Of a DNA stretch of 64,000 nt, positions 1 through 64,000 are shown piece after piece (the stretch's first letter is position 1; each line of letters starts with the position of its first letter). The stretch is from Candidatus Thiodiazotropha sp. (ex Codakia rugifera) (GTDB taxonomy: Bacteria; Pseudomonadota; Gammaproteobacteria; Chromatiales; Chromatiaceae). Under the pieces are notes generated by a model. It saw only the letters and a list, made by a program, of their open reading frames with translations. It ran no database searches and was not told where the DNA came from. The stretch is from the NCBI GenBank assembly GCA_025656675.1, contig JAHXHN010000007.1, positions 69,040 through 133,039 of the forward strand, read 5' to 3'. Made by a program: the position numbers and the translations under genes.

Positions 1-1
1 C

Positions 2-937
2 CCTGATGGTTCAAAAGGATCCTGTTCATCCTGTCATGGAAAACATCGATTTTCCAAGGCCCAGGCACGGGAACCAAGTGCCTGTGTTCGTTGCCATTCG
101 GGTCCTGATTCACCCGATAAGGCAATTTATGAAGCCTCTAAGCATGGTATGCAGTTTCAATCTCACCGGGATGAAATGGCATTGTCCAGTGATAGCTGGG
201 TTGCGGGTAAGGACTATGTCGCAGCACCCACCTGTGTAACCTGTCATATGGGTGCAGCAGGAAAACTGAAAGCCACTCATGACGTCGGCATGCGTAATGC
301 TTGGAGCTTAAATACGCCAATTTCACAAAAACAGCAGCTGGTTGTGTTTGAAGATGGCGATAAGCTGGAACTACCTGAATCCCATACTTCTCCCAAACGT
401 GGCAGCGAACTCACGAAGAGTGATGGAAGTATGGGCAAAGTCAAGGCTGTAGCCTCACCAAAACGTAGACGACAGGCCATGAACCTGGTCTGTCTGGAGT
501 GTCACAGCAAGTCATTCGCTGGCAGCTTCATGAAACAGTTCGATGGGGTCGTTAAACTTTTCAATGAGAAATTCGGCAAACCGGCTAAGAGTATAATGCA
601 GGCACTCTATTCTGAAGGCGTATTGACCCCCGTTCCGTTCGACGAACCGATTGAGTTTACCTACTGGGAGCTTTGGCATGACGAAGGAGCGCGTGCCCGT
701 CATGGTGCCGCAATGGCCAGTGCCAACCATACCTGGTGGGAAGGCATGTATCTGGTGGGCAGGAACTTCTACGCCCGCTTCTTACCCCAGGTGGAGATGG
801 TAGCCGGTAAGGAGATGGCGAAAGCACTCATTGAGGAACACGTGAAGTCTCTTGATCACCATCAATGGATGGACAAACCACAAAAGGCCAATCCAATCCT
901 GGGTTATGACGTGACAAGGCAAAACAATGAGCAGTAG
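2..937 (+). CDS. haoA: Octaheme HAO-family cytochrome c, probably reductive type (5' truncated)
   Basis: The frame is open from the window edge, so the N-terminus and the first hemes are missing; 311 residues remain. Four heme motifs are visible (CSSCH, CVRCH, CVTCH, CLECH). The second is followed by GPDSP and then YEASKHG, the signature of the octaheme hydroxylamine oxidoreductase family. Ammonia-oxidiser enzymes carry a heme-crosslinking tyrosine just before a conserved Trp-x-Gly stretch near the C-terminus; here that stretch reads ANHTWWEG, with His at the expected tyrosine place. From family knowledge this suggests a reductive enzyme acting on nitrite or hydroxylamine in the periplasm, as in Campylobacterota. 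The next gene overlaps by 11 bp and encodes the likely electron donor. The family is clear; the substrate and direction are inferred. Confidence 0.85.
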   Translation, partial: PDGSKGSCSSCHGKHRFSKAQAREPSACVRCHSGPDSPDKAIYEASKHGMQFQSHRDEMALSSDSWVAGKDYVAAPTCVTCHMGAAGKLKATHDVGMRNAWSLNTPISQKQQLVVFEDGDKLELPESHTSPKRGSELTKSDGSMGKVKAVASPKRRRQAMNLVCLECHSKSFAGSFMKQFDGVVKLFNEKFGKPAKSIMQALYSEGVLTPVPFDEPIEFTYWELWHDEGARARHGAAMASANHTWWEGMYLVGRNFYARFLPQVEMVAGKEMAKALIEEHVKSLDHHQWMDKPQKANPILGYDVTRQNNEQ

Positions 938-1556
938 ATGGAAACTCCCCGATTTTATCACCCGGCATGTTCTTTATGCATTGGTAATAGGCGGCGTGGC
1001 GGGTATTGGTTTTATGCTTTTTTTAATTGAATTCGACCACCTGACCAGTTCGGAGGCGTTCTGCACCACATGCCACTCGATGGAACTTGCAGCTGAATCC
1101 TATCGCCAATCGACGCATTACAATCCCGTCTCGGGTGTAAGAGCTTCCTGCGGTGATTGTCATGTTTCCGAAGGTGTATTTGCAGCTACCTGGGATCATT
1201 TTCTGGGAGGTAAGGACCTCTTCTCTCAGATTTTCGGCCCCGATTACGATGATCCGGTAGTCAATGTGTTGCATCTGCCTGATGCCGCATTTGCTGCGAG
1301 AGCATGGTTCAAGTCGAAAGAATCAGCGACCTGTAAACGATGTCATGTATTGGAGGCTATTCAGGGTAAACGTACCGATACCAATGCCATTCATCGGGAA
1401 GAGACGGCAGGCAAGAGTTGTATTGATTGTCACATCAATCTTGTCCACCGGAAAGTACCCGATGAGAAAACCTTCAAAAGAGCGCAGTGGCACCGGATGA
1501 TTGAAGAGGAGTTTGGCCTTGAAGCGGGCATGGCAAACCAACTAATGGCAAAGTAG
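927..1556 (+). CDS. NapC/NirT-type tetraheme cytochrome c, membrane quinol dehydrogenase
   Basis: A 209-residue protein with one N-terminal membrane anchor (about residues 14-34) and four CXXCH motifs: CTTCH 46-50, CGDCH 75-79, CKRCH 136-140 and CIDCH 165-169. This spacing and size are those of NapC/NirT/NrfH proteins, which oxidise membrane quinol and pass electrons to periplasmic reductases. The start overlaps the end of the HAO-type gene, so the two are translationally coupled. Pairing of a reductive HAO with a NapC-like protein is known from Campylobacterota. The final LMAK is followed directly by a stop. Confident for family; the specific partner is inferred from the overlap. Confidence 0.93.
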   Translation: MSSRWKLPDFITRHVLYALVIGGVAGIGFMLFLIEFDHLTSSEAFCTTCHSMELAAESYRQSTHYNPVSGVRASCGDCHVSEGVFAATWDHFLGGKDLFSQIFGPDYDDPVVNVLHLPDAAFAARAWFKSKESATCKRCHVLEAIQGKRTDTNAIHREETAGKSCIDCHINLVHRKVPDEKTFKRAQWHRMIEEEFGLEAGMANQLMAK

Positions 1557-1601
1557 TTACTGGTGCCGGCTAAGGCAGTCAATAAAGCACTGACTTTCTA
1601 C

Positions 1602-1832
1602 TCAGTGTATACAGTCTTTGAGGCCCGTACCTGGAATCAATGTAATGACCATCGCCAATAGAATAATGACCGGGCTGATTAAAACCATACCCAGTGCGAC
1701 AGGTTGAATGAGTAAAATAATCATATGACTGGCCATCAGATGAGCAATTACTTCCAGCAGCATACCGCCGATTAAGAATGCACCCGCCAGTTTGACGACC
1801 CGACGAAAATATTTACAGTTCAGGAATGACAT
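1602..1832 (-). CDS. Small hydrophobic membrane protein, unknown function
   Basis: A 76-residue protein with two strongly hydrophobic stretches (about residues 15-37 and 40-68), ending in a short polar tail. I do not recognise the family. The start is taken at the ATG giving MSFLNCKYF, because a GAGGTG ribosome-binding site lies 4 bases upstream; a GTG four codons further upstream would overlap that site. It converges with the NapC-type gene. A perfect 20-bp palindrome sits 18 bp upstream of the start, where an operator would be expected. That palindrome is the best reason to think the gene is real and regulated. Confidence 0.6.
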   Translation of the reverse strand: MSFLNCKYFRRVVKLAGAFLIGGMLLEVIAHLMASHMIILLIQPVALGMVLISPVIILLAMVITLIPGTGLKDCIH

Positions 1833-1850
1833 ACTACACCTCACTACCGC

Positions 1851-1870
1851 ATATTAGTAATTACTAATAT
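1851..1870. promoter_or_regulatory. Perfect 20-bp AT-rich palindrome, candidate operator
   Basis: The sequence ATATTAGTAATTACTAATAT is identical to its own reverse complement. It lies just upstream of the ribosome-binding site of the small membrane protein gene, so a bound repressor would block its transcription. ATTAG/CTAAT half-sites recall operators of ArsR-family regulators such as BigR/SqrR, which respond to sulfide or persulfide; that resemblance is from memory and is not proof. No regulator gene is adjacent. Confidence 0.5.
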
Positions 1871-2090
1871 AGTGACTATTTATCCCAATTCAATCACTGA
1901 TAATTATCAATTTGACTCCATTACCATCGCTGAATCAGATTTCCCTTCGATCCTATTTGTCGGCTATATTATATTATTCTTAAATAATTATATACAAAAA
2001 GTGCCTTAGAAAAAACGTTGTTGTGACAGAGGCCTTATAAACTCTATTTAGTATTTACTCTAAATATACGGTCTTAGTTTATGTTATCTA

Positions 2091-2468
2091 TTATTTTTCT
2101 TGCTTTTCTAGTGTTTGGTAGCAGTGTACCTGAAACCGAGGTGTACAGAGAGCCAGGAAGAGCAGATCTTCATCTCCTGTGTTAGTGATTCTTTGAGCCA
2201 CACCTGGCGGGATTAACACAACATCACCAGCCACTATCGACTGGGCCGGTAACGCCCCTATCTCTACTGACCCGCACCCGCTCAATATGAGGTAACGCTC
2301 AGTCGTGTTCTCCAGGTAATGCCATTGTGTTGTTTTGCCGGGGTTCAGCCTTGCCTGGGCTATGGACAGGTCGGTGTCCTGTGAATGGTTTGATAGTTCA
2401 TTGATGTAGCACCCTTCCCGGAAAAAGTACTCATTTTTAGCCTCATGCTTTAAGATCATTGGTTGCAT
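2091..2468 (-). CDS. Single-domain cupin protein
   Basis: A 125-residue protein whose core fits the cupin_2 beta-barrel. The first motif region reads GKTTQWHYLENTTERYLILSG, with His, Glu and Tyr at metal-binding or equivalent positions. The second is PPGVAQRITNTGDEDL, without the usual second-motif His. There is no signal peptide, so it is cytoplasmic. A GGGTAGTAAG stretch precedes the ATG. It is divergent from the aminotransferase gene with only a few dozen bases between the starts, so the two genes probably share a control region. Substrate unknown; small cupins range from sugar isomerases to sulfur-compound oxygenases. Confidence 0.8.
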   Translation of the reverse strand: MQPMILKHEAKNEYFFREGCYINELSNHSQDTDLSIAQARLNPGKTTQWHYLENTTERYLILSGCGSVEIGALPAQSIVAGDVVLIPPGVAQRITNTGDEDLLFLALCTPRFQVHCYQTLEKQEK

Positions 2469-2529
2469 CTTACTACCCTGAATATGTTTCAGTATGGTTT
2501 TGCAATATAACGCAAACCATTCATTAAGG

Positions 2530-3651
2530 ATGACTGTGAGCTATTTCTCCCTCGATCCAGCGATTATTCACCTCAATCATGCCGCAGTTGCCCCCTGGCC
2601 TGATGCCACAGTAGCGGCTGTTTGTTCCTTTGCAAATCAAAATGGAAGCCGGGGCTCATTGGATTATCCACAATGGCTAGGGCAGGAAACAGCATTGCGT
2701 GCTCTTTTGGCCAAACTGATCAATGCGCCATCTGCTGACGATATCGCATTACTGAAGAGTACTTCGGAAGGGCTTTCTCAAATTGCATACGGCCTGGATT
2801 GGCAGCCCGGCGATAACATTGTTTCGATTGCTCAGGAGTTCCCTTCAAACCGGATTGTTTGGGAGTCCCTGAAGTCCAAAGGGGTAGAGGTTCGTTTACT
2901 GGATCTCGATACCACCAACAACCCTGAGCAGGACCTGATTGCAAGCTGTGATGGTCGTACCCGGTTGATGGCGGTGAGTTCTGTCCAGTACGCCAGCGGA
3001 TGGCGACTGCAGTTACAACTGCTGGGTGAATTCTGCCGACGACAACAGATACTCTTTGTCATAGATGCCATACAGAGCCTGGGGGCTGTTCCATTCGATG
3101 TAGCAAGCTGCCAAGCAGATGTAGTGGTAGCCGATGGGCATAAATGGATGCTCGGACCGGAAGGCGTTGCTCTTTTCTATTGCCGTCAAGCACTTCGGCA
3201 TCAGCTCAAGCTACACCAGTTTGGTTGGCACATGGTTGAGGCCATGGGTGATTTCGATCGTACTGAGTGGCAACCGGCTACAACGGCACGCCGTTTCGAG
3301 TGTGGCAGTCCGAATATGTTGGGTATACATGCACTGCACGCCAGTCTTACACTTGTGTTGGAAATTGGTATCGAGTCTATTACCTCCCTTATTGAAAATC
3401 GTGTCCATGCGATAATCGAGCAGATTGACAGTTTGGGATTTGAGCTACTGACACCTCGGAACCCAGAGTGCCGTGCCGGAATAGTTACTTTTCAGGTGCC
3501 GGATGTGGATAACCAGGCGCTCTACCATGCATTGATGAAAGAACAGGTTTTGTGTGCCTATCGAAGTGGCGGAATCCGTTTTTCACCCCATTTTCACAAT
3601 ACACCAGAACAGATACAGATGGCCTTCCAGCGTCTGCGCAAGCTGATCTGA
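2530..3651 (+). CDS. Class V aminotransferase, PLP-dependent (NifS/isopenicillin epimerase-like)
   Basis: A 373-residue fold type I PLP enzyme. The PLP lysine is in ADGHKWMLGPEG, where the HKW-x-x-GP motif is typical of the class V family. The N-terminus (IHLNHAAVAPWP) matches proteins annotated as selenocysteine lyase or isopenicillin N epimerase-like. The stretch near the C-terminus, ending GGIRFSPHFHNT, is the conserved substrate-carboxylate region. I see no clear mobile-loop cysteine of a true cysteine desulfurase, so that function should not be assumed. An upstream ATG at 2494 adds 12 residues with no family support and neither start has a good ribosome-binding site. Cytoplasmic; divergent from the cupin gene. 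Amino acid substrate unknown. Confidence 0.82.
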   Translation: MTVSYFSLDPAIIHLNHAAVAPWPDATVAAVCSFANQNGSRGSLDYPQWLGQETALRALLAKLINAPSADDIALLKSTSEGLSQIAYGLDWQPGDNIVSIAQEFPSNRIVWESLKSKGVEVRLLDLDTTNNPEQDLIASCDGRTRLMAVSSVQYASGWRLQLQLLGEFCRRQQILFVIDAIQSLGAVPFDVASCQADVVVADGHKWMLGPEGVALFYCRQALRHQLKLHQFGWHMVEAMGDFDRTEWQPATTARRFECGSPNMLGIHALHASLTLVLEIGIESITSLIENRVHAIIEQIDSLGFELLTPRNPECRAGIVTFQVPDVDNQALYHALMKEQVLCAYRSGGIRFSPHFHNTPEQIQMAFQRLRKLI

Positions 3652-3680
3652 ATTCACCAATATTAACAATTGGTAATTTG

Positions 3681-3721
3681 ATGATTTAGATCAAGAATTT
3701 TTTTTTCGACTGTCTTATAGT
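3681..3721 (+). promoter_or_regulatory. FNR/ANR-type site and -10 box of the sulfur globule protein gene
   Basis: ATGATTTAGATCAA (3681-3694) contains the exact FNR/CRP-family core TGAT-N4-ATCA. Its centre at 3687.5 lies about 41 bp upstream of the start predicted from the -10 box TATAGT (3716-3721; five of six consensus bases). This is the class II activator spacing. No good -35 box is seen, as expected for an activated promoter. It suggests control by an oxygen- or nitric-oxide-responsive FNR/DNR regulator. Confidence 0.6.
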
Positions 3722-3727
3722 ATTTAA

Positions 3728-3811
3728 CAGGTTCAAGGAATCGCCGCAAAGGCAATGGACCGCTCACACAATAGAAAAGGGATGTGAAGGTTGGTTACCT
3801 GAAACCCGCCC
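3728..3811 (+). promoter_or_regulatory. Structured 5' leader of the sulfur globule protein mRNA
   Basis: Starting at the predicted +1, CAGGT (3728-3732) can pair with ACCTG (3797-3801), closing a domain of about 75 nt. Inside, GCC-GCAAA-GGC forms a hairpin (3743-3753), and GACC plus TCACA pair with TGTGA plus GGTT (3758-3768 with 3783-3792). The GCAAAGGC and GGTTACC strings loosely recall the c-di-GMP-I (GEMM) riboswitch, but the upstream GGCAAACC element is missing. I call only a folded leader; riboswitch identity is a guess. Confidence 0.35.
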
Positions 3812-3845
3812 AAACATGAAAGCATTACGAAGGAGACAATTTGCC

Positions 3846-4172
3846 ATGAAAAAAACCTTGAAAACTGCTGTCATTGCTACTGTCGCTGGATCCGCACTGC
3901 TTGCCACACTACCTGCACAGGCCTTCTGGGGTCCTTTTGATTGGTTTGATGATGATGACTACTACTACGGTGGTCCATGGGGAGGTGGTCCGTGGGGCTA
4001 TCCCGGTTATGGCTACGGCTACCCCGGCTACGGATATGGTTATCCCGGTTATGGTTATGGCGGCTATCCCGGTTATGGCTATGGCGGCTATCCTGGCTAC
4101 GGATACGGTTATGGTTACCCTTATGCCGCACCTGCAGCTCCAGCGCCTGCTGCACCGGCGGAAAGCGAATAG
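3846..4172 (+). CDS. Sulfur globule protein, Gly/Tyr/Pro-rich
   Basis: A 108-residue exported protein. Residues 1-26 form a signal peptide ending LATLPAQA. The mature part begins FWGPFDWFDDDDYYYGG and continues with about eight GYG/YPG-type repeats, then an Ala/Pro tail. Composition and layout match the sulfur globule envelope proteins of purple and other sulfur bacteria, which coat periplasmic zero-valent sulfur. The start is chosen at the ATG behind AAGGAGACAATTTGCC; a start 10 codons upstream would place Arg-rich sequence before the signal peptide. The promoter carries an FNR-type site and the 5' leader is structured. The gene implies intracellular sulfur storage. The coding DNA is itself a degenerate tandem repeat. 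Confidence 0.87.
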   Translation: MKKTLKTAVIATVAGSALLATLPAQAFWGPFDWFDDDDYYYGGPWGGGPWGYPGYGYGYPGYGYGYPGYGYGGYPGYGYGGYPGYGYGYGYPYAAPAAPAPAAPAESE

Positions 4173-4237
4173 TACGTCACTTGCCCCGAAATAATCTCGT
4201 CAAACAATCAAACCATCTTTTACCCCCCTCTCCTTCC

Positions 4238-4248
4238 GGGGGGGGGGG
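4238..4248 (+). repeat. 11-base G homopolymer in a C/G hairpin
   Basis: Eleven consecutive Gs are preceded by a run of six Cs (from about 4222), giving a hairpin with a short pyrimidine loop between the sulfur globule gene and hypE. It may act as an end signal for the first gene, although no T-run follows. A G tract of this length is prone to slipped-strand length change and lies about 80 bp before hypE. Confidence 0.6.
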
Positions 4249-4329
4249 ATTCGGAAAAATACAGATTCATCCCTTTTTCACCACTCAATCCCAACCTTCC
4301 CGATGGTGACTGAGCCATAGATCCTTGAA

Positions 4330-5343
4330 ATGACGCTACCGGAAAACCACATATCTCTCGCTCATGGCAATGGCGGCCGCTACATGCGCGAACTCATAGA
4401 GATGTTATTCGCCCGTTACCTGAAAAACCCGCATTTGAACACCCAGGCCGATGCTGTTTCCCTGCCTGTCGCCCAGCAGAGCGAATTATTGTTCACTACT
4501 GATGGATTCACAGTGCAACCCCTGGAGTTTCCTGGTGGCAACATCGGTTCGCTGGCGGTGCATGGGACGACCAATGATCTTGCTGTGAGTGGTGCCACAC
4601 CAAAATACCTCAGCCTGAATGCCTTTATTGAGGAGGGTTTTGAAGTGGCTATCTTAGAGCGCATCATTCAAAGTATCGCTGATACTGCGAAGGCAATTGA
4701 TGTGGCAGTGGTCGCAGGCGATACCAAAGTGGTAAGACGTGGTGAAGGTGGTGGCATCTATCTGGCTACAACCGGCATAGGATTCAAAGACCCCCGCATA
4801 CAGATTGGAATGAAGCAAATAAGGCCGGGAGACAAACTGCTGGTAAGCGGCCCTGTTGGTGATCATGGCATTTCTGTCATGCTTGCCCGTGAGCAGTTTG
4901 GCCTGCGCGGAGACTTATTATCCGATGCTGCCAGTATCTTACCCTTTACCCAGGCCCTTCTCGATCTTACCGGACTGCATTTCATGCGTGACCCCACTCG
5001 TGGTGGACTCGCCACGGTTGCCCATGAAATCTGCCGGGCAACTGGGCTACAGGTCAATCTCAACCAGGCGGCCATCCCGATACGCGATCCTGTCAACTCG
5101 GTCTGTGAGATGCTTGGTTATGACCCCCTGTTCCTGGCCTGTGAAGGGCGAGTCGTTGCTGTCGTTGACGCCGATCAGGCCGATCAGGCTCTGGCATTAT
5201 GGCGAAGCCAGCCAGGTGGTGATTTTGCGGCAATGATCGGAGAGACGAAACAAGCCGAACCTTATGTTGTTCTTCACACGGAATTGGGTGGTGCGCGTAT
5301 TTTGGAGGAGCTTGAGGATGATCCGTTGCCACGGATCTGTTAA
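4330..5343 (+). CDS. hypE: Hydrogenase maturation factor HypE (carbamoyl dehydratase)
   Basis: A 337-residue protein with the AIRS/PurM-like fold. The N-terminus (ISLAHGNGGRYMRELI) and the C-terminus PRIC match HypE. The last residue, Cys337, receives the carbamoyl group from HypF and is dehydrated to a thiocyanate that donates cyanide to the NiFe active site. Other family motifs include GTTNDLAVSGA, the ATP-binding VAGDTKVV and DPTRGGLATV. No other hyp or hydrogenase gene is in the window; the upstream neighbour is the sulfur globule gene and the downstream gene converges. It is therefore an isolated hypE, or the rest of the set lies elsewhere. Full length. The ribosome-binding site is weak. 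Confidence 0.95.
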   Translation: MTLPENHISLAHGNGGRYMRELIEMLFARYLKNPHLNTQADAVSLPVAQQSELLFTTDGFTVQPLEFPGGNIGSLAVHGTTNDLAVSGATPKYLSLNAFIEEGFEVAILERIIQSIADTAKAIDVAVVAGDTKVVRRGEGGGIYLATTGIGFKDPRIQIGMKQIRPGDKLLVSGPVGDHGISVMLAREQFGLRGDLLSDAASILPFTQALLDLTGLHFMRDPTRGGLATVAHEICRATGLQVNLNQAAIPIRDPVNSVCEMLGYDPLFLACEGRVVAVVDADQADQALALWRSQPGGDFAAMIGETKQAEPYVVLHTELGGARILEELEDDPLPRIC

Positions 5344-5362
5344 CAGACCCAGGCAGGAGGAA

Positions 5363-5399
5363 AAGAGTGGGAAAGGGGACACTCGCCTCCCCCACTCTT
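5363..5399. terminator. Bidirectional hairpin between hypE and sppA
   Basis: AAGAGTGGG (5363-5371) and CCCACTCTT (5391-5399) form a perfect 9-bp stem with A and T tracts on the outer sides, between two convergent genes. The inner GGGG and CTCCCC add further pairing. It fits a shared terminator. Confidence 0.65.
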
Positions 5400-5410
5400 C
5401 CCACAATTGA

Positions 5411-6400
5411 CTACCGGATAGATAGACCGTTTCCCAGTCCGCTGATTGTAGCCAGTACCTCTGCGGCACCGGCACCTAGGTTTCGGGCCAAACGGTCCCA
5501 AACCTCCTCTTTCTGTGTGAAGTCGACAATCTCTTCCACGCCGATCACTTCCCTGGCGACAAAGCTGCTGCTCCCAAATTCATCGATGAGCCCCATTTTT
5601 CGTGCCTCTTCACCACTCCAGAATAGTCCGCTAAACAGTTCCGGATATTGCTCAACTTTGAGGCGATCTCCTCTGCCCTCTTTAACCGTCTCAATAAACT
5701 GACCATGCAATTGATCCAGCATACGTTGAATGTGGGTCATGTCACTATCATCCAGTGGGGAGAATGGATCGAGTATGCCTTTGTTCTCACCCGCAGTAAG
5801 AAGCCGCCGTTCGATGCCCAGCTCCTCCATACCATCCACAAAGCCAAAACCGTTGATCAAGACACCAATGGAACCCACGATACTCCCCTCGTCTGCATAG
5901 ATCTTATCGGCTGCAGCAGCTATGTAATAACCCCCCGAGGCACAGATATCAGCGACTACGGCATAGACCGGTATCTTTGGATATTTCTCTTTAAGGCGCA
6001 TGATTTCACGATTGATGTAGCGAGATTGCACCGGGCTGCCACCTGGTGTATTCATTCGCAGGATAACCCCTTTGGTCTTTTTATCCTCAAAGGCGCTACG
6101 CAGACCGGTCACTATTTTGTCGGCACTGGCCTTGGACTCCGATGAGATCAGCCCTTTCACCTCGACCAGTGCAGTGTGTTCCTTTGCACTGGATTGTGCT
6201 ACCTGCAGTTTGTCTGACCAAAGAAACAGGCCCAGAATCAGGAAGAGGTAACCAAAAGTTAGGAGCTTGAAGAAAATCCCCCAACGACGGCTGCGGCGAT
6301 TTTCGGCGACAGTCGCCATCACCATACGGTTGAGCAAGTCTCTTTCCCAATGGCTGGGCTCGGACTGATTTCTACCTTCTCCACTATTTTGTTCCGACAT
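5411..6400 (-). CDS. sppA: Signal peptide peptidase SppA, 36-kDa type (peptidase S49)
   Basis: A 329-residue inner-membrane serine protease that degrades cleaved signal peptides. Residues 40-62 form the single membrane anchor, with the catalytic domain in the periplasm. The nucleophile is Ser155 in ICASGGYY and the general base is Lys207 in AGENKGILDP; the spacing of 52 residues matches the Ser-Lys pair of the short SppA type. EGSIVGSIGV is the conserved oxyanion-side strand. Length is normal for the short form and about half the E. coli long form. The preceding HAD and rluC genes lie on the same strand, so sppA may be last in an rluC-gph-sppA unit. Confidence 0.93.
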   Translation of the reverse strand: MSEQNSGEGRNQSEPSHWERDLLNRMVMATVAENRRSRRWGIFFKLLTFGYLFLILGLFLWSDKLQVAQSSAKEHTALVEVKGLISSESKASADKIVTGLRSAFEDKKTKGVILRMNTPGGSPVQSRYINREIMRLKEKYPKIPVYAVVADICASGGYYIAAAADKIYADEGSIVGSIGVLINGFGFVDGMEELGIERRLLTAGENKGILDPFSPLDDSDMTHIQRMLDQLHGQFIETVKEGRGDRLKVEQYPELFSGLFWSGEEARKMGLIDEFGSSSFVAREVIGVEEIVDFTQKEEVWDRLARNLGAGAAEVLATISGLGNGLSIR

Positions 6401-6449
6401 TAAAAATACCTTTTAATTAGTTGTAAACAAATGCTATTTTAAGAATTAA

Positions 6450-7145
6450 TTATGAATCAATTACCTGAGAATCTGATCCGGTTATACCCGCAGTGGCATA
6501 CTGCTCCAACCAGGCTGGAATCGCTGTAATTCGATTCAGACAGGCCAGTGGATTGTGTTTGAGCAGTCGTTCATGGGCATGAACACCGTAGGTCATCCCC
6601 AATGATGATATACCGGCGTTGACAGCCATTTCCAAGTCATACTCGGTATCTCCGATCATCAGCGCATGCCGGGGTTCGACTCCTGTCTCTTCAAGTATCT
6701 GATGCAGCATCTCAGGATGAGGCTTGGAAAAGGTCTCATCTGCACATCGGGTCAGGTGGAAGTAGCCCCCCAATCCGGTAGTTTCCAGTGCGTAATCCAA
6801 CCCCTTGCGTCCTTTCCCCGTTGCTACTGCAAGCAGATACCCCTGATGTGACAACTCGCTGATAACCTTCCGGGTTCCCTCGAAAAGTTGCGAGGGCGTT
6901 TCGCTGTCACTGAAGAAGTGAACCCGGTAGCGGGCAGCAATATCGAGATGCAATTCATCCTCGCTATCGGGAAAGAGTGCATGCACGGCTTCACGCAACC
7001 CCAAGCCAATGATATTTCGAATGGCTGCCTGGCTTGGCAGTGGTTTATTCAGGTCCTTTATTGCGGCCTCCACGCATTCAATAATACGTGCCTCGGAATC
7101 CATTAAAGTTCCATCCCAATCAAATATTAATAGCTTAAAATTCAT
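6450..7145 (-). CDS. HAD-superfamily phosphatase, phosphoglycolate phosphatase-like
   Basis: A 231-residue HAD subfamily IA hydrolase. Motif I is FDWDGTLMDS with nucleophile Asp9 and acid/base Asp11; motif II is the Thr in VATGKG; motif III is the Lys in FSKPHPEM; motif IV is MIGDTEYDLEMA. The helical cap lies at residues 15-85. It follows rluC with 1 bp between genes, an arrangement common in gammaproteobacteria, where the protein is often named as an HAD-IA hydrolase. The substrate is not defined by sequence; phosphoglycolate is only one option. Cytoplasmic. Confidence 0.88.
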   Translation of the reverse strand: MNFKLLIFDWDGTLMDSEARIIECVEAAIKDLNKPLPSQAAIRNIIGLGLREAVHALFPDSEDELHLDIAARYRVHFFSDSETPSQLFEGTRKVISELSHQGYLLAVATGKGRKGLDYALETTGLGGYFHLTRCADETFSKPHPEMLHQILEETGVEPRHALMIGDTEYDLEMAVNAGISSLGMTYGVHAHERLLKHNPLACLNRITAIPAWLEQYATAGITGSDSQVIDS

Positions 7146-7146
7146 G

Positions 7147-8100
7147 TTAATTCTTGAGTTTATTCAGGAGATCTTCCAACGCTTCGGGTAGTGGAGCCTG
7201 AAGGATTAAATCCCGCTTTTCACCGGGTAGACGGAAGCTGATTTGATGTGCGTGTAGAAAGAGGCGTCGCAAGCCAATTTCCCGCATGCGCTTGTTGGCT
7301 TCAGCATCTCCATACTTTGAATCCCCCAAGACAGGAGAGCCTAACCATGCGCTATGCACACGAATCTGATGGGTGCGCCCGGTAATCAGTTCCACTTCGA
7401 CCAATGTTGCCTCCTTAAAACGCTGTAACCGTTTAAAACGAGTTTGAGCGGGTTTTCCTTCAGCATCGACTCTTACCACGCGCTCCCCACCTTGTAGGGT
7501 GTTTTTTCTTAATGGCATATCCACATTTTGCTGCCCTTTGCGCCAACTCCCTGAGAGTAACGCAAGATATCGCTTATCGACCCGGTTTTCGCGAATGAGT
7601 TCATGAAGTGCCCGCAAGGTGCTACGCCGTTTAGTAATCAACAGACAGCCTGAGGTGTCCCGATCCAAACGATGCACCAATTCCAACTGCTTCTCATCGG
7701 GTCTCATTAGCCGAAAGGCCTCAATAACACCGCTACTCACACCACTGCCCCCATGTACTGCCATACCGGAAGGCTTATTGAGCACCAATAACCTGTCATC
7801 CTCATAGACCACCGCATGCTCAAGGCTGGATTGCAACTGCTCAGACAGACGTGGCACAGGTGCTTGCTGATCCATGCGGACAGGTGGAATCCTGACTGAA
7901 TCCCCGGCTTTCAATTTGTAGACCGCTTTAATCCTGCCCTTATTAACCCTGACCTCCCCTTTTCTTAGAATGCGGTAGATATGGCTCTTGGGTACCCCTT
8001 TGAGTTGCCGTATCAGGAAATTATCGATCCGCTGACCGGCGTACTCCGGGGCCACCTCAACAAACCTGACAGAGGAAGAATTCTTTTTTGATTCTGACAT
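7147..8100 (-). CDS. rluC: 23S rRNA pseudouridine synthase RluC
   Basis: A 317-residue enzyme that makes pseudouridine at three sites of 23S rRNA (955, 2504 and 2580 in E. coli numbering). It has an N-terminal S4 RNA-binding domain (about residues 20-75) and a catalytic RluA-type domain with HRLDRDTSG, in which Asp146 is the catalytic residue. RTHQIRVH and the LFLHA motif near the C-terminus also match. It is divergent from rne, the same arrangement as in E. coli, which supports RluC over other RluA-family members. It leads the rluC-HAD-sppA unit. Confidence 0.94.
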   Translation of the reverse strand: MSESKKNSSSVRFVEVAPEYAGQRIDNFLIRQLKGVPKSHIYRILRKGEVRVNKGRIKAVYKLKAGDSVRIPPVRMDQQAPVPRLSEQLQSSLEHAVVYEDDRLLVLNKPSGMAVHGGSGVSSGVIEAFRLMRPDEKQLELVHRLDRDTSGCLLITKRRSTLRALHELIRENRVDKRYLALLSGSWRKGQQNVDMPLRKNTLQGGERVVRVDAEGKPAQTRFKRLQRFKEATLVEVELITGRTHQIRVHSAWLGSPVLGDSKYGDAEANKRMREIGLRRLFLHAHQISFRLPGEKRDLILQAPLPEALEDLLNKLKN

Positions 8101-8644
8101 TTAGCGGTGATTTAATTCAGTTAATTGATTGATGTTAAGAGTGAAGATTGCTATATTCACCAACAGTTTTTCAGGTGCTGGCTAGCGAATTGTCGCAATC
8201 GCCGGCACCCGCGCGGTATGTGATCGATTGCAGCCCAGTCAAATTATCTCGGCGCAACCGGTTATCCAGCCAGGCGCACAGGTGCCTTTTGGACCTGGCT
8301 CTTATCTGAACCCTCCGCGCCAGAGCAATTATCGAGTTAGTCCGCAGACTCGGACTAAACTTCGGGAATAGATGCCGGGCCAAATTAACAAGGCCATGTC
8401 GCTCTCCCTTGCTTTGAGCGCCATTATTACAGTTCGATCAGCAGCCGATCCCAAACGGCGGACTTTAACAGTTTTTCAACCGTCCGAGCTAGTTTTCTAG
8501 CCTGGAATCAGACCCGGTTCCAAGGGTTTGTATAGTGATGCGCTATGACTTCGAGCAGGTATTCTGTTTGCCTGCCTCCGTCTTAGTGGTAATCCCTGTG
8601 CGCCAGTTAGTGGCGACGCTGGATGGTTGTATGGATATAACAAA
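8101..8644. promoter_or_regulatory. rne-rluC intergenic region with long rne leader
   Basis: These 544 bases hold the divergent promoters and, by analogy with E. coli, the long 5' leader through which RNase E controls its own mRNA. I see a hairpin CGCCA-GTTAG-TGGCG (8601-8615) just before the start and only a weak GGA ribosome-binding site 11 bases upstream of the ATG, which would suit control by mRNA decay. A possible -10 box TATAGT lies near 8532. The open frame at 8171-8383 on the minus strand has no recognisable protein and is not called. Confidence 0.5.
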
Positions 8645-11347
8645 ATGAAACGTATGTTGATCAACGCAACTCAACCTGAAGAGTTGCGTGTTGCGATCGT
8701 CGATGGCCAAAAACTATTCAACCTCGATATAGAAATCCCCGGTCGAGAACAGAAGAAAGCCAACATCTACAAAGGACGCATCACACGCGTCGAACCTAGC
8801 CTTGAAGCCGCCTTTGTTGATTACGGTGCAGAACGCCATGGATTCCTGCCACTTAAAGAGATCGGTAGGAACTATTTTACCGATAAGGCCCGCAACGGCT
8901 CAGGCCGGGTAAATATTCAAGAAGCAATCAAAGAGGGACAAGAGGTCATTGTTCAGGTCGAGAAGGAGGAGCGTGGCAATAAAGGGGCTGCGTTGACAAC
9001 CTTCATCTCCCTGGCAGGCAGATACCTTGTACTGATGCCAAACAATCCCAGGGCTGGCGGTGTCTCACGAAGGATAGAGGGGCAAGACCGAACCGAACTG
9101 CGTGAAGCCATGAGCGAGTTGCAAATCCCGGATGATATGGGGTTGATCGTACGCACTGCCGGCGTCGGTAAAAACAGTGAAGAACTGCAGTGGGATCTGG
9201 ACTACCTGATCCAGCTCTGGCAGGCCATTGAACACTCGGCTGAAAAACCTGCGCCTTTTCTCATCTATCAGGAAAGCAATGTCATCATTCGCTCCATTCG
9301 CGACTATTTGCGTGCAGATATCGGCGAAATCGTAATCGATGACCGTGATATCTTCAGTCAAGCTGAGCGCTTCATCAATCAGGTGATGCCCCAATACGGG
9401 AAGAAAATGCGCCACTACGACGATGAAGTTCCCCTCTTCAGCCGCTACCAAATCGAGAGTCAGATCGAATCTGCATTCCAACGTGAAGTCAGTCTGCCCT
9501 CGGGGGGGGCCATCGTCATCGATCACACTGAGGCCCTAACCTCCATCGATATCAACTCAGCACGGGCGACCAAGGGTGCAGACATTGAAGAGACAGCCCT
9601 GAATACGAATCTGGAAGCAGCCGATGAGGTTGCCCGTCAGCTACGACTTCGGGACCTCGGCGGTTTGTTTGTCATCGATTTTATTGACATGACCCCCTCG
9701 CGGAATCAACGTGAGGTGGAAAATCGACTAAAGGAGGCCCTCAAACAGGATCGGGCCCGAGTACAAATTGGTCGTATTTCCCGCTTCGGCCTGCTGGAGA
9801 TGTCTAGACAACGCCTTCGCCCCTCTCTGGGAGAAGCCAGTGAGCAGGTCTGCCCACGATGCAAAGGACATGGCACAATCCGCGGTGTTGAATCACTATC
9901 CCTCTCGGTGCTGCGCATCATCGAAGAGGAGGCAATGAAAGAGAATACAGGCCGTATCGTTGCACAGCTACCTGTCGATATGTCGACATTTCTACTGAAT
10001 GAAAAACGTCAGGCGATTCACGATATAGAGAGGCGACAGACCATCAGTGTGGTCCTGGTACCCAATATCTACCTGGATACGCCAAACTACAGCATTGAAC
10101 GTGTACGTGTGAGTGATTTACCGACAGAAGACAACGCTGTATCAAGCTATAAGATGGTCTCTGAAGAGAGTGAAGAGACCACCCAAGAGTTCGGCAAGAC
10201 AAAGCAGTTACAATCTGAAAAACCTGCGGTTAAATCCATTGCGCCGGCAAGTCCTGCCCCACAACGGATACAGCCGACAAAAACAGAAACTGAACAAGAA
10301 AACGGTTTTTTAAAGAAGCTATTCAGCATCTTCTCCCCGAAGACACCAGAACCAGTGGAGCCTGCTCAGTCAAAACCGGTTAGAAAAACCAGAAAACAGC
10401 AGCAGACATCAAGCGGGGAACGAACCTCATCTACAGCCAAAGGGCGTAGGAATCAAACGTCGGGTGGTCGTGGTCGAAACAGTGCCTCTTCCGGTACTCG
10501 CCGTAATGATCGATCGGAGGGTCGTTCTCAAGAGGCTTCCACCAACAGAAGACGGAACCAAAAACCTCCCGTCAGTGTGAAAAAAGCTGTTGAGAAAGCA
10601 GCGACCGATACGAAACCTCAAGAGAAACCCGTTTCCCAGGCAGATACAGAGAGAGGCGATGTTCCCAAGCCAAAGAGCTCACGACGTGGGCGGCGCGGAG
10701 GTCGCAGGCGCCGATCAAATACAGAACGGAACAATGAGCAATCCTCAGCAAACAGTGGGTCTGACAATCAGAACGCCCAAAAAAATAATGAAAAAGCGGC
10801 TGATGAGAAGCGAAGTGAACAGCGCCCGTCTAAGAAGGTGCAACCCATATCAAAGGCACAATCAGACAAGCACAATGCTCCTGCACCTAAACAGGATAGA
10901 GATAGCGCACAAACGACACAGCATGATAGCAAGAACACGACGGCTAACAGGCCTGAGCAGCCGGAATCAATCAAGCCGATAAAGAGCAAGCCTGAAAGCA
11001 AACCTAAGTCTACTCAGGTTGAAACGACGCAAAAAGCGGTCAAGGTGGAGCAGGAAACCGAGACGGTTAAACCGGTTGAAAATAAAAAGCCAGCACCACC
11101 CAAGCCAGCGAAAATACAAGTAAAGCCCGAGAAAAAACCGGAACCCCCAAAACTGCAACAGATTGAGACCACTAAACCCGCTACAAAACCGGCTGTCAAA
11201 AAGCCTATAGCGGAAAGCGATAGACCTGCCACGATCGAAAAAACTCAGCAGAGTAAGCAAGCTTCCCCTGAGAGCAAATCAGAAGCACCAGAGAGTGCAG
11301 AACCCGCTAAAAAAACCAATGTGGCCGATGCTGGGAATGCAGACTGA
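8645..11347 (+). CDS. rne: Ribonuclease E
   Basis: A 900-residue endoribonuclease that starts mRNA decay and matures rRNA and tRNA at the inner membrane. The N-terminal half carries the S1 RNA-binding domain (about residues 35-125), the RNase H-like and 5'-sensor regions, the DNase I-like catalytic region with the conserved [11 protein letters not shown] and [13 protein letters not shown], and the zinc link CPRCKGHG. The C-terminal half (from about residue 490) is low in complexity: Arg-rich segments for RNA binding, then long Lys/Pro/Glu repeats that would scaffold the degradosome. The start is set at the ATG giving MKRMLINA, the family's normal N-terminus; an upstream start adds six residues. 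A strong terminator follows. Confidence 0.96.
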
Positions 11348-11368
11348 ATAGCTTTCAATTGTGTTTTT

Positions 11369-11403
11369 AAAAAAACCGCCCTTTTCATTGGGCGGTTTTT
11401 TTT
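11369..11403 (+). terminator. Rho-independent terminator of rne
   Basis: AAAACCGCCC and GGGCGGTTTT form a perfect stem around TTTTCATT, followed by a run of eight Ts. It is a textbook intrinsic terminator 21 bases after the rne stop codon. Confidence 0.95.
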
Positions 11404-11478
11404 ATCCTGATGAAATAGTGAAATGTGAATTGTTACTAACCGGGGCCTGGTTAGTGAAAAACCCGTGCAAGCTGGCGT

Positions 11479-11970
11479 TTAAGAGAAATGATTATCCCTT
11501 ATCTGCATAAACAAACCTTGAGATGCCTCTTCCACCAAATCGAACACCCGGTCAAAACCTGCCGCTCCCCCATAGTAGGGATCAGGCACTTCACGCACTG
11601 CTTGCTGAGGTGCAAAATCAAGAAACAGGTGCAGCCGATCCTCCCGTCCTGGCGGACAGAGTGCCAACAGATCATCGTAGTTGCTGCGGTCCATGGCAAT
11701 CACATATTCAAAGCGCTCAAAGTCATCTGAAGAGACGACTCTGGCACGCAAGTCGCTGAGATCAACATCCCGTTTGAGTGCCGTTTCCCGTGCACGACGA
11801 TCGGGTTTGGAACCCACATGGTAGGCGATTGTTCCCGCAGAGTCTGTTGAGATGAGGTCTGTTAACCCTTCCCTTGCAACCAAGGCACGAAAAACACCTT
11901 GAGCAGTGGGTGATCTACAGATATTGCCCATGCAGACGAAGAGTACGTTTATTTGTCCATCTTTATTCAT
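11479..11970 (-). CDS. Low-molecular-weight protein tyrosine phosphatase
   Basis: A 163-residue cytoplasmic phosphatase. The P-loop CMGNICRS gives nucleophile Cys13 and Arg19 (C-x5-R), and the general acid is the Asp in VPDPYYGG near residue 128. Length and motifs are normal for the family (Wzb/Etp/YfkJ). No tyrosine kinase or polysaccharide export gene is adjacent, so its substrate is not indicated by context. It stands alone between rne and the type II secretion operon. The related arsenate reductases share the P-loop, but the DPYYGG acid loop favours a phosphatase. Confidence 0.92.
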   Translation of the reverse strand: MNKDGQINVLFVCMGNICRSPTAQGVFRALVAREGLTDLISTDSAGTIAYHVGSKPDRRARETALKRDVDLSDLRARVVSSDDFERFEYVIAMDRSNYDDLLALCPPGREDRLHLFLDFAPQQAVREVPDPYYGGAAGFDRVFDLVEEASQGLFMQIRDNHFS

Positions 11971-12118
11971 AAATAATTGTTTATACTACTATTATAGTTG
12001 CATCTAATATGAGATTCAGCGCTGATTCTGGCAGATATACGGATTAAAATCATTTAAAATATAAGACCTCATACTAACCTTCATTTAGCTTATAAAATTT
12101 AATGACTAGAGTGTTTGA

Positions 12119-12682
12119 TCATCGTTTAGATGGTTTGAATGGTAATTTCATGGTAGGGAACTTTTTCTTCTTTTTAGTGGTGCTATCTATTTCAAGCTTG
12201 AGCACCAATTTTACGTCTTTTCTTACTATGGTTGCACTTGAACTGTCGACCGATTCCACTTTCCAGTCATGCTTGTTCATCCCCTGGGAAACGCGCAGCA
12301 GTTGATTGGAATCCAGGTCACGAATAATGGCCACTTTATTATTCGGCGTTATGGCAACACCTTCCAGTTTTAGCCGTAAGGGTTTGCTGGGTGCACGTGC
12401 CGCGGCCTTTTTCGGTTCAGGTTCGGCAGGTGGCAGTCGCCCTTCCACAAACAGCGGCCGTTCTGTGATCTCGGCGTAGCTACTGATCGCAGTTGGGCTG
12501 AAAAGAACTGGCTTTCGTTCACCAGCTGATTCCTCAATCGAACTGTTATGGGTTAAGTCAGGTGTAGAAGCGGTTGAACTGAAAGGCGTTATCCACTGGT
12601 AGTAGAGATAACCCATCAGTGCCAGCAGGGAAACGAGCAATAAGAGGCTCAGCATATTAAAGCTTGACTTCCAGTGGCTCAT
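12119..12682 (-). CDS. gspC: Type II secretion GspC-like inner-membrane protein
   Basis: A 187-residue protein with a short cytoplasmic start, one membrane helix (about residues 10-29) and a periplasmic homology-region domain. The stretch ISSYAEITERPLF is typical of the T2SS C domain, followed by a Pro/Ala linker and a beta-rich domain (about residues 100-170). GspC links the inner-membrane platform to the secretin. There is no PDZ domain, as in short GspC forms. It is the last gene of the operon and overlaps gspM by 4 bp, whereas gspC usually comes first, before gspD. The C-terminus is unusually Lys-rich. Sequence identity is weak, so the name GspN/PilP-like is possible. Confidence 0.75.
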   Translation of the reverse strand: MSHWKSSFNMLSLLLLVSLLALMGYLYYQWITPFSSTASTPDLTHNSSIEESAGERKPVLFSPTAISSYAEITERPLFVEGRLPPAEPEPKKAAARAPSKPLRLKLEGVAITPNNKVAIIRDLDSNQLLRVSQGMNKHDWKVESVDSSSATIVRKDVKLVLKLEIDSTTKKKKKFPTMKLPFKPSKR

Positions 12683-13275
12683 GATTCTCCACGCTTTAGA
12701 TAACCGCTAAGCAGAAATTCCACATCCAACATACTAATAGCTTTAGTGATCTCTTTGGTTTTAGGGAGTCTTCGTCTTGTAATATGCCGGCTTCGAACCG
12801 TAATATTTTCTACGAATAGATAGGGTTTCCCTGTCTCTAACTGATGCAATATTGCCTTCATATTTTCGAGGGTACTCTTCATCCTTACACGAATGGCAAC
12901 ACGATTCAGATCCTCTTCCTGAGTTACCTGCACTGCTTGAGTACTTATTATTTCTCCATTTTTCTTACCCGCTACCTGCTTCATCCTCCGTTGTAATTCG
13001 GCTTTTGCCAACGAGTCAGTATTGCTTTGTAGATAGCGTCGATCAGTCTGCTGACTTCGCTTGAGATGATTGAATTCCTGTTGGTATTGATTGTTCTGGG
13101 ATGCAATACGCTGATAGATCTGTATCTGATGCTGGGCATCAGTGATCTGCTCATCATAGGTAGTGTTCAATGACCAAACGGGATAGATCGCTGCTACAAG
13201 AACGACCAGAAACAACAGGAGCAGTATAGCCGAGGCCACTATTCGGCTTTGAATGGGTGTCAAAGAGGAAAGCAT
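12679..13275 (-). CDS. gspM: Type II secretion protein GspM
   Basis: A 198-residue bitopic protein with one membrane helix (about residues 12-34), a coiled-coil stretch (about 40-90) and a small ferredoxin-like periplasmic domain. This is the layout of the GspM/PilO-like family (T2SSM_b type). It pairs with GspL and anchors the assembly platform. It starts directly after the gspL stop codon and overlaps gspC by 4 bp. Confidence 0.82.
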   Translation of the reverse strand: MLSSLTPIQSRIVASAILLLLFLVVLVAAIYPVWSLNTTYDEQITDAQHQIQIYQRIASQNNQYQQEFNHLKRSQQTDRRYLQSNTDSLAKAELQRRMKQVAGKKNGEIISTQAVQVTQEEDLNRVAIRVRMKSTLENMKAILHQLETGKPYLFVENITVRSRHITRRRLPKTKEITKAISMLDVEFLLSGYLKRGES

Positions 13276-14352
13276 CTATCCCTTTCCCTCCTGGGTGATG
13301 ACCAGATCAGCCGAAATATGAAATCGCTCGGTATTATTCTTTTTGTTCTGAGTAATCGGTGACCTGAAAGTGACGTTCTTAAACAGCTTGGAAGTCTCAA
13401 GTATTGGAATCAATGTTGCGGAAGCTACTGATTGGCCATGCAGATGAACGGTCTTGTCTCTGATTTCAAAGTTGCTGACCCAGGTATCATCAGGAAGCAG
13501 CAGGGTCAATTCAAGAAGTATGTCGAGCACCTGGAGGGATGTCTGTTTTTTCTCATCAAGAAAACGGTTTTGCTGTTTAGCACTGTTGACCCTATCTCTT
13601 AAGGCCACTACTTCAGAGGCCTCTGCTTTATGTTGGTCGAGCTCGCTGTCCAATCGACTGGCCAACTGTGACTTTTGCCATACTGGAAGTATCAAGTTGC
13701 CGATCAGTAATAATGATACAAATAGAAAAAGGGCCATATTAACGAGACGGTATCGCTTATGAGGTTTCTCCCGTTTTTCGGGTGGGAGAAGGTTTACCGC
13801 GTTCAGGTTAGGGTCGATCTCTTCACAGGGGGAGATGGCATTGATCTGGACATTATTCTCTTCCAATTGCTGCAAGGCCAATGAGATTTTATCCACTGGC
13901 GCAAGAATCAATGTGATGTCCAGGGAGCGATTCTGCCTGTCACGTGCGTTAATGACGTAATCATAGTAGACCTGGTCAGGGCTGAATGGGGTCTGTCGAT
14001 CCATTTCGAAAGCGAGCACTTCACGCAGGTTCTCTTCAGTTTCGATTGGAAGCGTGACCTTTTTAAACAGGTATTTTTTCCTCTCCAGGCATAACCGTAT
14101 TTCACTCGCGGAGGTAAGTATGCGTTTATGCTCCGGATCACTAAAATCGATGACACGAAGATAGTTCTCTACCACCTCTTCTCCACTCAATCCTTGGTTG
14201 ACGATCCTCAATGATTCGTCCTGATAGAGTAGCTGGGCAGGTTTCCCACTACGAAAAAGAGCACGCATCCTCTCCGGCATGAGTGCAGCCATTTCGCTAC
14301 GCCACCAAAGCCAGAAGCCTCTCAGTTGATATCTCAGGGATTGTACAGCCAT
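13276..14352 (-). CDS. gspL: Type II secretion protein GspL (PilM/PilN-like fusion)
   Basis: A 358-residue protein with an actin-like cytoplasmic domain, a membrane helix (about residues 207-227, in a hydrophobic VNMALFLFVSLLLIGNLILP context) and a PilN-like periplasmic domain with coiled coil. GspL recruits the ATPase GspE to the membrane. The ATG at 14352 is preferred; the GTG one codon upstream is also possible. It sits between gspK and gspM as in other T2SS operons. The C-terminal domain reads like the PilN/GspL ferredoxin-like fold (DDTWVSNFEIRDKTVHLHG). Confidence 0.87.
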   Translation of the reverse strand: MAVQSLRYQLRGFWLWWRSEMAALMPERMRALFRSGKPAQLLYQDESLRIVNQGLSGEEVVENYLRVIDFSDPEHKRILTSASEIRLCLERKKYLFKKVTLPIETEENLREVLAFEMDRQTPFSPDQVYYDYVINARDRQNRSLDITLILAPVDKISLALQQLEENNVQINAISPCEEIDPNLNAVNLLPPEKREKPHKRYRLVNMALFLFVSLLLIGNLILPVWQKSQLASRLDSELDQHKAEASEVVALRDRVNSAKQQNRFLDEKKQTSLQVLDILLELTLLLPDDTWVSNFEIRDKTVHLHGQSVASATLIPILETSKLFKNVTFRSPITQNKKNNTERFHISADLVITQEGKG

Positions 14353-14378
14353 CACTTGATTCTAACGGGTTTTTATAT

Positions 14379-15257
14379 TCATAACGAATCATGCCAGGAA
14401 CGAATTGAATAGGGTTTGTCCCCCTGGCCTCTTAGATCCACATCCACCAGTAAAAGTGCCCTCGCCCCCTGACCTGTCACAGCCTCTACCTGAATTCGAT
14501 AGACCTTACTTGTGGCTCCTCCTATATCTTCAGGTTCATCGAGATCTACAAGATCGCTGTCGATATGATCGAGGGCGTCGGTAAGCTCTTCGCTAGCTTC
14601 CAGCTGACCCTTGAGTAGAAGCGTCAGCTCCTCCGTAGCAAATCGGTAGTCCAAGTTAGCCGAATCAGAATAGAGTGTGACATGGGGGCGCAACCTGTTA
14701 ACACGGGCCGCGTCAAATCCCATGACATAGGCAAGCTCATCGACGCTGAGTAGATCTCGCCCTGCGGTGACATAGGGATAACCCATATTGCGGTAATCCT
14801 TGTCCTCTGCTCCGTTCAGGCGTCGCAAATCATCGCTGTCACGCCAATCAATCAGTCGATCGGCCAATGCCTCCTGTTCTTGAGTCTCTTCAGTGATCAG
14901 AAAAAACAGCTTTTGCAACTGCTCTCGGGATGCCTTATTGAGATCCAGCAAACCTGACGAACTACGAATAGCAATGCGGATGATACCCTGTTCACTTTCC
15001 AGCGTGTAGATCTGACCATTGACATTCCAACGCTGCTGAGGATTGTTGACCAACAATTCCATGATAGCGCGATTAAAGCCGCTTTCAGCCATCAACTTAG
15101 CTCGGAGTGAATCAATCGTATTACCCGTGAGTCTGCTCTCAACTTTGGAATGGGTGGAAAAGCTGGCGGCGACAATGGTCAACAGGGCAACCAGCCAAAG
15201 CACTAACACCAGCGCAACACCCTGTTGACGATTGATAGGCTTTACCATTCCACGCAT
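14379..15257 (-). CDS. gspK: Type II secretion minor pseudopilin GspK
   Basis: About 292 residues. The prepilin-type N-terminus reads QQGVALVLVLWLVALLTIV with Gly before the hydrophobic helix; position +5, normally Glu, is not Glu, as is usual for GspK. The large alpha domain follows, with the helix-hairpin-helix-like LLDLNKASREQL and a YPYVTAGRDLLSVDELAYVMGF stretch typical of GspK. It caps the pseudopilus tip with GspI and GspJ. Its start lies 5 bp after the gspJ stop. Confidence 0.93.
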   Translation of the reverse strand: MRGMVKPINRQQGVALVLVLWLVALLTIVAASFSTHSKVESRLTGNTIDSLRAKLMAESGFNRAIMELLVNNPQQRWNVNGQIYTLESEQGIIRIAIRSSSGLLDLNKASREQLQKLFFLITEETQEQEALADRLIDWRDSDDLRRLNGAEDKDYRNMGYPYVTAGRDLLSVDELAYVMGFDAARVNRLRPHVTLYSDSANLDYRFATEELTLLLKGQLEASEELTDALDHIDSDLVDLDEPEDIGGATSKVYRIQVEAVTGQGARALLLVDVDLRGQGDKPYSIRSWHDSL

Positions 15258-15262
15258 CACTG

Positions 15263-15985
15263 CTATCTCGCCATCACAGTTGATTGACGGCGAATACGCA
15301 TAAAGCGGTCCTGAATCATTGCCTGCTCACCCCCGTGCCGTTGTGTCATTCTGATCAGTTTGGGGTAGAGATGCGATACAGATTCCCAGCTATCTGTCCA
15401 TTCAGGTTTGACACGATCTCTTTTATTGCCAAAGAAAGAAAACTGTACCTCATCCAATCCCGTTATCATGACCCGACGAGATCCTCTCTCCGGTAAAGAA
15501 AATTCCTCTCTATCCGGGTGCAGAGGTGCATAATAGAGCACCAGACTCATCCCCTCCTGCTCAGGATCGCTCTCCTGTCTCAGTAGATATTCGAACAGCC
15601 CTCCAGCAGCATGCTGTTGGGGGGCAGATGATATGAAATGTAGCTGTTGGGCATTACCGGAAAAAGCCAATCCACGTTGTTGCCGCTGATTTTTCCATAC
15701 TAATGGCGTGAGGTGCTGAACCATGGTTGTCACTCTGGCTAGAATCAAATGATTTTCAAGGATTCTGTCACTGTTCTCTGTCAACCCCTCCCACCCCTTA
15801 ATATTCAGAAACAGCATCGATGCGGAGGTCGTCATAATGACAGCCAAGAGCACCATGGCCACCATCACTTCCAAGAGCGTGAAGCCATCCTCTTTACTAT
15901 GAGGAGAGAGCGATTTGATAGCTTCAGAAGCTAAATCATTCGGCACAAAAAGAGAAGCCGTTATGGTTCGGTCAGGGTTTGACAT
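15263..15985 (-). CDS. gspJ: Type II secretion minor pseudopilin GspJ
   Basis: A 240-residue pseudopilin with leader cleavage at DG/FTLLEVMVAMVLLAV and conserved Glu5. The leader is about 34 residues, longer than usual; no internal ATG offers a shorter one. The start is set at ATG (MSNPDRT) behind AGGCG rather than at a TTG two codons upstream, leaving a 14-bp overlap with gspI. GspJ forms the tip complex with GspI and GspK. Confidence 0.9.
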   Translation of the reverse strand: MSNPDRTITASLFVPNDLASEAIKSLSPHSKEDGFTLLEVMVAMVLLAVIMTTSASMLFLNIKGWEGLTENSDRILENHLILARVTTMVQHLTPLVWKNQRQQRGLAFSGNAQQLHFISSAPQQHAAGGLFEYLLRQESDPEQEGMSLVLYYAPLHPDREEFSLPERGSRRVMITGLDEVQFSFFGNKRDRVKPEWTDSWESVSHLYPKLIRMTQRHGGEQAMIQDRFMRIRRQSTVMAR

Positions 15986-16373
15986 GAACAACGCCTATTC
16001 GAGTGAAAGTCACTTGTCGTTCACCGCCAGGGGCATCCCATGCAAGTGTGATCTTCTCCTCTATCGGTGACAGGGGAACTGCAAACAGCTTCTCCTCAGT
16101 CCATGCGCTAAAAGGCTGACGCAGATAACTCCAGCGGTAAGTTTCCTCATCAACTCCCTGCTGACTGTAGTTGCTCTCTTGTACTTCCGCTGCCATCTGT
16201 TCAAGTCTTGATTGGGCTATCTGCACGGCTTTGAGATAGTGTGCTGATACCTGATGATTACGCAAGGTGGTTGAGTTAATCCTTAATATCACGGTCATGG
16301 TCATGCTGAGAATGACAAATGCGACTAATACCTCGATCAGGGTCATGCCCTCAGACTTGGAATTTATCATCAT
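15972..16373 (-). CDS. gspI: Type II secretion minor pseudopilin GspI
   Basis: A 133-residue protein with prepilin peptidase site EG/MTLIEVLVAFVILSM and conserved Glu5. Length and the short beta-sheet domain suit GspI, which initiates the pseudopilus tip. It overlaps gspH by about 23 bp and gspJ by 14 bp, so the three pseudopilins are translationally coupled. Confidence 0.9.
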   Translation of the reverse strand: MMINSKSEGMTLIEVLVAFVILSMTMTVILRINSTTLRNHQVSAHYLKAVQIAQSRLEQMAAEVQESNYSQQGVDEETYRWSYLRQPFSAWTEEKLFAVPLSPIEEKITLAWDAPGGERQVTFTRIGVVHVKP

Positions 16374-16845
16374 CACTCAGTGTTTCGGGGTTGATAACCT
16401 GTACCCGACTCGTCAGCCAATCCACTGCAATGGCAAAGCGCCGTCCTCCGTTTTCAAGCAATAACAGCCCTCCGCTCGAACTGCCATCCGGATAGAAGAT
16501 GAAAATCAGAGTCTGCTGATCTATCGCCAATGATGATCCTTCCCGTGTGGCAAACTGGAGACCATCAGGTAGACGTCTTATTTCACCGCTGTTGACCAGA
16601 TCGCTTTGATACTCGTTGGTAAGCAAATTGAATTGTACTTTAGATGGGCTGCCGGACAGGATAGACGCTTGCTGTATATAACGGATCTCCTGCGCCAGAT
16701 CCCGGGTGGCTGCTTTTAGTTTTAGGGTAGGAAAGGCCTTTTGAAAGAGCGGCGGGGTCAAACTGACGAGAAGTGCCAGTACAACCAGCACCAACATCAG
16801 TTCGATCAGGGTAAATCCACGTTGAAATAGGGAACGGTTACTCAT
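16351..16845 (-). CDS. gspH: Type II secretion minor pseudopilin GspH
   Basis: A 164-residue pseudopilin with cleavage site RG/FTLIELMLVLVVLALL. The C-terminal FYPDGSSSGGLLLLE is the hallmark of GspH and rules out the major pseudopilin GspG. A GAGG ribosome-binding site precedes the ATG. It follows gspF directly, where gspG would be expected in most T2SS operons. Confidence 0.92.
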   Translation of the reverse strand: MSNRSLFQRGFTLIELMLVLVVLALLVSLTPPLFQKAFPTLKLKAATRDLAQEIRYIQQASILSGSPSKVQFNLLTNEYQSDLVNSGEIRRLPDGLQFATREGSSLAIDQQTLIFIFYPDGSSSGGLLLLENGGRRFAIAVDWLTSRVQVINPETLSDDDKFQV

Positions 16846-16873
16846 CTAGGCCTCACATCAACCTTTACCCACC

Positions 16874-18094
16874 TCATAGCGCAACCAGGGAGTTAACACC
16901 CAGGATAGCCACCAGGATCGACATGACAACCCCCGCAATGATCAGGCCAAGAAACAGGATCATGATTGGCTCTACCAGGCTCAGGGCGCGTTTGATCAAG
17001 GTTTGAGTCTCTTGATCGAGGATCTCAGCAGTCTGCATCAACATCGGTTCCAACTGCCCCGACTCCTCCCCGACACGTATCATCTGCAACGCAAAAAGTG
17101 GAAATTGGGCATGTTCAGTCAGGGGATCAGCAAGCCGCTGTCCTGATTTCAGATTACTGACCACCTTGTCCATACCATCGGCAATGACATGGTTACTGAT
17201 GGTATCTTTGACAATCGCGACCGATTTAAGCAAAGGCACTCCGTTTTCCAACAGGGTTCCCAAGGTTCGGCAGAAACGCGCTGCCTCAACCTGTTTGATG
17301 ATTGGACCGATCACCGGTAAACCAAGAAATCTGGCATGCCAACGTTTGGCGCTCGCTCTTTTGCCCATCTGCCACTTGAAAAAGAATATGAGCGCTATGA
17401 CAGACAGTGCCAGCACCCATCCATAGTCCTGAAGCATTGCGGCCATACCCATAGTGATACGTGTTGATAGGGGTAACGCCTCCCCCATATCGCTAAACAG
17501 CTCGCTGAACTGGGGAATTACGTAGGTCAATAGAATCAGGATTGAGCTGATGGCAACAAACAGCAGGATGGCAGGATAGATCAATGCCGATATCAACGAG
17601 CTACGTACCTCCTTGGATCTTTCCAGATGCATTGCAAGCCGAGCGAGAACGCTCTCCAGCGCGCCACCTGACTCCCCTGCTCTTACCATCTGAACATAGA
17701 AATTACTGAACAATCCGCCCTCTTTCCCCAACGCATCTGCAAAAGAGTTTCCGCTTTTCAAACTATCGCGAATACTGGTCAGATGTTGACTGAAAAGCGA
17801 AGACTCACCGGCAATTGTGGTTAGAATTGAGAGTGCCCCATCGAGGGGTTGGCCCGATTTCAGCAAGGTGGACAGTTCACGTGTAAATGAAGCGATCTGT
17901 TCAGAAGATACTTTACTGCGTCTCAATCGACGACGTGGTGTGCGATTACCCTTCTGTTGACTCTCTATGACACGAATGGGCACCTGGCCTTTGAGATGGA
18001 TCTGGTTGACCGCATGGTCCCGGCTGACCGCTTGCAGCTCACCCTCCACAATCTCACCATCAGCACCGACTGCTTTATAGAGGAATGAGGTCAT
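16874..18094 (-). CDS. gspF: Type II secretion inner-membrane platform protein GspF
   Basis: A 406-residue polytopic protein with two T2SSF domains (about residues 70-190 and 270-395) and three membrane helices (about 168-190, 218-240, 375-400). It starts FLYKAVGADGEIVEGEL, the usual GspF N-terminus. It works with the GspE ATPase to drive pseudopilus assembly. The start lies 2 bp after the gspE stop codon, behind GGAG. Confidence 0.95.
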   Translation of the reverse strand: MTSFLYKAVGADGEIVEGELQAVSRDHAVNQIHLKGQVPIRVIESQQKGNRTPRRRLRRSKVSSEQIASFTRELSTLLKSGQPLDGALSILTTIAGESSLFSQHLTSIRDSLKSGNSFADALGKEGGLFSNFYVQMVRAGESGGALESVLARLAMHLERSKEVRSSLISALIYPAILLFVAISSILILLTYVIPQFSELFSDMGEALPLSTRITMGMAAMLQDYGWVLALSVIALIFFFKWQMGKRASAKRWHARFLGLPVIGPIIKQVEAARFCRTLGTLLENGVPLLKSVAIVKDTISNHVIADGMDKVVSNLKSGQRLADPLTEHAQFPLFALQMIRVGEESGQLEPMLMQTAEILDQETQTLIKRALSLVEPIMILFLGLIIAGVVMSILVAILGVNSLVAL

Positions 18095-18096
18095 GC

Positions 18097-19842
18097 TCAG
18101 CTCTCCTGTGTAACTCGCAACACCTCTTCCAAAGTAGTGATACCACGCATCACCTTATAAAGACCATCCTCATACATGGATTGTGCGCCTTCACGCTTTG
18201 CACAGTCAGCCAAAGCGTTTTTATCCTTGCCTTGCAATATCAGTGAACGCATGGCCTCGGAAAGCTCGATCATTTCAATGATAGCGCTGCGACCGCGATA
18301 ACCGCTACCGCTGCAGTGGTCACAGCCAACTGCTTTAAAAAGTGTGGTCGGTCCATGATAGCCGGCAAAGCGAGCTGAGATTTCTGCTGGTGGAGTGTAG
18401 GGTACTTTACAGTGAGAACAGAGATTTCTTACCAAGCGTTGGGCTACCACCGCATTCACAGTAGAAGTAAGCAGAAAGGCCTCAATACCCATATCGATGA
18501 ACCGGGTAATGCTGCCGGCTGCATCATTGGTATGCAGCGAGGAGAGCACCAGGTGTCCGGTCAGTGCTGATTGGACGGCTATTTGAGCAGTCTCCTGATC
18601 ACGAATCTCACCGATCATGATGATATCCGGGTCCTGACGCACGATTGAGCGTAAGGCTGCGCTAAAATTTAACCCGATTCCCGGCTTGACCTGAATCTGA
18701 TTAACTCCTTCGATATTATATTCGACCGGATCCTCCACCGTGAGAATTTTCCTCTCCGGCCGGTTGAGGTAGTTCAGTGCCGCATACAGGGTTGTTGTCT
18801 TACCACTGCCTGTTGGACCGGTTACCACCACAATGCCATGTGGACGATCGAGTATCTCCAATAACCGTTTTTCTGTGCTGTTCTCAAATCCCAGACTTGC
18901 GAAATCGAGTGATACCTCATCACGCTGCAGCAGTCTGAGCACCATACTTTCACCATGCAGTGTCGGTACGGTCGAGACACGCATATCGAGGGTATTACCA
19001 TGCACTCTTACTTTAAAACGACCATCCTGAGGCAGACGCCGTTCAGCAATATTGAGGTTGGCCATGATCTTAATACGGGAGATTAGCGCCGGTGCCAAAT
19101 TAATGGATGGGTGTTCTGTTTCCCGTAGCAGTCCATCTACCCTGTAGCGGATCTTGAGGACATTTTCAAAGGGTTCAATATGAATATCCGATGCTTTTGA
19201 AGAGACCGCTCGTTGAATGATCTGGTTGACCATTTTGATAACCGGCGCTTCACTTGCCAACTCTTTGAGTTGCTCAACATCATCGAGAAGCAGTTGGTGT
19301 TCCACACCCTCTGCATCACTCCCTTTTTCACTCTTCAACAATTCGCTGAAGTAGGCCTGTATCGCCTCGTCAATCTCGGACGCGATACCGATCAACAACC
19401 GTACCTGCTTACCGCTGATCAACTCCAGTGCTTCGATGACATAACGATCCGTCGGGTCGACCATAATGGCCAACAGATGATCTTCCTGCTCGTCAAAGAC
19501 TACCAGGCGGTGCTGTTTAAGGAAGTTGGAAGAGATATTCTCGCTGAGCTGGGAAAAATCGGGGTAGGCCTTTTTCTCGATAACCGGCACATCGCAGATA
19601 TCTGCCAATGCCTGGGCCAGATCACGATCAGAGATCAAACCCAGCTGAAGTAGGATGGTGCCTATCGACTGGTCGCTCTGTTGGCTCGCCTTCAAACGAA
19701 CCGCACGTTCTGCATCTGCGGTACGGAGTCTGTCTGTCTCCACTAGCGCGACACAGAGTGGATACTCTTTATAAATGAGCGCACCTTTCTCATCCTCAGT
19801 GGACGGGATATCCCTGGCTATCTGACTAATCTCCTGTCTCAC
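18097..19842 (-). CDS. gspE: Type II secretion ATPase GspE
   Basis: A 581-residue cytoplasmic AAA-type ATPase powering secretion. The N-terminal domains (residues 1-150) bind GspL. Walker A is GPTGSGKTT, the Asp box follows, and Walker B is IMIGEIRDQETA. The tetracysteine zinc motif CSHCK...CDHCSGSGYRGR is complete. The start is a GTG behind AGAGG; there is no ATG nearby. Full length. Confidence 0.95.
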   Translation of the reverse strand: MRQEISQIARDIPSTEDEKGALIYKEYPLCVALVETDRLRTADAERAVRLKASQQSDQSIGTILLQLGLISDRDLAQALADICDVPVIEKKAYPDFSQLSENISSNFLKQHRLVVFDEQEDHLLAIMVDPTDRYVIEALELISGKQVRLLIGIASEIDEAIQAYFSELLKSEKGSDAEGVEHQLLLDDVEQLKELASEAPVIKMVNQIIQRAVSSKASDIHIEPFENVLKIRYRVDGLLRETEHPSINLAPALISRIKIMANLNIAERRLPQDGRFKVRVHGNTLDMRVSTVPTLHGESMVLRLLQRDEVSLDFASLGFENSTEKRLLEILDRPHGIVVVTGPTGSGKTTTLYAALNYLNRPERKILTVEDPVEYNIEGVNQIQVKPGIGLNFSAALRSIVRQDPDIIMIGEIRDQETAQIAVQSALTGHLVLSSLHTNDAAGSITRFIDMGIEAFLLTSTVNAVVAQRLVRNLCSHCKVPYTPPAEISARFAGYHGPTTLFKAVGCDHCSGSGYRGRSAIIEMIELSEAMRSLILQGKDKNALADCAKREGAQSMYEDGLYKVMRGITTLEEVLRVTQES

Positions 19843-19945
19843 TACAATTGCCTCTCAGGTATCTGGGCGGTCTATGACATCTAACTGACGGTTGCCGCTT
19901 GAATCTGGCAAGCTACACCAAGTGCGCCATACCTGCTTCAAGTCG

Positions 19946-22174
19946 TTACTGACTGGATGCCCGACGCCTTTGAAAGTCATCATGAAACAAGGTGGCGTCG
20001 CGTATCTTTTCCCGCAGTTCCTGAGATATATCGTAGGCCTCTTGTGGGTTGCGTACCACCTTTGGCGTCAATGTGACGATCAATTCGGTGCGACTGACAT
20101 CCTTTGTGGTGCTGCCGAACAGATTGCCGAGAAGAGGAATATGCATCAATCCCGGAATACCTGTCTTGCCGCCGGTGGTGTTTTCCCGGATCAACCCGCC
20201 AAGTACGACCGTCTGGCCATCGTGCACAATAACGGTGCTTTCAATCGTGCGCTGGGAAATCGAAACATTACCTCCACCACCAATCGCCGGGGAGGTACCG
20301 GGGGTACTCACCTCTTGACTGACCTCGAGGGTCACCATACCCCCTTCATTGATTCGTGGGGTAACCTGCAGCAGTGTACCTGTATCGCGAAACTGCACTT
20401 CGGATACGATCGGTGCATTGGGATCAGAGGTACTCTGCGAAGAGCGAGTGACTATAGGAATCTGATCGCCTACCCGAAAACTCGCTGTCTGATTGTCGAT
20501 CACCATGATCTGTGGCGCTGAGAGGAATTTCACTGAAGATTCGCTCTCCAGAATATCGAAGAAAACCTTCAGGTCCGAAGCATCGTTGAAAAGTCCCAGA
20601 GAGAAGCCATCGCCACCGCCGACATCAAGGGGTAAATTACCCAAGGCACCTTTGTAGGGACGGCCGCTGCCGGTTGAGCCGTTAAAAAACCATCTCACCC
20701 CATAACTCAGGTTGTCACTCAACTGCACTTCCGCAATGGTTGCCTCGATAAGCACCTGCTTGGGTGATACATCCAATCGGTTAATGGTCGCCTTGATCTT
20801 TTGATACTCCCTGGGGCTGGCCATCACCAGAATGGCATTATTGTCCGGATCGGCGATAATCGTCGCTGTGGCTTCAGAGGCTGCCTGTGATGTGGTACTG
20901 GGCTGGCTGGTTTTTGGAGCTGCGGTCGCCGCAGCTGACGGTTGATCCTTGGTAAGGCCTCCCTGACTGTCAGCATTGCTGCTTTTCAGATCAATGCCTG
21001 TAGCGGTGGGAGGACGTACGTTTGAGCGTAACAGTGGATCACTACTACTTAAACCAGTCGAAGAGACTGGTGTAGAAACCTCATTGCCGAAAATATTCTG
21101 CAGAATAGTGGCTATGTTTTCTGCCTTACCGTTTTTCAGATGATAGACATAGAGACGGCGATCAGGCGATTTATCACTGCCCTGGTCAAACTGGCTGATC
21201 AGCCTACGTGTTTCGTTGATATATTTCGGTTGTTGACTGATCACCATCACTGCATTCAATCGTTCTACGGGTATCAACTTGATCATGCCGGCCAGTGGTG
21301 ATGAGTCTCCATCACCAATGATATGTTTGAGTTCATCCGTGATGGTTTTGGCATCTGTGGATTTTAGAGGTATCAGTCCAAATGACATACCACTCAGCCA
21401 ATCCACATCGAACATCTCGACAGTCTGCAACAGATTGTTGATTTTCTGAAACGAGCCGGTCAGGATCATCAGATTCCTACCCGGATCAATTCGAATCTGC
21501 TCTGTCGATGAGGCAAAGCTCTCCAAGATCTTTTTCATCTCAACAGCGGAGATATACCTCAATGGGACGATCTGTACACCCTGACCCGCACTCATTTTTG
21601 CCTTGCCCTGCCCGACTGCCGGATTCAATGCGATACCTTTCATCTCCCCGGCAGGCAGAATTTTGTAGTGCGAGCCATTTCTTACCATGACAGCGCCATT
21701 CATCTGCAGAATATTCTCCAGAATCGGCAACACGGCATCAGTGCTTACCGGATAAGTTGTATGAATGGTCACTTTGCCTTGCACTTTGTCGTCAATAAGG
21801 TAGTTTTCTCGCAAGATCTCCTCAAAAATGACTTTTACAACCTCGCGAAGGTCAACACCTTCGAAATTGAGGGTGATATCCCCTCTTGCCGGTTGACTCG
21901 ATTTAGAAGCTGATGAACCGCTCTGCTTGAGAAAATTGCCACTACCCTGTCGAACAAAGAATTCAGGTTCCTGCTCTACTTGCTGAGATAGCACTAACTC
22001 TTCCTGCTCACTGTTACCTGGTGTAGAGACAGGTGGCCTCTCTGCCGGATAAGGCGTTATCACACGACTGCCGGCTGTCTGATTGACCTCAGGTTGCTGA
22101 GCGCATGAGGCCAATAGGAGCATTAGCCCCATTGACAGCAGTAAGCCCAACAGATTGAATTGTCTCTTTCTCAT
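19946..22174 (-). CDS. gspD: Type II secretion outer-membrane secretin GspD
   Basis: About 742 residues from MRKRQFNLL. The signal peptide is of lipoprotein type (LLLASCAQQ), so the secretin may be lipidated and self-piloting; no GspS or GspAB gene is present. N0 lies at about residues 90-165, N1-N3 follow, with a long Ser/Thr/Ala-rich insertion in the N3 loop, then the secretin domain with VPLLGNLFG near the end. Start codons at 22195 and 22240 are also in frame; the chosen ATG has GGAAA upstream and gives a normal signal peptide. It is the first gene of the operon, which is unusual because gspC normally precedes gspD. Confidence 0.93.
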   Translation of the reverse strand: MRKRQFNLLGLLLSMGLMLLLASCAQQPEVNQTAGSRVITPYPAERPPVSTPGNSEQEELVLSQQVEQEPEFFVRQGSGNFLKQSGSSASKSSQPARGDITLNFEGVDLREVVKVIFEEILRENYLIDDKVQGKVTIHTTYPVSTDAVLPILENILQMNGAVMVRNGSHYKILPAGEMKGIALNPAVGQGKAKMSAGQGVQIVPLRYISAVEMKKILESFASSTEQIRIDPGRNLMILTGSFQKINNLLQTVEMFDVDWLSGMSFGLIPLKSTDAKTITDELKHIIGDGDSSPLAGMIKLIPVERLNAVMVISQQPKYINETRRLISQFDQGSDKSPDRRLYVYHLKNGKAENIATILQNIFGNEVSTPVSSTGLSSSDPLLRSNVRPPTATGIDLKSSNADSQGGLTKDQPSAAATAAPKTSQPSTTSQAASEATATIIADPDNNAILVMASPREYQKIKATINRLDVSPKQVLIEATIAEVQLSDNLSYGVRWFFNGSTGSGRPYKGALGNLPLDVGGGDGFSLGLFNDASDLKVFFDILESESSVKFLSAPQIMVIDNQTASFRVGDQIPIVTRSSQSTSDPNAPIVSEVQFRDTGTLLQVTPRINEGGMVTLEVSQEVSTPGTSPAIGGGGNVSISQRTIESTVIVHDGQTVVLGGLIRENTTGGKTGIPGLMHIPLLGNLFGSTTKDVSRTELIVTLTPKVVRNPQEAYDISQELREKIRDATLFHDDFQRRRASSQ

Positions 22175-22662
22175 CGGTTTTCCAGTCACTCTCATAACAT
22201 CCACACCATCAGACTCCGCGGGTTGCGGATTGGCTATCATAATGACAGCAGATTTTCCCAGTTTAGGAGATTGATAGGACGGTGTATTTGCTTGTGGGGT
22301 AATTCCTTACCTTTGATGCATAAAAACCCTACCATGACTTCTACTGTTGTCGACATAGGCTTGTTCAACGCATAAAAGTCAACACACCTCAACACCGAAT
22401 ATTTAGGAAAATCAATCCTATACACACTGCAGAAGCAAACTATTTGATAGCTCATGATCGTCACGACAGGATACTAAACCCAATTAGGATGAAGCGGTGT
22501 CTGGGGCGATCAGGTAGTAACATACCTCATCATCAGGTAGTAGTAACACGCATTACGGTATAAAGGTTTAAAGAATATAGTTGATAATTAGATGAATCCA
22601 TTCAGTTTTTACCTTTATCTCCTCACTTTAGGACTAAATCGCCTCATTTGGTGACAGAGACA
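22175..22662. promoter_or_regulatory. Divergent control region between gspD and the subtilase gene
   Basis: This 488-bp stretch has no gene. Near the subtilase end, AGGTA (22512-22516), TACCT (22523-22527) and AGGTA (22535-22539) form overlapping inverted and direct repeats inside two copies of ATCAGGTAGTA. AAAAACCCTACC (22322-22333) matches one arm of the palindrome found upstream of the multicopper operon. These may be regulator sites; promoters are not obvious. Confidence 0.4.
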
Positions 22663-25560
22663 ATGCCAAAACGACTTATCATTGCCGCTATATGGGGGAT
22701 AGTATTCTATTTTCCCACCGTCTATGGTGCGGCAGCGTTAACTGCTGAGGTGGAGAAACTTGTCGCACAAGTGAATAGTACGTCACATATCCCAGTTATT
22801 ATAAAATTTAAAAAACAGATAGATATCAATCAGTTTAGAGATATATTTCGAAAACAACATCAGTATGAATCTACTATTCATACTCAACCACTCAAGCAAA
22901 AGAAGCAGTTCCGTAAACGGCTACTGCATGGACTCAAGGAACAGATCGAGCGGCCGAGGGCTGTTTTAGCCAAAACCCTGCGCAAGCACGGTATAAAAAC
23001 CCGCCTGAAATCCCTCTGGAGTATCAATGCAATCGCCCTCGACTTGCCTACCCATCTGGCCGATGAGATTGCAGCCTTACCGGAGGTAGAGCGAATAACA
23101 GTGGATTTACGCTTGACCATGAGCACCGAAGAGGTTGAATCAATCTCCGCTGAGCCTCTTTGGAACCTCAACAATGTCAACACGCAACAACTATGGCAAC
23201 AGGGCGTCACCGGCGAAGGTGTGGTAGTGGCAATAATGGACTCCGGCGCCGATCTGAATCATCCGGATCTCATTGAGAAATGGCGGGGTGGAATCAGCGG
23301 TTGGTTTGATCCTTATGGACAGCATGAAATCCCTGTCGACCAGGTAGGACACGGTACCCAAGCATTAGGTTTGATTTTGGCAGGTGATGAGAGCGGCTAC
23401 CAGATCGGTATGGCTCCCGAGGCAAAATGGATTGCCGCCAGGATTTTTGATGATGCCAATCAGACTACACTCAGCGCCATCCATGAAGCCTTCCAATGGC
23501 TGCTTGATCCTGATGGTGACCCACTCACTGACGATGCCCCCGATCTGGTCAACAACTCCTGGGGATTCGCCACAACCATCAACCAGTGTTACCAGGAGTT
23601 CAGTGATGATATTCAACTGCTGCGTGAAGCTGGCATCGGTGTCATCTTTTCTGCTGGGAACTTCGGCCCACTCGACGAAAGCAGTATCAGTCCGGCCAAC
23701 AATCCAGGCGCACTTTCAGTAGGATCGGTGGATCAATTCAACGCTATTGAACTGCTTAGCAGCCGAGGACCGGGCGCTTGTGACGGTGGTGTATTTCCCA
23801 AACTGGTGGCACCCGGCGGTCAGGTTTTCACCACCGACATCCTGCCGGTTGCCTATAACGTGGTCTCTGGCACCTCGTTTGCCGCTCCCCATATCACGGG
23901 CGCAATGGCCCTGTTAAAAAGTGCATTTCCGGAAGCCACCCTGTCTCAAATCGAGACAGCCATGTACGATTCCGCCACCGACTTGGGAGAGCCAGGTGCG
24001 GATGACCACTTCGGCTATGGTTTGTTGAACGTTGCGGCTGCCTACGAACATCTACTTGCCAGCTTTGGTTCGAGTGATTCCTCTCTTCTTGTGTTCAGTG
24101 AGCCATCCTATTCAATCGATGAAGAGACAAACCGACTTGTGATCACAGTGAGGCGACTGGGTGGGAGTGCCGGAGAGGTATCAGTCGACTATCACACCAG
24201 CGATGGCGACGCTCGCGAGAGACATGACTATTCAGGAGCCTCCGATACCCTGACATTTGCTGATGGAGAAACCCTGCGTAGTTTCGAAGTTGCCATATAT
24301 AATGATCAACTGGATGAGGAAAATGAGTCATTTTTTCTCACCCTGTCCAACCCACGAGGCAGTGTCTCTCTAGGTAATCAAAATGAAGTCGAAGTGACCA
24401 TACTTGATAATGATGGGATGGGCACCTTCAGTTTTGGTGCTATTTCATATGCCGTGAACGAGTCCAGGCGGGAGGCCTTTGTCAAAGTGTTGCGTACAGG
24501 TGGCACGACTGGTGCGGCTGAAGTTGAATACAGGGTAATCAGTGATACCGCCACCGCAGATGTAGACTACATTGCCGGTGATGGCAAAATTCGTTTTACT
24601 CATGGAGAGTCAGAGAAGCAGATCCGTATTGAACTGGTGGATGATAATGATTTTGAAGGCAACGAACGCTTTCAGTTATTGCTATCAAACAGCGATAATG
24701 ATGCTCAAATAGGTGAACCTGCATCAACCACTGTCACTATTCTGGATGATGATCCGGATAGCCGGATCGCCTCAATCCACCTTGATGCCGTTAGTTACGA
24801 TATCGGCGAAAACAGCTCTGCTGTTACAATAGAAGTCATTCGCACAGGCAATACAGATAGTATTGTCTCTATCGAATATACCACCCTGGATGGCTCGGCA
24901 AAACATGACCAGAACTACCGAAAAAGTAGTGGCAAACTGACATTTCCATCAGGCTCCACACGGCAATTACTGACTGTCAATATCATCAATGACGGTATTT
25001 ACAAAAAGGATAGTAGTTTTACCCTACAGCTCTCCAATGCCAGCGATGGAGCCGTTGTTTCGCAACCATCTGCAGCTATTGTCAGAATCCTGGATGATGA
25101 TGCACTGCCTTTTGTCTCCTTCCACACGGCAACAACTCCAAGCCGGAGCAGTCAAACAGGCTCAGCTACTAACGACAGGGGTCGTGCCAAAGGTAGCACC
25201 GAGGCGGACAACAGATCAAAAGCTTCTTCAGGTCTACAGGTGTTTGAGCTTACGCTTCGGGATTACACTCAAGGTAAGAAATACAGTCCTGGGGAATTAC
25301 TGACTCCGAAAGATAGCCTTGATAGTGAAATACAGCTTGAGAGTGATCAAGAGACAGGCATCAGTCAATCAAAATCAGCCTGTGGTCAAAACAGTGGGAG
25401 TGAAGGCGATGCATCGCCTGAAGCATGCACTGCGACGCAGGATGAAAATGGTTCTCAAGGTGAAAGCCCAATCGACACGAGTAGTTATACGACAGATGTT
25501 GAAACGCTCAACAGTAAATCCACTGAAATAACAAAACCTGTACCTGCAGAAAGTGAATAA
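22663..25560 (+). CDS. Secreted subtilisin-like serine protease with three Calx-beta domains
   Basis: A 965-residue exported peptidase of family S8. A signal peptide (1-23) and a propeptide (about 24-150) precede the catalytic domain (about 165-470), with Asp193 (IMDSGAD), His230 (GHGTQ), the oxyanion Asn in NNSWGF and Ser405 (GTSFAAPH), all intact. Three Calx-beta domains follow (about 475-585, 590-700, 705-815), each with the DDxxFEGNE/DEENE calcium-type motif. The C-terminal 150 residues are low-complexity and Ser/Glu-rich with two Cys. There is no cell-wall or GlyGly anchor. It lies divergent to the T2SS operon, so it is a likely T2SS substrate (inference). The start is the ATG; TTG/GTG codons upstream are not needed. 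Confidence 0.92.
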   Translation: MPKRLIIAAIWGIVFYFPTVYGAAALTAEVEKLVAQVNSTSHIPVIIKFKKQIDINQFRDIFRKQHQYESTIHTQPLKQKKQFRKRLLHGLKEQIERPRAVLAKTLRKHGIKTRLKSLWSINAIALDLPTHLADEIAALPEVERITVDLRLTMSTEEVESISAEPLWNLNNVNTQQLWQQGVTGEGVVVAIMDSGADLNHPDLIEKWRGGISGWFDPYGQHEIPVDQVGHGTQALGLILAGDESGYQIGMAPEAKWIAARIFDDANQTTLSAIHEAFQWLLDPDGDPLTDDAPDLVNNSWGFATTINQCYQEFSDDIQLLREAGIGVIFSAGNFGPLDESSISPANNPGALSVGSVDQFNAIELLSSRGPGACDGGVFPKLVAPGGQVFTTDILPVAYNVVSGTSFAAPHITGAMALLKSAFPEATLSQIETAMYDSATDLGEPGADDHFGYGLLNVAAAYEHLLASFGSSDSSLLVFSEPSYSIDEETNRLVITVRRLGGSAGEVSVDYHTSDGDARERHDYSGASDTLTFADGETLRSFEVAIYNDQLDEENESFFLTLSNPRGSVSLGNQNEVEVTILDNDGMGTFSFGAISYAVNESRREAFVKVLRTGGTTGAAEVEYRVISDTATADVDYIAGDGKIRFTHGESEKQIRIELVDDNDFEGNERFQLLLSNSDNDAQIGEPASTTVTILDDDPDSRIASIHLDAVSYDIGENSSAVTIEVIRTGNTDSIVSIEYTTLDGSAKHDQNYRKSSGKLTFPSGSTRQLLTVNIINDGIYKKDSSFTLQLSNASDGAVVSQPSAAIVRILDDDALPFVSFHTATTPSRSSQTGSATNDRGRAKGSTEADNRSKASSGLQVFELTLRDYTQGKKYSPGELLTPKDSLDSEIQLESDQETGISQSKSACGQNSGSEGDASPEACTATQDENGSQGESPIDTSSYTTDVETLNSKSTEITKPVPAESE

Positions 25561-25601
25561 GCAGCCAATCAACAGCATTGATCGATATAACATTGTTTTA
25601 T

Positions 25602-25731
25602 AATGTTGTAAGGTGCAGCCTGCCGTACAATGAAGCGATTAGAAAAACAGAAACGTGGTTTACTGTGTGTGTTGTCTTTTTCGGATGGCGCTGTTAATAA
25701 AGTGTTCGGTATGGCAGGCTGCACCCAACAT
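25602..25731. repeat. Long intergenic inverted repeat (REP/MITE-like or bidirectional terminator)
   Basis: GGTGCAGCCTGCCGTAC (25612-25628) pairs with GTATGGCAGGCTGCACC (25709-25725), 17 bp with one G-T pair. Outside these, ATGTTG on the left (25603-25608) pairs with CAACAT on the right (25726-25731), with a 3-base bulge. The 80-base interior can fold further (GAAAAA with TTTTTC). It lies between convergent genes. No transposase is near. Confidence 0.75.
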
Positions 25732-25744
25732 CTCTTTTACCTTC

Positions 25745-27133
25745 TTAATAGGACCAAGAAGAGATCACCTCAACCCTATCTTCAGCTTGATTTACAATAA
25801 AGAAGTCGCCCCCAGATAGAATTGTCCTCTCTTTCATAGAGTCAAAAAATGCAGGTAACTCTTCACCAAACTTTTTCTCAATTTGATTACTGATAATCAC
25901 TGCCTTTATCATAAGGCCTTCGTCGATATGTTTGATTATAAGCTGCACTCTGCCTGCAAACTTCTCCTCAAAACAGATGGCCTTGAGTGTATCTTTGATA
26001 ATTCGATAAAGAATCGATTTTCGATCAGCGGTAATTTCGTCCTCATTGAGTGATAAATCGACTTCAACTTCCAGCCCCGTTGTTACTGTATGACACTCTG
26101 AGACCAATGAATTGAGGGCAGCCTTCAAGCCAAAATCATCAAGACTTGGAGGGCGTAAATCTATCGCTACAGCTCTTATCTTATGTGCAGCATTCTGCAA
26201 TACAGGTACGATATCCTGGGAGAGTTGCTTCGCACTACTATCATCATCCATTGTTCCCACTGTCAAAATGTACTTCTCGAGCTGCATCTTCACCCCGGAA
26301 AGAGTCTGTACGACATCCTCATGCAGTTCAAAGGCAATTCGTTTTTTCTCATCTTCCTGGGCATGAATCATCTTGGCAGTAAGAAACTCAAGCATGATCT
26401 TTTTTTCTCTTGTGATACGGTTCTGATCATCGATAATCCGCTCTGATCGCTTAATATGCATGAGTAGGAAAAAGTAGAGAAAAAGCATCAATGCGAATGT
26501 CACCAACACCAGAACAAAAATAGTTTTATCTGATTGTCTCGCATAGCCACTGATATCGTAATAAACCTCCATTACCCCTAGGACCGGTGATGAATTGTTC
26601 GCGCGTATGGGAACATAAGTCGAAACCAGGTTGACATCCTTGGTATTAGTATTAAAAAAACTAAAACTATCCTGGTAATTCAATACTGTTTTTGGGTTTC
26701 CCGCCAACGCAGACTTGAAACCATCATTGTCTTCGTCATCATCATAGGCACTAGCCTTTGAGGAGTACATCACCATTCCAGATGTATCATATAACTTGAT
26801 TCTATCGACATCTGTATCAGCTATCATTTTCTTGATAGCACGCTCAAGCATAGGTTCAAAAGGCATTTTTGATACCATTTTATCCTTATTGAGCTTAGTG
26901 AGATTAAGAAACATTACAAAGTGATCATTGAGTGCATACTCAGTTGCAATCGTCAGCGACTCGTTACTCTGCTTACTGGAGTCTTGTATAATTTGGATGG
27001 TTTTGTATCTAAAGAAAAGCAGTAATATAAATGCAGTCAGAATAATAGCTATAAAACTGATTACGCCATATCTTCTTGCAAGCTGATAGTTGGATTTTGA
27101 AGAAATCTGGAGTTTGTTATTGTTGATGTCCAT
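25745..27133 (-). CDS. Membrane sensor histidine kinase with degenerate ATP-binding domain
   Basis: A 462-residue NarX/DegS-class sensor. Helices at about residues 23-42 and 204-225 flank a periplasmic domain of about 160 residues that resembles a Cache fold (DRIKLYDTSGMVMYSS). The HisKA_3 domain keeps the phosphoacceptor His271 (RIAFELHEDV). The HATPase region is eroded: the N-box asparagines are absent (RIIKDTLKAICFEE, about 377-390), the G1 DxGxG is replaced by ISNQIEKKFG, and only a trace of the G2 region (SMKERTILSGG) remains. It probably cannot autophosphorylate but could act as a phosphatase or partner. It is the last gene of the multicopper operon, after the binding-protein gene. The ATG at 27133 is preferred to an upstream TTG. 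Confidence 0.85.
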   Translation of the reverse strand: MDINNNKLQISSKSNYQLARRYGVISFIAIILTAFILLLFFRYKTIQIIQDSSKQSNESLTIATEYALNDHFVMFLNLTKLNKDKMVSKMPFEPMLERAIKKMIADTDVDRIKLYDTSGMVMYSSKASAYDDDEDNDGFKSALAGNPKTVLNYQDSFSFFNTNTKDVNLVSTYVPIRANNSSPVLGVMEVYYDISGYARQSDKTIFVLVLVTFALMLFLYFFLLMHIKRSERIIDDQNRITREKKIMLEFLTAKMIHAQEDEKKRIAFELHEDVVQTLSGVKMQLEKYILTVGTMDDDSSAKQLSQDIVPVLQNAAHKIRAVAIDLRPPSLDDFGLKAALNSLVSECHTVTTGLEVEVDLSLNEDEITADRKSILYRIIKDTLKAICFEEKFAGRVQLIIKHIDEGLMIKAVIISNQIEKKFGEELPAFFDSMKERTILSGGDFFIVNQAEDRVEVISSWSY

Positions 27134-27162
27134 AACAGTTAACACTAAATATATCCGTATGT

Positions 27163-28803
27163 TTACGGCGCCTTCCAATCCGTAAAGTTAACAAGCTTGC
27201 CATTATCGTCAATCCCAGCCACGTAGAAACCCCTTGAGATAAATCGTTGATCAGGCGCTAAGCTGACCCTTGGGTAGATTGAGGTATAGGGTATATCATC
27301 GATCATGTGTTCAACTTTCTCGATAAAATAGTCCCGAAAAAAATAACCCCTTATGCCTTTTAGCGCATCTCCGGCTACCTTTAGTGAAAAGTATGCATTA
27401 GCCTGAATCTCCAGCGCATCAGAATTATAAATCCTCTTCGATTTAAACCAACCTGTTGATCTCATCAGTAAGCGTTTTAAACGCTGGGGCATTTCCGATG
27501 TATGAATAAACTTTACTGAATCATGTAATCGAGATGGTATTGAATCTGTTGTGGTCCCGTAAAACCTTGTAGAAAGAACAATCTCGGGTGGAGACTTTGG
27601 CATAGTTTTACTCACCCTTGTCAATAACTCATCTGTTTGACTCTGGCCCAGCCACAATACGGCAACCTGATTTGGCTGCAACACTTCAAACTGCTGACTA
27701 GACTCGAGCACATCACTATATATGGCATCAGTAACTGCAATATTTCTCTCTTGTAGCCTTTCACGGAGTGTATTTGCCGCCATCATACTCAATTGATCAG
27801 ATTTATCGACATACTGAATTACATTGACACTCTTTTCACTATCCGAAAGATAGGATGCTATTGCTTCACCCTCATGTGCAGCGCCTTTGTTCAAATAGAT
27901 AGTGTAAAAATACTTTTCAGCCACAACAGGTGACTGTGTGGTAGGGAATAAGCACGGTAGATTCTGACTTTCACAAAAGTTGTGAATGTTATCCCAGCCT
28001 GAAGGCACTAGACCGTTTAGAAGAGCAAAAACCGGCTGTTTTGCATAGTGAGCTTCCAATTGTGATGGCCAGCTCTCCTCATCACCCGTTAACATCCAGG
28101 TATGAATTTGCCATTTCCTATAGGGCTTAAACATCCACTCTTTATGCCACGGTGCATTTTCAGCTCTCTTAGATTCGTATCGTGTCTCAGTATTTTTTTG
28201 CTCTTCATACAGGCTCATCACATCCAGAAGTGCTTTATTATCTTCTTCCTTATTGGATGCAAGTACCACAGTGGCAAAATGAATGGTTGTATCCGTAACA
28301 CCTGGGGATGCTGCCTGCGAAAGTGTACCGAGGTAGGTTGTCAAACCATCAAGCGTCGCCTCATCAATATTATACCTGGGCATAAATGGATCCAATGGCT
28401 CACCATTGACATCGATTCCATCTCTAATTGCCGCCATCAGGGATTGTTTTGTATAGCCTTCACGGTAGATGGGGGGCTCAGGTGGTCGGCTGGTAGGTAA
28501 TTTGAGTGGTTTAAAGAGGATATGGCCTGCAATTGCCGGGACAACTTGTTGGCCTTCCGTAGAGCCCATGCCACTTCTTCTATGGCATGTCTCACAAATT
28601 AATTGATTGCCTTCAACCTGGATATCACCCTGAACAACAGCTTTTACTGGTTCACCGGATGGAAGTAAACCATCGGTATAGAGCTGTTTACCAATCTGAT
28701 ATTGTTTAGAATCAATTTCAGCACAGTTTACCGATGCAGATGAATACCCAACAATGCTAGATACTAGACAAAGCTGAAGAATCCAATTCGTTTTTTTTTT
28801 CAT
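27163..28803 (-). CDS. Cytochrome c fused to a type 1 periplasmic binding protein
   Basis: A 546-residue exported protein. After a signal peptide (about residues 1-28) comes a class I-like cytochrome c domain with one heme site, CETCH (70-74), and a likely axial Met141 in FMPRYN. Residues from about 165 to the end read as a type 1 periplasmic binding fold of the Leu/Ile/Val-receptor kind (for example VNVIQYVDKSDQLSMMAANTLRERL). No transporter genes are adjacent; instead a membrane sensor kinase follows after 29 bp. I infer a periplasmic receptor that reports ligand or redox state to that kinase, or that passes electrons. Its start overlaps the Sco gene by one base. Confidence 0.82.
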   Translation of the reverse strand: MKKKTNWILQLCLVSSIVGYSSASVNCAEIDSKQYQIGKQLYTDGLLPSGEPVKAVVQGDIQVEGNQLICETCHRRSGMGSTEGQQVVPAIAGHILFKPLKLPTSRPPEPPIYREGYTKQSLMAAIRDGIDVNGEPLDPFMPRYNIDEATLDGLTTYLGTLSQAASPGVTDTTIHFATVVLASNKEEDNKALLDVMSLYEEQKNTETRYESKRAENAPWHKEWMFKPYRKWQIHTWMLTGDEESWPSQLEAHYAKQPVFALLNGLVPSGWDNIHNFCESQNLPCLFPTTQSPVVAEKYFYTIYLNKGAAHEGEAIASYLSDSEKSVNVIQYVDKSDQLSMMAANTLRERLQERNIAVTDAIYSDVLESSQQFEVLQPNQVAVLWLGQSQTDELLTRVSKTMPKSPPEIVLSTRFYGTTTDSIPSRLHDSVKFIHTSEMPQRLKRLLMRSTGWFKSKRIYNSDALEIQANAYFSLKVAGDALKGIRGYFFRDYFIEKVEHMIDDIPYTSIYPRVSLAPDQRFISRGFYVAGIDDNGKLVNFTDWKAP

Positions 28804-29570
28804 TATTTCTCTACATCCACAATACTGTGATACTCCTTTACTATATCTTCTGCACTGGCCAATCCATTAATCCTTATCCAAGATGCCTCAGCATCACCTC
28901 GAATCAAAGTAATGGGTTCATGGTTCAATTTTGAACCTCGGAATATATCAAATGCCTTTTCGACCGTCACGACATCATTGTAGCTGCCGGTAAAAAACTG
29001 CCAATTGTCCCGAGCTTTAAAACGCTTGGCGTATTCCATCAACTGCTGTGGTGTGTCATATTCCGGGTCAATAGTGATTGATATCATAGAGACGGACTCG
29101 TCTTTCCCCAAAATCTCCTGAACTTGATGAAAGCTCGCAGATAGTACTGGACAGATAGTCGTACAAGTAGTGAATATAAAATTAAGCATCACCGGCTTGT
29201 CACTATTTAGAAGTTGCGGGAGATGTGTCTTTTCACCTTTATGAGAAGTTAAAAAAACATCAGGAATCGAATAATCGACTTTATCGATTTTATAGTCATC
29301 TTGTTCCATCATCATCCTGTGATGGGCATGCTGATCATGATTCGAATGGTCGCTCATATTCGTAGAGACCATGAATCTATTCGCAGTGGTCATACCATTA
29401 GAGGGTCTGGTGATACAGTCCATCTTAAAAGGTGGTTGAAATACCTCTGTTTGTACGCCAGGTACATCGCTCCGTACGCCTTCGGAAGAGTATGCAGCTA
29501 GCGAAAAAAACATTACCGGCAAAATTAATAAGCCATCACGCATTTTCCTTGAATCAATAAACAACATCAT
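28803..29570 (-). CDS. SCO1/SenC family copper chaperone
   Basis: A 255-residue thioredoxin-fold protein. The copper site is complete: Cys136 and Cys140 in CTTICP, and His217 in KLNHEPIT. The N-terminal part has a signal or anchor sequence (about residues 11-28). It also has an extra His/Met-rich stretch (MSDHSNHDQHAHHRMMM, about 72-88) that could bind further copper. Sco proteins deliver copper to oxidases in the periplasm. Its place among the cupredoxin genes suggests it metallates them rather than cytochrome oxidase; this is inference. A GGAGGGG ribosome-binding site precedes the ATG. Confidence 0.92.
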   Translation of the reverse strand: MMLFIDSRKMRDGLLILPVMFFSLAAYSSEGVRSDVPGVQTEVFQPPFKMDCITRPSNGMTTANRFMVSTNMSDHSNHDQHAHHRMMMEQDDYKIDKVDYSIPDVFLTSHKGEKTHLPQLLNSDKPVMLNFIFTTCTTICPVLSASFHQVQEILGKDESVSMISITIDPEYDTPQQLMEYAKRFKARDNWQFFTGSYNDVVTVEKAFDIFRGSKLNHEPITLIRGDAEASWIRINGLASAEDIVKEYHSIVDVEK

Positions 29571-29593
29571 ACCCCTCCGAATTCCTTTAACAA

Positions 29594-32500
29594 TTACCGC
29601 TTAGATGACAAATTCAACCTGGAATTGTACAAAAACAGGTTTAAAGATAGGAGAAATACCAACAGTAGCAGATCAATGGTACCACCTCCGCCACCACCAC
29701 CACTGCTATCGCCATCACCTGAATCTGTGGTTCCATCATCATCCAGTATGGTCAGTGTTAGGGTACTATTTGCAGTATCTATAACGGCCACTCCAGTTAC
29801 ATTACCTAACCTAAAAGTAATCGATTTATTTCCATCATCTAGGGTGTTATCAATGATCTCTATACTGATATTCTTTTCCGATTCCCCATCTAAAAACTGT
29901 AAAGTTCCTGTTGTGACGTTGAAATCAGTTCCAGAAACAGCCGTCGTGGATTCCACACTAAGGTCAACTGTTACGCTACCCGACAGTACGTTTGTGCGGC
30001 TGATAGTAATGTTTGCCGCAGCTGATGATTCACTAACAGAGAGACTATTCACTGTAAAGGCAAGGATGGCAGAGCTCGACTGTGCTTCATCATCAGTGAT
30101 AGTCAGTTGCGATAAGCTCTGTGTTCCCAGTACAGCACCACCTTGAGGATTAATCAGTTGTAATGCTAACTTTTCATCGCCTTCCAGTTGCGCGTCATTG
30201 ATGATTGCAACATCGAAGGACTTGCTAATTGCCTCTCCTGCAGCAAAACTGATTCTACCGGTACTAAACATGTAGTCTGATGAGGCGATTGCAGAGCCGT
30301 CCATCGTAGTATAATCAACAGATATAGCCCCAGTGGAACCTCCCTCGCGTGATACTGAGATAGTTGCGCTATTACCATCTTCTGAGACTGATTGGATTGA
30401 GTTGGTAAATACCACAGCCCCCGCAGCAGGTGGGTCATCATCATCACTAAGACTGACAACTGCTGAAGCCATATCCCCCAGTAAAGCACCAAATACATTA
30501 CTTAAGGTCAAATTGAATGTTTCAATGCCCTCGAAATTTGTATCATCATTCAGGGTCACATCGAAACTCTTCGAGATTTCACCATCGGCAAAGATAATGG
30601 TGCCGCTGTTAACAATATAATCGTTGCCTGCAGTGGCTGTACCATCACTGGTTGTGTAATTAACCATCGCAACTCCCGTACTACCATTTTGGCGTACGAC
30701 TTCGATTGTCACGCTTCCATTAAACTCATCTGCAGCATAGGTGTTCAGACTGAATTCAATTTGACCTGAAGCCGGTGCCTGATCATCTTCAGTGATAATC
30801 AAATCAGCTGCAGAGTTAGTACCAATTACAGCACCACCAGATGGATTGCTGAGGCTGAGACTGACTCGCTCGTCACCCTCATAGGCACTATCATCCAGTA
30901 CAGCAACTTGAAATGATGCGGTAGTAACACCATTAGCAAAACTCAAGCTACCATTGGTTGCGCTATAGTCCTCACCGGCCATAGCGCTGTTGTCTGAAGT
31001 TGCATAATTGACACTTACGGCACCGCTTGAACCACCTGAACGAGTCACTGAAATTGTTGCGCTACCCCCATTCTCTGTTTGTTGAAATTCAAGCAAACTG
31101 AATTGCAGGCTGCCAGCAACAGGGACTGGATCATCATTTTGGATGGTAACGACTGCCATAGCAGGGGTAGCCAGGATAGCACCACCAGTAAGTGCTCCCA
31201 GATTAGCCATAAACAGCTCGTCATTTTCATAGTTGCTATCATTCAGAAGGGGAATTCTGCAATGTTGCAAGTTTTCACCCTCTGTAAAACTGATACTACT
31301 TTGAGTTGCTGTATAGTCACTTCCAGCCAAGGCACTCGAATCCGCAGTACTGCAAACAACACTGACAGCTCCAGTACTTCCTCCAACTCGTGTTACCGGT
31401 ATCACAACCTCAGATGAGCCCTCAGTCACGCTGTATGCAGAACCGCTGAATTGAATACTGCCGGCTGCAGGTATCGGTTCATTATCAAGGATGGTTATAT
31501 CGGCAAAATCCCTCTCCCCGAGGGAAACAGAGACTGGATTACTCAAACTCAGTACAATCGATTCAGCACCTTCTTGTGTACTGTCATCGGTAATATCTAC
31601 ACTGAAGCTTTTGCTTGTTTCACCATCAATGAAGGATAAACTGCCAGCAGCAGATGTATAGTCACTACCGGCAGTTGCAGTACCATCGCTTACGGCATAG
31701 TCAACAGAGCCACTACCGACACTTCCGTTAATTCTTTGAACCGTGACAAGAATGCTACCTATCCCCTCATCAACCCGATAACTGCTACCACTAAACTCTA
31801 CACTCCCGACAGGTTGAGCGTCATTCTCCTGAATTGTCAACGTAGCTGTGTTTAAAACCCCAACTGCACTACCACTCAAGGTTAAAGTGACGGTTTCATC
31901 ACCTTCAAATACGCCATCATCAAGAAGGTTGATGGTGAACTGTTTACTACTCTCCCCATCGGCAAAGTCCAAAGTGCCTGATACCGCAGTATAGTCTTGT
32001 CCCGCACTCGCCGTACCATCTGAGGTGGAGGCATAATCGATCGAAAGCGCTCCCGAAGTGCCACCTGATCTTTGTACTGTAATCTGTGCGCTGGAGCTGC
32101 TTTCATTGGCTGAATAAGTGGCACTGCTGAATTGTAACTTCTGACCGGGAAATGCCCCGGACTGCGCACCCAAGGTAAAATCATCAGAAAAGAAGGTATT
32201 TGCTTCGTTTCCTGTCTCATCTGATGTCTGAATCAGTAGATTACTGAATCCGGCATCGTCAATGAAACCAAGGAAGGTCCATTCGAAAACGGTCGATTGT
32301 CCACCAGTGAAATCAATGGCCTCAGAGCCGTTACTGGTGAATGCTAATTTTGTACTTGTCGCGCTACGAAACCAGCCTCCGACGCCATATAAAGTTATGC
32401 CATTGGCGGTCAATGTATATTGATCAGGAACCAGATGATTATTTCTTTCATCGACAGGAAACATCATATAGCTGCCATCATGTACATCCCCACCGCCAAT

Positions 32501-32782
32501 ACTGGTGCTAATACCGGCAGCACCACTCGAACTCGGTGCCCAAGTAATGCCCTGCGATGTGACTGTGGCTTCCGGTAAGGAACGAGTACCAACCCAGGCA
32601 TCACCTTCAAAGCTTTCTGATGTCAGATCGACTGTAATGGATGGTAACGAGGCCAGATCCTGTATATATTGAGTTTCTGCGGTCGCATCACAACAATAAA
32701 CAGTAACTGCTGATTGACTTTCAAATGGTATAGCAACGGCTAACAGAGACAATAATCTAAATATAGAAATCCTAGTACACAT
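29594..32782 (-). CDS. Calx-beta repeat surface protein with GlyGly-CTERM-like tail
   Basis: A 1062-residue protein with a signal peptide (MCTRISIFRLLSLLAVA), an N-terminal beta-rich domain (about residues 25-205) and seven tandem Calx-beta domains of about 110 residues. Each has the FEGDE/YEGDE-type calcium motif and SDGTATAGxDY. The C-terminus is a run of seven Gly, then TIDLLLLVFLLSLNLFLY and a basic end, the layout of the GlyGly-CTERM sorting signal. Such proteins are known to be exported by type II secretion and processed by rhombosortase; no rhombosortase gene is in the window. The start is the ATG behind AGGA; a TTG eight codons upstream is less likely. It probably binds calcium and supports cell-surface attachment of the oxidase system. 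Confidence 0.88.
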   Translation of the reverse strand: MCTRISIFRLLSLLAVAIPFESQSAVTVYCCDATAETQYIQDLASLPSITVDLTSESFEGDAWVGTRSLPEATVTSQGITWAPSSSGAAGISTSIGGGDVHDGSYMMFPVDERNNHLVPDQYTLTANGITLYGVGGWFRSATSTKLAFTSNGSEAIDFTGGQSTVFEWTFLGFIDDAGFSNLLIQTSDETGNEANTFFSDDFTLGAQSGAFPGQKLQFSSATYSANESSSSAQITVQRSGGTSGALSIDYASTSDGTASAGQDYTAVSGTLDFADGESSKQFTINLLDDGVFEGDETVTLTLSGSAVGVLNTATLTIQENDAQPVGSVEFSGSSYRVDEGIGSILVTVQRINGSVGSGSVDYAVSDGTATAGSDYTSAAGSLSFIDGETSKSFSVDITDDSTQEGAESIVLSLSNPVSVSLGERDFADITILDNEPIPAAGSIQFSGSAYSVTEGSSEVVIPVTRVGGSTGAVSVVCSTADSSALAGSDYTATQSSISFTEGENLQHCRIPLLNDSNYENDELFMANLGALTGGAILATPAMAVVTIQNDDPVPVAGSLQFSLLEFQQTENGGSATISVTRSGGSSGAVSVNYATSDNSAMAGEDYSATNGSLSFANGVTTASFQVAVLDDSAYEGDERVSLSLSNPSGGAVIGTNSAADLIITEDDQAPASGQIEFSLNTYAADEFNGSVTIEVVRQNGSTGVAMVNYTTSDGTATAGNDYIVNSGTIIFADGEISKSFDVTLNDDTNFEGIETFNLTLSNVFGALLGDMASAVVSLSDDDDPPAAGAVVFTNSIQSVSEDGNSATISVSREGGSTGAISVDYTTMDGSAIASSDYMFSTGRISFAAGEAISKSFDVAIINDAQLEGDEKLALQLINPQGGAVLGTQSLSQLTITDDEAQSSSAILAFTVNSLSVSESSAAANITISRTNVLSGSVTVDLSVESTTAVSGTDFNVTTGTLQFLDGESEKNISIEIIDNTLDDGNKSITFRLGNVTGVAVIDTANSTLTLTILDDDGTTDSGDGDSSGGGGGGGTIDLLLLVFLLSLNLFLYNSRLNLSSKR

Positions 32783-32809
32783 AAAAACTGTCCTGTCATT
32801 TAACAAATA

Positions 32810-33406
32810 TTAGTTAACGGTTAAGTGTTCAGCCTTGAAATCACCGATCACCATCGTGACCTTCTCTCCCGACTTCACATGGGCATCGGGATTGCCGAAA
32901 ACCATATAATAGATCTTATTTGGCCGAATACTCTTGCCACGGTTAGTTGGGCGAAACGCGCCTACCTTAGCGGCCATGGGTACAGGTAGTTTAGCATTAG
33001 ATTTCTCAACCACTAGTAGTGGTTTGATGCGGTGATCAAAGAAGCTGTTAGCCTTTTTTTCATCCAGGACGCGAAAACGGAAGTCGATCATATAACCGGC
33101 AGCGGTTAAACGCAGACTGATCAGCTCAACACCCCACTTTTCCGCAATCTCTTTTGCTGTTTGAGGGGAAACCGGAGAGGGAAGTTTGACAGGCTTAGCA
33201 ATCGGAGGTTTCCAGTCCTTGAAAATAGGTTGCTGCGATTGGGTGACAGTCGCCGGGCTTTCAGCACTTTTTGCAACGGAAGAGGTAAAAGCCATCAACA
33301 CCGTCATACAGATAACCAATACCATGATAATCAAAAGTGGATGACCTTTAGGGTGACTTTCCTGGTCATCCATACTTCGCTTAACGGAATTGTCAGGGTT
33401 TTTCAT
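32810..33406 (-). CDS. Membrane-anchored periplasmic protein, unknown function
   Basis: A 198-residue protein with a polar start (about residues 1-22), one membrane helix (about 23-44) and a Pro-rich linker (PPIAKPVKLPSP). A compact domain follows, with GVELISLRLTAAGYMIDFRFRVLD and a C-terminal beta-rich part (KIYYMVFGNPDAHVKSGEKVTMVIGDF). There are no Cys and no metal motif. I do not know the function. It sits between the third cupredoxin gene and the Calx-beta gene and is likely co-transcribed, so it may anchor or assemble the complex in the membrane. The ATG behind AGGTG is chosen over a GTG two codons upstream. Confidence 0.78.
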   Translation of the reverse strand: MKNPDNSVKRSMDDQESHPKGHPLLIIMVLVICMTVLMAFTSSVAKSAESPATVTQSQQPIFKDWKPPIAKPVKLPSPVSPQTAKEIAEKWGVELISLRLTAAGYMIDFRFRVLDEKKANSFFDHRIKPLLVVEKSNAKLPVPMAAKVGAFRPTNRGKSIRPNKIYYMVFGNPDAHVKSGEKVTMVIGDFKAEHLTVN

Positions 33407-33457
33407 GAACACCTACCCTTATAGCTCATACTGTTACTGCTTGCCTGTTATTTGACA

Positions 33458-33488
33458 AATCAACCCCTGGAATAACCAGGAGTTGATT
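33458..33488 (-). repeat. Strong intra-operon hairpin after the third cupredoxin gene
   Basis: AATCAACCCCTGG pairs with CCAGGAGTTGATT around AATAA: 13 bp with one mismatch and a 5-base loop, directly after the stop codon at 33499. There is no T-run, so it is more likely an mRNA 3'-end stabiliser or processing site than a full terminator. Confidence 0.65.
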
Positions 33489-33498
33489 GCCATCAACA

Positions 33499-36279
33499 CT
33501 AAGGCCGAATAAACACAGGATAGTTCAAGTAAATCGCATCTGGATACCCTTCCACTTCAACTCGCAGGGTGTCCCCGGGTAGAGCTAGATCAAGTCGACC
33601 GGCATTACCAACATTATTTGCGTTGATGCCCCAATTGCGATTGTTGCGAACCTGACCGTTATTGTTGTTAGTCACAGTTGGTGTAATCTCCGCAACATCA
33701 ATACCACCCCTGACCAGGTAGACATGCACCTGGGTTCCGGGAGCGATGCTTGCGTCAACACTACCCCTGATACGCCAGTCATCATTGCCCGTATTAGCAG
33801 TTCCCTGTTGGCGATACTCAGAGCGACTCAAAGAGACCAATCTCATGAAATCGGCCTGGGCCACATTGCTGACTGCCGCGGATGTATCAGTTGCTTCATA
33901 GGTCAGACTGCCAAGTATACCGCTTGCCGCATTGTCAACCGTGATCGTAGCCGCACCATCTGATCCTACAAGCTCAGGGGTGACATTATCCGGATCATTG
34001 ACCTCTGCTGCTGTTAGCGTATCAGCTGTATCCACATCAACATCGTTATCAAGCACGCCAGGTGCAGCGAAGTTAAAGACCGTCTCGATAGGTTCTCCAT
34101 CACCATTCAAGGTGGTCAACAAGGCATCCTGCAGTAATAGCGTATCATTATTGGCGATTGGCGTGTCATTCTGTGGATCAACCACAATCGTGACTGTCGT
34201 TGGATCACTGAGCAACCCACCGCCATCCACCGCTCTGTAAGTAAAGCTGTCCTCACCATTGAAGTCAACATCAGGCTCGTAATGGAATGAGCCGTCGCTG
34301 TTCAAGCTGAACAGTACACCTGGATTATTTGGATCAGGACGCGCATTACTCGGACCGGTCACCAACTGCACAGTTAAAGTATCGCCATTCGCATCCGTGT
34401 CATTCTCCAATACACCGGGAGCCGCCACATCCAGGATACCATCTTCAACCATGTTGTAAGTATCGTTAACGCCGACTGGCGCTGCTGGTATGGGATCAGT
34501 GACCGTAATTGTTACAGTAATCGCCGCACTTTCCGGGTTGATACCATCTTCAACAGTGTAGGTGAATGTCTCATCCAATGGCAGTATTGATGGGACAGCA
34601 GGTGGTGTATAGGTACAATCGCCTGTTCCATTGTCACAGGTCAATCCACCTTCAACGATGCCTGTCGTATCCAGAGTAACAATTGAGAGTGTATCTGTTT
34701 CTGGATCGGTATCGTTGGTCAGTACGTTGAAATCAGCTACCACACCTGAATCAGTCACGACATCATCAGTCACAGGTGTCGGTGCCATGTTCTCAATCAC
34801 ATCAACGGTCACCTCAACGCCTGCCACAGAGTTGACACCATCTGAAACGGTATAGGTAAATATACCTGTTCCGGTTGTATAAGGGTTAGGATCTCCCCCA
34901 GCCGGAATAAAGGTACAATCTGCTCCCAGACATGAAACGGTACCACCGATTTCGGGTGTTGTAGCATCAAATTGCGTGATAGAGAGTGGTAATAATTCAG
35001 GATCAGTGTCATTGGCCAGGACATCTACCACGCCACTCACACCGGTCATGGTGCCTTCTGCGAATTCAATCGTCAGGGTGTCAGGCAATGCAACCGGTGG
35101 TGCATCCGCAACACTTGGTCCGAAGTTCAGGAAACGCAACATGCCACCTACGGCATCACCAGCAGTGACAACTTCTGGGTCACTGGGATTGGTCATATAG
35201 CCGTTGCCGTCATACACCGCATAGCGTCCTTCCAACGCTGGTGTAACAATCACATCCTTTGTCTTCAGTGGAGGTAAACCGACTGAGTATTGTTGACGAG
35301 GCGCCATTGTTGTGGCCCCTGTCACTCCGTCCTGCCAGGTGTATTGAATACCGTCTTCCGCGTGGATCATGCCGTGCAGGCCTTGAATGACAGGCACATG
35401 ATTTTCACTGGATGCACTCAGAAAACGCAGCAGTGTCGGTACGCCGGCATTGCTTACAGCAATATCCGGAGTTATTCCATCCACATAAGGTTCACCATTG
35501 ATCAGGAACCACTGTGGATGGTAGGCAATAGGTGTATAATTTGGATCACCTGCTGCAACTGCGGCATTATGATCCGGATCGATTTCACTGTAGAACAGCG
35601 ACACCTCATTGTTATATACAACACCTGGATATAGTTCTGCAGGTGTTGTCAAAGTCGCATCAGCTGCGTTCTTTGTGACAGCACCGTACAATCCCATATA
35701 GACCTGGTTTTGAGGATGGGTACCGGAATGGTACATAAAGGTACCAGAATTATTGACTGGGTTATTGCGGATGTTAGTCCAGGCATAATGACGTCGACCA
35801 CCATTAGCTGGTGCCTCTCTGGTATACGAACGTACCTTTTTAGTCAGATTTGCCCCGCGAGCACCTACAGACCCATCGTTCCAGGTAGGGCCGTTAGAAA
35901 ATGCAGAGAAAGGCAACTCCTGCCCAGGTATGATCACCGAGGTAGGCTCGGTCAGACCATTGGATAGCAATATTCGTAATTCCGTGTCATTGCTAGGTAC
36001 AGATAATACCGGACCTGGAACATCTGGATCGGGTAGCGCATTGATACAGGTTAGACGATCACCATTAGTGGCTGCGTCATAACATATACCAGCAGGGTCT
36101 TCCACATATCCCCACATGGGCACACTCACCAAGGTGCCATCGGCCATTGGAAACTGCTTGGTATATTGTTTAGTAGCCAAATAATAGTCTTCTGCACCTG
36201 CTTGACCAGCAGCCAGAGCCAAGGCGCATGCGATTACAATTGGTTTGATCTTTACATTCATGGTTTTAAACCTTTTCAT
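33499..36279 (-). CDS. Cupredoxin-domain protein without copper sites plus cadherin-like repeats (oxidase protein C)
   Basis: A 926-residue exported protein (signal peptide about residues 1-29, ending AGQAGA). Residues 30-390 read as two cupredoxin domains of multicopper oxidase type, but the copper motifs are eroded. GTFMYHSGTHPQNQVYMGLYG stands where a HCH...H...M motif would be, and HVPVIQGLHGMIHAEDG where HPxHxHG would be. Residues 395-820 hold about four Ig-like cadherin/VCBS domains (VLANDTDPE, VLTNDTDPE, VLENDTDANGD, VLDNDVDVD), with probable calcium sites. A final beta domain follows. I infer a structural, calcium-dependent subunit rather than an enzyme. GGAGGGAAAGACA precedes the ATG. 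Confidence 0.85.
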   Translation of the reverse strand: MKRFKTMNVKIKPIVIACALALAAGQAGAEDYYLATKQYTKQFPMADGTLVSVPMWGYVEDPAGICYDAATNGDRLTCINALPDPDVPGPVLSVPSNDTELRILLSNGLTEPTSVIIPGQELPFSAFSNGPTWNDGSVGARGANLTKKVRSYTREAPANGGRRHYAWTNIRNNPVNNSGTFMYHSGTHPQNQVYMGLYGAVTKNAADATLTTPAELYPGVVYNNEVSLFYSEIDPDHNAAVAAGDPNYTPIAYHPQWFLINGEPYVDGITPDIAVSNAGVPTLLRFLSASSENHVPVIQGLHGMIHAEDGIQYTWQDGVTGATTMAPRQQYSVGLPPLKTKDVIVTPALEGRYAVYDGNGYMTNPSDPEVVTAGDAVGGMLRFLNFGPSVADAPPVALPDTLTIEFAEGTMTGVSGVVDVLANDTDPELLPLSITQFDATTPEIGGTVSCLGADCTFIPAGGDPNPYTTGTGIFTYTVSDGVNSVAGVEVTVDVIENMAPTPVTDDVVTDSGVVADFNVLTNDTDPETDTLSIVTLDTTGIVEGGLTCDNGTGDCTYTPPAVPSILPLDETFTYTVEDGINPESAAITVTITVTDPIPAAPVGVNDTYNMVEDGILDVAAPGVLENDTDANGDTLTVQLVTGPSNARPDPNNPGVLFSLNSDGSFHYEPDVDFNGEDSFTYRAVDGGGLLSDPTTVTIVVDPQNDTPIANNDTLLLQDALLTTLNGDGEPIETVFNFAAPGVLDNDVDVDTADTLTAAEVNDPDNVTPELVGSDGAATITVDNAASGILGSLTYEATDTSAAVSNVAQADFMRLVSLSRSEYRQQGTANTGNDDWRIRGSVDASIAPGTQVHVYLVRGGIDVAEITPTVTNNNNGQVRNNRNWGINANNVGNAGRLDLALPGDTLRVEVEGYPDAIYLNYPVFIRP

Positions 36280-36296
36280 TGTCTTTCCCTCCCCAC

Positions 36297-37688
36297 TTAT
36301 TCATCAATGCCAATGTAGGGCGGAAGGACGACAACTGCACCCAGTGATCCACCAGGGAAGATATCGAAGGTGGTAAGCTCTTTCTCAGCATGTGAGTGCC
36401 ACACCAGGAAGTACCCGCCGAAGGGGTTCAGACCACCCTCACCTGGAGGCAAGTCGCCTGTATCACCCAGGAAGGGGCTACCACTCCACCAACCACCGAG
36501 ACTCAGTTCACCGACACCAGGCAGGCTGACCAGATCGGAAAGCGCCTTGCCGTGATCAGCACAATACTCATGTTCGTATGTCGATCCAGCAGATGTATCA
36601 CCGAATCCATCCCCATTACCATCGACACAGACATGGCTGGTATCGTGGCCATAGATATCCCAGTTGAGATCCTTGCCAGTCCAGGTCCAAAGGGCATCGA
36701 CTGTCTGCTTGGGTGCTGAGTTGATGGTGTTATCCGAACGTCCCAGGTCGGCCATCACACCATCAGAGCTGAGCATCTTGCCGTCCCGTCCAATGAAGCG
36801 CAGGTTTTCACCATGGTAGTGCATGGGGTGAGAGTCATGGCCGGCATTCACGTTGCGTACCAGAACGGTGTCACCGGGATGGGCCATTACCAGGGACTCA
36901 TAGGGCTGGTTTGGGAACAGGTTGTTGTAGTCTCCCTGAAAGAGATCGGGAAAGACCCTGCCGTTCAAAAACCAGACTTTGGCATACCGATCCGAATTGG
37001 TGAAATGCTCGTAGTGGCCCTTTTCCATCTGAATATGGATATCAGGGTCCACTTCTGTCATCAGATAGAGATTTTCCTGATCATAATCCGTGCCTGTCCC
37101 GGCACCATAGGCAGTACGACTGCCATCGGCTGGCCGAACAACCATGACACCCTGCAGGCCCATCTCTGCATGCAACCCTGGATTCGCACCATCCAGGCTG
37201 TGATAGATATAGGTGCCCGGGCTACCTGCTGTGAAGCTATAGGTCACTGTTTGAGTGCCCGAAGGATCCGAAGTATTGGTTAAAAGACCTGGTGAACCAC
37301 CGGTCGCAGTAACCTGGTGACCCGTAACGATAATGGAGACCGGGTTCGGTACACCATAGTTGGTCATGTTGATCGTGATCGCCTCACCTTCAGTGACGAT
37401 CAGGGTCGGTGCCGGATACTGTGGTAGTGCATATCCCTGCCCTTGTGGATGCGATGCACCTGTTCCTGCATTCATATCACCGAAACCCCACATACGAAGA
37501 CTGGTACCTTCCGGCAGGTTCATATTGAAAGGAAAGGCGTACAGATTGAAATCGCCCCCAGGTTGCGGTGTTATCCCACGGATGTCGTGGGCAGCTTGAG
37601 ACTGCGCCCAAGGGAGCAAGCTCGCCACACCCAACATCAGGACGCCCATCAGCCGTCCAGGTTGTTTGAGTAGTTTTCTCATCATCAT
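36297..37688 (-). CDS. Multicopper oxidase half-site protein B
   Basis: A 463-residue exported protein (signal peptide about residues 1-33) with two cupredoxin domains. Domain 1 (about 40-190) has lost its copper residues (IYHSLDGANPGLHAEMGL). Domain 2 (about 205-455) keeps HPMHYHG (His287, His290, His292) and WHSHAEKELTTFDIFPGG (His431, His433). These supply one half of a trinuclear copper cluster; the type 1 copper Cys is absent, with Ser432 in its place. Protein A, encoded just upstream, supplies the other half. It therefore looks inactive alone and competent in a heteromer. TAGGAG precedes three consecutive ATGs. Many Gly/Asp residues suggest a secreted fold. Confidence 0.87.
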   Translation of the reverse strand: MMMRKLLKQPGRLMGVLMLGVASLLPWAQSQAAHDIRGITPQPGGDFNLYAFPFNMNLPEGTSLRMWGFGDMNAGTGASHPQGQGYALPQYPAPTLIVTEGEAITINMTNYGVPNPVSIIVTGHQVTATGGSPGLLTNTSDPSGTQTVTYSFTAGSPGTYIYHSLDGANPGLHAEMGLQGVMVVRPADGSRTAYGAGTGTDYDQENLYLMTEVDPDIHIQMEKGHYEHFTNSDRYAKVWFLNGRVFPDLFQGDYNNLFPNQPYESLVMAHPGDTVLVRNVNAGHDSHPMHYHGENLRFIGRDGKMLSSDGVMADLGRSDNTINSAPKQTVDALWTWTGKDLNWDIYGHDTSHVCVDGNGDGFGDTSAGSTYEHEYCADHGKALSDLVSLPGVGELSLGGWWSGSPFLGDTGDLPPGEGGLNPFGGYFLVWHSHAEKELTTFDIFPGGSLGAVVVLPPYIGIDE

Positions 37689-37710
37689 TATCTCCTAGCT
37701 CGGCTTGGTC

Positions 37711-38985
37711 TTAGTTCACAACGATCTCAGTGATCATTCCGCCATCGAACTGCGTTCTGTTGCTCATTTGGTGCAATTCAGTGGCATGCAGGAAGTAAGT
37801 CCCTGCTGCAACATCCGTGGTATCAATGATCACATCGTGCGTTTCACCACCGCCGAAATTTACAGAAGAGGTAGTGCGGTAGAGATTCTTTCCATCAGTA
37901 CCACGCATGTGGCGGGCGCCGGTACCGACAATCTGCATCTTCAGACCCGGTGCAGTGAGTGTCCAGAAACGATCCAGACCCACATTGGAGAGCCTAAGCA
38001 AGAGCCGCTCGCCCTGAGAAATGCTGATCACCGAATCGAGTGTCTGGGTTGGGGTTCCGTTATTCAGTAGTTCACCCGGATTGCCTGTCACTTTTCCGTT
38101 TACGTCATCCAGAGGTGGTGGGAGGCTTCCCGATATGATTGTATCGGGATATCCACGACCATTGATCTGCGGATAGTCTCCTTCCAACAAGGCGAATGGC
38201 AGTGGCTGTACAAACAGGCTGGCATCATGGAAGTCTGAGTCGAAACTGGCTAACTGCAGAGCCTTCTCCTGATCAAAACCTGTTGTGCCATCGTCGTCAT
38301 TGTAGGCATAACCCATAGGCGCATTAGTAGCTGTGCCACCCTTTCGTGTGGCAATCGGACAACCCGGTACGGCACTCGCACAACCCGTCGCATCTTGTGC
38401 AGGGTGTACGTAGAGATTGGCCAACATACCCATCTCCATATGCTCTGTGGCTTCCACATGACAATGGTAGATGTAGGTGCCTGGCTCAACTACGTTGTAG
38501 TAGTAACTCAGGGTTGCGCCCATGTTGATACTGACTGAAACCTCAGGCACGCCATCAAAAACAGTGGCGGCATTGGGGAAACCATGCCAGTGAATCGTGT
38601 GAGGATCGAACAGATCGGGACGAATAACGGTACCTACATTTGACAGGTTAAGCCAAAGCTCGTCTCCCTCATCCAGTTCGATGGTCGGACCGGACCATTC
38701 CGCATCCAGAATACCATTTGAGATAACATCTGCTTCAGGTGTCCCTGTCTGATCGCCAAAACCAAAGATGTACATGGGATTGTCATCTGACATGATGGCA
38801 AAACTGTCACCTGCAATCAGTGACATACATTTATGGTTGGCAGGGGCATTCGCATCATCGATTATTGCATCACCATCATTATCTCCAGGACACTGAATAT
38901 TCACAACAGCGCCGGCACTTCCTATCATCCCGAGCAATGTGATTGCTATTGCTCCGCTGAGGGCTTTTTTTGTAAAAAATTTCAT
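37711..38985 (-). CDS. Multicopper oxidase half-site protein A (type 1 copper subunit)
   Basis: A 424-residue exported protein (signal peptide about residues 1-26) with two cupredoxin domains. Domain 1 has HTIHWHG (His129, His132, His134) and YIYHCHVEATEHMEMGM (His174, Cys175, His176, His182, Met187). This gives a complete type 1 site (His129, Cys175, His182, Met187) and four trinuclear-cluster histidines. Domain 2 (about 260-424) retains no HxH pair; FLHATELHQM stands in the equivalent place. So the protein lacks half of the cluster. Protein B, 22 bp downstream, carries exactly the missing histidines. Likely location: periplasm, cell surface or outside the cell. The substrate is unknown; metal oxidation is one possibility. 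Confidence 0.9.
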   Translation of the reverse strand: MKFFTKKALSGAIAITLLGMIGSAGAVVNIQCPGDNDGDAIIDDANAPANHKCMSLIAGDSFAIMSDDNPMYIFGFGDQTGTPEADVISNGILDAEWSGPTIELDEGDELWLNLSNVGTVIRPDLFDPHTIHWHGFPNAATVFDGVPEVSVSINMGATLSYYYNVVEPGTYIYHCHVEATEHMEMGMLANLYVHPAQDATGCASAVPGCPIATRKGGTATNAPMGYAYNDDDGTTGFDQEKALQLASFDSDFHDASLFVQPLPFALLEGDYPQINGRGYPDTIISGSLPPPLDDVNGKVTGNPGELLNNGTPTQTLDSVISISQGERLLLRLSNVGLDRFWTLTAPGLKMQIVGTGARHMRGTDGKNLYRTTSSVNFGGGETHDVIIDTTDVAAGTYFLHATELHQMSNRTQFDGGMITEIVVN

Positions 38986-39055
38986 CTGGCGTTACTCCTC
39001 ATCAATTTTTGTAACTGCCTAAAAAACAAATTCTGCTGTTTGTGATCTCTTTGGC

Positions 39056-39088
39056 TGGAATCCTTACCCTCGATGAGCAAGGATTCCA
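39056..39088 (-). repeat. Perfect inverted repeat between the giant gene and oxidase gene A
   Basis: TGGAATCCTT and AAGGATTCCA form a perfect 10-bp stem with a 13-base loop in the 130-bp gap after the giant gene. There is no T-run on the minus strand, so it may be a weak attenuator or an RNA processing or stability hairpin that separates expression of the giant gene from the oxidase genes. Confidence 0.65.
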
Positions 39089-39116
39089 CCCTCATGAGAT
39101 CAACCCACATCACTCT

Positions 39117-42100
39117 TTACATCGCCTCGTCGGCACCGATGTCATTCAGACCACCGTTAGGACGTGCATCGTTGTCGATATCAACACCAAGGCGACTTGC
39201 GGCGTTAACATTAGCTGCATTGTTAATGGCCGCAGAGGCTGCAGTCAGGTGGTAGTCATATAGAGGACCTTCAGCGTTTCCTACCACATCATCCAGCTCG
39301 ACCAAGGACAAAGGTCCAAAAGCCACCTGGATAAAATTGCCACCCTCGTCAAAAGCACCCGCTGTAGCCAATGTCTTGAACTCGGGGAAGAGGAAGCCGT
39401 CACGACTTTCGTTGAAGTACTCGTTCACAAACCCAGCATCACCTGTAATAAAGGTGTTACTGCCCGGAAACTGCACCAGTTCGCCGGTTTGTAGGAGTGA
39501 GAAACGTGCATCCAGCACATCAGCCGTCTCAACTTTTCCGTTCATGACTGCCAGATCATTGGTATAGCCTTCGATGTTCACCAGTTCAGCATTACAGGTT
39601 GCTGGATCGAACGTCGTCAGATCGGCAGGTACACTCGCCAGACAGATATCAGTAGCAGGGAAAAGCCCCGTTTCACTGATCGGTGTAGCTGGGCTATCAA
39701 AGTTCAACCAGAAGAATGACCGGTTGTGGTAGACGATATTGTTCCGCAGGAACAGATCAGAGAACAAGGCACCATCAGGATCACGCAATGTGGCTGGATC
39801 GATAAAGACATCGCCTGCAGCATCATCGATATTCACCAACTGGGACATCGCTGGTCCATGCAGCCTGGAGATAATACCCGCTGGCTGTGGAATAGAGAGG
39901 TTAGGATTGGTGATTTCAAACGCCTGAGAACCCGTTGCGGTACTTTCGTTGTTGGCAACTGTGTTGTTACGGATGATCGCCTGCAATGAGTCAGATACGG
40001 AGATGGCACCTGCTATACCGGCAACATTGTTGTCGATCATATTGTTGTAGACAAACACATCGTACCAGGGGCCACGAGCACCCAGACTGCGATCAACATC
40101 AAGACCATTGGCCGTATCGATGCGGATAGCACTACCGTCACCAGCACCGGCGGCATTGCCACGGATGATGTTGGCATCAACAGTGACATGACCTGTACCT
40201 GAAGAGAGCATAAGCCCGGTCTCGTCGGCAGCCATCAATGGAGGCTGTCCACCGATGAAGATACCGCCACCGGAAGGTGCTGTACCCACCTGCTGGTTAA
40301 AGACCTCATTGAAGATGATGTGGTTGTCTTCTATCACACCACCGTTGGAACGGCCGAAGTGTGAAATTCCACCACCGTTGCCTTTGCCGAAGTTACCGCA
40401 GACCCAGTTCTGTTGGACCTGATAATTATCAGCACCGACATTCAAAGAGATACCACCACCCGTGCCATTGGAATTACCATTCTGAGTGATATGGTTGTGG
40501 TGGATACGAATCCGGTCATTTCTTGCATCGTCATAGACCAAATCGCCCACTTCATTCTCATCAACACCGCCAAGGTTATAATCGCTCTCAGCCGCGATTT
40601 CATGGCTGATGTTGGGATGTCCGATACGGATACCCCCACCAAAGATACCAGCGTTGGAAGTCACTATATTGTTACTGATATTCATGAACTGGTTAAAACC
40701 GTTGGCCACGATGCCACCACCCTGGCTGGCACCCACAATGGTAAAGCCATCGATACGGGCACCCCGGTTAGCGAGAGCACCGAAACGGTTTGCACCCGTA
40801 CGCTTACCAGTGACAAAAATACCGGCACCCTGCTCAGTTGGAAACAGTGCTTCCGCCAGCGCAGGAAAGCCAAAAGGCGCCAATGTCTGGCCCATCAGAC
40901 GATCGATGGAACCATCATCGTCCAGTTTCCTTGCCAGAGCACGCCACTGAACAATCTTTTCAGTCGGAGACTGACGAGCATTGAGGGTCACAGCACCGGC
41001 ACCCCACCCTTGCAGTTTCACCGGCTTCCACATGATGACCATTTCATCGTAGACGCCAGGCTCAACCAGAATCAGGTCACCTGCTGCAACTCCGGGCTGA
41101 CCTAACTTGGTAGGATCACCGATCGCTTCCTGGATGGTGGCGAAGTCACCTGGCACACTCCAGACGTTATAGGTTCCACCATTCGGACGCACACCCACTT
41201 CAGCGGTACCAAGCATAGTACCCACAGTTAGAGTCACACCGAGGGGCGAATCAACGGGGGCAGGAACGCCACCCACACGTGTCACCACCACCTGGTAGTC
41301 TCCCGGCGCAACAGCCGGCACTTCCGCGAATATCCGGTTGCCATTGCCATTGACTACAGTCATCGGCGTTTCCGTACCGTCTGCCGCCACCAGTTTGGCT
41401 TGAGGATTGGCTCCAAAATTGTAATTACGCGATACAAACTTGTTGGCCAGATCCACACCATCCCACTCAGGATTCGGTACCAGTACGTTATTACCCATTG
41501 CCTGGATACGGACCTGCTGTCCTGGCAGAGCGAAAGGCCCGATATTTGTGCCACGACGTTTCACATATCTGATCATCGGGATCAGGGTCGGACGTTCACA
41601 ATCCACCGGAAAATTACCTGGGCCAGCAAAGGCCGCTATCGGCTCAACCGGAGTATCCAGATAGGTTGTGGCACCCGGCATATACTGGAAGGTGTAGCAG
41701 AACTGGCTGAACTGCTTATTGAAGTACGGATCAAGCATGGTTGATGCATTGCCGTTATCATCAATGTTGTCACCATCCGCATCCAGTGCCGGATCATAAG
41801 CCGGGTTAGGAATAGGACCGGCATCGTTCATGCAGGAGACCAGCATATTTGGCGACTGACCCGAAGGTTGAGGCAGATTGGCCGTAAAGGTTGAAGGCAC
41901 GACTGCATTGTAACGACCATAGGTATCTGCATAGATACGGCTCACCTGATTGCCTTCCGCGTCATAGAAAGCGACAGGTGCATTCGGTGGTGCAAACTTC
42001 TCACCAAAGGCTGGAGAGTTCGGGTTGAACTCATTGGCCAAGTCATTGAGGATTACGCCTGAGGCATTGCCCACCAAGGGCACATCTGTCATCAGAAAGA

Positions 42101-45083
42101 ACTCAACACCCGCATTTTGTGCACCAGAGAGGGGAACCTCTTTGAGGTCGCAGAGTCGACGATCAACACCGGCAAAAGGTGCTGCCACATCAGCAGGATC
42201 CAAGCCAGGGAGAATCTGTGCAGGATCACCACTGCCATCCTTGGTCGCCATCGCCAGCAGAGCAGGAACTGTGCGCATATTACCGACGCAGGCTGCAGGC
42301 AGTGCCTGAGTGGAGGGGATATACTCATCGCCAAAATCGACGTTCTTGTGCTCTTCCTTCACCAGCTTGTAACCACCTGGTGTTGCTGCTTCGACTATAT
42401 AGTCGGAGGGCAACATCCACTCTTCAGGTAAAGAAAGAGGATTATCTACACCACGCCGGCTTGCATAGAAGGCATTCAGACTGGCTTGAATAGGTGCAGG
42501 TAGTGTTGCTGTATCGTAGTTATTGAAGGCAAAACCACCGTCAAATACACCAGGACGTACCTGATTGAAGTTACGCAGACCATCAAAGCAGCGGCTGTTT
42601 TCTTCATCGGTAATGGTGCCATCCAGATCGAAGTCGATCAGGTTTTGACCCTGACAACCGGTAGGCAGATTGTCATCCCAACTGTCGGTCCATGTAATAG
42701 CAAGGGCATCACCACGGTCGAAGATACCATTACCATTACGGTCGACATCTTCATTACCTGGCGCACCGCCATCTGCCCAGCCGAGGGGATAGTTATCCAC
42801 ATCAGCTAAGTCAATAGTGTTATTACCATTGATATCATCAATGAAACCATCGTCTGGTTCAGGCGCACCACCGTTCTGATTCCAGTCGATGTCACAGTCA
42901 TCGACACCAAAGTTTCCTTGAGGAAAACAGTCAATGTCACCATCGGCATACAGGTTAATCTGTACACGGGGAATACCTGGCTCCCAAGTCTCTGCAGCCG
43001 TAAACTGAGGCTCATCCTCGGCACGTACGGTGGCATAGTAGACGATACCTGAGATACCGCCATTCTCACCAACGAACTGAGGCAAGGTAGGTGGAATGGT
43101 GGTGAAATCAGGTGCAGTGAAATTTACATAATCGGTCTTACCGAATTGCATGACACTGGTCTGTCCCAGGAAGCCCTGGAAAGCTGCGGTCAGCACCTGG
43201 CCTGTTTCGGTACGTGAAAGGTTATTAGTGGTATTTGGGTTGATGAGAGGATTACCCGCATCTGCTGTTAAATCGCAATTAGCGGCTATACCATCACCTG
43301 CAACCGCTGGGTCACCCATATCAGCTGGGGTACAGACCTGTGGCTGAGGTGTCAACTCGCCAAACGAGGGCATATCCCAACCATTATCTGGAAGGACTTC
43401 ACCACCGGCATCCACAACAAATGTGGCGCCTGTTGCCTTCTTGTTGGCAAAGCTGACTTCAGCCACCAGCCAATGAAAGAAGGGGAAAACCTGATCAAAA
43501 GGTGCTTCACCAGCACCATCCATAGCGAAATTCTGATAGACGGTGCCATCACGCCAGCGGACACTGACATCCTGACTCTCTGGACCAATGCCGTTCTCAT
43601 CGTCTGAATTACCTGCTATGCCATCAGCACCATCCGGCTCCCAAAAACCGTCCTGGTCAACATCATTGAAGACAGCGGTATTCAGACGGGCAAACCAATT
43701 GAATACGGGAACATCGCCAAAGTTACAGCTCATACCCCCATTACAGGTACCACCGGTTTCATCAACAGTAAAAGGTTGGGCAGCTATAACCACATCCAAA
43801 GGTCTATCCCAGATAACCAGCTGATAACTGCCGGGAGGCACATTCGGGATAGAGAAATTACTGTCACCATCACAAGGCGCGGCAAAAAGCCCTCTTCCTA
43901 AACCGCCTGGTGTGGATTCGTTCAGACCGATCCAGCATTGTGGAAACGGACGACCACTAAAGAACTGAAAGTTCGGTGAACGGGACATATGCATGTCCGT
44001 AATGGTTCCGCTGACACTTGCCACTTGTTGACCTGGACCGGCAGACAAGGGAGGAAATCCGCCATCAGCTGTGGATTTAACGAAACCTACAAAGACGTGG
44101 GGCCCTGGAAGACCGAATTCGACAAACAAGGGGGGCTCATTCGCTTTAACCCACGCATCGATAACCTTACTACCTTCAATGGTGCTCGTCTGTACCCAAC
44201 CTGGATCAGCCGAAGGTGATGGAGGAATAATGATCACACCATATTTGCCCGGTGCAATGTTCTTGACCGTCAAGAAGCCATTCTCATCAGGCTGCAGCGT
44301 ACCGTCACCAAGATTGCTTACGATCGGATCACCATTCGCATCAAAACAACCGTAAAAAGTATTCGGATCTGCATCGGGTTGCCCGTCAGCGTCACAGCCA
44401 TGCTGATACTCGGTACCCAATGGATTACCGAATACATCCTGTATGACTTGGCCACCATTCTGGCCATAGCGGCCTGCCGGCTCCTCAAGAAACAGTTCGA
44501 ACTGAGTCCAGTCCACATGTCCGGGCTGGCCTACACCAGGGTCAGTCTCTTCCGGTAAATCTGGTGTGCCGTTGATCGGTGCATTGTCATGAAACAGATA
44601 GATCGAAATCTGGGAAGTAGGAATCGGCTGTTTCTGCACCACAACTGTGACATTATCCAGTGTTTGATCAGGATCCTCCGCATTAGGGAGTACCACCGCT
44701 TGGTTACCACTGATGCTATAACCTGCATAAGGCAGTACAGATACATAGTAGCGGCCTGGAGGAACACTAGTGATGTTGACCGAATCTTCTTCTACATTTC
44801 CACTCAAGCCACTACCATCGAATGCCAATGCGGGTGGATGGTTACTGGCATGAAAACCCATGGAGAGCAGTTCATCGGGAATGATTGATGGATTTGCAGG
44901 ATCAACTGCAAAAGTCTTATCCTCCTGCAACAGCCAGCGGAAGCCGCTCACTGCATTGCCATTCTTATCCACCACATTCAAATTAAATTGAGCTGCGTTT
45001 ACAGTTGTAGTCAGAAAAAGCAGAGTCAGTGCGATAAAAACCATCACACCTCTGTTTTTGTAACCCTGATTCTCGTTTATCAT
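39117..45083 (-). CDS. Giant secreted protein: beta-sandwich, EF-hand-like loops and right-handed beta-helix
   Basis: A 1988-residue protein with signal peptide (MINENQGYKNRGVMVFIALTL..., cleaved near VNA/AQ). The N-terminal 1250 residues hold several carboxypeptidase-regulatory/SdrD B-like sandwiches. They also hold Asp/Asn-rich loops resembling EF-hand or dockerin calcium sites (VDQDGFWEPDG, DINGNNTIDLAD, VDRNGNGIFDRGD, DFDLDGTITDEE). From about residue 1300 (VPGDFATIQEAI...LVEPGVYDEMVI) a parallel beta-helix runs to the C-terminus, which ends NDIGADEAM. No catalytic signature is clear. It leads the multicopper operon. The start is the ATG behind TCTGGAG; an ATG 17 codons upstream would spoil the signal peptide. 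Probably an extracellular scaffold; possibly a polysaccharide-binding protein. Confidence 0.85.
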   Translation of the reverse strand: MINENQGYKNRGVMVFIALTLLFLTTTVNAAQFNLNVVDKNGNAVSGFRWLLQEDKTFAVDPANPSIIPDELLSMGFHASNHPPALAFDGSGLSGNVEEDSVNITSVPPGRYYVSVLPYAGYSISGNQAVVLPNAEDPDQTLDNVTVVVQKQPIPTSQISIYLFHDNAPINGTPDLPEETDPGVGQPGHVDWTQFELFLEEPAGRYGQNGGQVIQDVFGNPLGTEYQHGCDADGQPDADPNTFYGCFDANGDPIVSNLGDGTLQPDENGFLTVKNIAPGKYGVIIIPPSPSADPGWVQTSTIEGSKVIDAWVKANEPPLFVEFGLPGPHVFVGFVKSTADGGFPPLSAGPGQQVASVSGTITDMHMSRSPNFQFFSGRPFPQCWIGLNESTPGGLGRGLFAAPCDGDSNFSIPNVPPGSYQLVIWDRPLDVVIAAQPFTVDETGGTCNGGMSCNFGDVPVFNWFARLNTAVFNDVDQDGFWEPDGADGIAGNSDDENGIGPESQDVSVRWRDGTVYQNFAMDGAGEAPFDQVFPFFHWLVAEVSFANKKATGATFVVDAGGEVLPDNGWDMPSFGELTPQPQVCTPADMGDPAVAGDGIAANCDLTADAGNPLINPNTTNNLSRTETGQVLTAAFQGFLGQTSVMQFGKTDYVNFTAPDFTTIPPTLPQFVGENGGISGIVYYATVRAEDEPQFTAAETWEPGIPRVQINLYADGDIDCFPQGNFGVDDCDIDWNQNGGAPEPDDGFIDDINGNNTIDLADVDNYPLGWADGGAPGNEDVDRNGNGIFDRGDALAITWTDSWDDNLPTGCQGQNLIDFDLDGTITDEENSRCFDGLRNFNQVRPGVFDGGFAFNNYDTATLPAPIQASLNAFYASRRGVDNPLSLPEEWMLPSDYIVEAATPGGYKLVKEEHKNVDFGDEYIPSTQALPAACVGNMRTVPALLAMATKDGSGDPAQILPGLDPADVAAPFAGVDRRLCDLKEVPLSGAQNAGVEFFLMTDVPLVGNASGVILNDLANEFNPNSPAFGEKFAPPNAPVAFYDAEGNQVSRIYADTYGRYNAVVPSTFTANLPQPSGQSPNMLVSCMNDAGPIPNPAYDPALDADGDNIDDNGNASTMLDPYFNKQFSQFCYTFQYMPGATTYLDTPVEPIAAFAGPGNFPVDCERPTLIPMIRYVKRRGTNIGPFALPGQQVRIQAMGNNVLVPNPEWDGVDLANKFVSRNYNFGANPQAKLVAADGTETPMTVVNGNGNRIFAEVPAVAPGDYQVVVTRVGGVPAPVDSPLGVTLTVGTMLGTAEVGVRPNGGTYNVWSVPGDFATIQEAIGDPTKLGQPGVAAGDLILVEPGVYDEMVIMWKPVKLQGWGAGAVTLNARQSPTEKIVQWRALARKLDDDGSIDRLMGQTLAPFGFPALAEALFPTEQGAGIFVTGKRTGANRFGALANRGARIDGFTIVGASQGGGIVANGFNQFMNISNNIVTSNAGIFGGGIRIGHPNISHEIAAESDYNLGGVDENEVGDLVYDDARNDRIRIHHNHITQNGNSNGTGGGISLNVGADNYQVQQNWVCGNFGKGNGGGISHFGRSNGGVIEDNHIIFNEVFNQQVGTAPSGGGIFIGGQPPLMAADETGLMLSSGTGHVTVDANIIRGNAAGAGDGSAIRIDTANGLDVDRSLGARGPWYDVFVYNNMIDNNVAGIAGAISVSDSLQAIIRNNTVANNESTATGSQAFEITNPNLSIPQPAGIISRLHGPAMSQLVNIDDAAGDVFIDPATLRDPDGALFSDLFLRNNIVYHNRSFFWLNFDSPATPISETGLFPATDICLASVPADLTTFDPATCNAELVNIEGYTNDLAVMNGKVETADVLDARFSLLQTGELVQFPGSNTFITGDAGFVNEYFNESRDGFLFPEFKTLATAGAFDEGGNFIQVAFGPLSLVELDDVVGNAEGPLYDYHLTAASAAINNAANVNAASRLGVDIDNDARPNGGLNDIGADEAM

Positions 45084-45672
45084 GGTTTTTTCTCCAGACC
45101 CTAATTGGTCAACAAACTTTACTGGGACTTGCATGCCAAGCTATCCAGACACACCAGCCCCTTTACCAGTGCTTAAGCCAAAGTTTAAGTTTCTCTATAT
45201 AAAGAGTCTTTGCGTGTTACTACGCCAATCACACATCAAATCTCCTACCCGGGGATGAGTAAATTGAGTATTTAGCCGGGAGTAAAAACCCTACTGCAAA
45301 AGGTAGGGTTGCCAGATAGGATTTAGAGTCGGGTTTTAATTCGACAATCGAGTGATTTTTCTACAAAATTGACGGTGATTAAATACAGAAAACAGATACA
45401 GCAATCACTTGATGAAAACACCTCATCAGCGTGCGTGGATTGAGCCGAACATTACAAAACCCAGTAACGTGGCATACATAAGATTTTCATGGGGTTTATT
45501 CAAGATTGAATTTGTGTCATTGTGCCCTATAAGCAAATTCAAGACTGAAATTAATCATAATAATTCATGGTTTGCATAGCGCCCATTCATATCTAAACTT
45601 AGTTTGTTATAGATATACATAAAACGATCCTATCTTAGAAAAGAAACAACTAAGATCTAACATAATATTCGG
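45084..45672. promoter_or_regulatory. Divergent control region of the multicopper operon and the response regulator gene
   Basis: These 589 bases hold no gene. The key element is AACCCTAC-N8-GTAGGGTT (45287-45310), a perfect inverted repeat. Next to it, GAGTA recurs at 45257, 45266 and 45280; its minus-strand form TACTCAT fits the NarL heptamer pattern TACYYMT. CCCGG and CCGGG flank the GAGTA repeats. A NarL-type regulator is encoded at the right edge, so this is its likely target. Confidence 0.55.
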
Positions 45673-46341
45673 ATGGCAATGGACGTGGACAAGAAGAAAA
45701 TCATCATCGCCGAAGATCACAACATTTTACGTGCCGGGCTCAAGGCATTGTTGACCTCCAATCCACAGTTTGAAGTGATTGGTGAGGCTGACAATGGTCG
45801 GGAAGCTATTCGTCGTGTCATCGATCTTAAACCCGACTTGGTTATCATGGACTTGAGCATGCCTGGATTGAACGGTATGGATGCAATACGTGAAATCAAA
45901 GAACGTATGCCCGATGTCAAGACATTGGTTCTAACGGTACACAATGAGGAAGAGTATGTACTTGCCAGTCTTAAAGCTGGCGCTAACGGCTATGTGCTGA
46001 AGGATGCCACCCAAAATGAACTGATGACTGCTGCCGAACGGGTCTTGAATGGAAAGACCTACTTGAGTGCGGAAATTACTGAAAAAGTAGTCAACAGCTA
46101 CCTGAATACGAATAACATCAACCAGGAACCTGTTACCCGATGGGATACGGTTACTCAAAGAGAACGGCAAATCCTCAAGTTGATAGCTGAAGGCCACACC
46201 AATAAGAGCATGGCGGAATATCTCTGCATCAGTGTAAAAACGGTGGAGAAACACCGCGCCAATCTAATGAAGAAACTTGATCTGCATAGTGTTTCGGCGC
46301 TGACGACCTACGCGCTAGAGAAAGGTATTATTAACCGTTGA
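45673..46341 (+). CDS. NarL/FixJ-type response regulator
   Basis: A 222-residue two-domain regulator. The receiver (about residues 8-125) has the acidic pair Glu14-Asp15, phosphoacceptor Asp60 (VIMDLSMPG), Thr in VLTVHNEEE and Lys in YVLKDATQ. The LuxR-type helix-turn-helix (about 155-215) reads LTQRERQILKLIAEGHTNKSMAEYL-like, ending KTVEKHRANLMKKL. It converges with an intact soluble kinase gene with an 11-bp overlap and is divergent from the multicopper operon. I infer it controls that operon. The ribosome-binding site is weak; a second ATG lies two codons in. Confidence 0.93.
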   Translation: MAMDVDKKKIIIAEDHNILRAGLKALLTSNPQFEVIGEADNGREAIRRVIDLKPDLVIMDLSMPGLNGMDAIREIKERMPDVKTLVLTVHNEEEYVLASLKAGANGYVLKDATQNELMTAAERVLNGKTYLSAEITEKVVNSYLNTNNINQEPVTRWDTVTQRERQILKLIAEGHTNKSMAEYLCISVKTVEKHRANLMKKLDLHSVSALTTYALEKGIINR

Positions 46342-47179
46342 GTGTGACCTTTTGCACGGGAAAAATTACCTGAATCTCTACACCCTGATCAACACCTGCA
46401 TGCATATCCATTTTGCCGTTCAGTGACTCGGCACGTTCGCGCATGCTCATCAAGCCCAAGCCTAATTTATCCTTTATGTCAGCAAGGTCAAAACCGATAC
46501 CATTATCCAAAATAGTAAGGTGAATAGCATCATGTGAGTGGACCACGGAAACCTGAATCACATTTGCTTGGGAATATTTCACAGCATTGTTCAGTGACTC
46601 CTGAACAATCCGATAGATAACACTCTTATGCGCTTCAGGTATTTGGGATTCATCAATATGAAAATCGGTAACGACATCCACCTTGGAACAAATCCTTGAT
46701 ATCTGACGACACTGCCATGAGACAGCCGCCAGTACTCCCAGATCATCCAAAATAGCAGGACGGATCGCGCTGCAAATAGTTCTTACTTCAGTGATCGCCT
46801 GTTTAACCATGGAAGAGAGCGCTTCCAGAGACTCCCTGTGGTTTCCTGGCAATGGAACATCGCTGGAACTTCCATCCAGACAATGCTGTACATGCAAACC
46901 CATTGTAGTCAGCAACTGGCCTAATCCGTCATGTAGTTCCCGAGAAATCCTTTTCTTCTCCTCCTCTTCAGAATTCATTCTCCGAGAAGGCAGTTGCTCA
47001 TGCCCGAGAAGATCGGTGAAATCGGTGGCAACTTGAGAATCCATCAAAGGCATCTTGTCTTTCAAAGCGATAGACTTACTGGATGGTTTGGCAATTGGCG
47101 AGATTGAAGAAGCAGATAGCGTTAACAAGGACTGACCCGTTATATCCAGCTTATTTGCTTTACCTTTAACCAGTGTCAT
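46331..47179 (-). CDS. Soluble histidine kinase (NreB/DegS-like), intact
   Basis: A 282-residue kinase with no membrane helix and no recognisable sensor domain; the first 65 residues look disordered. The HisKA_3 domain has His83 in RISRELHDGLGQ. The HATPase domain is complete: N-box ESLNNAVK (Asn197/198), G1 DNGIGF (225-230) and G2 GLGLMSMRERAESLNG. It contrasts with the degenerate membrane kinase of the neighbouring operon, which shares the same His domain class. It is tail to tail with the response regulator gene. It may phosphorylate that regulator while the membrane protein supplies the sensing input. CAGGGG precedes the ATG; a TTG one codon earlier is also possible. Confidence 0.92.
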   Translation of the reverse strand: MTLVKGKANKLDITGQSLLTLSASSISPIAKPSSKSIALKDKMPLMDSQVATDFTDLLGHEQLPSRRMNSEEEEKKRISRELHDGLGQLLTTMGLHVQHCLDGSSSDVPLPGNHRESLEALSSMVKQAITEVRTICSAIRPAILDDLGVLAAVSWQCRQISRICSKVDVVTDFHIDESQIPEAHKSVIYRIVQESLNNAVKYSQANVIQVSVVHSHDAIHLTILDNGIGFDLADIKDKLGLGLMSMRERAESLNGKMDMHAGVDQGVEIQVIFPVQKVTLNG

Positions 47180-47591
47180 CAACAGTGCCCCTGAATTTTA
47201 TGAAACCAAAAAACTCAATGATGATTTACAAATAAATAAACTTCAGAAAACGTGTCATCCGGTCCACATTTTTTTATTTATTACTGCGGTTACAAGCATT
47301 GTTCATGCCATGCATTATATTTATCTTATTTAATATAGGCTTACAGTTCTTTTATAATGTTTATTATAATAATATGTGGTTTCTGAGTGTAAGGAATCCC
47401 GACATATATACGATTAATTCCTAAAGTAATATGGGTGATATGCCCTATTTCGAAAGAATGTGTCGGGAAAGTTTACAATTCAATAACCCTCTATCTGATG
47501 GATCTCCTTGACAATCAGAGAAGGAAATGGGAGATGCCCCATACATTATCAGTATAAATTTGGGTGGTGTGCTTCTAATTATTAATTTCAG
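47180..47591. other. AT-rich non-coding gap upstream of the soluble kinase gene
   Basis: About 410 bases without a gene. It is AT-rich at the kinase end. An 8-bp inverted repeat TCCCGACA (47397-47404) / TGTCGGGA (47461-47468) encloses ATGGGTGATATGCCCTAT. The string TGCCCTAT also occurs before the response regulator gene near 45527. These may be regulatory; no promoter is clear. Confidence 0.35.
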
Positions 47592-48347
47592 CTAGGCAAG
47601 CTGCTCGGCGACCCTTCGTAAATCATCACGCGTATCAACCCCGCGGCCAGGCTCCTTTTGAGCATGGCTGACATGGATTTTTCCACCATGCCATAAAACC
47701 CTTAGTTGTTCCAACGATTCTGCTCGTTCTATAGGGGCATGGTCCCAGGCTACGAAACGAGACAAATACCCTGCTCGATAGGCGTAGAGTCCTATATGCC
47801 GGGAAAAGCCTGTATCACTGGGAAGCGGTGTATCAGCTCTGATGAACTCATCCCGATGCCAGGGTATGGGCGCCCGACTGAAATAGAGGGCAAAACCTTG
47901 TGCATCAGTCACTACCTTCACAATATGGGGGTCGAACAGGGTAGCACGGTCGGTAATTTGTGTAGCGAGGGTTGTGACTGCAGCAATCTCATGTCTGTTC
48001 ATATCCTCTGCAACCTGGCTGAGCAGCTCTGCCGGCATACAGGGCTCATCTCCCTGTAGATTAACTATGATCTCATCCTCATCCCAGCCCCTGATTGAAA
48101 CCACTTCACCGATTCTGTCAGAACCGCTACGATGCTGATCAGATGTCATGCAGACATCGGCTGAAAATAGACGACAGGCATCAGCGATCTGCTGACTGTC
48201 TGTGGCAACCACAACTTCAGTGGCGCCACTCTCAACAGCACGCTCGAAGACATGCTGTATCATCGGCTTTCCAGCCAACTCCAATAGTGGTTTCCCAGGT
48301 AGACGCACAGAGGCATAACGAGCGGGTATGACCACTTTGAATTGCAT
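47592..48347 (-). CDS. kdsB: 3-deoxy-manno-octulosonate cytidylyltransferase KdsB
   Basis: A 251-residue cytoplasmic enzyme that activates Kdo with CTP to CMP-Kdo for lipopolysaccharide. The N-terminus VVIPARYASVRLPGKPL is the nucleotide-binding signature, followed by HRSGSDRIGE and VNLQGDEPCMP. Length is normal. The ATG shares one base with the stop codon of the preceding small gene, so the two are coupled. It ends the lpxK cluster. Confidence 0.96.
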   Translation of the reverse strand: MQFKVVIPARYASVRLPGKPLLELAGKPMIQHVFERAVESGATEVVVATDSQQIADACRLFSADVCMTSDQHRSGSDRIGEVVSIRGWDEDEIIVNLQGDEPCMPAELLSQVAEDMNRHEIAAVTTLATQITDRATLFDPHIVKVVTDAQGFALYFSRAPIPWHRDEFIRADTPLPSDTGFSRHIGLYAYRAGYLSRFVAWDHAPIERAESLEQLRVLWHGGKIHVSHAQKEPGRGVDTRDDLRRVAEQLA

Positions 48348-48541
48348 CAGCGCTTTCCTTCTGTAATCTCTTCATCCGCAGCAAGTTTTCTAGCCTCTTC
48401 CTCAAGCATCACGGGTATATCGTCGCGAATAGGAAAGGCCAGACGGTCAACCCGGCAGATGAGTTCACTCTCTTTTTTCATATAATTGAGCTTCCCCTTG
48501 CAGAGAGGGCAAACCAGAATATCAAGCAGTTTTCTGTCCAT
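48347..48541 (-). CDS. Trm112-like zinc-ribbon protein (YcaR/UPF0434 family)
   Basis: A 64-residue protein with [14 protein letters not shown] (Cys11, Cys14), a further Cys29 and the [13 protein letters not shown] signature of the family. It lies between lpxK and kdsB, as ycaR does in E. coli. The lpxK frame overlaps its start by 20 bp. Function is unproven; Trm112 relatives stabilise methyltransferases. Confidence 0.93.
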
Positions 48542-49517
48542 CTGTCAGCCTTTTAGTGAGTGCCAAAAGTTGTCGTTCAAATCCGGCATCTACTACAGCC
48601 GTGGCAGGCACGTACCAATGGCCGGGTTGTGCAAACAATTCGCACTTTACCGCATCTTTCTCTGTCATGAGAACAGTCTGAGGTGAAAAAGCGATTAAAT
48701 CACTTTGTGAGTAACGGTAATGATCAGGAAAAGCATGGCGTTCCAGCTTCAGCCCGTTTGCTTCCAACATGGAAAAAAAACGTTCTGGGCAACCAATACC
48801 GGCAACTGCATGGACCTTTGCGTCACCAAAAGTTGTTAACTTTCTAGGTTCGCTTAGACCATCCAGGGAGAGTGCATCATCACCCCTCACATGCATGCTA
48901 TATTCTCCCTCCTTTGGTTTGCCGTTAATGATGACCAAATCGACATTTGCAAGACGTTTGGGGGTTTCACGCAGTGGCCCGGCCGGTAGACAAAGACCAT
49001 TGCCAAAACGTCTTACACCATCAACAACAGCTATCTCCAACTTCCTATCAAGCCCATAATGCTGTAAGCCGTCGTCGGAAATGATGATATTACACGCATG
49101 TTCAGCTAACAGTCGCGCTGCAACTGCAGGCCTATCAGCACCAGCATAAACAGGACAGCCGGTACGACGTTTGAGTAAGATCGCCTCATCACCCACCTCT
49201 TCCGCCAGACTCTCAGTCGTCACTTCACATGGCCAGTGGTCAGATGTTCCACCATACCCCCGGGTAATGATACCGGGCTTGAATCCCCAATCCACCAGCT
49301 TGCCGGTCAGCCAGATAACCAACGGTGTCTTACCTGTGCCACCCACAGAGATATTACCCACAATGATGACAGGCACATCAAGTGTTCGAACCTGCAGCCA
49401 GCCGATACGATAAAACAGACGGCGGATTGTGCTCAGCAGGCAGAACAGACCCGACAGGGGTAACAGTAACAAGGTCAATAAATGCCAACCATTCCAGGAT
49501 GCTTCGATCGACTTCAA
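48522..49517 (-). CDS. lpxK: Tetraacyldisaccharide 4'-kinase LpxK
   Basis: A 331-residue inner-membrane kinase adding the 4'-phosphate of lipid A. An N-terminal hydrophobic segment (about residues 12-30) precedes the P-loop [12 protein letters not shown] (54-65), then GYGG and DDGLQHY. The start is a TTG behind GAGGG; no in-frame ATG exists before the conserved N-terminus. It follows exbD after 13 bp. In many relatives msbA lies between exbD and lpxK; it is absent here. Confidence 0.94.
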
Positions 49518-49530
49518 ATGGGAAAAGCCC

Positions 49531-49950
49531 TCACTCAGCCACTGGTCGATGTGCAGAGAAAGTCATCTTCGTTAATCCCAACTGGCTTGCCGCGTCCATA
49601 GCCGTCATCACCGATTGATGGGGAGTCCGGGCATCTGCATTGATAACGACAGGCAAATCCCGCTTATCTCCCACTGCATTGCTGATGGCCTGTTTTAAGG
49701 TATCAATCTCTGTATTGATAACCTCAAGCTGATTCACGAAAAAAGTACCTGATATATTGATAGTGATATCCAGCTTATGTTTTTCTGGCTCTATCTCTTC
49801 GCCGGTGGCTTCCGGCAATTCGATCATGATCTGACTCTCCCGCTCGAAAGTGGTGGAGACCATAAAAAAAATCAACAGCAGAAAGACCACATCGATCAGC
49901 GGTGTAATATCCACTTCGGGTGATTTTCGAGGATTCGGGCGGAGATTCAT
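49531..49950 (-). CDS. exbD: ExbD/TolR-type energy transducer subunit
   Basis: A 139-residue protein with a short cytoplasmic start, one membrane helix (about residues 16-36) containing the key Asp in VDITPLIDVVFLLLIFFM, and a periplasmic domain. It couples the proton gradient with the ExbB-type partner, with which it overlaps by 4 bp. Its place beside lpxK and comEC is a common gammaproteobacterial arrangement, without a tonB gene. Confidence 0.93.
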   Translation of the reverse strand: MNLRPNPRKSPEVDITPLIDVVFLLLIFFMVSTTFERESQIMIELPEATGEEIEPEKHKLDITINISGTFFVNQLEVINTEIDTLKQAISNAVGDKRDLPVVINADARTPHQSVMTAMDAASQLGLTKMTFSAHRPVAE

Positions 49951-50561
49951 CTCAACTCTCTTTCCCCATGGATGACTTCGACAAGCTTAAGTGCCTGCTC
50001 TTCCATCCCTATCACCAGTCTGTCTATCAGTCCACTGAAATAGCGATGAAACATCAGGCTTGGTATGGCCACGGAGAGCCCTGCTGCTGTGGTAATCAGC
50101 GCTTCCGAAATACCACCGGCCAACACGCCGGGATCACCGACTCCGGCCGTTACAATGACACTGAACACCTTGATCATACCGATAACAGTACCCAGTAGCC
50201 CAAGCAATGGCGAGATCGATGCGATGGTACCCAGGGTATTGAGATAGCGCTCAAGCTCGTGGACCACCTGGCGACCAACCTCTTCAATCGCTTCCTTCAT
50301 TACTTCTTTGTTATGGTCCCTGTTGATCAGTCCTGCCGCCAAAATCCTACCCAACGGTGAGCTGGACCTCAACTTACTCAGATCAGCCAGATCCAGCTTT
50401 TTATCTCTGTGCAGTTGCAGAATCTGCCTCATCAGGTAGTCAGGCATGACCTTTTTTCGCTGTAGCGACCAGAGCCTTTCAAAGACTATCCCCAGGGCTA
50501 CAATGGAGCAGGCGATGATGGGCAACATGAGCCATCCGCCAGACTTTACCAGTTCAAACAC
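49947..50561 (-). CDS. exbB: MotA/TolQ/ExbB-type proton channel protein
   Basis: A 204-residue protein with three membrane helices (about residues 9-29, 105-130, 150-175) and the conserved TISPLLGLLGTVIGMIKVF region (here SISPLLGLLGTVIGM). It forms the proton channel with the ExbD-type partner. The start is a GTG preceded by AAGGA at a long spacing. A 100-bp gap separates it from comEC. Confidence 0.93.
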   Translation of the reverse strand: MFELVKSGGWLMLPIIACSIVALGIVFERLWSLQRKKVMPDYLMRQILQLHRDKKLDLADLSKLRSSSPLGRILAAGLINRDHNKEVMKEAIEEVGRQVVHELERYLNTLGTIASISPLLGLLGTVIGMIKVFSVIVTAGVGDPGVLAGGISEALITTAAGLSVAIPSLMFHRYFSGLIDRLVIGMEEQALKLVEVIHGERELR

Positions 50562-50661
50562 CTTATATGCGTCCTTTATTCATTAGTGAAGAAACATTCC
50601 CGTGCGGCAATCATACTTTATGCAAGCATCTCACTGAAAGTAACGGTTTCAAATTGGCAGC

Positions 50662-52992
50662 TCAATCAGTCGCCATACTCATTTCTCCCTCAATTTTCCT
50701 CTCGTTATTCCGATCACTCCAATAGCGCCTGTTAAGTTCACGATAGAGCCGAGGCCTTAGCGCTGTCTGGTCAGGTGACAGTTGGAACTGAATGGCACCC
50801 GTTTCAGCTGTATTCAGTATAACCGCACCCCTGGTCTGCCAACGCTGAACCACTTCATCTTTTGGAAAGCCGTAACTATTTTTATAACCGGTTGAGAATA
50901 GCACCCACCGTGGGTCGACTGCAGTCACGAACGGTGCTGTAGATGATGTGGCAGAGCCATGGTGTGGTGCAACAAGAATCTGTGATTTCAACGCCTCTGG
51001 ATAGCGTTCCAGTAAGTGCTTTTCACCCGCCTTCTCTATATCCCCCGGTAACAGTATGCGCCAATCGCCAAGGGCAATCATAAGCACACAGGATCGATCA
51101 TTGGATCGCTTATAACTATCATTCTCCTGTGGATGCAGTAGTTTGAATGTCACACCGTCCCAGCTCCAGCTCTCACCGGCAAGACAGGCGTCCACATTCT
51201 GAGCCCGCTCAGGTTCTCCAGCAATAACATCCCCGATGGGGAGTGTTTTTTTCAGCCATTCATAGCCGCCAGCATGATCCCTATCGCCATTACTGAGCAA
51301 CAAACGATCAATTTTTTCATAGCCCTGTGCACGCAAGTAGGGAAGCAGCACTGTTTCGGCAGTACTGAATCCTGAGGCATTGGCTGGTCCGGTATCGTAG
51401 ATCAAAAGATGGTTACTGGTTTCAATTATACAGGCCAACCCTTGACCTACATCCAACACCGTGAACCATAAATCGCCCCCATGCGGACGCTCAGGAGGCG
51501 AAAGAAATACGGGCACAAACAACCAGACACCCAATGCGCGTCCAGGCATGCCTCCTGGCATCATCCAAAGCAGACACCCGACAATAGAGGCTCCCCACAG
51601 CCAATTGGTCACATCGGGCAATTCCATCAAAGCAAAGGGCAAAGAGGAAAACCAATTTAAAAACTGATAGGTATAACCGCTAATCAGGCCCAGCAGCCAA
51701 AACCACCAACCAGCCACAGCCGGCATCAGCAGTAGAGGAAGACCAACCAATACCAACGGTACCAATACCAGGGTAAACCAAGGCACCATAATTAAGTTAA
51801 CCACAGGGGACACCAGCGACGCCCGACCGAAAAACAGCAGTAGTATCGGCAACAAGCCAAGCGTAACAAACCATTGCACTCGCACCCCCTGCCGCCATCC
51901 CTGCCAGGGTAATATGCGTCCACCTACACTCCACATAATGACAGCAACCGCCCCAAAAGAGAGCCAAAATCCGGCTGACAGGGTGGCGACAGGATCCAGT
52001 AGTACAACCAGAAACAGTGCTAACAGCAGACTTCTCGCAGGTTGAATCCGACGCCCAAGGACAACACTTCCCAGGGTTGTTAGCAGCATTAATAGGGCAC
52101 GTTGTGTCGGCAGGGAAAAACCTGCAAGCCCTGCATAGATCAATGCGCCAATCAGTGCCATGATTGCCCCGGCCTTTAATGCTGGTAATTTGAGAGTGAG
52201 TCGTTCACTGCGACACCAGCCCCATTGACCCAGCAATAGCAGCCATCCCGCTACCATACCCACATGCAAGCCGGATATCGCAATCAGATGATTGGTTCCG
52301 GTTAGCGTAAAGACATGCCACTCGGCAGGTCCTATACCCCGTTTATCGCCGACTGACAATGCCTTCAGCAAGGCAGCTGCTACAGGTTGTGCCGTATGCT
52401 GATCGATCAACCGGGCAATGGTTTGACGCAGTCGACCCATCCAGGCAGTACCTGACTCTGTACTCAAAATCCTATTGTCAGACCAGGCCCTGACATACCC
52501 TTTGGCTTGTACTCCCTGGCTAAATAACCAACGCTCATAATCGAATCCAGCCGGATTCTGCATTCCCCTGGGTCGTTTCAATCTGACTTTTAACTGCCAG
52601 GTATCCCCGACCCGAATGGCTTCCTTGGCATCAAACCAACTCAGTTGCAGATGCGACAGATCCACTGGCACCCCTCTGGCGTTGAGCAGCTTAATTACCT
52701 GCACCTTGAAACGGCTCAACCTGCCTTGCCGGGCTGGCAGCGATTCGACAACGCCTACCAACACAAAATCTTTGCGTTCCATATCAGCCGGCAGTTGCTG
52801 CTGAAGCATATGGGTCACGAATAAGAGGCTCCAGCCTGCACCAGCGAGGAGTGCAATCAAGGGGCGAGACCATTTATAGCGCCAGAGGACAATCATTGGC
52901 ACCAAAAGCGTCAGCCACCCAAGTCCTGGCAGATCTCTAATAAAATGGAAGAGCGTTGCACCTGCAACAAAACAGATAAGAATCCCATTCAT
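50662..52992 (-). CDS. comEC: DNA internalisation channel ComEC/Rec2
   Basis: A 776-residue polytopic protein: an N-terminal DUF4131/OB region (about residues 1-200), the Competence membrane domain (about 205-480; LTGTNHLIAISGLHVGM and LPTQRALLM), and a C-terminal metallo-beta-lactamase-like domain with LLSNGDRDHAGGYEW and VAPHHGSATSS. It forms the inner-membrane channel for single-stranded DNA uptake. Full length, suggesting that natural transformation is possible. Its neighbours on both sides match other gammaproteobacteria. Confidence 0.94.
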   Translation of the reverse strand: MNGILICFVAGATLFHFIRDLPGLGWLTLLVPMIVLWRYKWSRPLIALLAGAGWSLLFVTHMLQQQLPADMERKDFVLVGVVESLPARQGRLSRFKVQVIKLLNARGVPVDLSHLQLSWFDAKEAIRVGDTWQLKVRLKRPRGMQNPAGFDYERWLFSQGVQAKGYVRAWSDNRILSTESGTAWMGRLRQTIARLIDQHTAQPVAAALLKALSVGDKRGIGPAEWHVFTLTGTNHLIAISGLHVGMVAGWLLLLGQWGWCRSERLTLKLPALKAGAIMALIGALIYAGLAGFSLPTQRALLMLLTTLGSVVLGRRIQPARSLLLALFLVVLLDPVATLSAGFWLSFGAVAVIMWSVGGRILPWQGWRQGVRVQWFVTLGLLPILLLFFGRASLVSPVVNLIMVPWFTLVLVPLVLVGLPLLLMPAVAGWWFWLLGLISGYTYQFLNWFSSLPFALMELPDVTNWLWGASIVGCLLWMMPGGMPGRALGVWLFVPVFLSPPERPHGGDLWFTVLDVGQGLACIIETSNHLLIYDTGPANASGFSTAETVLLPYLRAQGYEKIDRLLLSNGDRDHAGGYEWLKKTLPIGDVIAGEPERAQNVDACLAGESWSWDGVTFKLLHPQENDSYKRSNDRSCVLMIALGDWRILLPGDIEKAGEKHLLERYPEALKSQILVAPHHGSATSSTAPFVTAVDPRWVLFSTGYKNSYGFPKDEVVQRWQTRGAVILNTAETGAIQFQLSPDQTALRPRLYRELNRRYWSDRNNERKIEGEMSMATD

Positions 52993-53206
52993 GACATGTC
53001 CCTGTCTTCGTTAATTCCATTTCATTCAGGAAGCTCAGCATAAAATCTTTGCAAGGCGGAAGGGACTGACTGCAAGGCGGCTGTCCATGACTTGCTCAGA
53101 TCTTGTTTATGTGCTAATCCGTTTAATCCTTGTTGTACTATGCTTAAACATGCTTCAATAAAGCGCTAGTTGGCGACTTAACAATTAGAGACCGCTCACC
53201 TGACTG

Positions 53207-53755
53207 ATGCCAAAAAGATTCATCAAAAGCCTATTACCTCATCATGATAAGGTGCGCAATCATAAACATTTACGAGTCTTTGGAACGCTGCTGCATGATG
53301 CGAATCTGTGGCATTTAAACCGACACTCGGCATCCGGGGCCTTTGCCGTCGGGCTGTTTATGGCCTTTATACCCCTTCCCTTCCAGATGGTTTTAGCCGC
53401 CGCTGCAGCGATATTGTTTCGAGTCAACCTACCCCTTTCTGTATGCCTTGTATGGATTTCCAATCCTATCACTATCCCACCATTATTCTTCTTTGCCTAC
53501 TTGGTCGGAACCTGGGTCACTGGCTCACCGGCAGAGGTGGAGCCCTTCCAGTTTAGTCTGGAATGGTTTCAAAATGGTGGACTGGATGGAATCTGGGTCC
53601 CCCTGCTCATCGGCAGCCTGGTTTGTGCCAGCATTGCTTCTCTGTTGGGTTATAGCCTGATTCTATGGATTTGGCGTTGGCGTGTGGCCGAGAAATGGAA
53701 GGCGCGCCGCTCGAGAAAAAAACCGCAACGCACACCGACCACACCCTCTACATGA
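53207..53755 (+). CDS. DUF2062 membrane protein
   Basis: A 182-residue protein with the DUF2062 core: GAFAVGLFMAFIPLPFQMVLAAAAA, then the conserved WISNPITIPPLFFFAYLVG and a final membrane helix, followed by an Arg/Lys-rich tail. The family function is unknown. It sits between lolD and comEC in the opposite direction, an arrangement common in gammaproteobacteria. The ATG is clear, but the ribosome-binding site is weak. Confidence 0.9.
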   Translation: MPKRFIKSLLPHHDKVRNHKHLRVFGTLLHDANLWHLNRHSASGAFAVGLFMAFIPLPFQMVLAAAAAILFRVNLPLSVCLVWISNPITIPPLFFFAYLVGTWVTGSPAEVEPFQFSLEWFQNGGLDGIWVPLLIGSLVCASIASLLGYSLILWIWRWRVAEKWKARRSRKKPQRTPTTPST

Positions 53756-53759
53756 ATAG

Positions 53760-54446
53760 CTAAGGCCTGAACAGCTTGCCATCCACCAATTGCCAGGTTT
53801 CATCCATACGGGCCGCCAATTCAGTATCATGGGTGACCACGACAAAGCTGGTATTACTCTCCTTATTCAGCTGCAACATTAACTCATAGACTTGATCGGC
53901 ACTCCTTCTATCAAGATTGCCTGTAGGTTCATCCGCCAACACACATGCCGGATGATGAACCATCGCTCTTGCCAGTGCGGCACGTTGTCGCTCACCACCT
54001 GAGAGCTCATTCGGCTTATGTTCTGTCCGCTTAGCCAATCCAACCTGTCCCAACATCGCTTCTGCCAACGCTCTTGCCTTTATGGCAGATTCACCGCCGA
54101 TCAACAGTGGCATGGCGACGTTCTCTAGCGCAGTGAATTCAGGTAACAAATGGTGGAACTGGTAGACAAACCCCATATGCCGGTTTCTGAGTCTTCCTTT
54201 ATCCCTTTCGTTAAGGCTGAGCAGATCCTTTCCATTTAACATGACCTGACCCGCATCAGGCCGATCGAGTCCACCCAGACAATGCAGCAAAGTGCTTTTA
54301 CCGGAACCCGATGCACCAATGATTGCAACCCGCTCTCCCTGTCTGATTTGCAGATCAACACCTTGCAATACCTCTACATGAAGATTGCCCTGAGTAAACG
54401 TTCTGACCAGATTACTGGCCTGCAGTACAATCTTCGGGTCACTCAT
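53760..54446 (-). CDS. lolD: Lipoprotein-releasing ABC ATPase LolD
   Basis: A 228-residue ATPase with Walker [10 protein letters not shown] (44-52), Q-loop, signature LSGGERQR and Walker [12 protein letters not shown]. It powers release of lipoproteins from the inner membrane to LolA. The start is the ATG giving MSDPKI, which overlaps the lolC stop by 8 bp; the frame runs open for 55 codons upstream, but that part lies inside lolC. Confidence 0.95.
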
Positions 54447-55686
54447 AACGCAATGCCTCGGCAGGCTGGGTACGTGAGGCCTTCCAGGCAGGATAGAGTG
54501 TTGCCGCCAGGGTGATGATGAAGGCTGCAATGCCAATAAACATGATATCCGAGAAGTGCGGATCGGAGGGAAGTTTGGTGATGTAATAAATACTGGGGTC
54601 GAGAAAATCAAAACCGAATGCTGACTCTATCCGGCTGACAATCTCTTCAACATTCAGGGCCAATAGCACACCGCCAATGATACCGAGGATATTGCCGACA
54701 ATACCTATCGTTGCTCCCTGCACCATGAAGATGCCCATGATGGAGAGGGGGGACGTTCCCAAGGTACGTAAAATAGCGATATCTGACTGTTTGTCGGTCA
54801 CGACCATAACCATGGTAGAGACGATATTGAATGCAGCAACAGCAACAATGAGAGAGAGAATAATGGTCATCATGCGCTTTTCTGTCTGTAAAGCGGCAAA
54901 AAAGTTACGATGCTGCATGGTCCAATCACTGATTCGATAGTAGCCTCCCATTTTCAGTGCTATCTCACGGGAAACCTGAGGTGCCAGATAGAGATCATCC
55001 AATTTGAGACGAACACCGGTTACCCCATCCTTAAGCCGCATCAGTTTGGCTGCATCCCTGATATGCAGAATCGCAACGCCACGATCATACTCGCCCATTC
55101 CCACCTGAAATGTAGCCACCACAGTGAATCGCTTAAGACGGGGCATGATGCCCGCAGGTGTCACATTGACCTGAGGTGTAACAAGGGTCACCCGATCCCC
55201 CACTCCAACACCCAACACCAGGGCCAGTTCACGTCCAAGGATAATCCCATAATCACCTGGTTGCAGTGCCTCTATGGAACCTTGAGTAATGGCTGAGATG
55301 ACATCAGAGACTTGATCTTCCTGCTCCGGGGAAATCCCCCGTAGCAGTACCCCGCTGACCTTTTGTCCACTGATCAGCATTCCCTGCCCCTCTACATAAG
55401 GGGCCTCCCCGATGACATGTGGGAATTTCGATGCTTCAGCCTGAACCTCTTGCCAATCGTTCAACTCACCACTGACCCCGGAAATAGTTGCATGAGATGC
55501 CATTCCGAGAATTCGTTCACGGACTTCTTTATGAAACCCGTTCATAACTGATAACACCACGATTAAAGCCACCACACCCAGCATGATGCCTACCATGGAG
55601 ATCATGGAGATAAAGGAGATAAAGTGATTACGCCGCTTGGCGCGTGTATACCGCAGGCCGATATATAATTCGATCGGTTTGAACAT
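54439..55686 (-). CDS. lolC: Lipoprotein-releasing permease LolC/LolE
   Basis: A 415-residue FtsX-like permease: an N-terminal membrane helix (about 22-45), a periplasmic MacB-type domain (about 50-265) and three C-terminal helices. The start [26 protein letters not shown] is diagnostic of LolC/E. Only one permease gene is present here, so the organism may use a LolF-like homodimer or carry the second gene elsewhere. It is coupled to lolD. Confidence 0.94.
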
Positions 55687-55957
55687 GTGTGGCCATTAAA
55701 TCATTAAAAGTAGCGCCTGAATCCGTAGGTTCACAGCAAATGGAGTGTCTGAGTGCTTGAGTCGGATAGCGTACCAAAAATAAAAGGGAATAGCGGCCCC
55801 TATTCCCGAACATTTTCGTATAGCTTGATGAATCAATGACTTGCGATAGCCAGTACCATAGACAGACTGATTTAGGTGAAAGAAAAACTCATAGTTTTCT
55901 ATAGTTAGACAAGAGTGCTATATTTCTACCTGAAGAGACAAATTCGGAGTTGCTCAG

Positions 55958-56248
55958 ATGACATTTCGCTTCACCACCCTGTCCGCTGCATTACTGTACA
56001 TGCTTGTACAACCGGTTTCGGCCGATGTGCTCCTCATTGACTCAATAGATGCGGCACCTATCAACAGCGAAGAGGGTGTACCACGCCCATCTCGTAGTAT
56101 GACCATGGACCAAGTTACCCAACGTTTTGGTCAACCGATGAACGCTTATCCCAGTGTCGGTGAACCACCAATAACCCGTTGGGACTATGGTAACTACTCT
56201 GTATTCTTTGAATACAAGCACGTACTGACATCCGTTCTTCACCGATAA
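55958..56248 (+). CDS. Small periplasmic conserved protein
   Basis: A 96-residue protein with a signal peptide (about residues 1-22, ending PVSA). The mature part has a short linker and a domain MTMDQVTQRFGQP...PPITRWDYGNYSVFFEY, which resembles the small two-helix, three-strand folds of SmpA/BamE-like proteins in its spacing of helix, G-P and strand elements. That similarity is weak. A hairpin follows the gene. Function unknown; not in an operon. Confidence 0.82.
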   Translation: MTFRFTTLSAALLYMLVQPVSADVLLIDSIDAAPINSEEGVPRPSRSMTMDQVTQRFGQPMNAYPSVGEPPITRWDYGNYSVFFEYKHVLTSVLHR

Positions 56249-56270
56249 CGCTGCATTATTCAAGGTATCG

Positions 56271-56291
56271 CGGCCTGTTTCATGCAGGCCG
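56271..56291 (+). terminator. Hairpin after the small periplasmic protein gene
   Basis: CGGCCTG-TTTCATG-CAGGCCG is a perfect 7-bp GC-rich stem 22 bases after the stop codon. There is no T-run, so efficiency is uncertain. Confidence 0.5.
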
Positions 56292-56317
56292 TACATTACC
56301 TATCCCGAAAAAGCCGA

Positions 56318-56337
56318 CATTCCCCAAGGCGGGAATG
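56318..56337. repeat. ATTCCC/GGGAAT intergenic palindrome
   Basis: CATTCCC-CAAGGC-GGGAATG. It resembles the widespread proteobacterial intergenic repeat family with ATTCCCGC...GCGGGAAT arms, in a decayed form. Only one copy is in the window. Confidence 0.45.
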
Positions 56338-56415
56338 CCTAGTTTATCGATCTGTTCGTAAATCATCCCTCTCAAGTAACTGATGTAAATATTAATTGTA
56401 CAGACACGGCAATAG

Positions 56416-56443
56416 TTGACAATTTTACTGAGTTTTTTATACT
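56416..56443 (+). promoter_or_regulatory. Sigma-70 promoter of the TrpD-like gene
   Basis: TTGACA (56416-56421), 16 bases, then TATACT (56438-56443). The -35 is perfect and the -10 matches five of six. Transcription would start near 56450, 30 bases before the ATG. This is the best housekeeping promoter seen in the window. Confidence 0.75.
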
Positions 56444-56478
56444 CCGCTGCATTATGTCAATCCCACAGGTAGTACTTC

Positions 56479-57585
56479 ATGACTGACAGCATGACACCAC
56501 AAGAGCTGATGCACTCAATCATTCAACGCATCGCTACCGGACCTGAACTGAGCAAAGACATCACTCTGGAAGAGGCCAGCGATGGTGTATCTGCCATCCT
56601 TCGTGGTGAGATCGATGATGTGCAGGCCGCTATTTTTTTTATTGCACTGCGCATGAAAAGGGAAACCGATGATGAGAACAAAGGTGCACTGGATGCGATT
56701 CTCAAGGTTTCGGAGAACCGTCAGGCCAATGTTGATGAACTGATCTCACTGGCTGACCCCTACGGCGGTATCAATCGCAATCTACCTATCGCACCATTGA
56801 TTCCCCCTGTTCTGGCTGCTTGTGGGCTACCCTGTGTGAGTCATGGTCTCGATTCTGTAGGACCAAAATTCGGTATTACCCATCGCCATGTACTCCAAGC
56901 GGCTGGTATAGATGTGGATATGAGCCTCGAGACCGCGGTTTCACGTGTGGAAGAGTCGGAGCTGGGATGGGCCTATGTCGATCAGCGTACTTTTTGTCCT
57001 GGACTGCATAATCTGACCGGATTAAGACAACAGATCATCAAACGTCAGGTGCTGACAACGGTTGAGGTGCTGGCAAAACCTATCACCGGCCAAAAAAAGA
57101 CCCATCTAGTCACCGGCTATGTACACAAGCCCTATCCAGCAAAATATGCCTCACTGGCTCGGTTTGCAGGGTTTGAAGGGTGTTTACTGGTGCGTGGTAC
57201 CGAAGGCGGAGTTATCCCTTCACTCAGACAACAAGGCATGATCTATCGCTACCAGGACCTGGGAGAGGAAGAAGCCATTGATATTTCCCCCGATACCCTT
57301 GGTATTGAACAATCTTTTAGAGCCGTTCCTCTTCCAGAGGATACAGCGATCAACAAGGATGGGGATGAAATTGCCCGCATTGGAGATGTTTCTGGTGCTG
57401 CAATGTCTGCAGCAGAGACGGGCTTACGTGCGCTGCAAGGGGAAAAAGGCCCTGCATACGATTCCCTACTCTATAGCTGTGCTCTGATCCTATGGCATGT
57501 GGGCCGTTCTCTTTCAATCGCTGCGGCAGCCGATCAGGTACGACAGGTACTTGATTCCGGTGCTGCCTTTCACCGGATGAGGTAG
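56479..57585 (+). CDS. Anthranilate phosphoribosyltransferase-like protein (TrpD2/YbiB family)
   Basis: A 368-residue protein of the glycosyltransferase family 3 fold: a helical N-domain (about residues 8-75, with EEASDGVSAILRGEIDDVQAAIFFIALRMKRE-type helices) and an alpha/beta domain. The glycine-rich PRPP site of true TrpD (GTGGD) is not present; HGLDSVGPKFGITHRHVL occupies the region. So it is probably not the tryptophan enzyme. TrpD2/YbiB proteins bind nucleic acid. It is followed after 4 bp by a Rieske ferredoxin gene, which suggests a joint role that is not known. A strong promoter precedes it. Confidence 0.78.
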   Translation: MTDSMTPQELMHSIIQRIATGPELSKDITLEEASDGVSAILRGEIDDVQAAIFFIALRMKRETDDENKGALDAILKVSENRQANVDELISLADPYGGINRNLPIAPLIPPVLAACGLPCVSHGLDSVGPKFGITHRHVLQAAGIDVDMSLETAVSRVEESELGWAYVDQRTFCPGLHNLTGLRQQIIKRQVLTTVEVLAKPITGQKKTHLVTGYVHKPYPAKYASLARFAGFEGCLLVRGTEGGVIPSLRQQGMIYRYQDLGEEEAIDISPDTLGIEQSFRAVPLPEDTAINKDGDEIARIGDVSGAAMSAAETGLRALQGEKGPAYDSLLYSCALILWHVGRSLSIAAAADQVRQVLDSGAAFHRMR

Positions 57586-57589
57586 GAAA

Positions 57590-57913
57590 GTGGCTGAAGA
57601 GTGGGTACAGGTAGCTAACTGTGCTGAGCTACCGATCGGCAAGATGAAACGTGTCGATATTGAAGGTCATCGCTATTTGATCGCCAATGCTGAAGGTAAA
57701 ATCTACGCTGTCGACGATCTGTGCAGCCATGAAGAAGTCTCGCTCTACCTAGGTTGCATCGAAGGGGAAGATATTAAGTGCTCCTTGCACGGCAGCCGCT
57801 TTAGCCTGAAAAATGGTACGGCCCTGGATGAGCCTGCAACCGAGTCAATCGGTACATATTCTGTAAAAATCACCCAGGATCTGATTTTTATTCGACCAAA
57901 AAACCGACTATAA
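57590..57913 (+). CDS. Rieske [2Fe-2S] ferredoxin
   Basis: A 107-residue soluble Rieske protein with CSH (Cys45, His47) and CSLH (Cys64, His67), the two cluster-binding boxes, and a beta-rich fold like NirD or dioxygenase ferredoxins. There is no membrane anchor, so it is cytoplasmic. The start is a GTG four bases after the previous stop codon, behind AGGAAA. Electron partner unknown; no oxygenase gene is adjacent. Confidence 0.92.
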   Translation: MAEEWVQVANCAELPIGKMKRVDIEGHRYLIANAEGKIYAVDDLCSHEEVSLYLGCIEGEDIKCSLHGSRFSLKNGTALDEPATESIGTYSVKITQDLIFIRPKNRL

Positions 57914-57926
57914 GCACCGTTTTTGG

Positions 57927-57938
57927 TGACCTAGATCA
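57927..57938 (+). promoter_or_regulatory. FNR/CRP-like half-perfect site upstream of the small ORF
   Basis: TGAC-CTAG-ATCA differs from the FNR core TGAT-N4-ATCA at one base and is flanked by T and A tracts. It lies about 60 bp before the start predicted from TATATA (57981-57986). It may also overlap the 3' end signal of the ferredoxin gene. Confidence 0.35.
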
Positions 57939-58060
57939 AAAATCAGTTCATTCCCACACTAGCGTACCCAGGGTAATTACTATATATTTCCCCTCTAACA
58001 AAAAGTGACCCATAAGGGCATTCCGTTTTACCACCACACATATTTCCGGGGGGATACTGG

Positions 58061-58198
58061 GTGAAATACCTGTTTGTGTTGGCTATTGCATTTTGCTTGA
58101 CATTGGTTTGGCAGACGTCTGATATTGCTGAACGGACCCCCAATTTGCAGAGTTTTGAGCAGGAACAGGTGATTATCAGGACCCCACAAGCAACCTGA
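58061..58198 (+). CDS. Small exported or membrane peptide, 45 residues
   Basis: A GTG-started frame behind a GGGGGGAT ribosome-binding site. The peptide begins MKYLFVLAIAFCLTLVW, a good signal or anchor helix, and ends with a short polar part (SDIAERTPNLQSFEQEQ... IIRTPQAT). It lies in a 619-bp gap between the Rieske gene and ccmA, with an FNR-like site upstream. Family unknown. The good ribosome-binding site and the basic-plus-hydrophobic start support it, but the length is too short to be certain. Confidence 0.5.
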   Translation: MKYLFVLAIAFCLTLVWQTSDIAERTPNLQSFEQEQVIIRTPQAT

Positions 58199-58532
58199 TA
58201 GCGATAAGCGACCCTTTATACGACAACAGGCTCGGCTCCAAACAGAATTTCCACTGCTTTTGTACGCTATTCCTCAATCCACGCTTTTTTTCGTGACAGA
58301 GTACCGTTTTCACCAAAGAACCAAGTACCTTATTCGGAATCAATATTGTCACTGAATGTCTCTATTTGGGAATAATAACCCAGACATGACGCACATATTT
58401 CGTGATTATATCCATTGTGCGCTCTATTTTTTGTTGAGGCCTCGGAGTGAGATCGGGTATGGTTGTGCACTTTGCCAAAATGCTGTTTCTGCGCCGCAGT
58501 ACAGTAGATAACGATAAAACGACAGAAAACTT
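58199..58532. other. Non-coding gap before ccmA
   Basis: About 330 bases without a convincing gene or structure. The ccm operon promoter should lie here, but I cannot pick one out. A reverse open frame at 58330-58581 has no recognisable product. Confidence 0.4.
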
Positions 58533-59183
58533 GTGACAGCAGCAGCAACCAACACAGCAGCAACCTACGAGGCCGAATCATTAGCGTGCATCCGAGACGA
58601 TCGGGTGCTGTTTGAGGATCTGAGCTTCGGTATCAAGCCAGGGCAGGCACTGGTATTGGAAGGAAGAAATGGCAGCGGTAAAACCTCTCTGTTGCGCATA
58701 CTCTGTGGCATACGGCTCCCAGAGTCGGGAAAGTTACTGTGGGAAGGCGAAGACATTTTTCGTCTTGGACCTGAATTTCATGAGCATATCGCTTATTTGG
58801 GCCACAAGGACGGTTCCAAACTCGACTTAACGCCATTGGAGAATCTTCGTATTGCTCAAGGACTTGGCAAGGCAAGTGAAGGCATAGACCTGGATGAGGC
58901 ACTGGACCAGGTGGGTCTGTATGGTTTTGAAGATGTACCGACCCGTAACCTTTCAGCCGGCCAGCAACGTCGACTGGCGATTGCCAGGCTGCTGGTGACA
59001 GATGCAAAACTCTGGATTCTGGACGAGCCGTTCACATCCCTCGATAGAAAAGGTATTGAACACATGGAACGCCTGTTCGAGGGACATCTCAACCGGGGAG
59101 GCATGGCAGCCATGACGACCCATCATCGGATTGGCTTCAAGGATGAGGTTCAACTGGTACGCATCAATCTATCAGAACGATGA
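58533..59183 (+). CDS. ccmA: Heme exporter ATP-binding protein CcmA
   Basis: A 216-residue ABC ATPase with Walker A GRNGSGKT (44-51), signature LSAGQQRRLAIAR and Walker B LWILDEPFTS. It forms CcmABCD with the next genes and releases holo-CcmE from CcmC during system I cytochrome c maturation. The start is a GTG with no strong ribosome-binding site; the first 12 residues (Ala/Thr-rich) are not conserved. It overlaps ccmB by 4 bp. Confidence 0.94.
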   Translation: MTAAATNTAATYEAESLACIRDDRVLFEDLSFGIKPGQALVLEGRNGSGKTSLLRILCGIRLPESGKLLWEGEDIFRLGPEFHEHIAYLGHKDGSKLDLTPLENLRIAQGLGKASEGIDLDEALDQVGLYGFEDVPTRNLSAGQQRRLAIARLLVTDAKLWILDEPFTSLDRKGIEHMERLFEGHLNRGGMAAMTTHHRIGFKDEVQLVRINLSER

Positions 59184-59863
59184 GCACCCTCTCCCTCACC
59201 AGCGCATTTAGTCTGCTCCTGAAACGGGATCTTGTCCTGGCATACCGTCGTCGTGCGGAATTAGTCAATCCGATGCTGTTTTTTGTTTTGGTCACCGCCA
59301 TGTTTCCTTTAGGCATAGGCAATGACGCAAAACTGATCGAAGCAGTTGGGCCGGGTGTTATCTGGGTGGCGGCTCTACTTGCAGCTCTGCTCTCTCTGGA
59401 CAGTATGTTTCGCTCTGACTATGACGATGGCTCCCTGGAACAGTTTATGTTGAGTGCCCACCCGGTCTCCATCCTTGTGCTTGCCAAGATATTGGCCCAC
59501 TGGCTGGTCACTGGACTACCACTTTTTATTGTGGCCCCCTTGCTGGCGGTATTGCTGAATATACCAGCGTCCGCCATTCCCACGCTGATGCTGACCCTGA
59601 TACTGGGTACGCCGGTACTCAGTTTGATCGGCTCTGTGGGGGTGGCCCTGACCGTTGGCTTGCGTCGAGGAGGAGTGATTCTTTCTATCCTGGTCCTGCC
59701 CCTCTATGTGCCGGTCTTGATCTTTGCCACCGATGCAGTCAAAACTGCTATTGTCGGCATACCGACGACAGCGCAACTGTCTATATTATCCGCCATGCTG
59801 GTGGGCTCCCTGGTATTGGCACCAATGGCCACTGCCGCTTCATTGAGAATCAGTCTGAGTTGA
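59180..59863 (+). CDS. ccmB: Heme exporter membrane protein CcmB
   Basis: A 227-residue protein with six membrane helices. The start LLKRDLVLAYRRRAELVNPMLFFVLV and the DDGSLEQFMLS region are typical of CcmB. It is the permease partner of CcmA. The ATGA overlap with ccmA and 1-bp gap to ccmC indicate a tight operon. Confidence 0.95.
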   Translation: MSTLSLTSAFSLLLKRDLVLAYRRRAELVNPMLFFVLVTAMFPLGIGNDAKLIEAVGPGVIWVAALLAALLSLDSMFRSDYDDGSLEQFMLSAHPVSILVLAKILAHWLVTGLPLFIVAPLLAVLLNIPASAIPTLMLTLILGTPVLSLIGSVGVALTVGLRRGGVILSILVLPLYVPVLIFATDAVKTAIVGIPTTAQLSILSAMLVGSLVLAPMATAASLRISLS

Positions 59864-59864
59864 T

Positions 59865-60611
59865 ATGATCATACGTTTCTTTCATCAAATGGGTTCTCCA
59901 CGCTACTTCTACAGCGTGGCGGGCAAAATGATTCCCTGGTTCATGACCAGCTTCTTGATCACGCTGTTGGTAGGCCTCTACTACGGCCTGTTTGTTGCCC
60001 CGGCCGACTATCAGCAGGGCGAAAGCTATCGCATTATGTACATCCATGTGCCTGCGGCTTGGATGTCGATGTTTATCTACGTTGTAATGGCTGTCTCCGG
60101 TCTGATCAGCCTGGTCTGGCGTATCAAGATGACTGAGGTTGTGGTGATCAGCAGCGCTACTGTTGGGGCATCGTTCACATTTCTGGCCCTGGCTACAGGA
60201 TCCCTATGGGGTAAGCCCATGTGGGGAACATGGTGGGTTTGGGATGCACGTCTTACCGCTGAATTGCTTCTGCTGTTTCTCTATCTTGGGATTATTGCCC
60301 TGCATAGTGCCATCGAAGACAAACGTGTCGCAGCACGCGCGGTCTCTATCCTCGCGCTTGTGGGTGTTGTCAATATCCCCATCATTCATTATTCGGTCGA
60401 ATGGTGGAACACCCTGCACCAACCCGCTTCGATCACTAAATTTGATAAACCTTCGATGGATATGAGCATGCTGGTACCCCTGTTAGTCATGGCCATCTCT
60501 TTTAAACTTTACTATGGTGCCGTGGTCTTAATGCGCGCGCGGGCGGAAATTGTCGAGCGCGAGCGCAATACCCGTTGGGTGCAGGAAATGGTTGAACGGG
60601 AGGTCAAATGA
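59865..60611 (+). CDS. ccmC: Heme lyase component CcmC
   Basis: A 248-residue protein with six membrane helices and the tryptophan-rich WGTWWVWDARLT heme-handling motif, plus two conserved periplasmic His (in YIHVPAAW and HYSVEWWN). It loads heme onto CcmE. It overlaps ccmD by 4 bp. Confidence 0.96.
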   Translation: MIIRFFHQMGSPRYFYSVAGKMIPWFMTSFLITLLVGLYYGLFVAPADYQQGESYRIMYIHVPAAWMSMFIYVVMAVSGLISLVWRIKMTEVVVISSATVGASFTFLALATGSLWGKPMWGTWWVWDARLTAELLLLFLYLGIIALHSAIEDKRVAARAVSILALVGVVNIPIIHYSVEWWNTLHQPASITKFDKPSMDMSMLVPLLVMAISFKLYYGAVVLMRARAEIVERERNTRWVQEMVEREVK

Positions 60612-60775
60612 GCGAATTCTTCGCAATGGGCGGTTATGCCGTCTATGTATGGCCTTCCTTTCTGTTGGCGTTGATTATCTTAGTTGCCAACATCATAGCG
60701 CCTATGCGTCAACGTAAACGCGTTTTAACTGATATTGCCCGGAAAATTCGCCGGGCCAGGAAAGAGCCAAAATGA
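60608..60775 (+). CDS. ccmD: Heme exporter protein CcmD
   Basis: A 55-residue protein with [22 protein letters not shown], the family's start and single membrane helix, then a basic tail ([19 protein letters not shown]). It stabilises the CcmC-CcmE-heme complex. It overlaps ccmC (ATGA) and ccmE (ATGA) at both ends. Confidence 0.93.
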
Positions 60776-61239
60776 ACCCAATCCGTAAGAAACGACTGAC
60801 ACTCATCGGCCTGATGGTTGCAGGTATTGGCGTCGCCACCTGGCTGGCCCTCAATGCATTTGATGAGAACCTCATGTTCTTCTTCTCACCTTCTGAAGTA
60901 GCTGAAGGCAAGGCCCCGACTGCTCACCCCTTTCGTATCGGTGGTCTGGTAGAGACAGATAGTGTCAAACGTAAACCCGATGGCCTTACCACTGCATTCT
61001 CAGTTACGGATAACGCTGAAGCTGTGACAGTGGAATACACCGGCATTCTGCCTGACCTGTTCCGTGAAGGTCAGGGCATTGTTGCCATGGGTCAACTGAA
61101 TCAGGATGGCATTTTCGTTGCCAGTGAAGTGTTGGCTAAGCATGACGAGAACTACATGCCACCGGAAGTCGCCGCATCCTTGAAAACCGCCCATGACGAG
61201 GGGGTAAACAAGATGCAATCACGGGTAAGCGTTCAATGA
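60772..61239 (+). CDS. ccmE: Periplasmic heme chaperone CcmE
   Basis: A 155-residue protein with an N-terminal anchor (about residues 9-28) and an OB-fold domain. The heme-binding His124 and Tyr128 lie in [13 protein letters not shown], the H-x3-Y type. It carries covalently bound heme from CcmC to CcmF/H. Full length. Confidence 0.96.
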
Positions 61240-63233
61240 TTCCTGAATTAGGACACTTTGCACTTATCCTGGCACTCTGCCTGGCGATTACCCAGGCAGT
61301 GGTTCCCCTTGTTGGCTCCTATACCCGTACGAACTCCTGGATGGCTGCGTCGCGCACCCTGGCGTGGGGTCAGTTTGTATTTCTGAGCATCTCTCTGATT
61401 ATTCTGACCAATGCCTTTTTGGCCAATGACTTTTCTGTCATCTATGTCGCACAGCACGGTAATACCAAACTGCCCGACATGTATAAGATCTCAGCAGTAT
61501 GGGGTGCCCATGAGGGTTCCCTGCTTCTGTGGGCCTTCCTGCTTGCTGCCTGGAGTGTCGCCATTGCCAGCTTCAGTCGCAACCTGCCACTGGAAATGGT
61601 TTCTCGAGTACTCTCAGTGATGGGCATGATCAGTATCGGTTTTCTGCTCTTCATGCTGCTCACCTCCAACCCCTTTGACAGGACGTTCCCCGTACCCTTC
61701 GAAGGTGGCGAACTAAACCCGATGCTCCAGGATCCCGGACTTGCGATCCACCCCCCGATGCTCTACATGGGTTATGTCGGATTCTCTGTCGCCTTCGCCT
61801 TTGCCATAGCCGCGTTGCTGGGTGGACGGCTGGATGCCTCCTGGGCACGCTGGTCTCGCCCCTGGACCACGGTAGCCTGGGTCTTTCTGACCTTGGGCAT
61901 TGTTCTCGGTAGCTGGTGGGCTTACTACGAATTGGGCTGGGGCGGATGGTGGTTCTGGGACCCGGTTGAAAATGCCTCCTTCATGCCCTGGCTGGTTGGT
62001 ACTGCCTTAATTCACTCCCTGGCAGTCACCGAAAAGCGTGGTGCCTTCAAGAGCTGGACCGTACTGTTGGCCATCTCAGCATTTTCATTGAGCCTGTTAG
62101 GTACATTCCTGGTACGCTCAGGTGTGCTGACATCAGTACACTCATTCGCCTCAGACCCGGCACGGGGCGTATTTATTCTTATCTTCTTGCTGGTGGTTAT
62201 CGGTGGGTCACTGCTGCTATACACTTGGCGTGCACCTTATATATCAGGTGGAGGGCGTTTTGATCTGATTTCCCGTGAAACCTTTTTATTGGGTAATAAT
62301 CTACTGCTGTCAGTATTTGCCGCATTGGTGCTGTTGGGCACCCTGGCCCCCCTGATCTACGATGCACTCGAACTGGGTAAAATCTCAGTAGGATTTCCCT
62401 GGTTCAACAAGATGTTTCTGCTTACAACGCCCTTTTTGGCTCTATTCATGGGTATCGGCTCCCTCTCCCGCTGGAAGCATGCCGAACCCTCTCAGTTAGT
62501 AAAACAGCTGCGTGTTGCGTTTGTCGTCAGCTTGTTGTTTGGCCTGGTGAGCCTACTACCTGTCTTTTCTGGTGGTAACTGGCTGGTTGGACTGGGTATG
62601 GGTCTTGCCATGTGGGTCACAACAGCTCATTTGGTCAATCTCCGGGATCGCCTGAAACACAAACATGGTTTTGCAGGTTTCTGGGTGGATTTCAAATCTG
62701 GCGGACGCAGTTACTACGGTATGCTCCTCGCCCATCTGGGTGTTGCCATGTTTATAGTTGGTATCACCATGGTCAGTAATTTTGGCTATGAGAATGATGT
62801 TCGCATGAGTCCGGGCGATGTGAGTGAAATAGCCGGCTATGAGTTTCTGTTTGAAGGTGTCAACCAGATACCTGGCCCCAACTACAATGCCAATCGCGGC
62901 CGCTTCCAGGTAACCAAAGATGGTGAGCACCTGATCACGCTGGAACCGGAGAAGCGCACCTATTTTGTCCAGACCAGACCGATGACTGAAGCAGCTATTG
63001 ACTGGGGATTCACCCGCGATCTCTATGTCTCCCTCGGTGAGCCTCTCGGTGGTGGTGATTGGAGTTTGCGGCTCTACTACAAACCCTATGTACGCTGGAT
63101 CTGGTTAGGTGGTGTATTGATGAGCCTGGGTGGTATTCTTGCCATCACTGATCGACGATACCGTACCACCCGTGTACGCTCAGCCGAAGCTGTCAATACC
63201 GCTGCTGCTGCGCCTGCTGTTTCCGGGAGATAA
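61236..63233 (+). CDS. ccmF: Cytochrome c heme lyase subunit CcmF
   Basis: A 665-residue polytopic protein (about 15 helices) with the WWD domain [19 protein letters not shown] and four conserved His. It reduces and ligates heme to apocytochromes with CcmH. It overlaps ccmE by 4 bp. Full length. Confidence 0.97.
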
Positions 63234-63240
63234 TCCAGTT

Positions 63241-63780
63241 ATGAACCGATATCTGCGCTACTCCATACCGCTGTTCATCTTTGCGATTATTGCAGCCTTT
63301 CTGTTCAAGGGGCTGGGTATGAATCCGCGGGAGATACCCTCCCCCCTTATCGGTAAGCCGATTCCTGAGTTTTCCCTGCCAACCGTGGAAAATGCAGAGA
63401 CCATTGTCAATAAAGTGGACCTGAACGGTAAAGTCTATTTACTTAATGTGTGGGCAACCTGGTGTGTCTCTTGCCGTGCGGAACATGAGACACTGGTGCG
63501 TCTGTCACGTACTGGTAAGATAGATATCGTAGGCCTTAACTGGAAGGATGAACGGGACAAGGCACAGGTCTGGTTGCGCCAACTCGGAGATCCCTACACT
63601 ATCAATATTTTTGACAAGAAGGGTCGGACTGCCATTGACCTTGGCGTCTATGGTGCTCCAGAAACATTTCTTGTGGACAGCAAGGGTATCATTCATTACA
63701 AACATGCAGGTCCGATGACCATGACGTTGTTCAATGAGACCCTTCTGCCCATGATTGAAGATTTAAAGCGTAAAGGATAA
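63241..63780 (+). CDS. ccmG: Thiol-disulfide oxidoreductase CcmG/DsbE
   Basis: A 179-residue membrane-anchored thioredoxin-fold protein. The anchor is at about residues 8-23 and the active site is WATWCVSCR (Cys75, Cys78). It reduces apocytochrome cysteines or CcmH in the periplasm. The start is the ATG giving MNRYLRY, seven bases after the ccmF stop; a longer frame lies inside ccmF. Confidence 0.95.
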   Translation: MNRYLRYSIPLFIFAIIAAFLFKGLGMNPREIPSPLIGKPIPEFSLPTVENAETIVNKVDLNGKVYLLNVWATWCVSCRAEHETLVRLSRTGKIDIVGLNWKDERDKAQVWLRQLGDPYTINIFDKKGRTAIDLGVYGAPETFLVDSKGIIHYKHAGPMTMTLFNETLLPMIEDLKRKG

Positions 63781-63785
63781 GACTC

Positions 63786-64000
63786 GTGCGTGTTTTTTTT
63801 CAGATCCTGCTCCTTTTCGTCAGCCTGCCATCGCTGAATGCCGCCACTCTGGCTGAATACACCTTCGAAAACCCCAACCAGGGCGAAGATTTCCGTGACA
63901 TCATCGAAGAGATGCGTTGTCTGGTATGTCAGAATGAATCCTTGGCAGGCTCAAATGCGGAGCTTGCAGTTGATCTGAGAAACGAAATCTACGACATGAT
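63786..64000 (+). CDS. ccmH: Cytochrome c maturation protein CcmH (3' truncated by window)
   Basis: The first 71 residues are present: a signal peptide (to about residue 21, SLNA) and a helix-rich domain with the redox motif RCLVCQNES and SNAELAVDLRNEIYDM. CcmH handles apocytochrome thiols for CcmF. The start is a GTG five bases after the ccmG stop; the ribosome-binding site (TAAAGCGTAAAGG) overlaps the end of ccmG. The rest lies beyond the window. Confidence 0.93.
   Translation, partial: MRVFFQILLLFVSLPSLNAATLAEYTFENPNQGEDFRDIIEEMRCLVCQNESLAGSNAELAVDLRNEIYDM

Follow-up and report, generated by a model that had tools for sequence, protein, structure and literature searches.

Two adjacent genes carry complementary halves of the copper sites of a two-domain multicopper oxidase

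Two neighboring genes in the 64,000-nucleotide stretch of DNA analyzed here (the window) encode proteins, A and B, that hold complementary halves of the copper sites of a multicopper oxidase. Judged by their sequences, A, B and the next gene product, C, all descend from a two-domain multicopper oxidase and have since diverged, and the comparisons presented below support well that A and B belong to a heteromeric enzyme. The best reading, and a likely one, is a heterotrimer of A, B and C, which would carry one active site at the interface between A and B.

The gene cluster and its relatives

The genes form a series on the minus strand that runs from D through A, B, C and E to a Calx-beta repeat protein, an SCO1/SenC protein, a CXXCH protein and a sensor kinase (Table 1). 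The open reading frames of A and B had been placed exactly in the initial annotation. Pfam Cu-oxidase families match A and B. Taken over Pfam and NCBIfam, A, B and C returned only general oxidase and repeat families, D gave weak general matches, and E had no match in either collection. The window derives from a genome close to Candidatus Thiodiazotropha, lucinid clam symbionts that oxidize sulfur, and the database record nearest to A is 96 % identical to it.

Table 1. Genes of the cluster, with their positions in the window
Feature	Coordinates	Strand	Description
Protein D	39117..45134	-	2005 aa, surface-type, upstream of A
Protein A	37711..38985	-	424 aa, two-domain oxidase subunit
Protein B	36297..37688	-	463 aa, two-domain oxidase subunit
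Protein C	33499..36279	-	926 aa, two-domain oxidase paralogue with repeats
Protein E	32810..33412	-	200 aa, small, conserved, no assigned family; after C
Calx-beta protein	29594..32806	-	1070 aa, seven Calx-beta stretches
SCO1/SenC family protein	28803..29570	-	255 aa
CXXCH protein	27163..28803	-	546 aa, one CXXCH motif (residue 70)
Sensor kinase	25745-27178	-	477 aa, HisKA_3, at the far end of the cluster

A sequence search with six peptides of A yielded 39 loci with A, found in Thiodiazotropha and tubeworm symbionts, Rhodoferax, Thiobacillus, Geobacter, Verrucomicrobia, Kiritimatiellae and Lentisphaerae. The sequence of B played no part in this search. Across the 39 loci, the Calx-beta repeat protein was present mainly in closer relatives. 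The SCO1/SenC protein is probably a copper chaperone. The CXXCH protein is probably a mono-haem protein, and it resembles, by description alone, the products of the mofC-like genes of the literature.

A and B retain opposite halves of the ligand set

When all His, Cys and Met residues of A were listed, every ligand that the initial annotation had assigned to this protein was recovered, and all of them lie in domain 1. The type 1 site consists of H129, C175, H182 and M187, and the four trinuclear histidines are H132, H134, H174 and H176. These eight ligands were kept in all 39 relatives. For H182 and M187 this conservation is partly due to construction, because one of the search peptides (TEHMEMGM) contains both; the two residues were also present in the A copies of the class sample that were found by profile (10/10). 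Domain 2 of A had been described as free of copper ligands and, indeed, its histidines H359, H383, H400 and H405 were kept in only 12 to 19 of the 39 sequences. A further histidine that had gone unmentioned, H253, is located between the domains and is invariant (39/39).

The corresponding listing for B revealed, among the trinuclear histidines, only the four of domain 2 that had been claimed: H290, H292, H431 and H433. H290 and H292 were found in 37/37 relatives, and H431-S432-H433 as well as E437 in all 36 aligned rows. The 37th row, from locus L021, shows an alignment gap at H431-S432-H433 because of an insertion, and the protein itself has WHSH. H287, likewise absent from the earlier description, is conserved in 37/37 sequences. 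It had also been proposed that Ser replaces the type 1 Cys of B. S432 is indeed present between the last two histidines, but it need not represent a lost type 1 Cys, given that the residue in this column of the complete two-domain enzymes is Asp (10/10).

For comparison we used 12 proteins from the same sample that carry HTIHWHG and HCH in domain 1 and H-x-HG and HDH in domain 2 on each chain; two copies or near-copies were dropped, leaving 10 rows. In one complete enzyme (L117), the domain-2 motif lacks its leading His, a residue that is not a trinuclear ligand. A was represented by 20 rows out of 45 sequences (the window, the 39 loci and L080-L084), and B and C by 20 of 43 each; the 20-row sets include 15 loci picked for spread and four of L080-L084.

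In the complete two-domain oxidases, all eight trinuclear histidines reside on one chain (10/10). A had all four domain-1 histidines in 20/20 rows, with no domain-2 histidine in 17 rows and one in the other three. All four domain-2 histidines were present in 19/20 rows of B, the exception being the L021 gap; domain-1 histidines were missing from 11 of these rows, and nine had one, always at the identical position. C never showed either set in full (0/20), and had a single domain-1 histidine in 10/20 rows and a single domain-2 histidine in 1/20. The type 1 Cys was found in A (20/20), in the alpha protein of a second family described below (15/15) and in the complete enzymes (10/10), and was absent from every row of B, C and the beta protein of that second family. 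The histidines absent from A are exactly those retained in B, at the same columns of the complete enzymes. All ten A and all ten B copies of the class sample carry their half of the motifs.

Since the ligands that A and B still have do not vary between phyla, decay into pseudogenes was rejected. Neither protein reached the NCBIfam equivalog cut-off for Cu nitrite reductase (296.3 bits, compared to 26.5 for A and 47.8 for B) or the cut-off for the CopA-type copper resistance oxidase TIGR01480 (478.95 bits, compared to 65.4 for A and 25.3 for B).

A and B occur in the same genomes

The co-occurrence of the two genes in related genomes had been named as a check in the initial annotation. We searched 274 genomes of the class for A (E <= 1e-60) and B (E <= 1e-40), and both were found in the same seven, with ten copies each and equal numbers per genome. 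These genomes represent seven genera. The chance of obtaining the identical seven under independence is about 5e-14, a rough figure that ignores the relatedness of the genomes. The copies are those of the window, of L080-L084 (L083 and L084 from genomes G101 and G239), and of L041, L043, L045 and L048 with their partners. C gave ten matches at 1e-44 or better in the same seven genomes; eleven more genomes had only weak C matches (7e-28 to 7e-21), and nine of them carry the alpha/beta family.

In the order of genome G213, A and B share the same one of 36 genomes. Among 72,556 plasmid records, the A sequence of L081 matched eight, and B of the window matched the same eight over at least 80 % of its length; partial B matches, covering 52-58 % of the query, were obtained in five more records. 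In the phylum around L030, A was detected in 3/240 genomes, and the new one (L153) shows the B motifs in a second frame.

C and D accompany the pair

B and C follow A in 37/39 loci, and in the remaining two the contig ends 2 bases past the A match. D is present in 37/39 loci, the other two having only 1.5 and 2.3 kb on the D side; in L021, D is located on the opposite strand. The oxidase-like part of C comprises approximately residues 1-400, retains both oxidase domains and is followed by bacterial Ig/cadherin-like repeats. No histidine of C is kept throughout its relatives, the best being H184 (26/37).

D and A lie in one open frame in L025, L026, L028, L029, L030 and L032, and D is fused behind C in L080, L081, L082, L151 and L152. 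The C-D fusion occurs in Cupriavidus metallidurans CH34 (L151), which carries these genes, and in Paraburkholderia largidicola, where A, B, C-D and E (BEI72461.1, BEI72460.1, BEI72459.1 and BEI72458.1) are all annotated 'hypothetical protein'. D has A as its fusion partner in one set of loci and C in another, which supports the view that A, B, C and D would form one complex. Among the open frames of the relatives examined, no natural A-B fusion was found, the fusions seen being D-A and C-D; the long B frames of L034 and L035 begin ahead of A but in a different reading frame, and do not count as fusions.

The split recurs in a second, two-gene family

The weak C matches led to a second family, in which adjacent genes encode two proteins of approximately 340 residues each, alpha and beta, without C or D (L086-L089). 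Alpha carries the domain-1 set together with the type 1 ligands, and beta the domain-2 set alone. Members of the family were located at L086-L089, L091-L105, L120-L134, L141, L142 and L154. At E <= 1e-49, alpha was detected in 15/274 genomes of the class (17 copies); all but one of them also had beta at E <= 1e-59 (14 genomes, 16 copies). In the genome without a beta match (G187), 508 bases separate the contig start from the start of alpha. Alpha/beta is commoner than A-B-C in the class (15/274 compared to 7/274 genomes). Beta adjoins alpha in 15 cases, including G159:C273, where alpha is a partial match, and in G036 the two are on separate contigs. The G036 locus (L085:4444-6638) contains two tandem alpha-like genes at the contig end, with a beta-like gene on another contig.

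The alpha motifs were found in 17/17 copies, and the beta H-x-H motifs in 16/16 (first) and 15/16 (second). All four domain-1 histidines were present in 15/15 alpha rows, with at most one domain-2 histidine (in two rows); all four domain-2 histidines were present in 15/16 beta rows, with at most one domain-1 histidine (in two rows). As judged by these motifs, the complementary split recurs in a second, two-gene family. As this family does without C, C is unnecessary for such a site in general.

The exceptional beta gene, L126 (G101), has its second H-x-H in another frame, due to a broken gene or a sequencing slip. In four of the 16 beta proteins (L127, L130, L134 and L142), a Cys stands between the last trinuclear histidines (H-C-H), possibly as a remnant of a domain-2 type 1 site. 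The alpha protein has a His at a place like that of H253 in A. At L086 and L087, no C gene was found beside the pair, nor a common function among the neighboring genes.

Ancestry and predicted fold

The profiles of A, B and C had their best PDB match in 3g5w, the two-domain blue copper oxidase of Nitrosomonas europaea (E 1e-21, 2.3e-18 and 9e-13, respectively). The predicted monomers of A (mean pLDDT 78.5, pTM 0.81) and B (mean pLDDT 80.8, pTM 0.82) had 3g5w and 2zwn, a metagenomic two-domain laccase, as best structural matches. Both known enzymes have two cupredoxin domains, and their ligand motifs are matched in kind and position by those of A and B.

In a tree of 101 rows (support values are SH-aLRT from quick searches), A, B, C, alpha, beta and the complete enzymes each formed one group (98-100). 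B and C were sisters (98), and beta was placed beside them (93). When 53 ligand-region columns were removed, A, B, C, alpha and the complete enzymes remained groups (97-100), and support was 91 for B with C and 52 for beta; neither A with alpha nor beta with B and C formed one group in this reduced tree. The support of 93 for beta with B and C may reflect shared loss, because the grouping vanishes without the ligand columns. C probably arose as a copy of B and then lost its ligands, since the two are sister clades both with and without these columns.

A possible A-B-C ring and its alternatives

According to passages of PMC6650940, two-domain laccases are homotrimers with the T2/T3 coppers located where domain 2 of one subunit meets domain 1 of the next, and in the enzyme of that study the type 1 copper belongs to domain 2. 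By analogy, the three places of the ring would be taken by different proteins, A, B and C, instead of identical subunits. A would contribute the type 1 copper, which accepts the electrons, along with the domain-1 half of the trinuclear cluster. The domain-2 half would come from B, and C would occupy the third place without copper. If the ring is kept, only the contact between domain 1 of A and domain 2 of B has eight histidines, so that the complex would have one active site and one type 1 copper. The type 1 copper of A would take up electrons from an external donor and pass them along the His-Cys-His motif to the shared cluster, where O2 would be reduced. The donor could be a metal such as Fe(II) or Mn(II), a proposal with somewhat less than an even chance. 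D and the repeats of C may hold the complex at the cell surface, and the SCO1-like protein may assist with copper. The stray domain-1 histidine at one position of B (9/20 rows) and C (10/20 rows) has no role in this model. A contact between A and B is very probable, and an A-B-C ring carrying one site, for which the homotrimers serve as the model, is fairly probable. The initial annotation had proposed a heteromeric enzyme made from two polypeptides. Co-occurrence and gene order support the heteromer, but the likely unit is A-B-C, because a third two-domain paralogue exists.

It is rather unlikely that A and B share the cluster without C, either as a heterodimer or in a ring in which one of the two occurs twice, with C as a surface protein of the same ancestry. 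Such an arrangement would agree with the alpha/beta pairs of L086 and L087, which show the same split without C, and with the combination of long surface repeats and a missing copper set in C. However, C retains both oxidase domains and adjoins B in 37/39 loci, the other two being cut, and its clade is the sister of B (SH-aLRT 98, or 91 without the ligand columns).

We consider it very unlikely that there is no shared site at all. In that case A would be a blue copper electron carrier or a part-site protein, and B would bind metal alone or carry copper. Type 1 sites do function in electron carriers, and either chain by itself has half a cluster, but the four trinuclear histidines of A, which an electron carrier does not need, are invariant (39/39). 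In addition, the histidines that A lacks are the ones that B keeps at the columns of the complete enzymes, and this is seen in two gene families. The strict one-to-one co-occurrence of A and B, their adjacency and their matched halves make it extremely unlikely that A partners another protein, e.g., a complete oxidase elsewhere in the genome, while B pairs with something else, even though two further Cu-oxidase_3 matches were found in one 648-residue frame on another contig of this genome.

Relation to known multicopper oxidases

Type C is the usual name for two-domain oxidases whose type 1 copper resides in domain 1. These enzymes hold both halves on each chain (10/10), whereas here the halves are encoded by two genes and accompanied by a copper-free third copy. 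Ceruloplasmin and MnxG are six-domain single-chain oxidases. The proposed ring, with six cupredoxin domains around a single trinuclear site, would share their plan, but its domains would be contributed by three proteins. In the heterodimeric fungal laccases of Pleurotus, the large subunit bears all coppers and the small one is not known to be related to it. Those laccases and the enzyme proposed here both have two different subunits, but in the present case two paralogues share out the ligands of a single site. In the open-licence literature, where the papers returned concerned fungal laccases or unrelated subjects, we found no report of a split or heteromeric multicopper oxidase with divided ligands, and an earlier report elsewhere is possible. 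As far as this literature shows, the division of the active site between two genes, the position assigned to C, the fusions of D and the alpha/beta family are new; the cluster itself is already known in another bacterium.

According to passages of PMC5566968 and PMC12016527, Slit_1812-1818 of Sideroxydans lithotrophicus ES-1 comprises three tandem extracellular cupredoxin proteins together with SCO1 and cytochrome genes. Passages of PMC12016527 further report that Slit_1817 and Slit_1818 have multicopper oxidase motifs and the larger Slit_1816 does not, that late magnetite cultures expressed Slit_1812-1818 more highly than cultures on Fe(II)-citrate, and that similar clusters exist in Paraburkholderia, Ralstonia, Anaeromyxobacter and Steroidobacteraceae. 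The window cluster has the same content, i.e., three tandem cupredoxin genes plus SCO1 and cytochrome genes, as far as the description in these passages goes. By order and description, Slit_1818, Slit_1817 and Slit_1816 would correspond to A, B and C, respectively, and the description in these passages makes Slit_1812-1818 look like the C-D fusion branch (L080-L082). Neither divided ligands nor a complex is mentioned in the passages of the two papers that deal with this cluster. MofA of Leptothrix and OmpB of Geobacter sulfurreducens are extracellular multicopper oxidases beside SCO1-like and mofC-like genes (passages of PMC5566968); they are single chains, whereas here separate two-domain proteins are found. 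Passages of PMC11412304 and PMC13386937 concern other multicopper oxidases.

If the A-B-C heterotrimer is real, a multicopper oxidase active site is encoded by two genes, so that motif searches would misjudge each half and expression of a single gene would yield a dead protein. The complex would also be a living intermediate between homotrimeric two-domain oxidases and single-chain six-domain enzymes such as ceruloplasmin, and would offer a concrete enzyme model for the magnetite-expressed cluster, which has so far been without a mechanism. More tentatively, and with doubts outweighing confidence, we suggest that hetero-oligomeric two-domain oxidases might form a widespread class that has so far been overlooked, with the A-B-C(-D) surface complex and the alpha/beta pair as two of its branches. 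A-B-C would then be the unfused counterpart of ceruloplasmin, a ring of three chains keeping one of three clusters and oxidizing solid Fe(II) minerals in iron oxidizers.

Other genes and domains beside D and A

Upstream of D, a response regulator and a histidine kinase, both assigned by eye, are encoded at window positions 45673-47182. At L028:1-5523, L032:2531-11137 and L033:8681-11119, a PAP2 domain is located ahead of A in the same open frame. In two of these three loci the PAP2 stretch is weakly vanadium-chloroperoxidase-like, and a similar stretch was seen by eye in L031.
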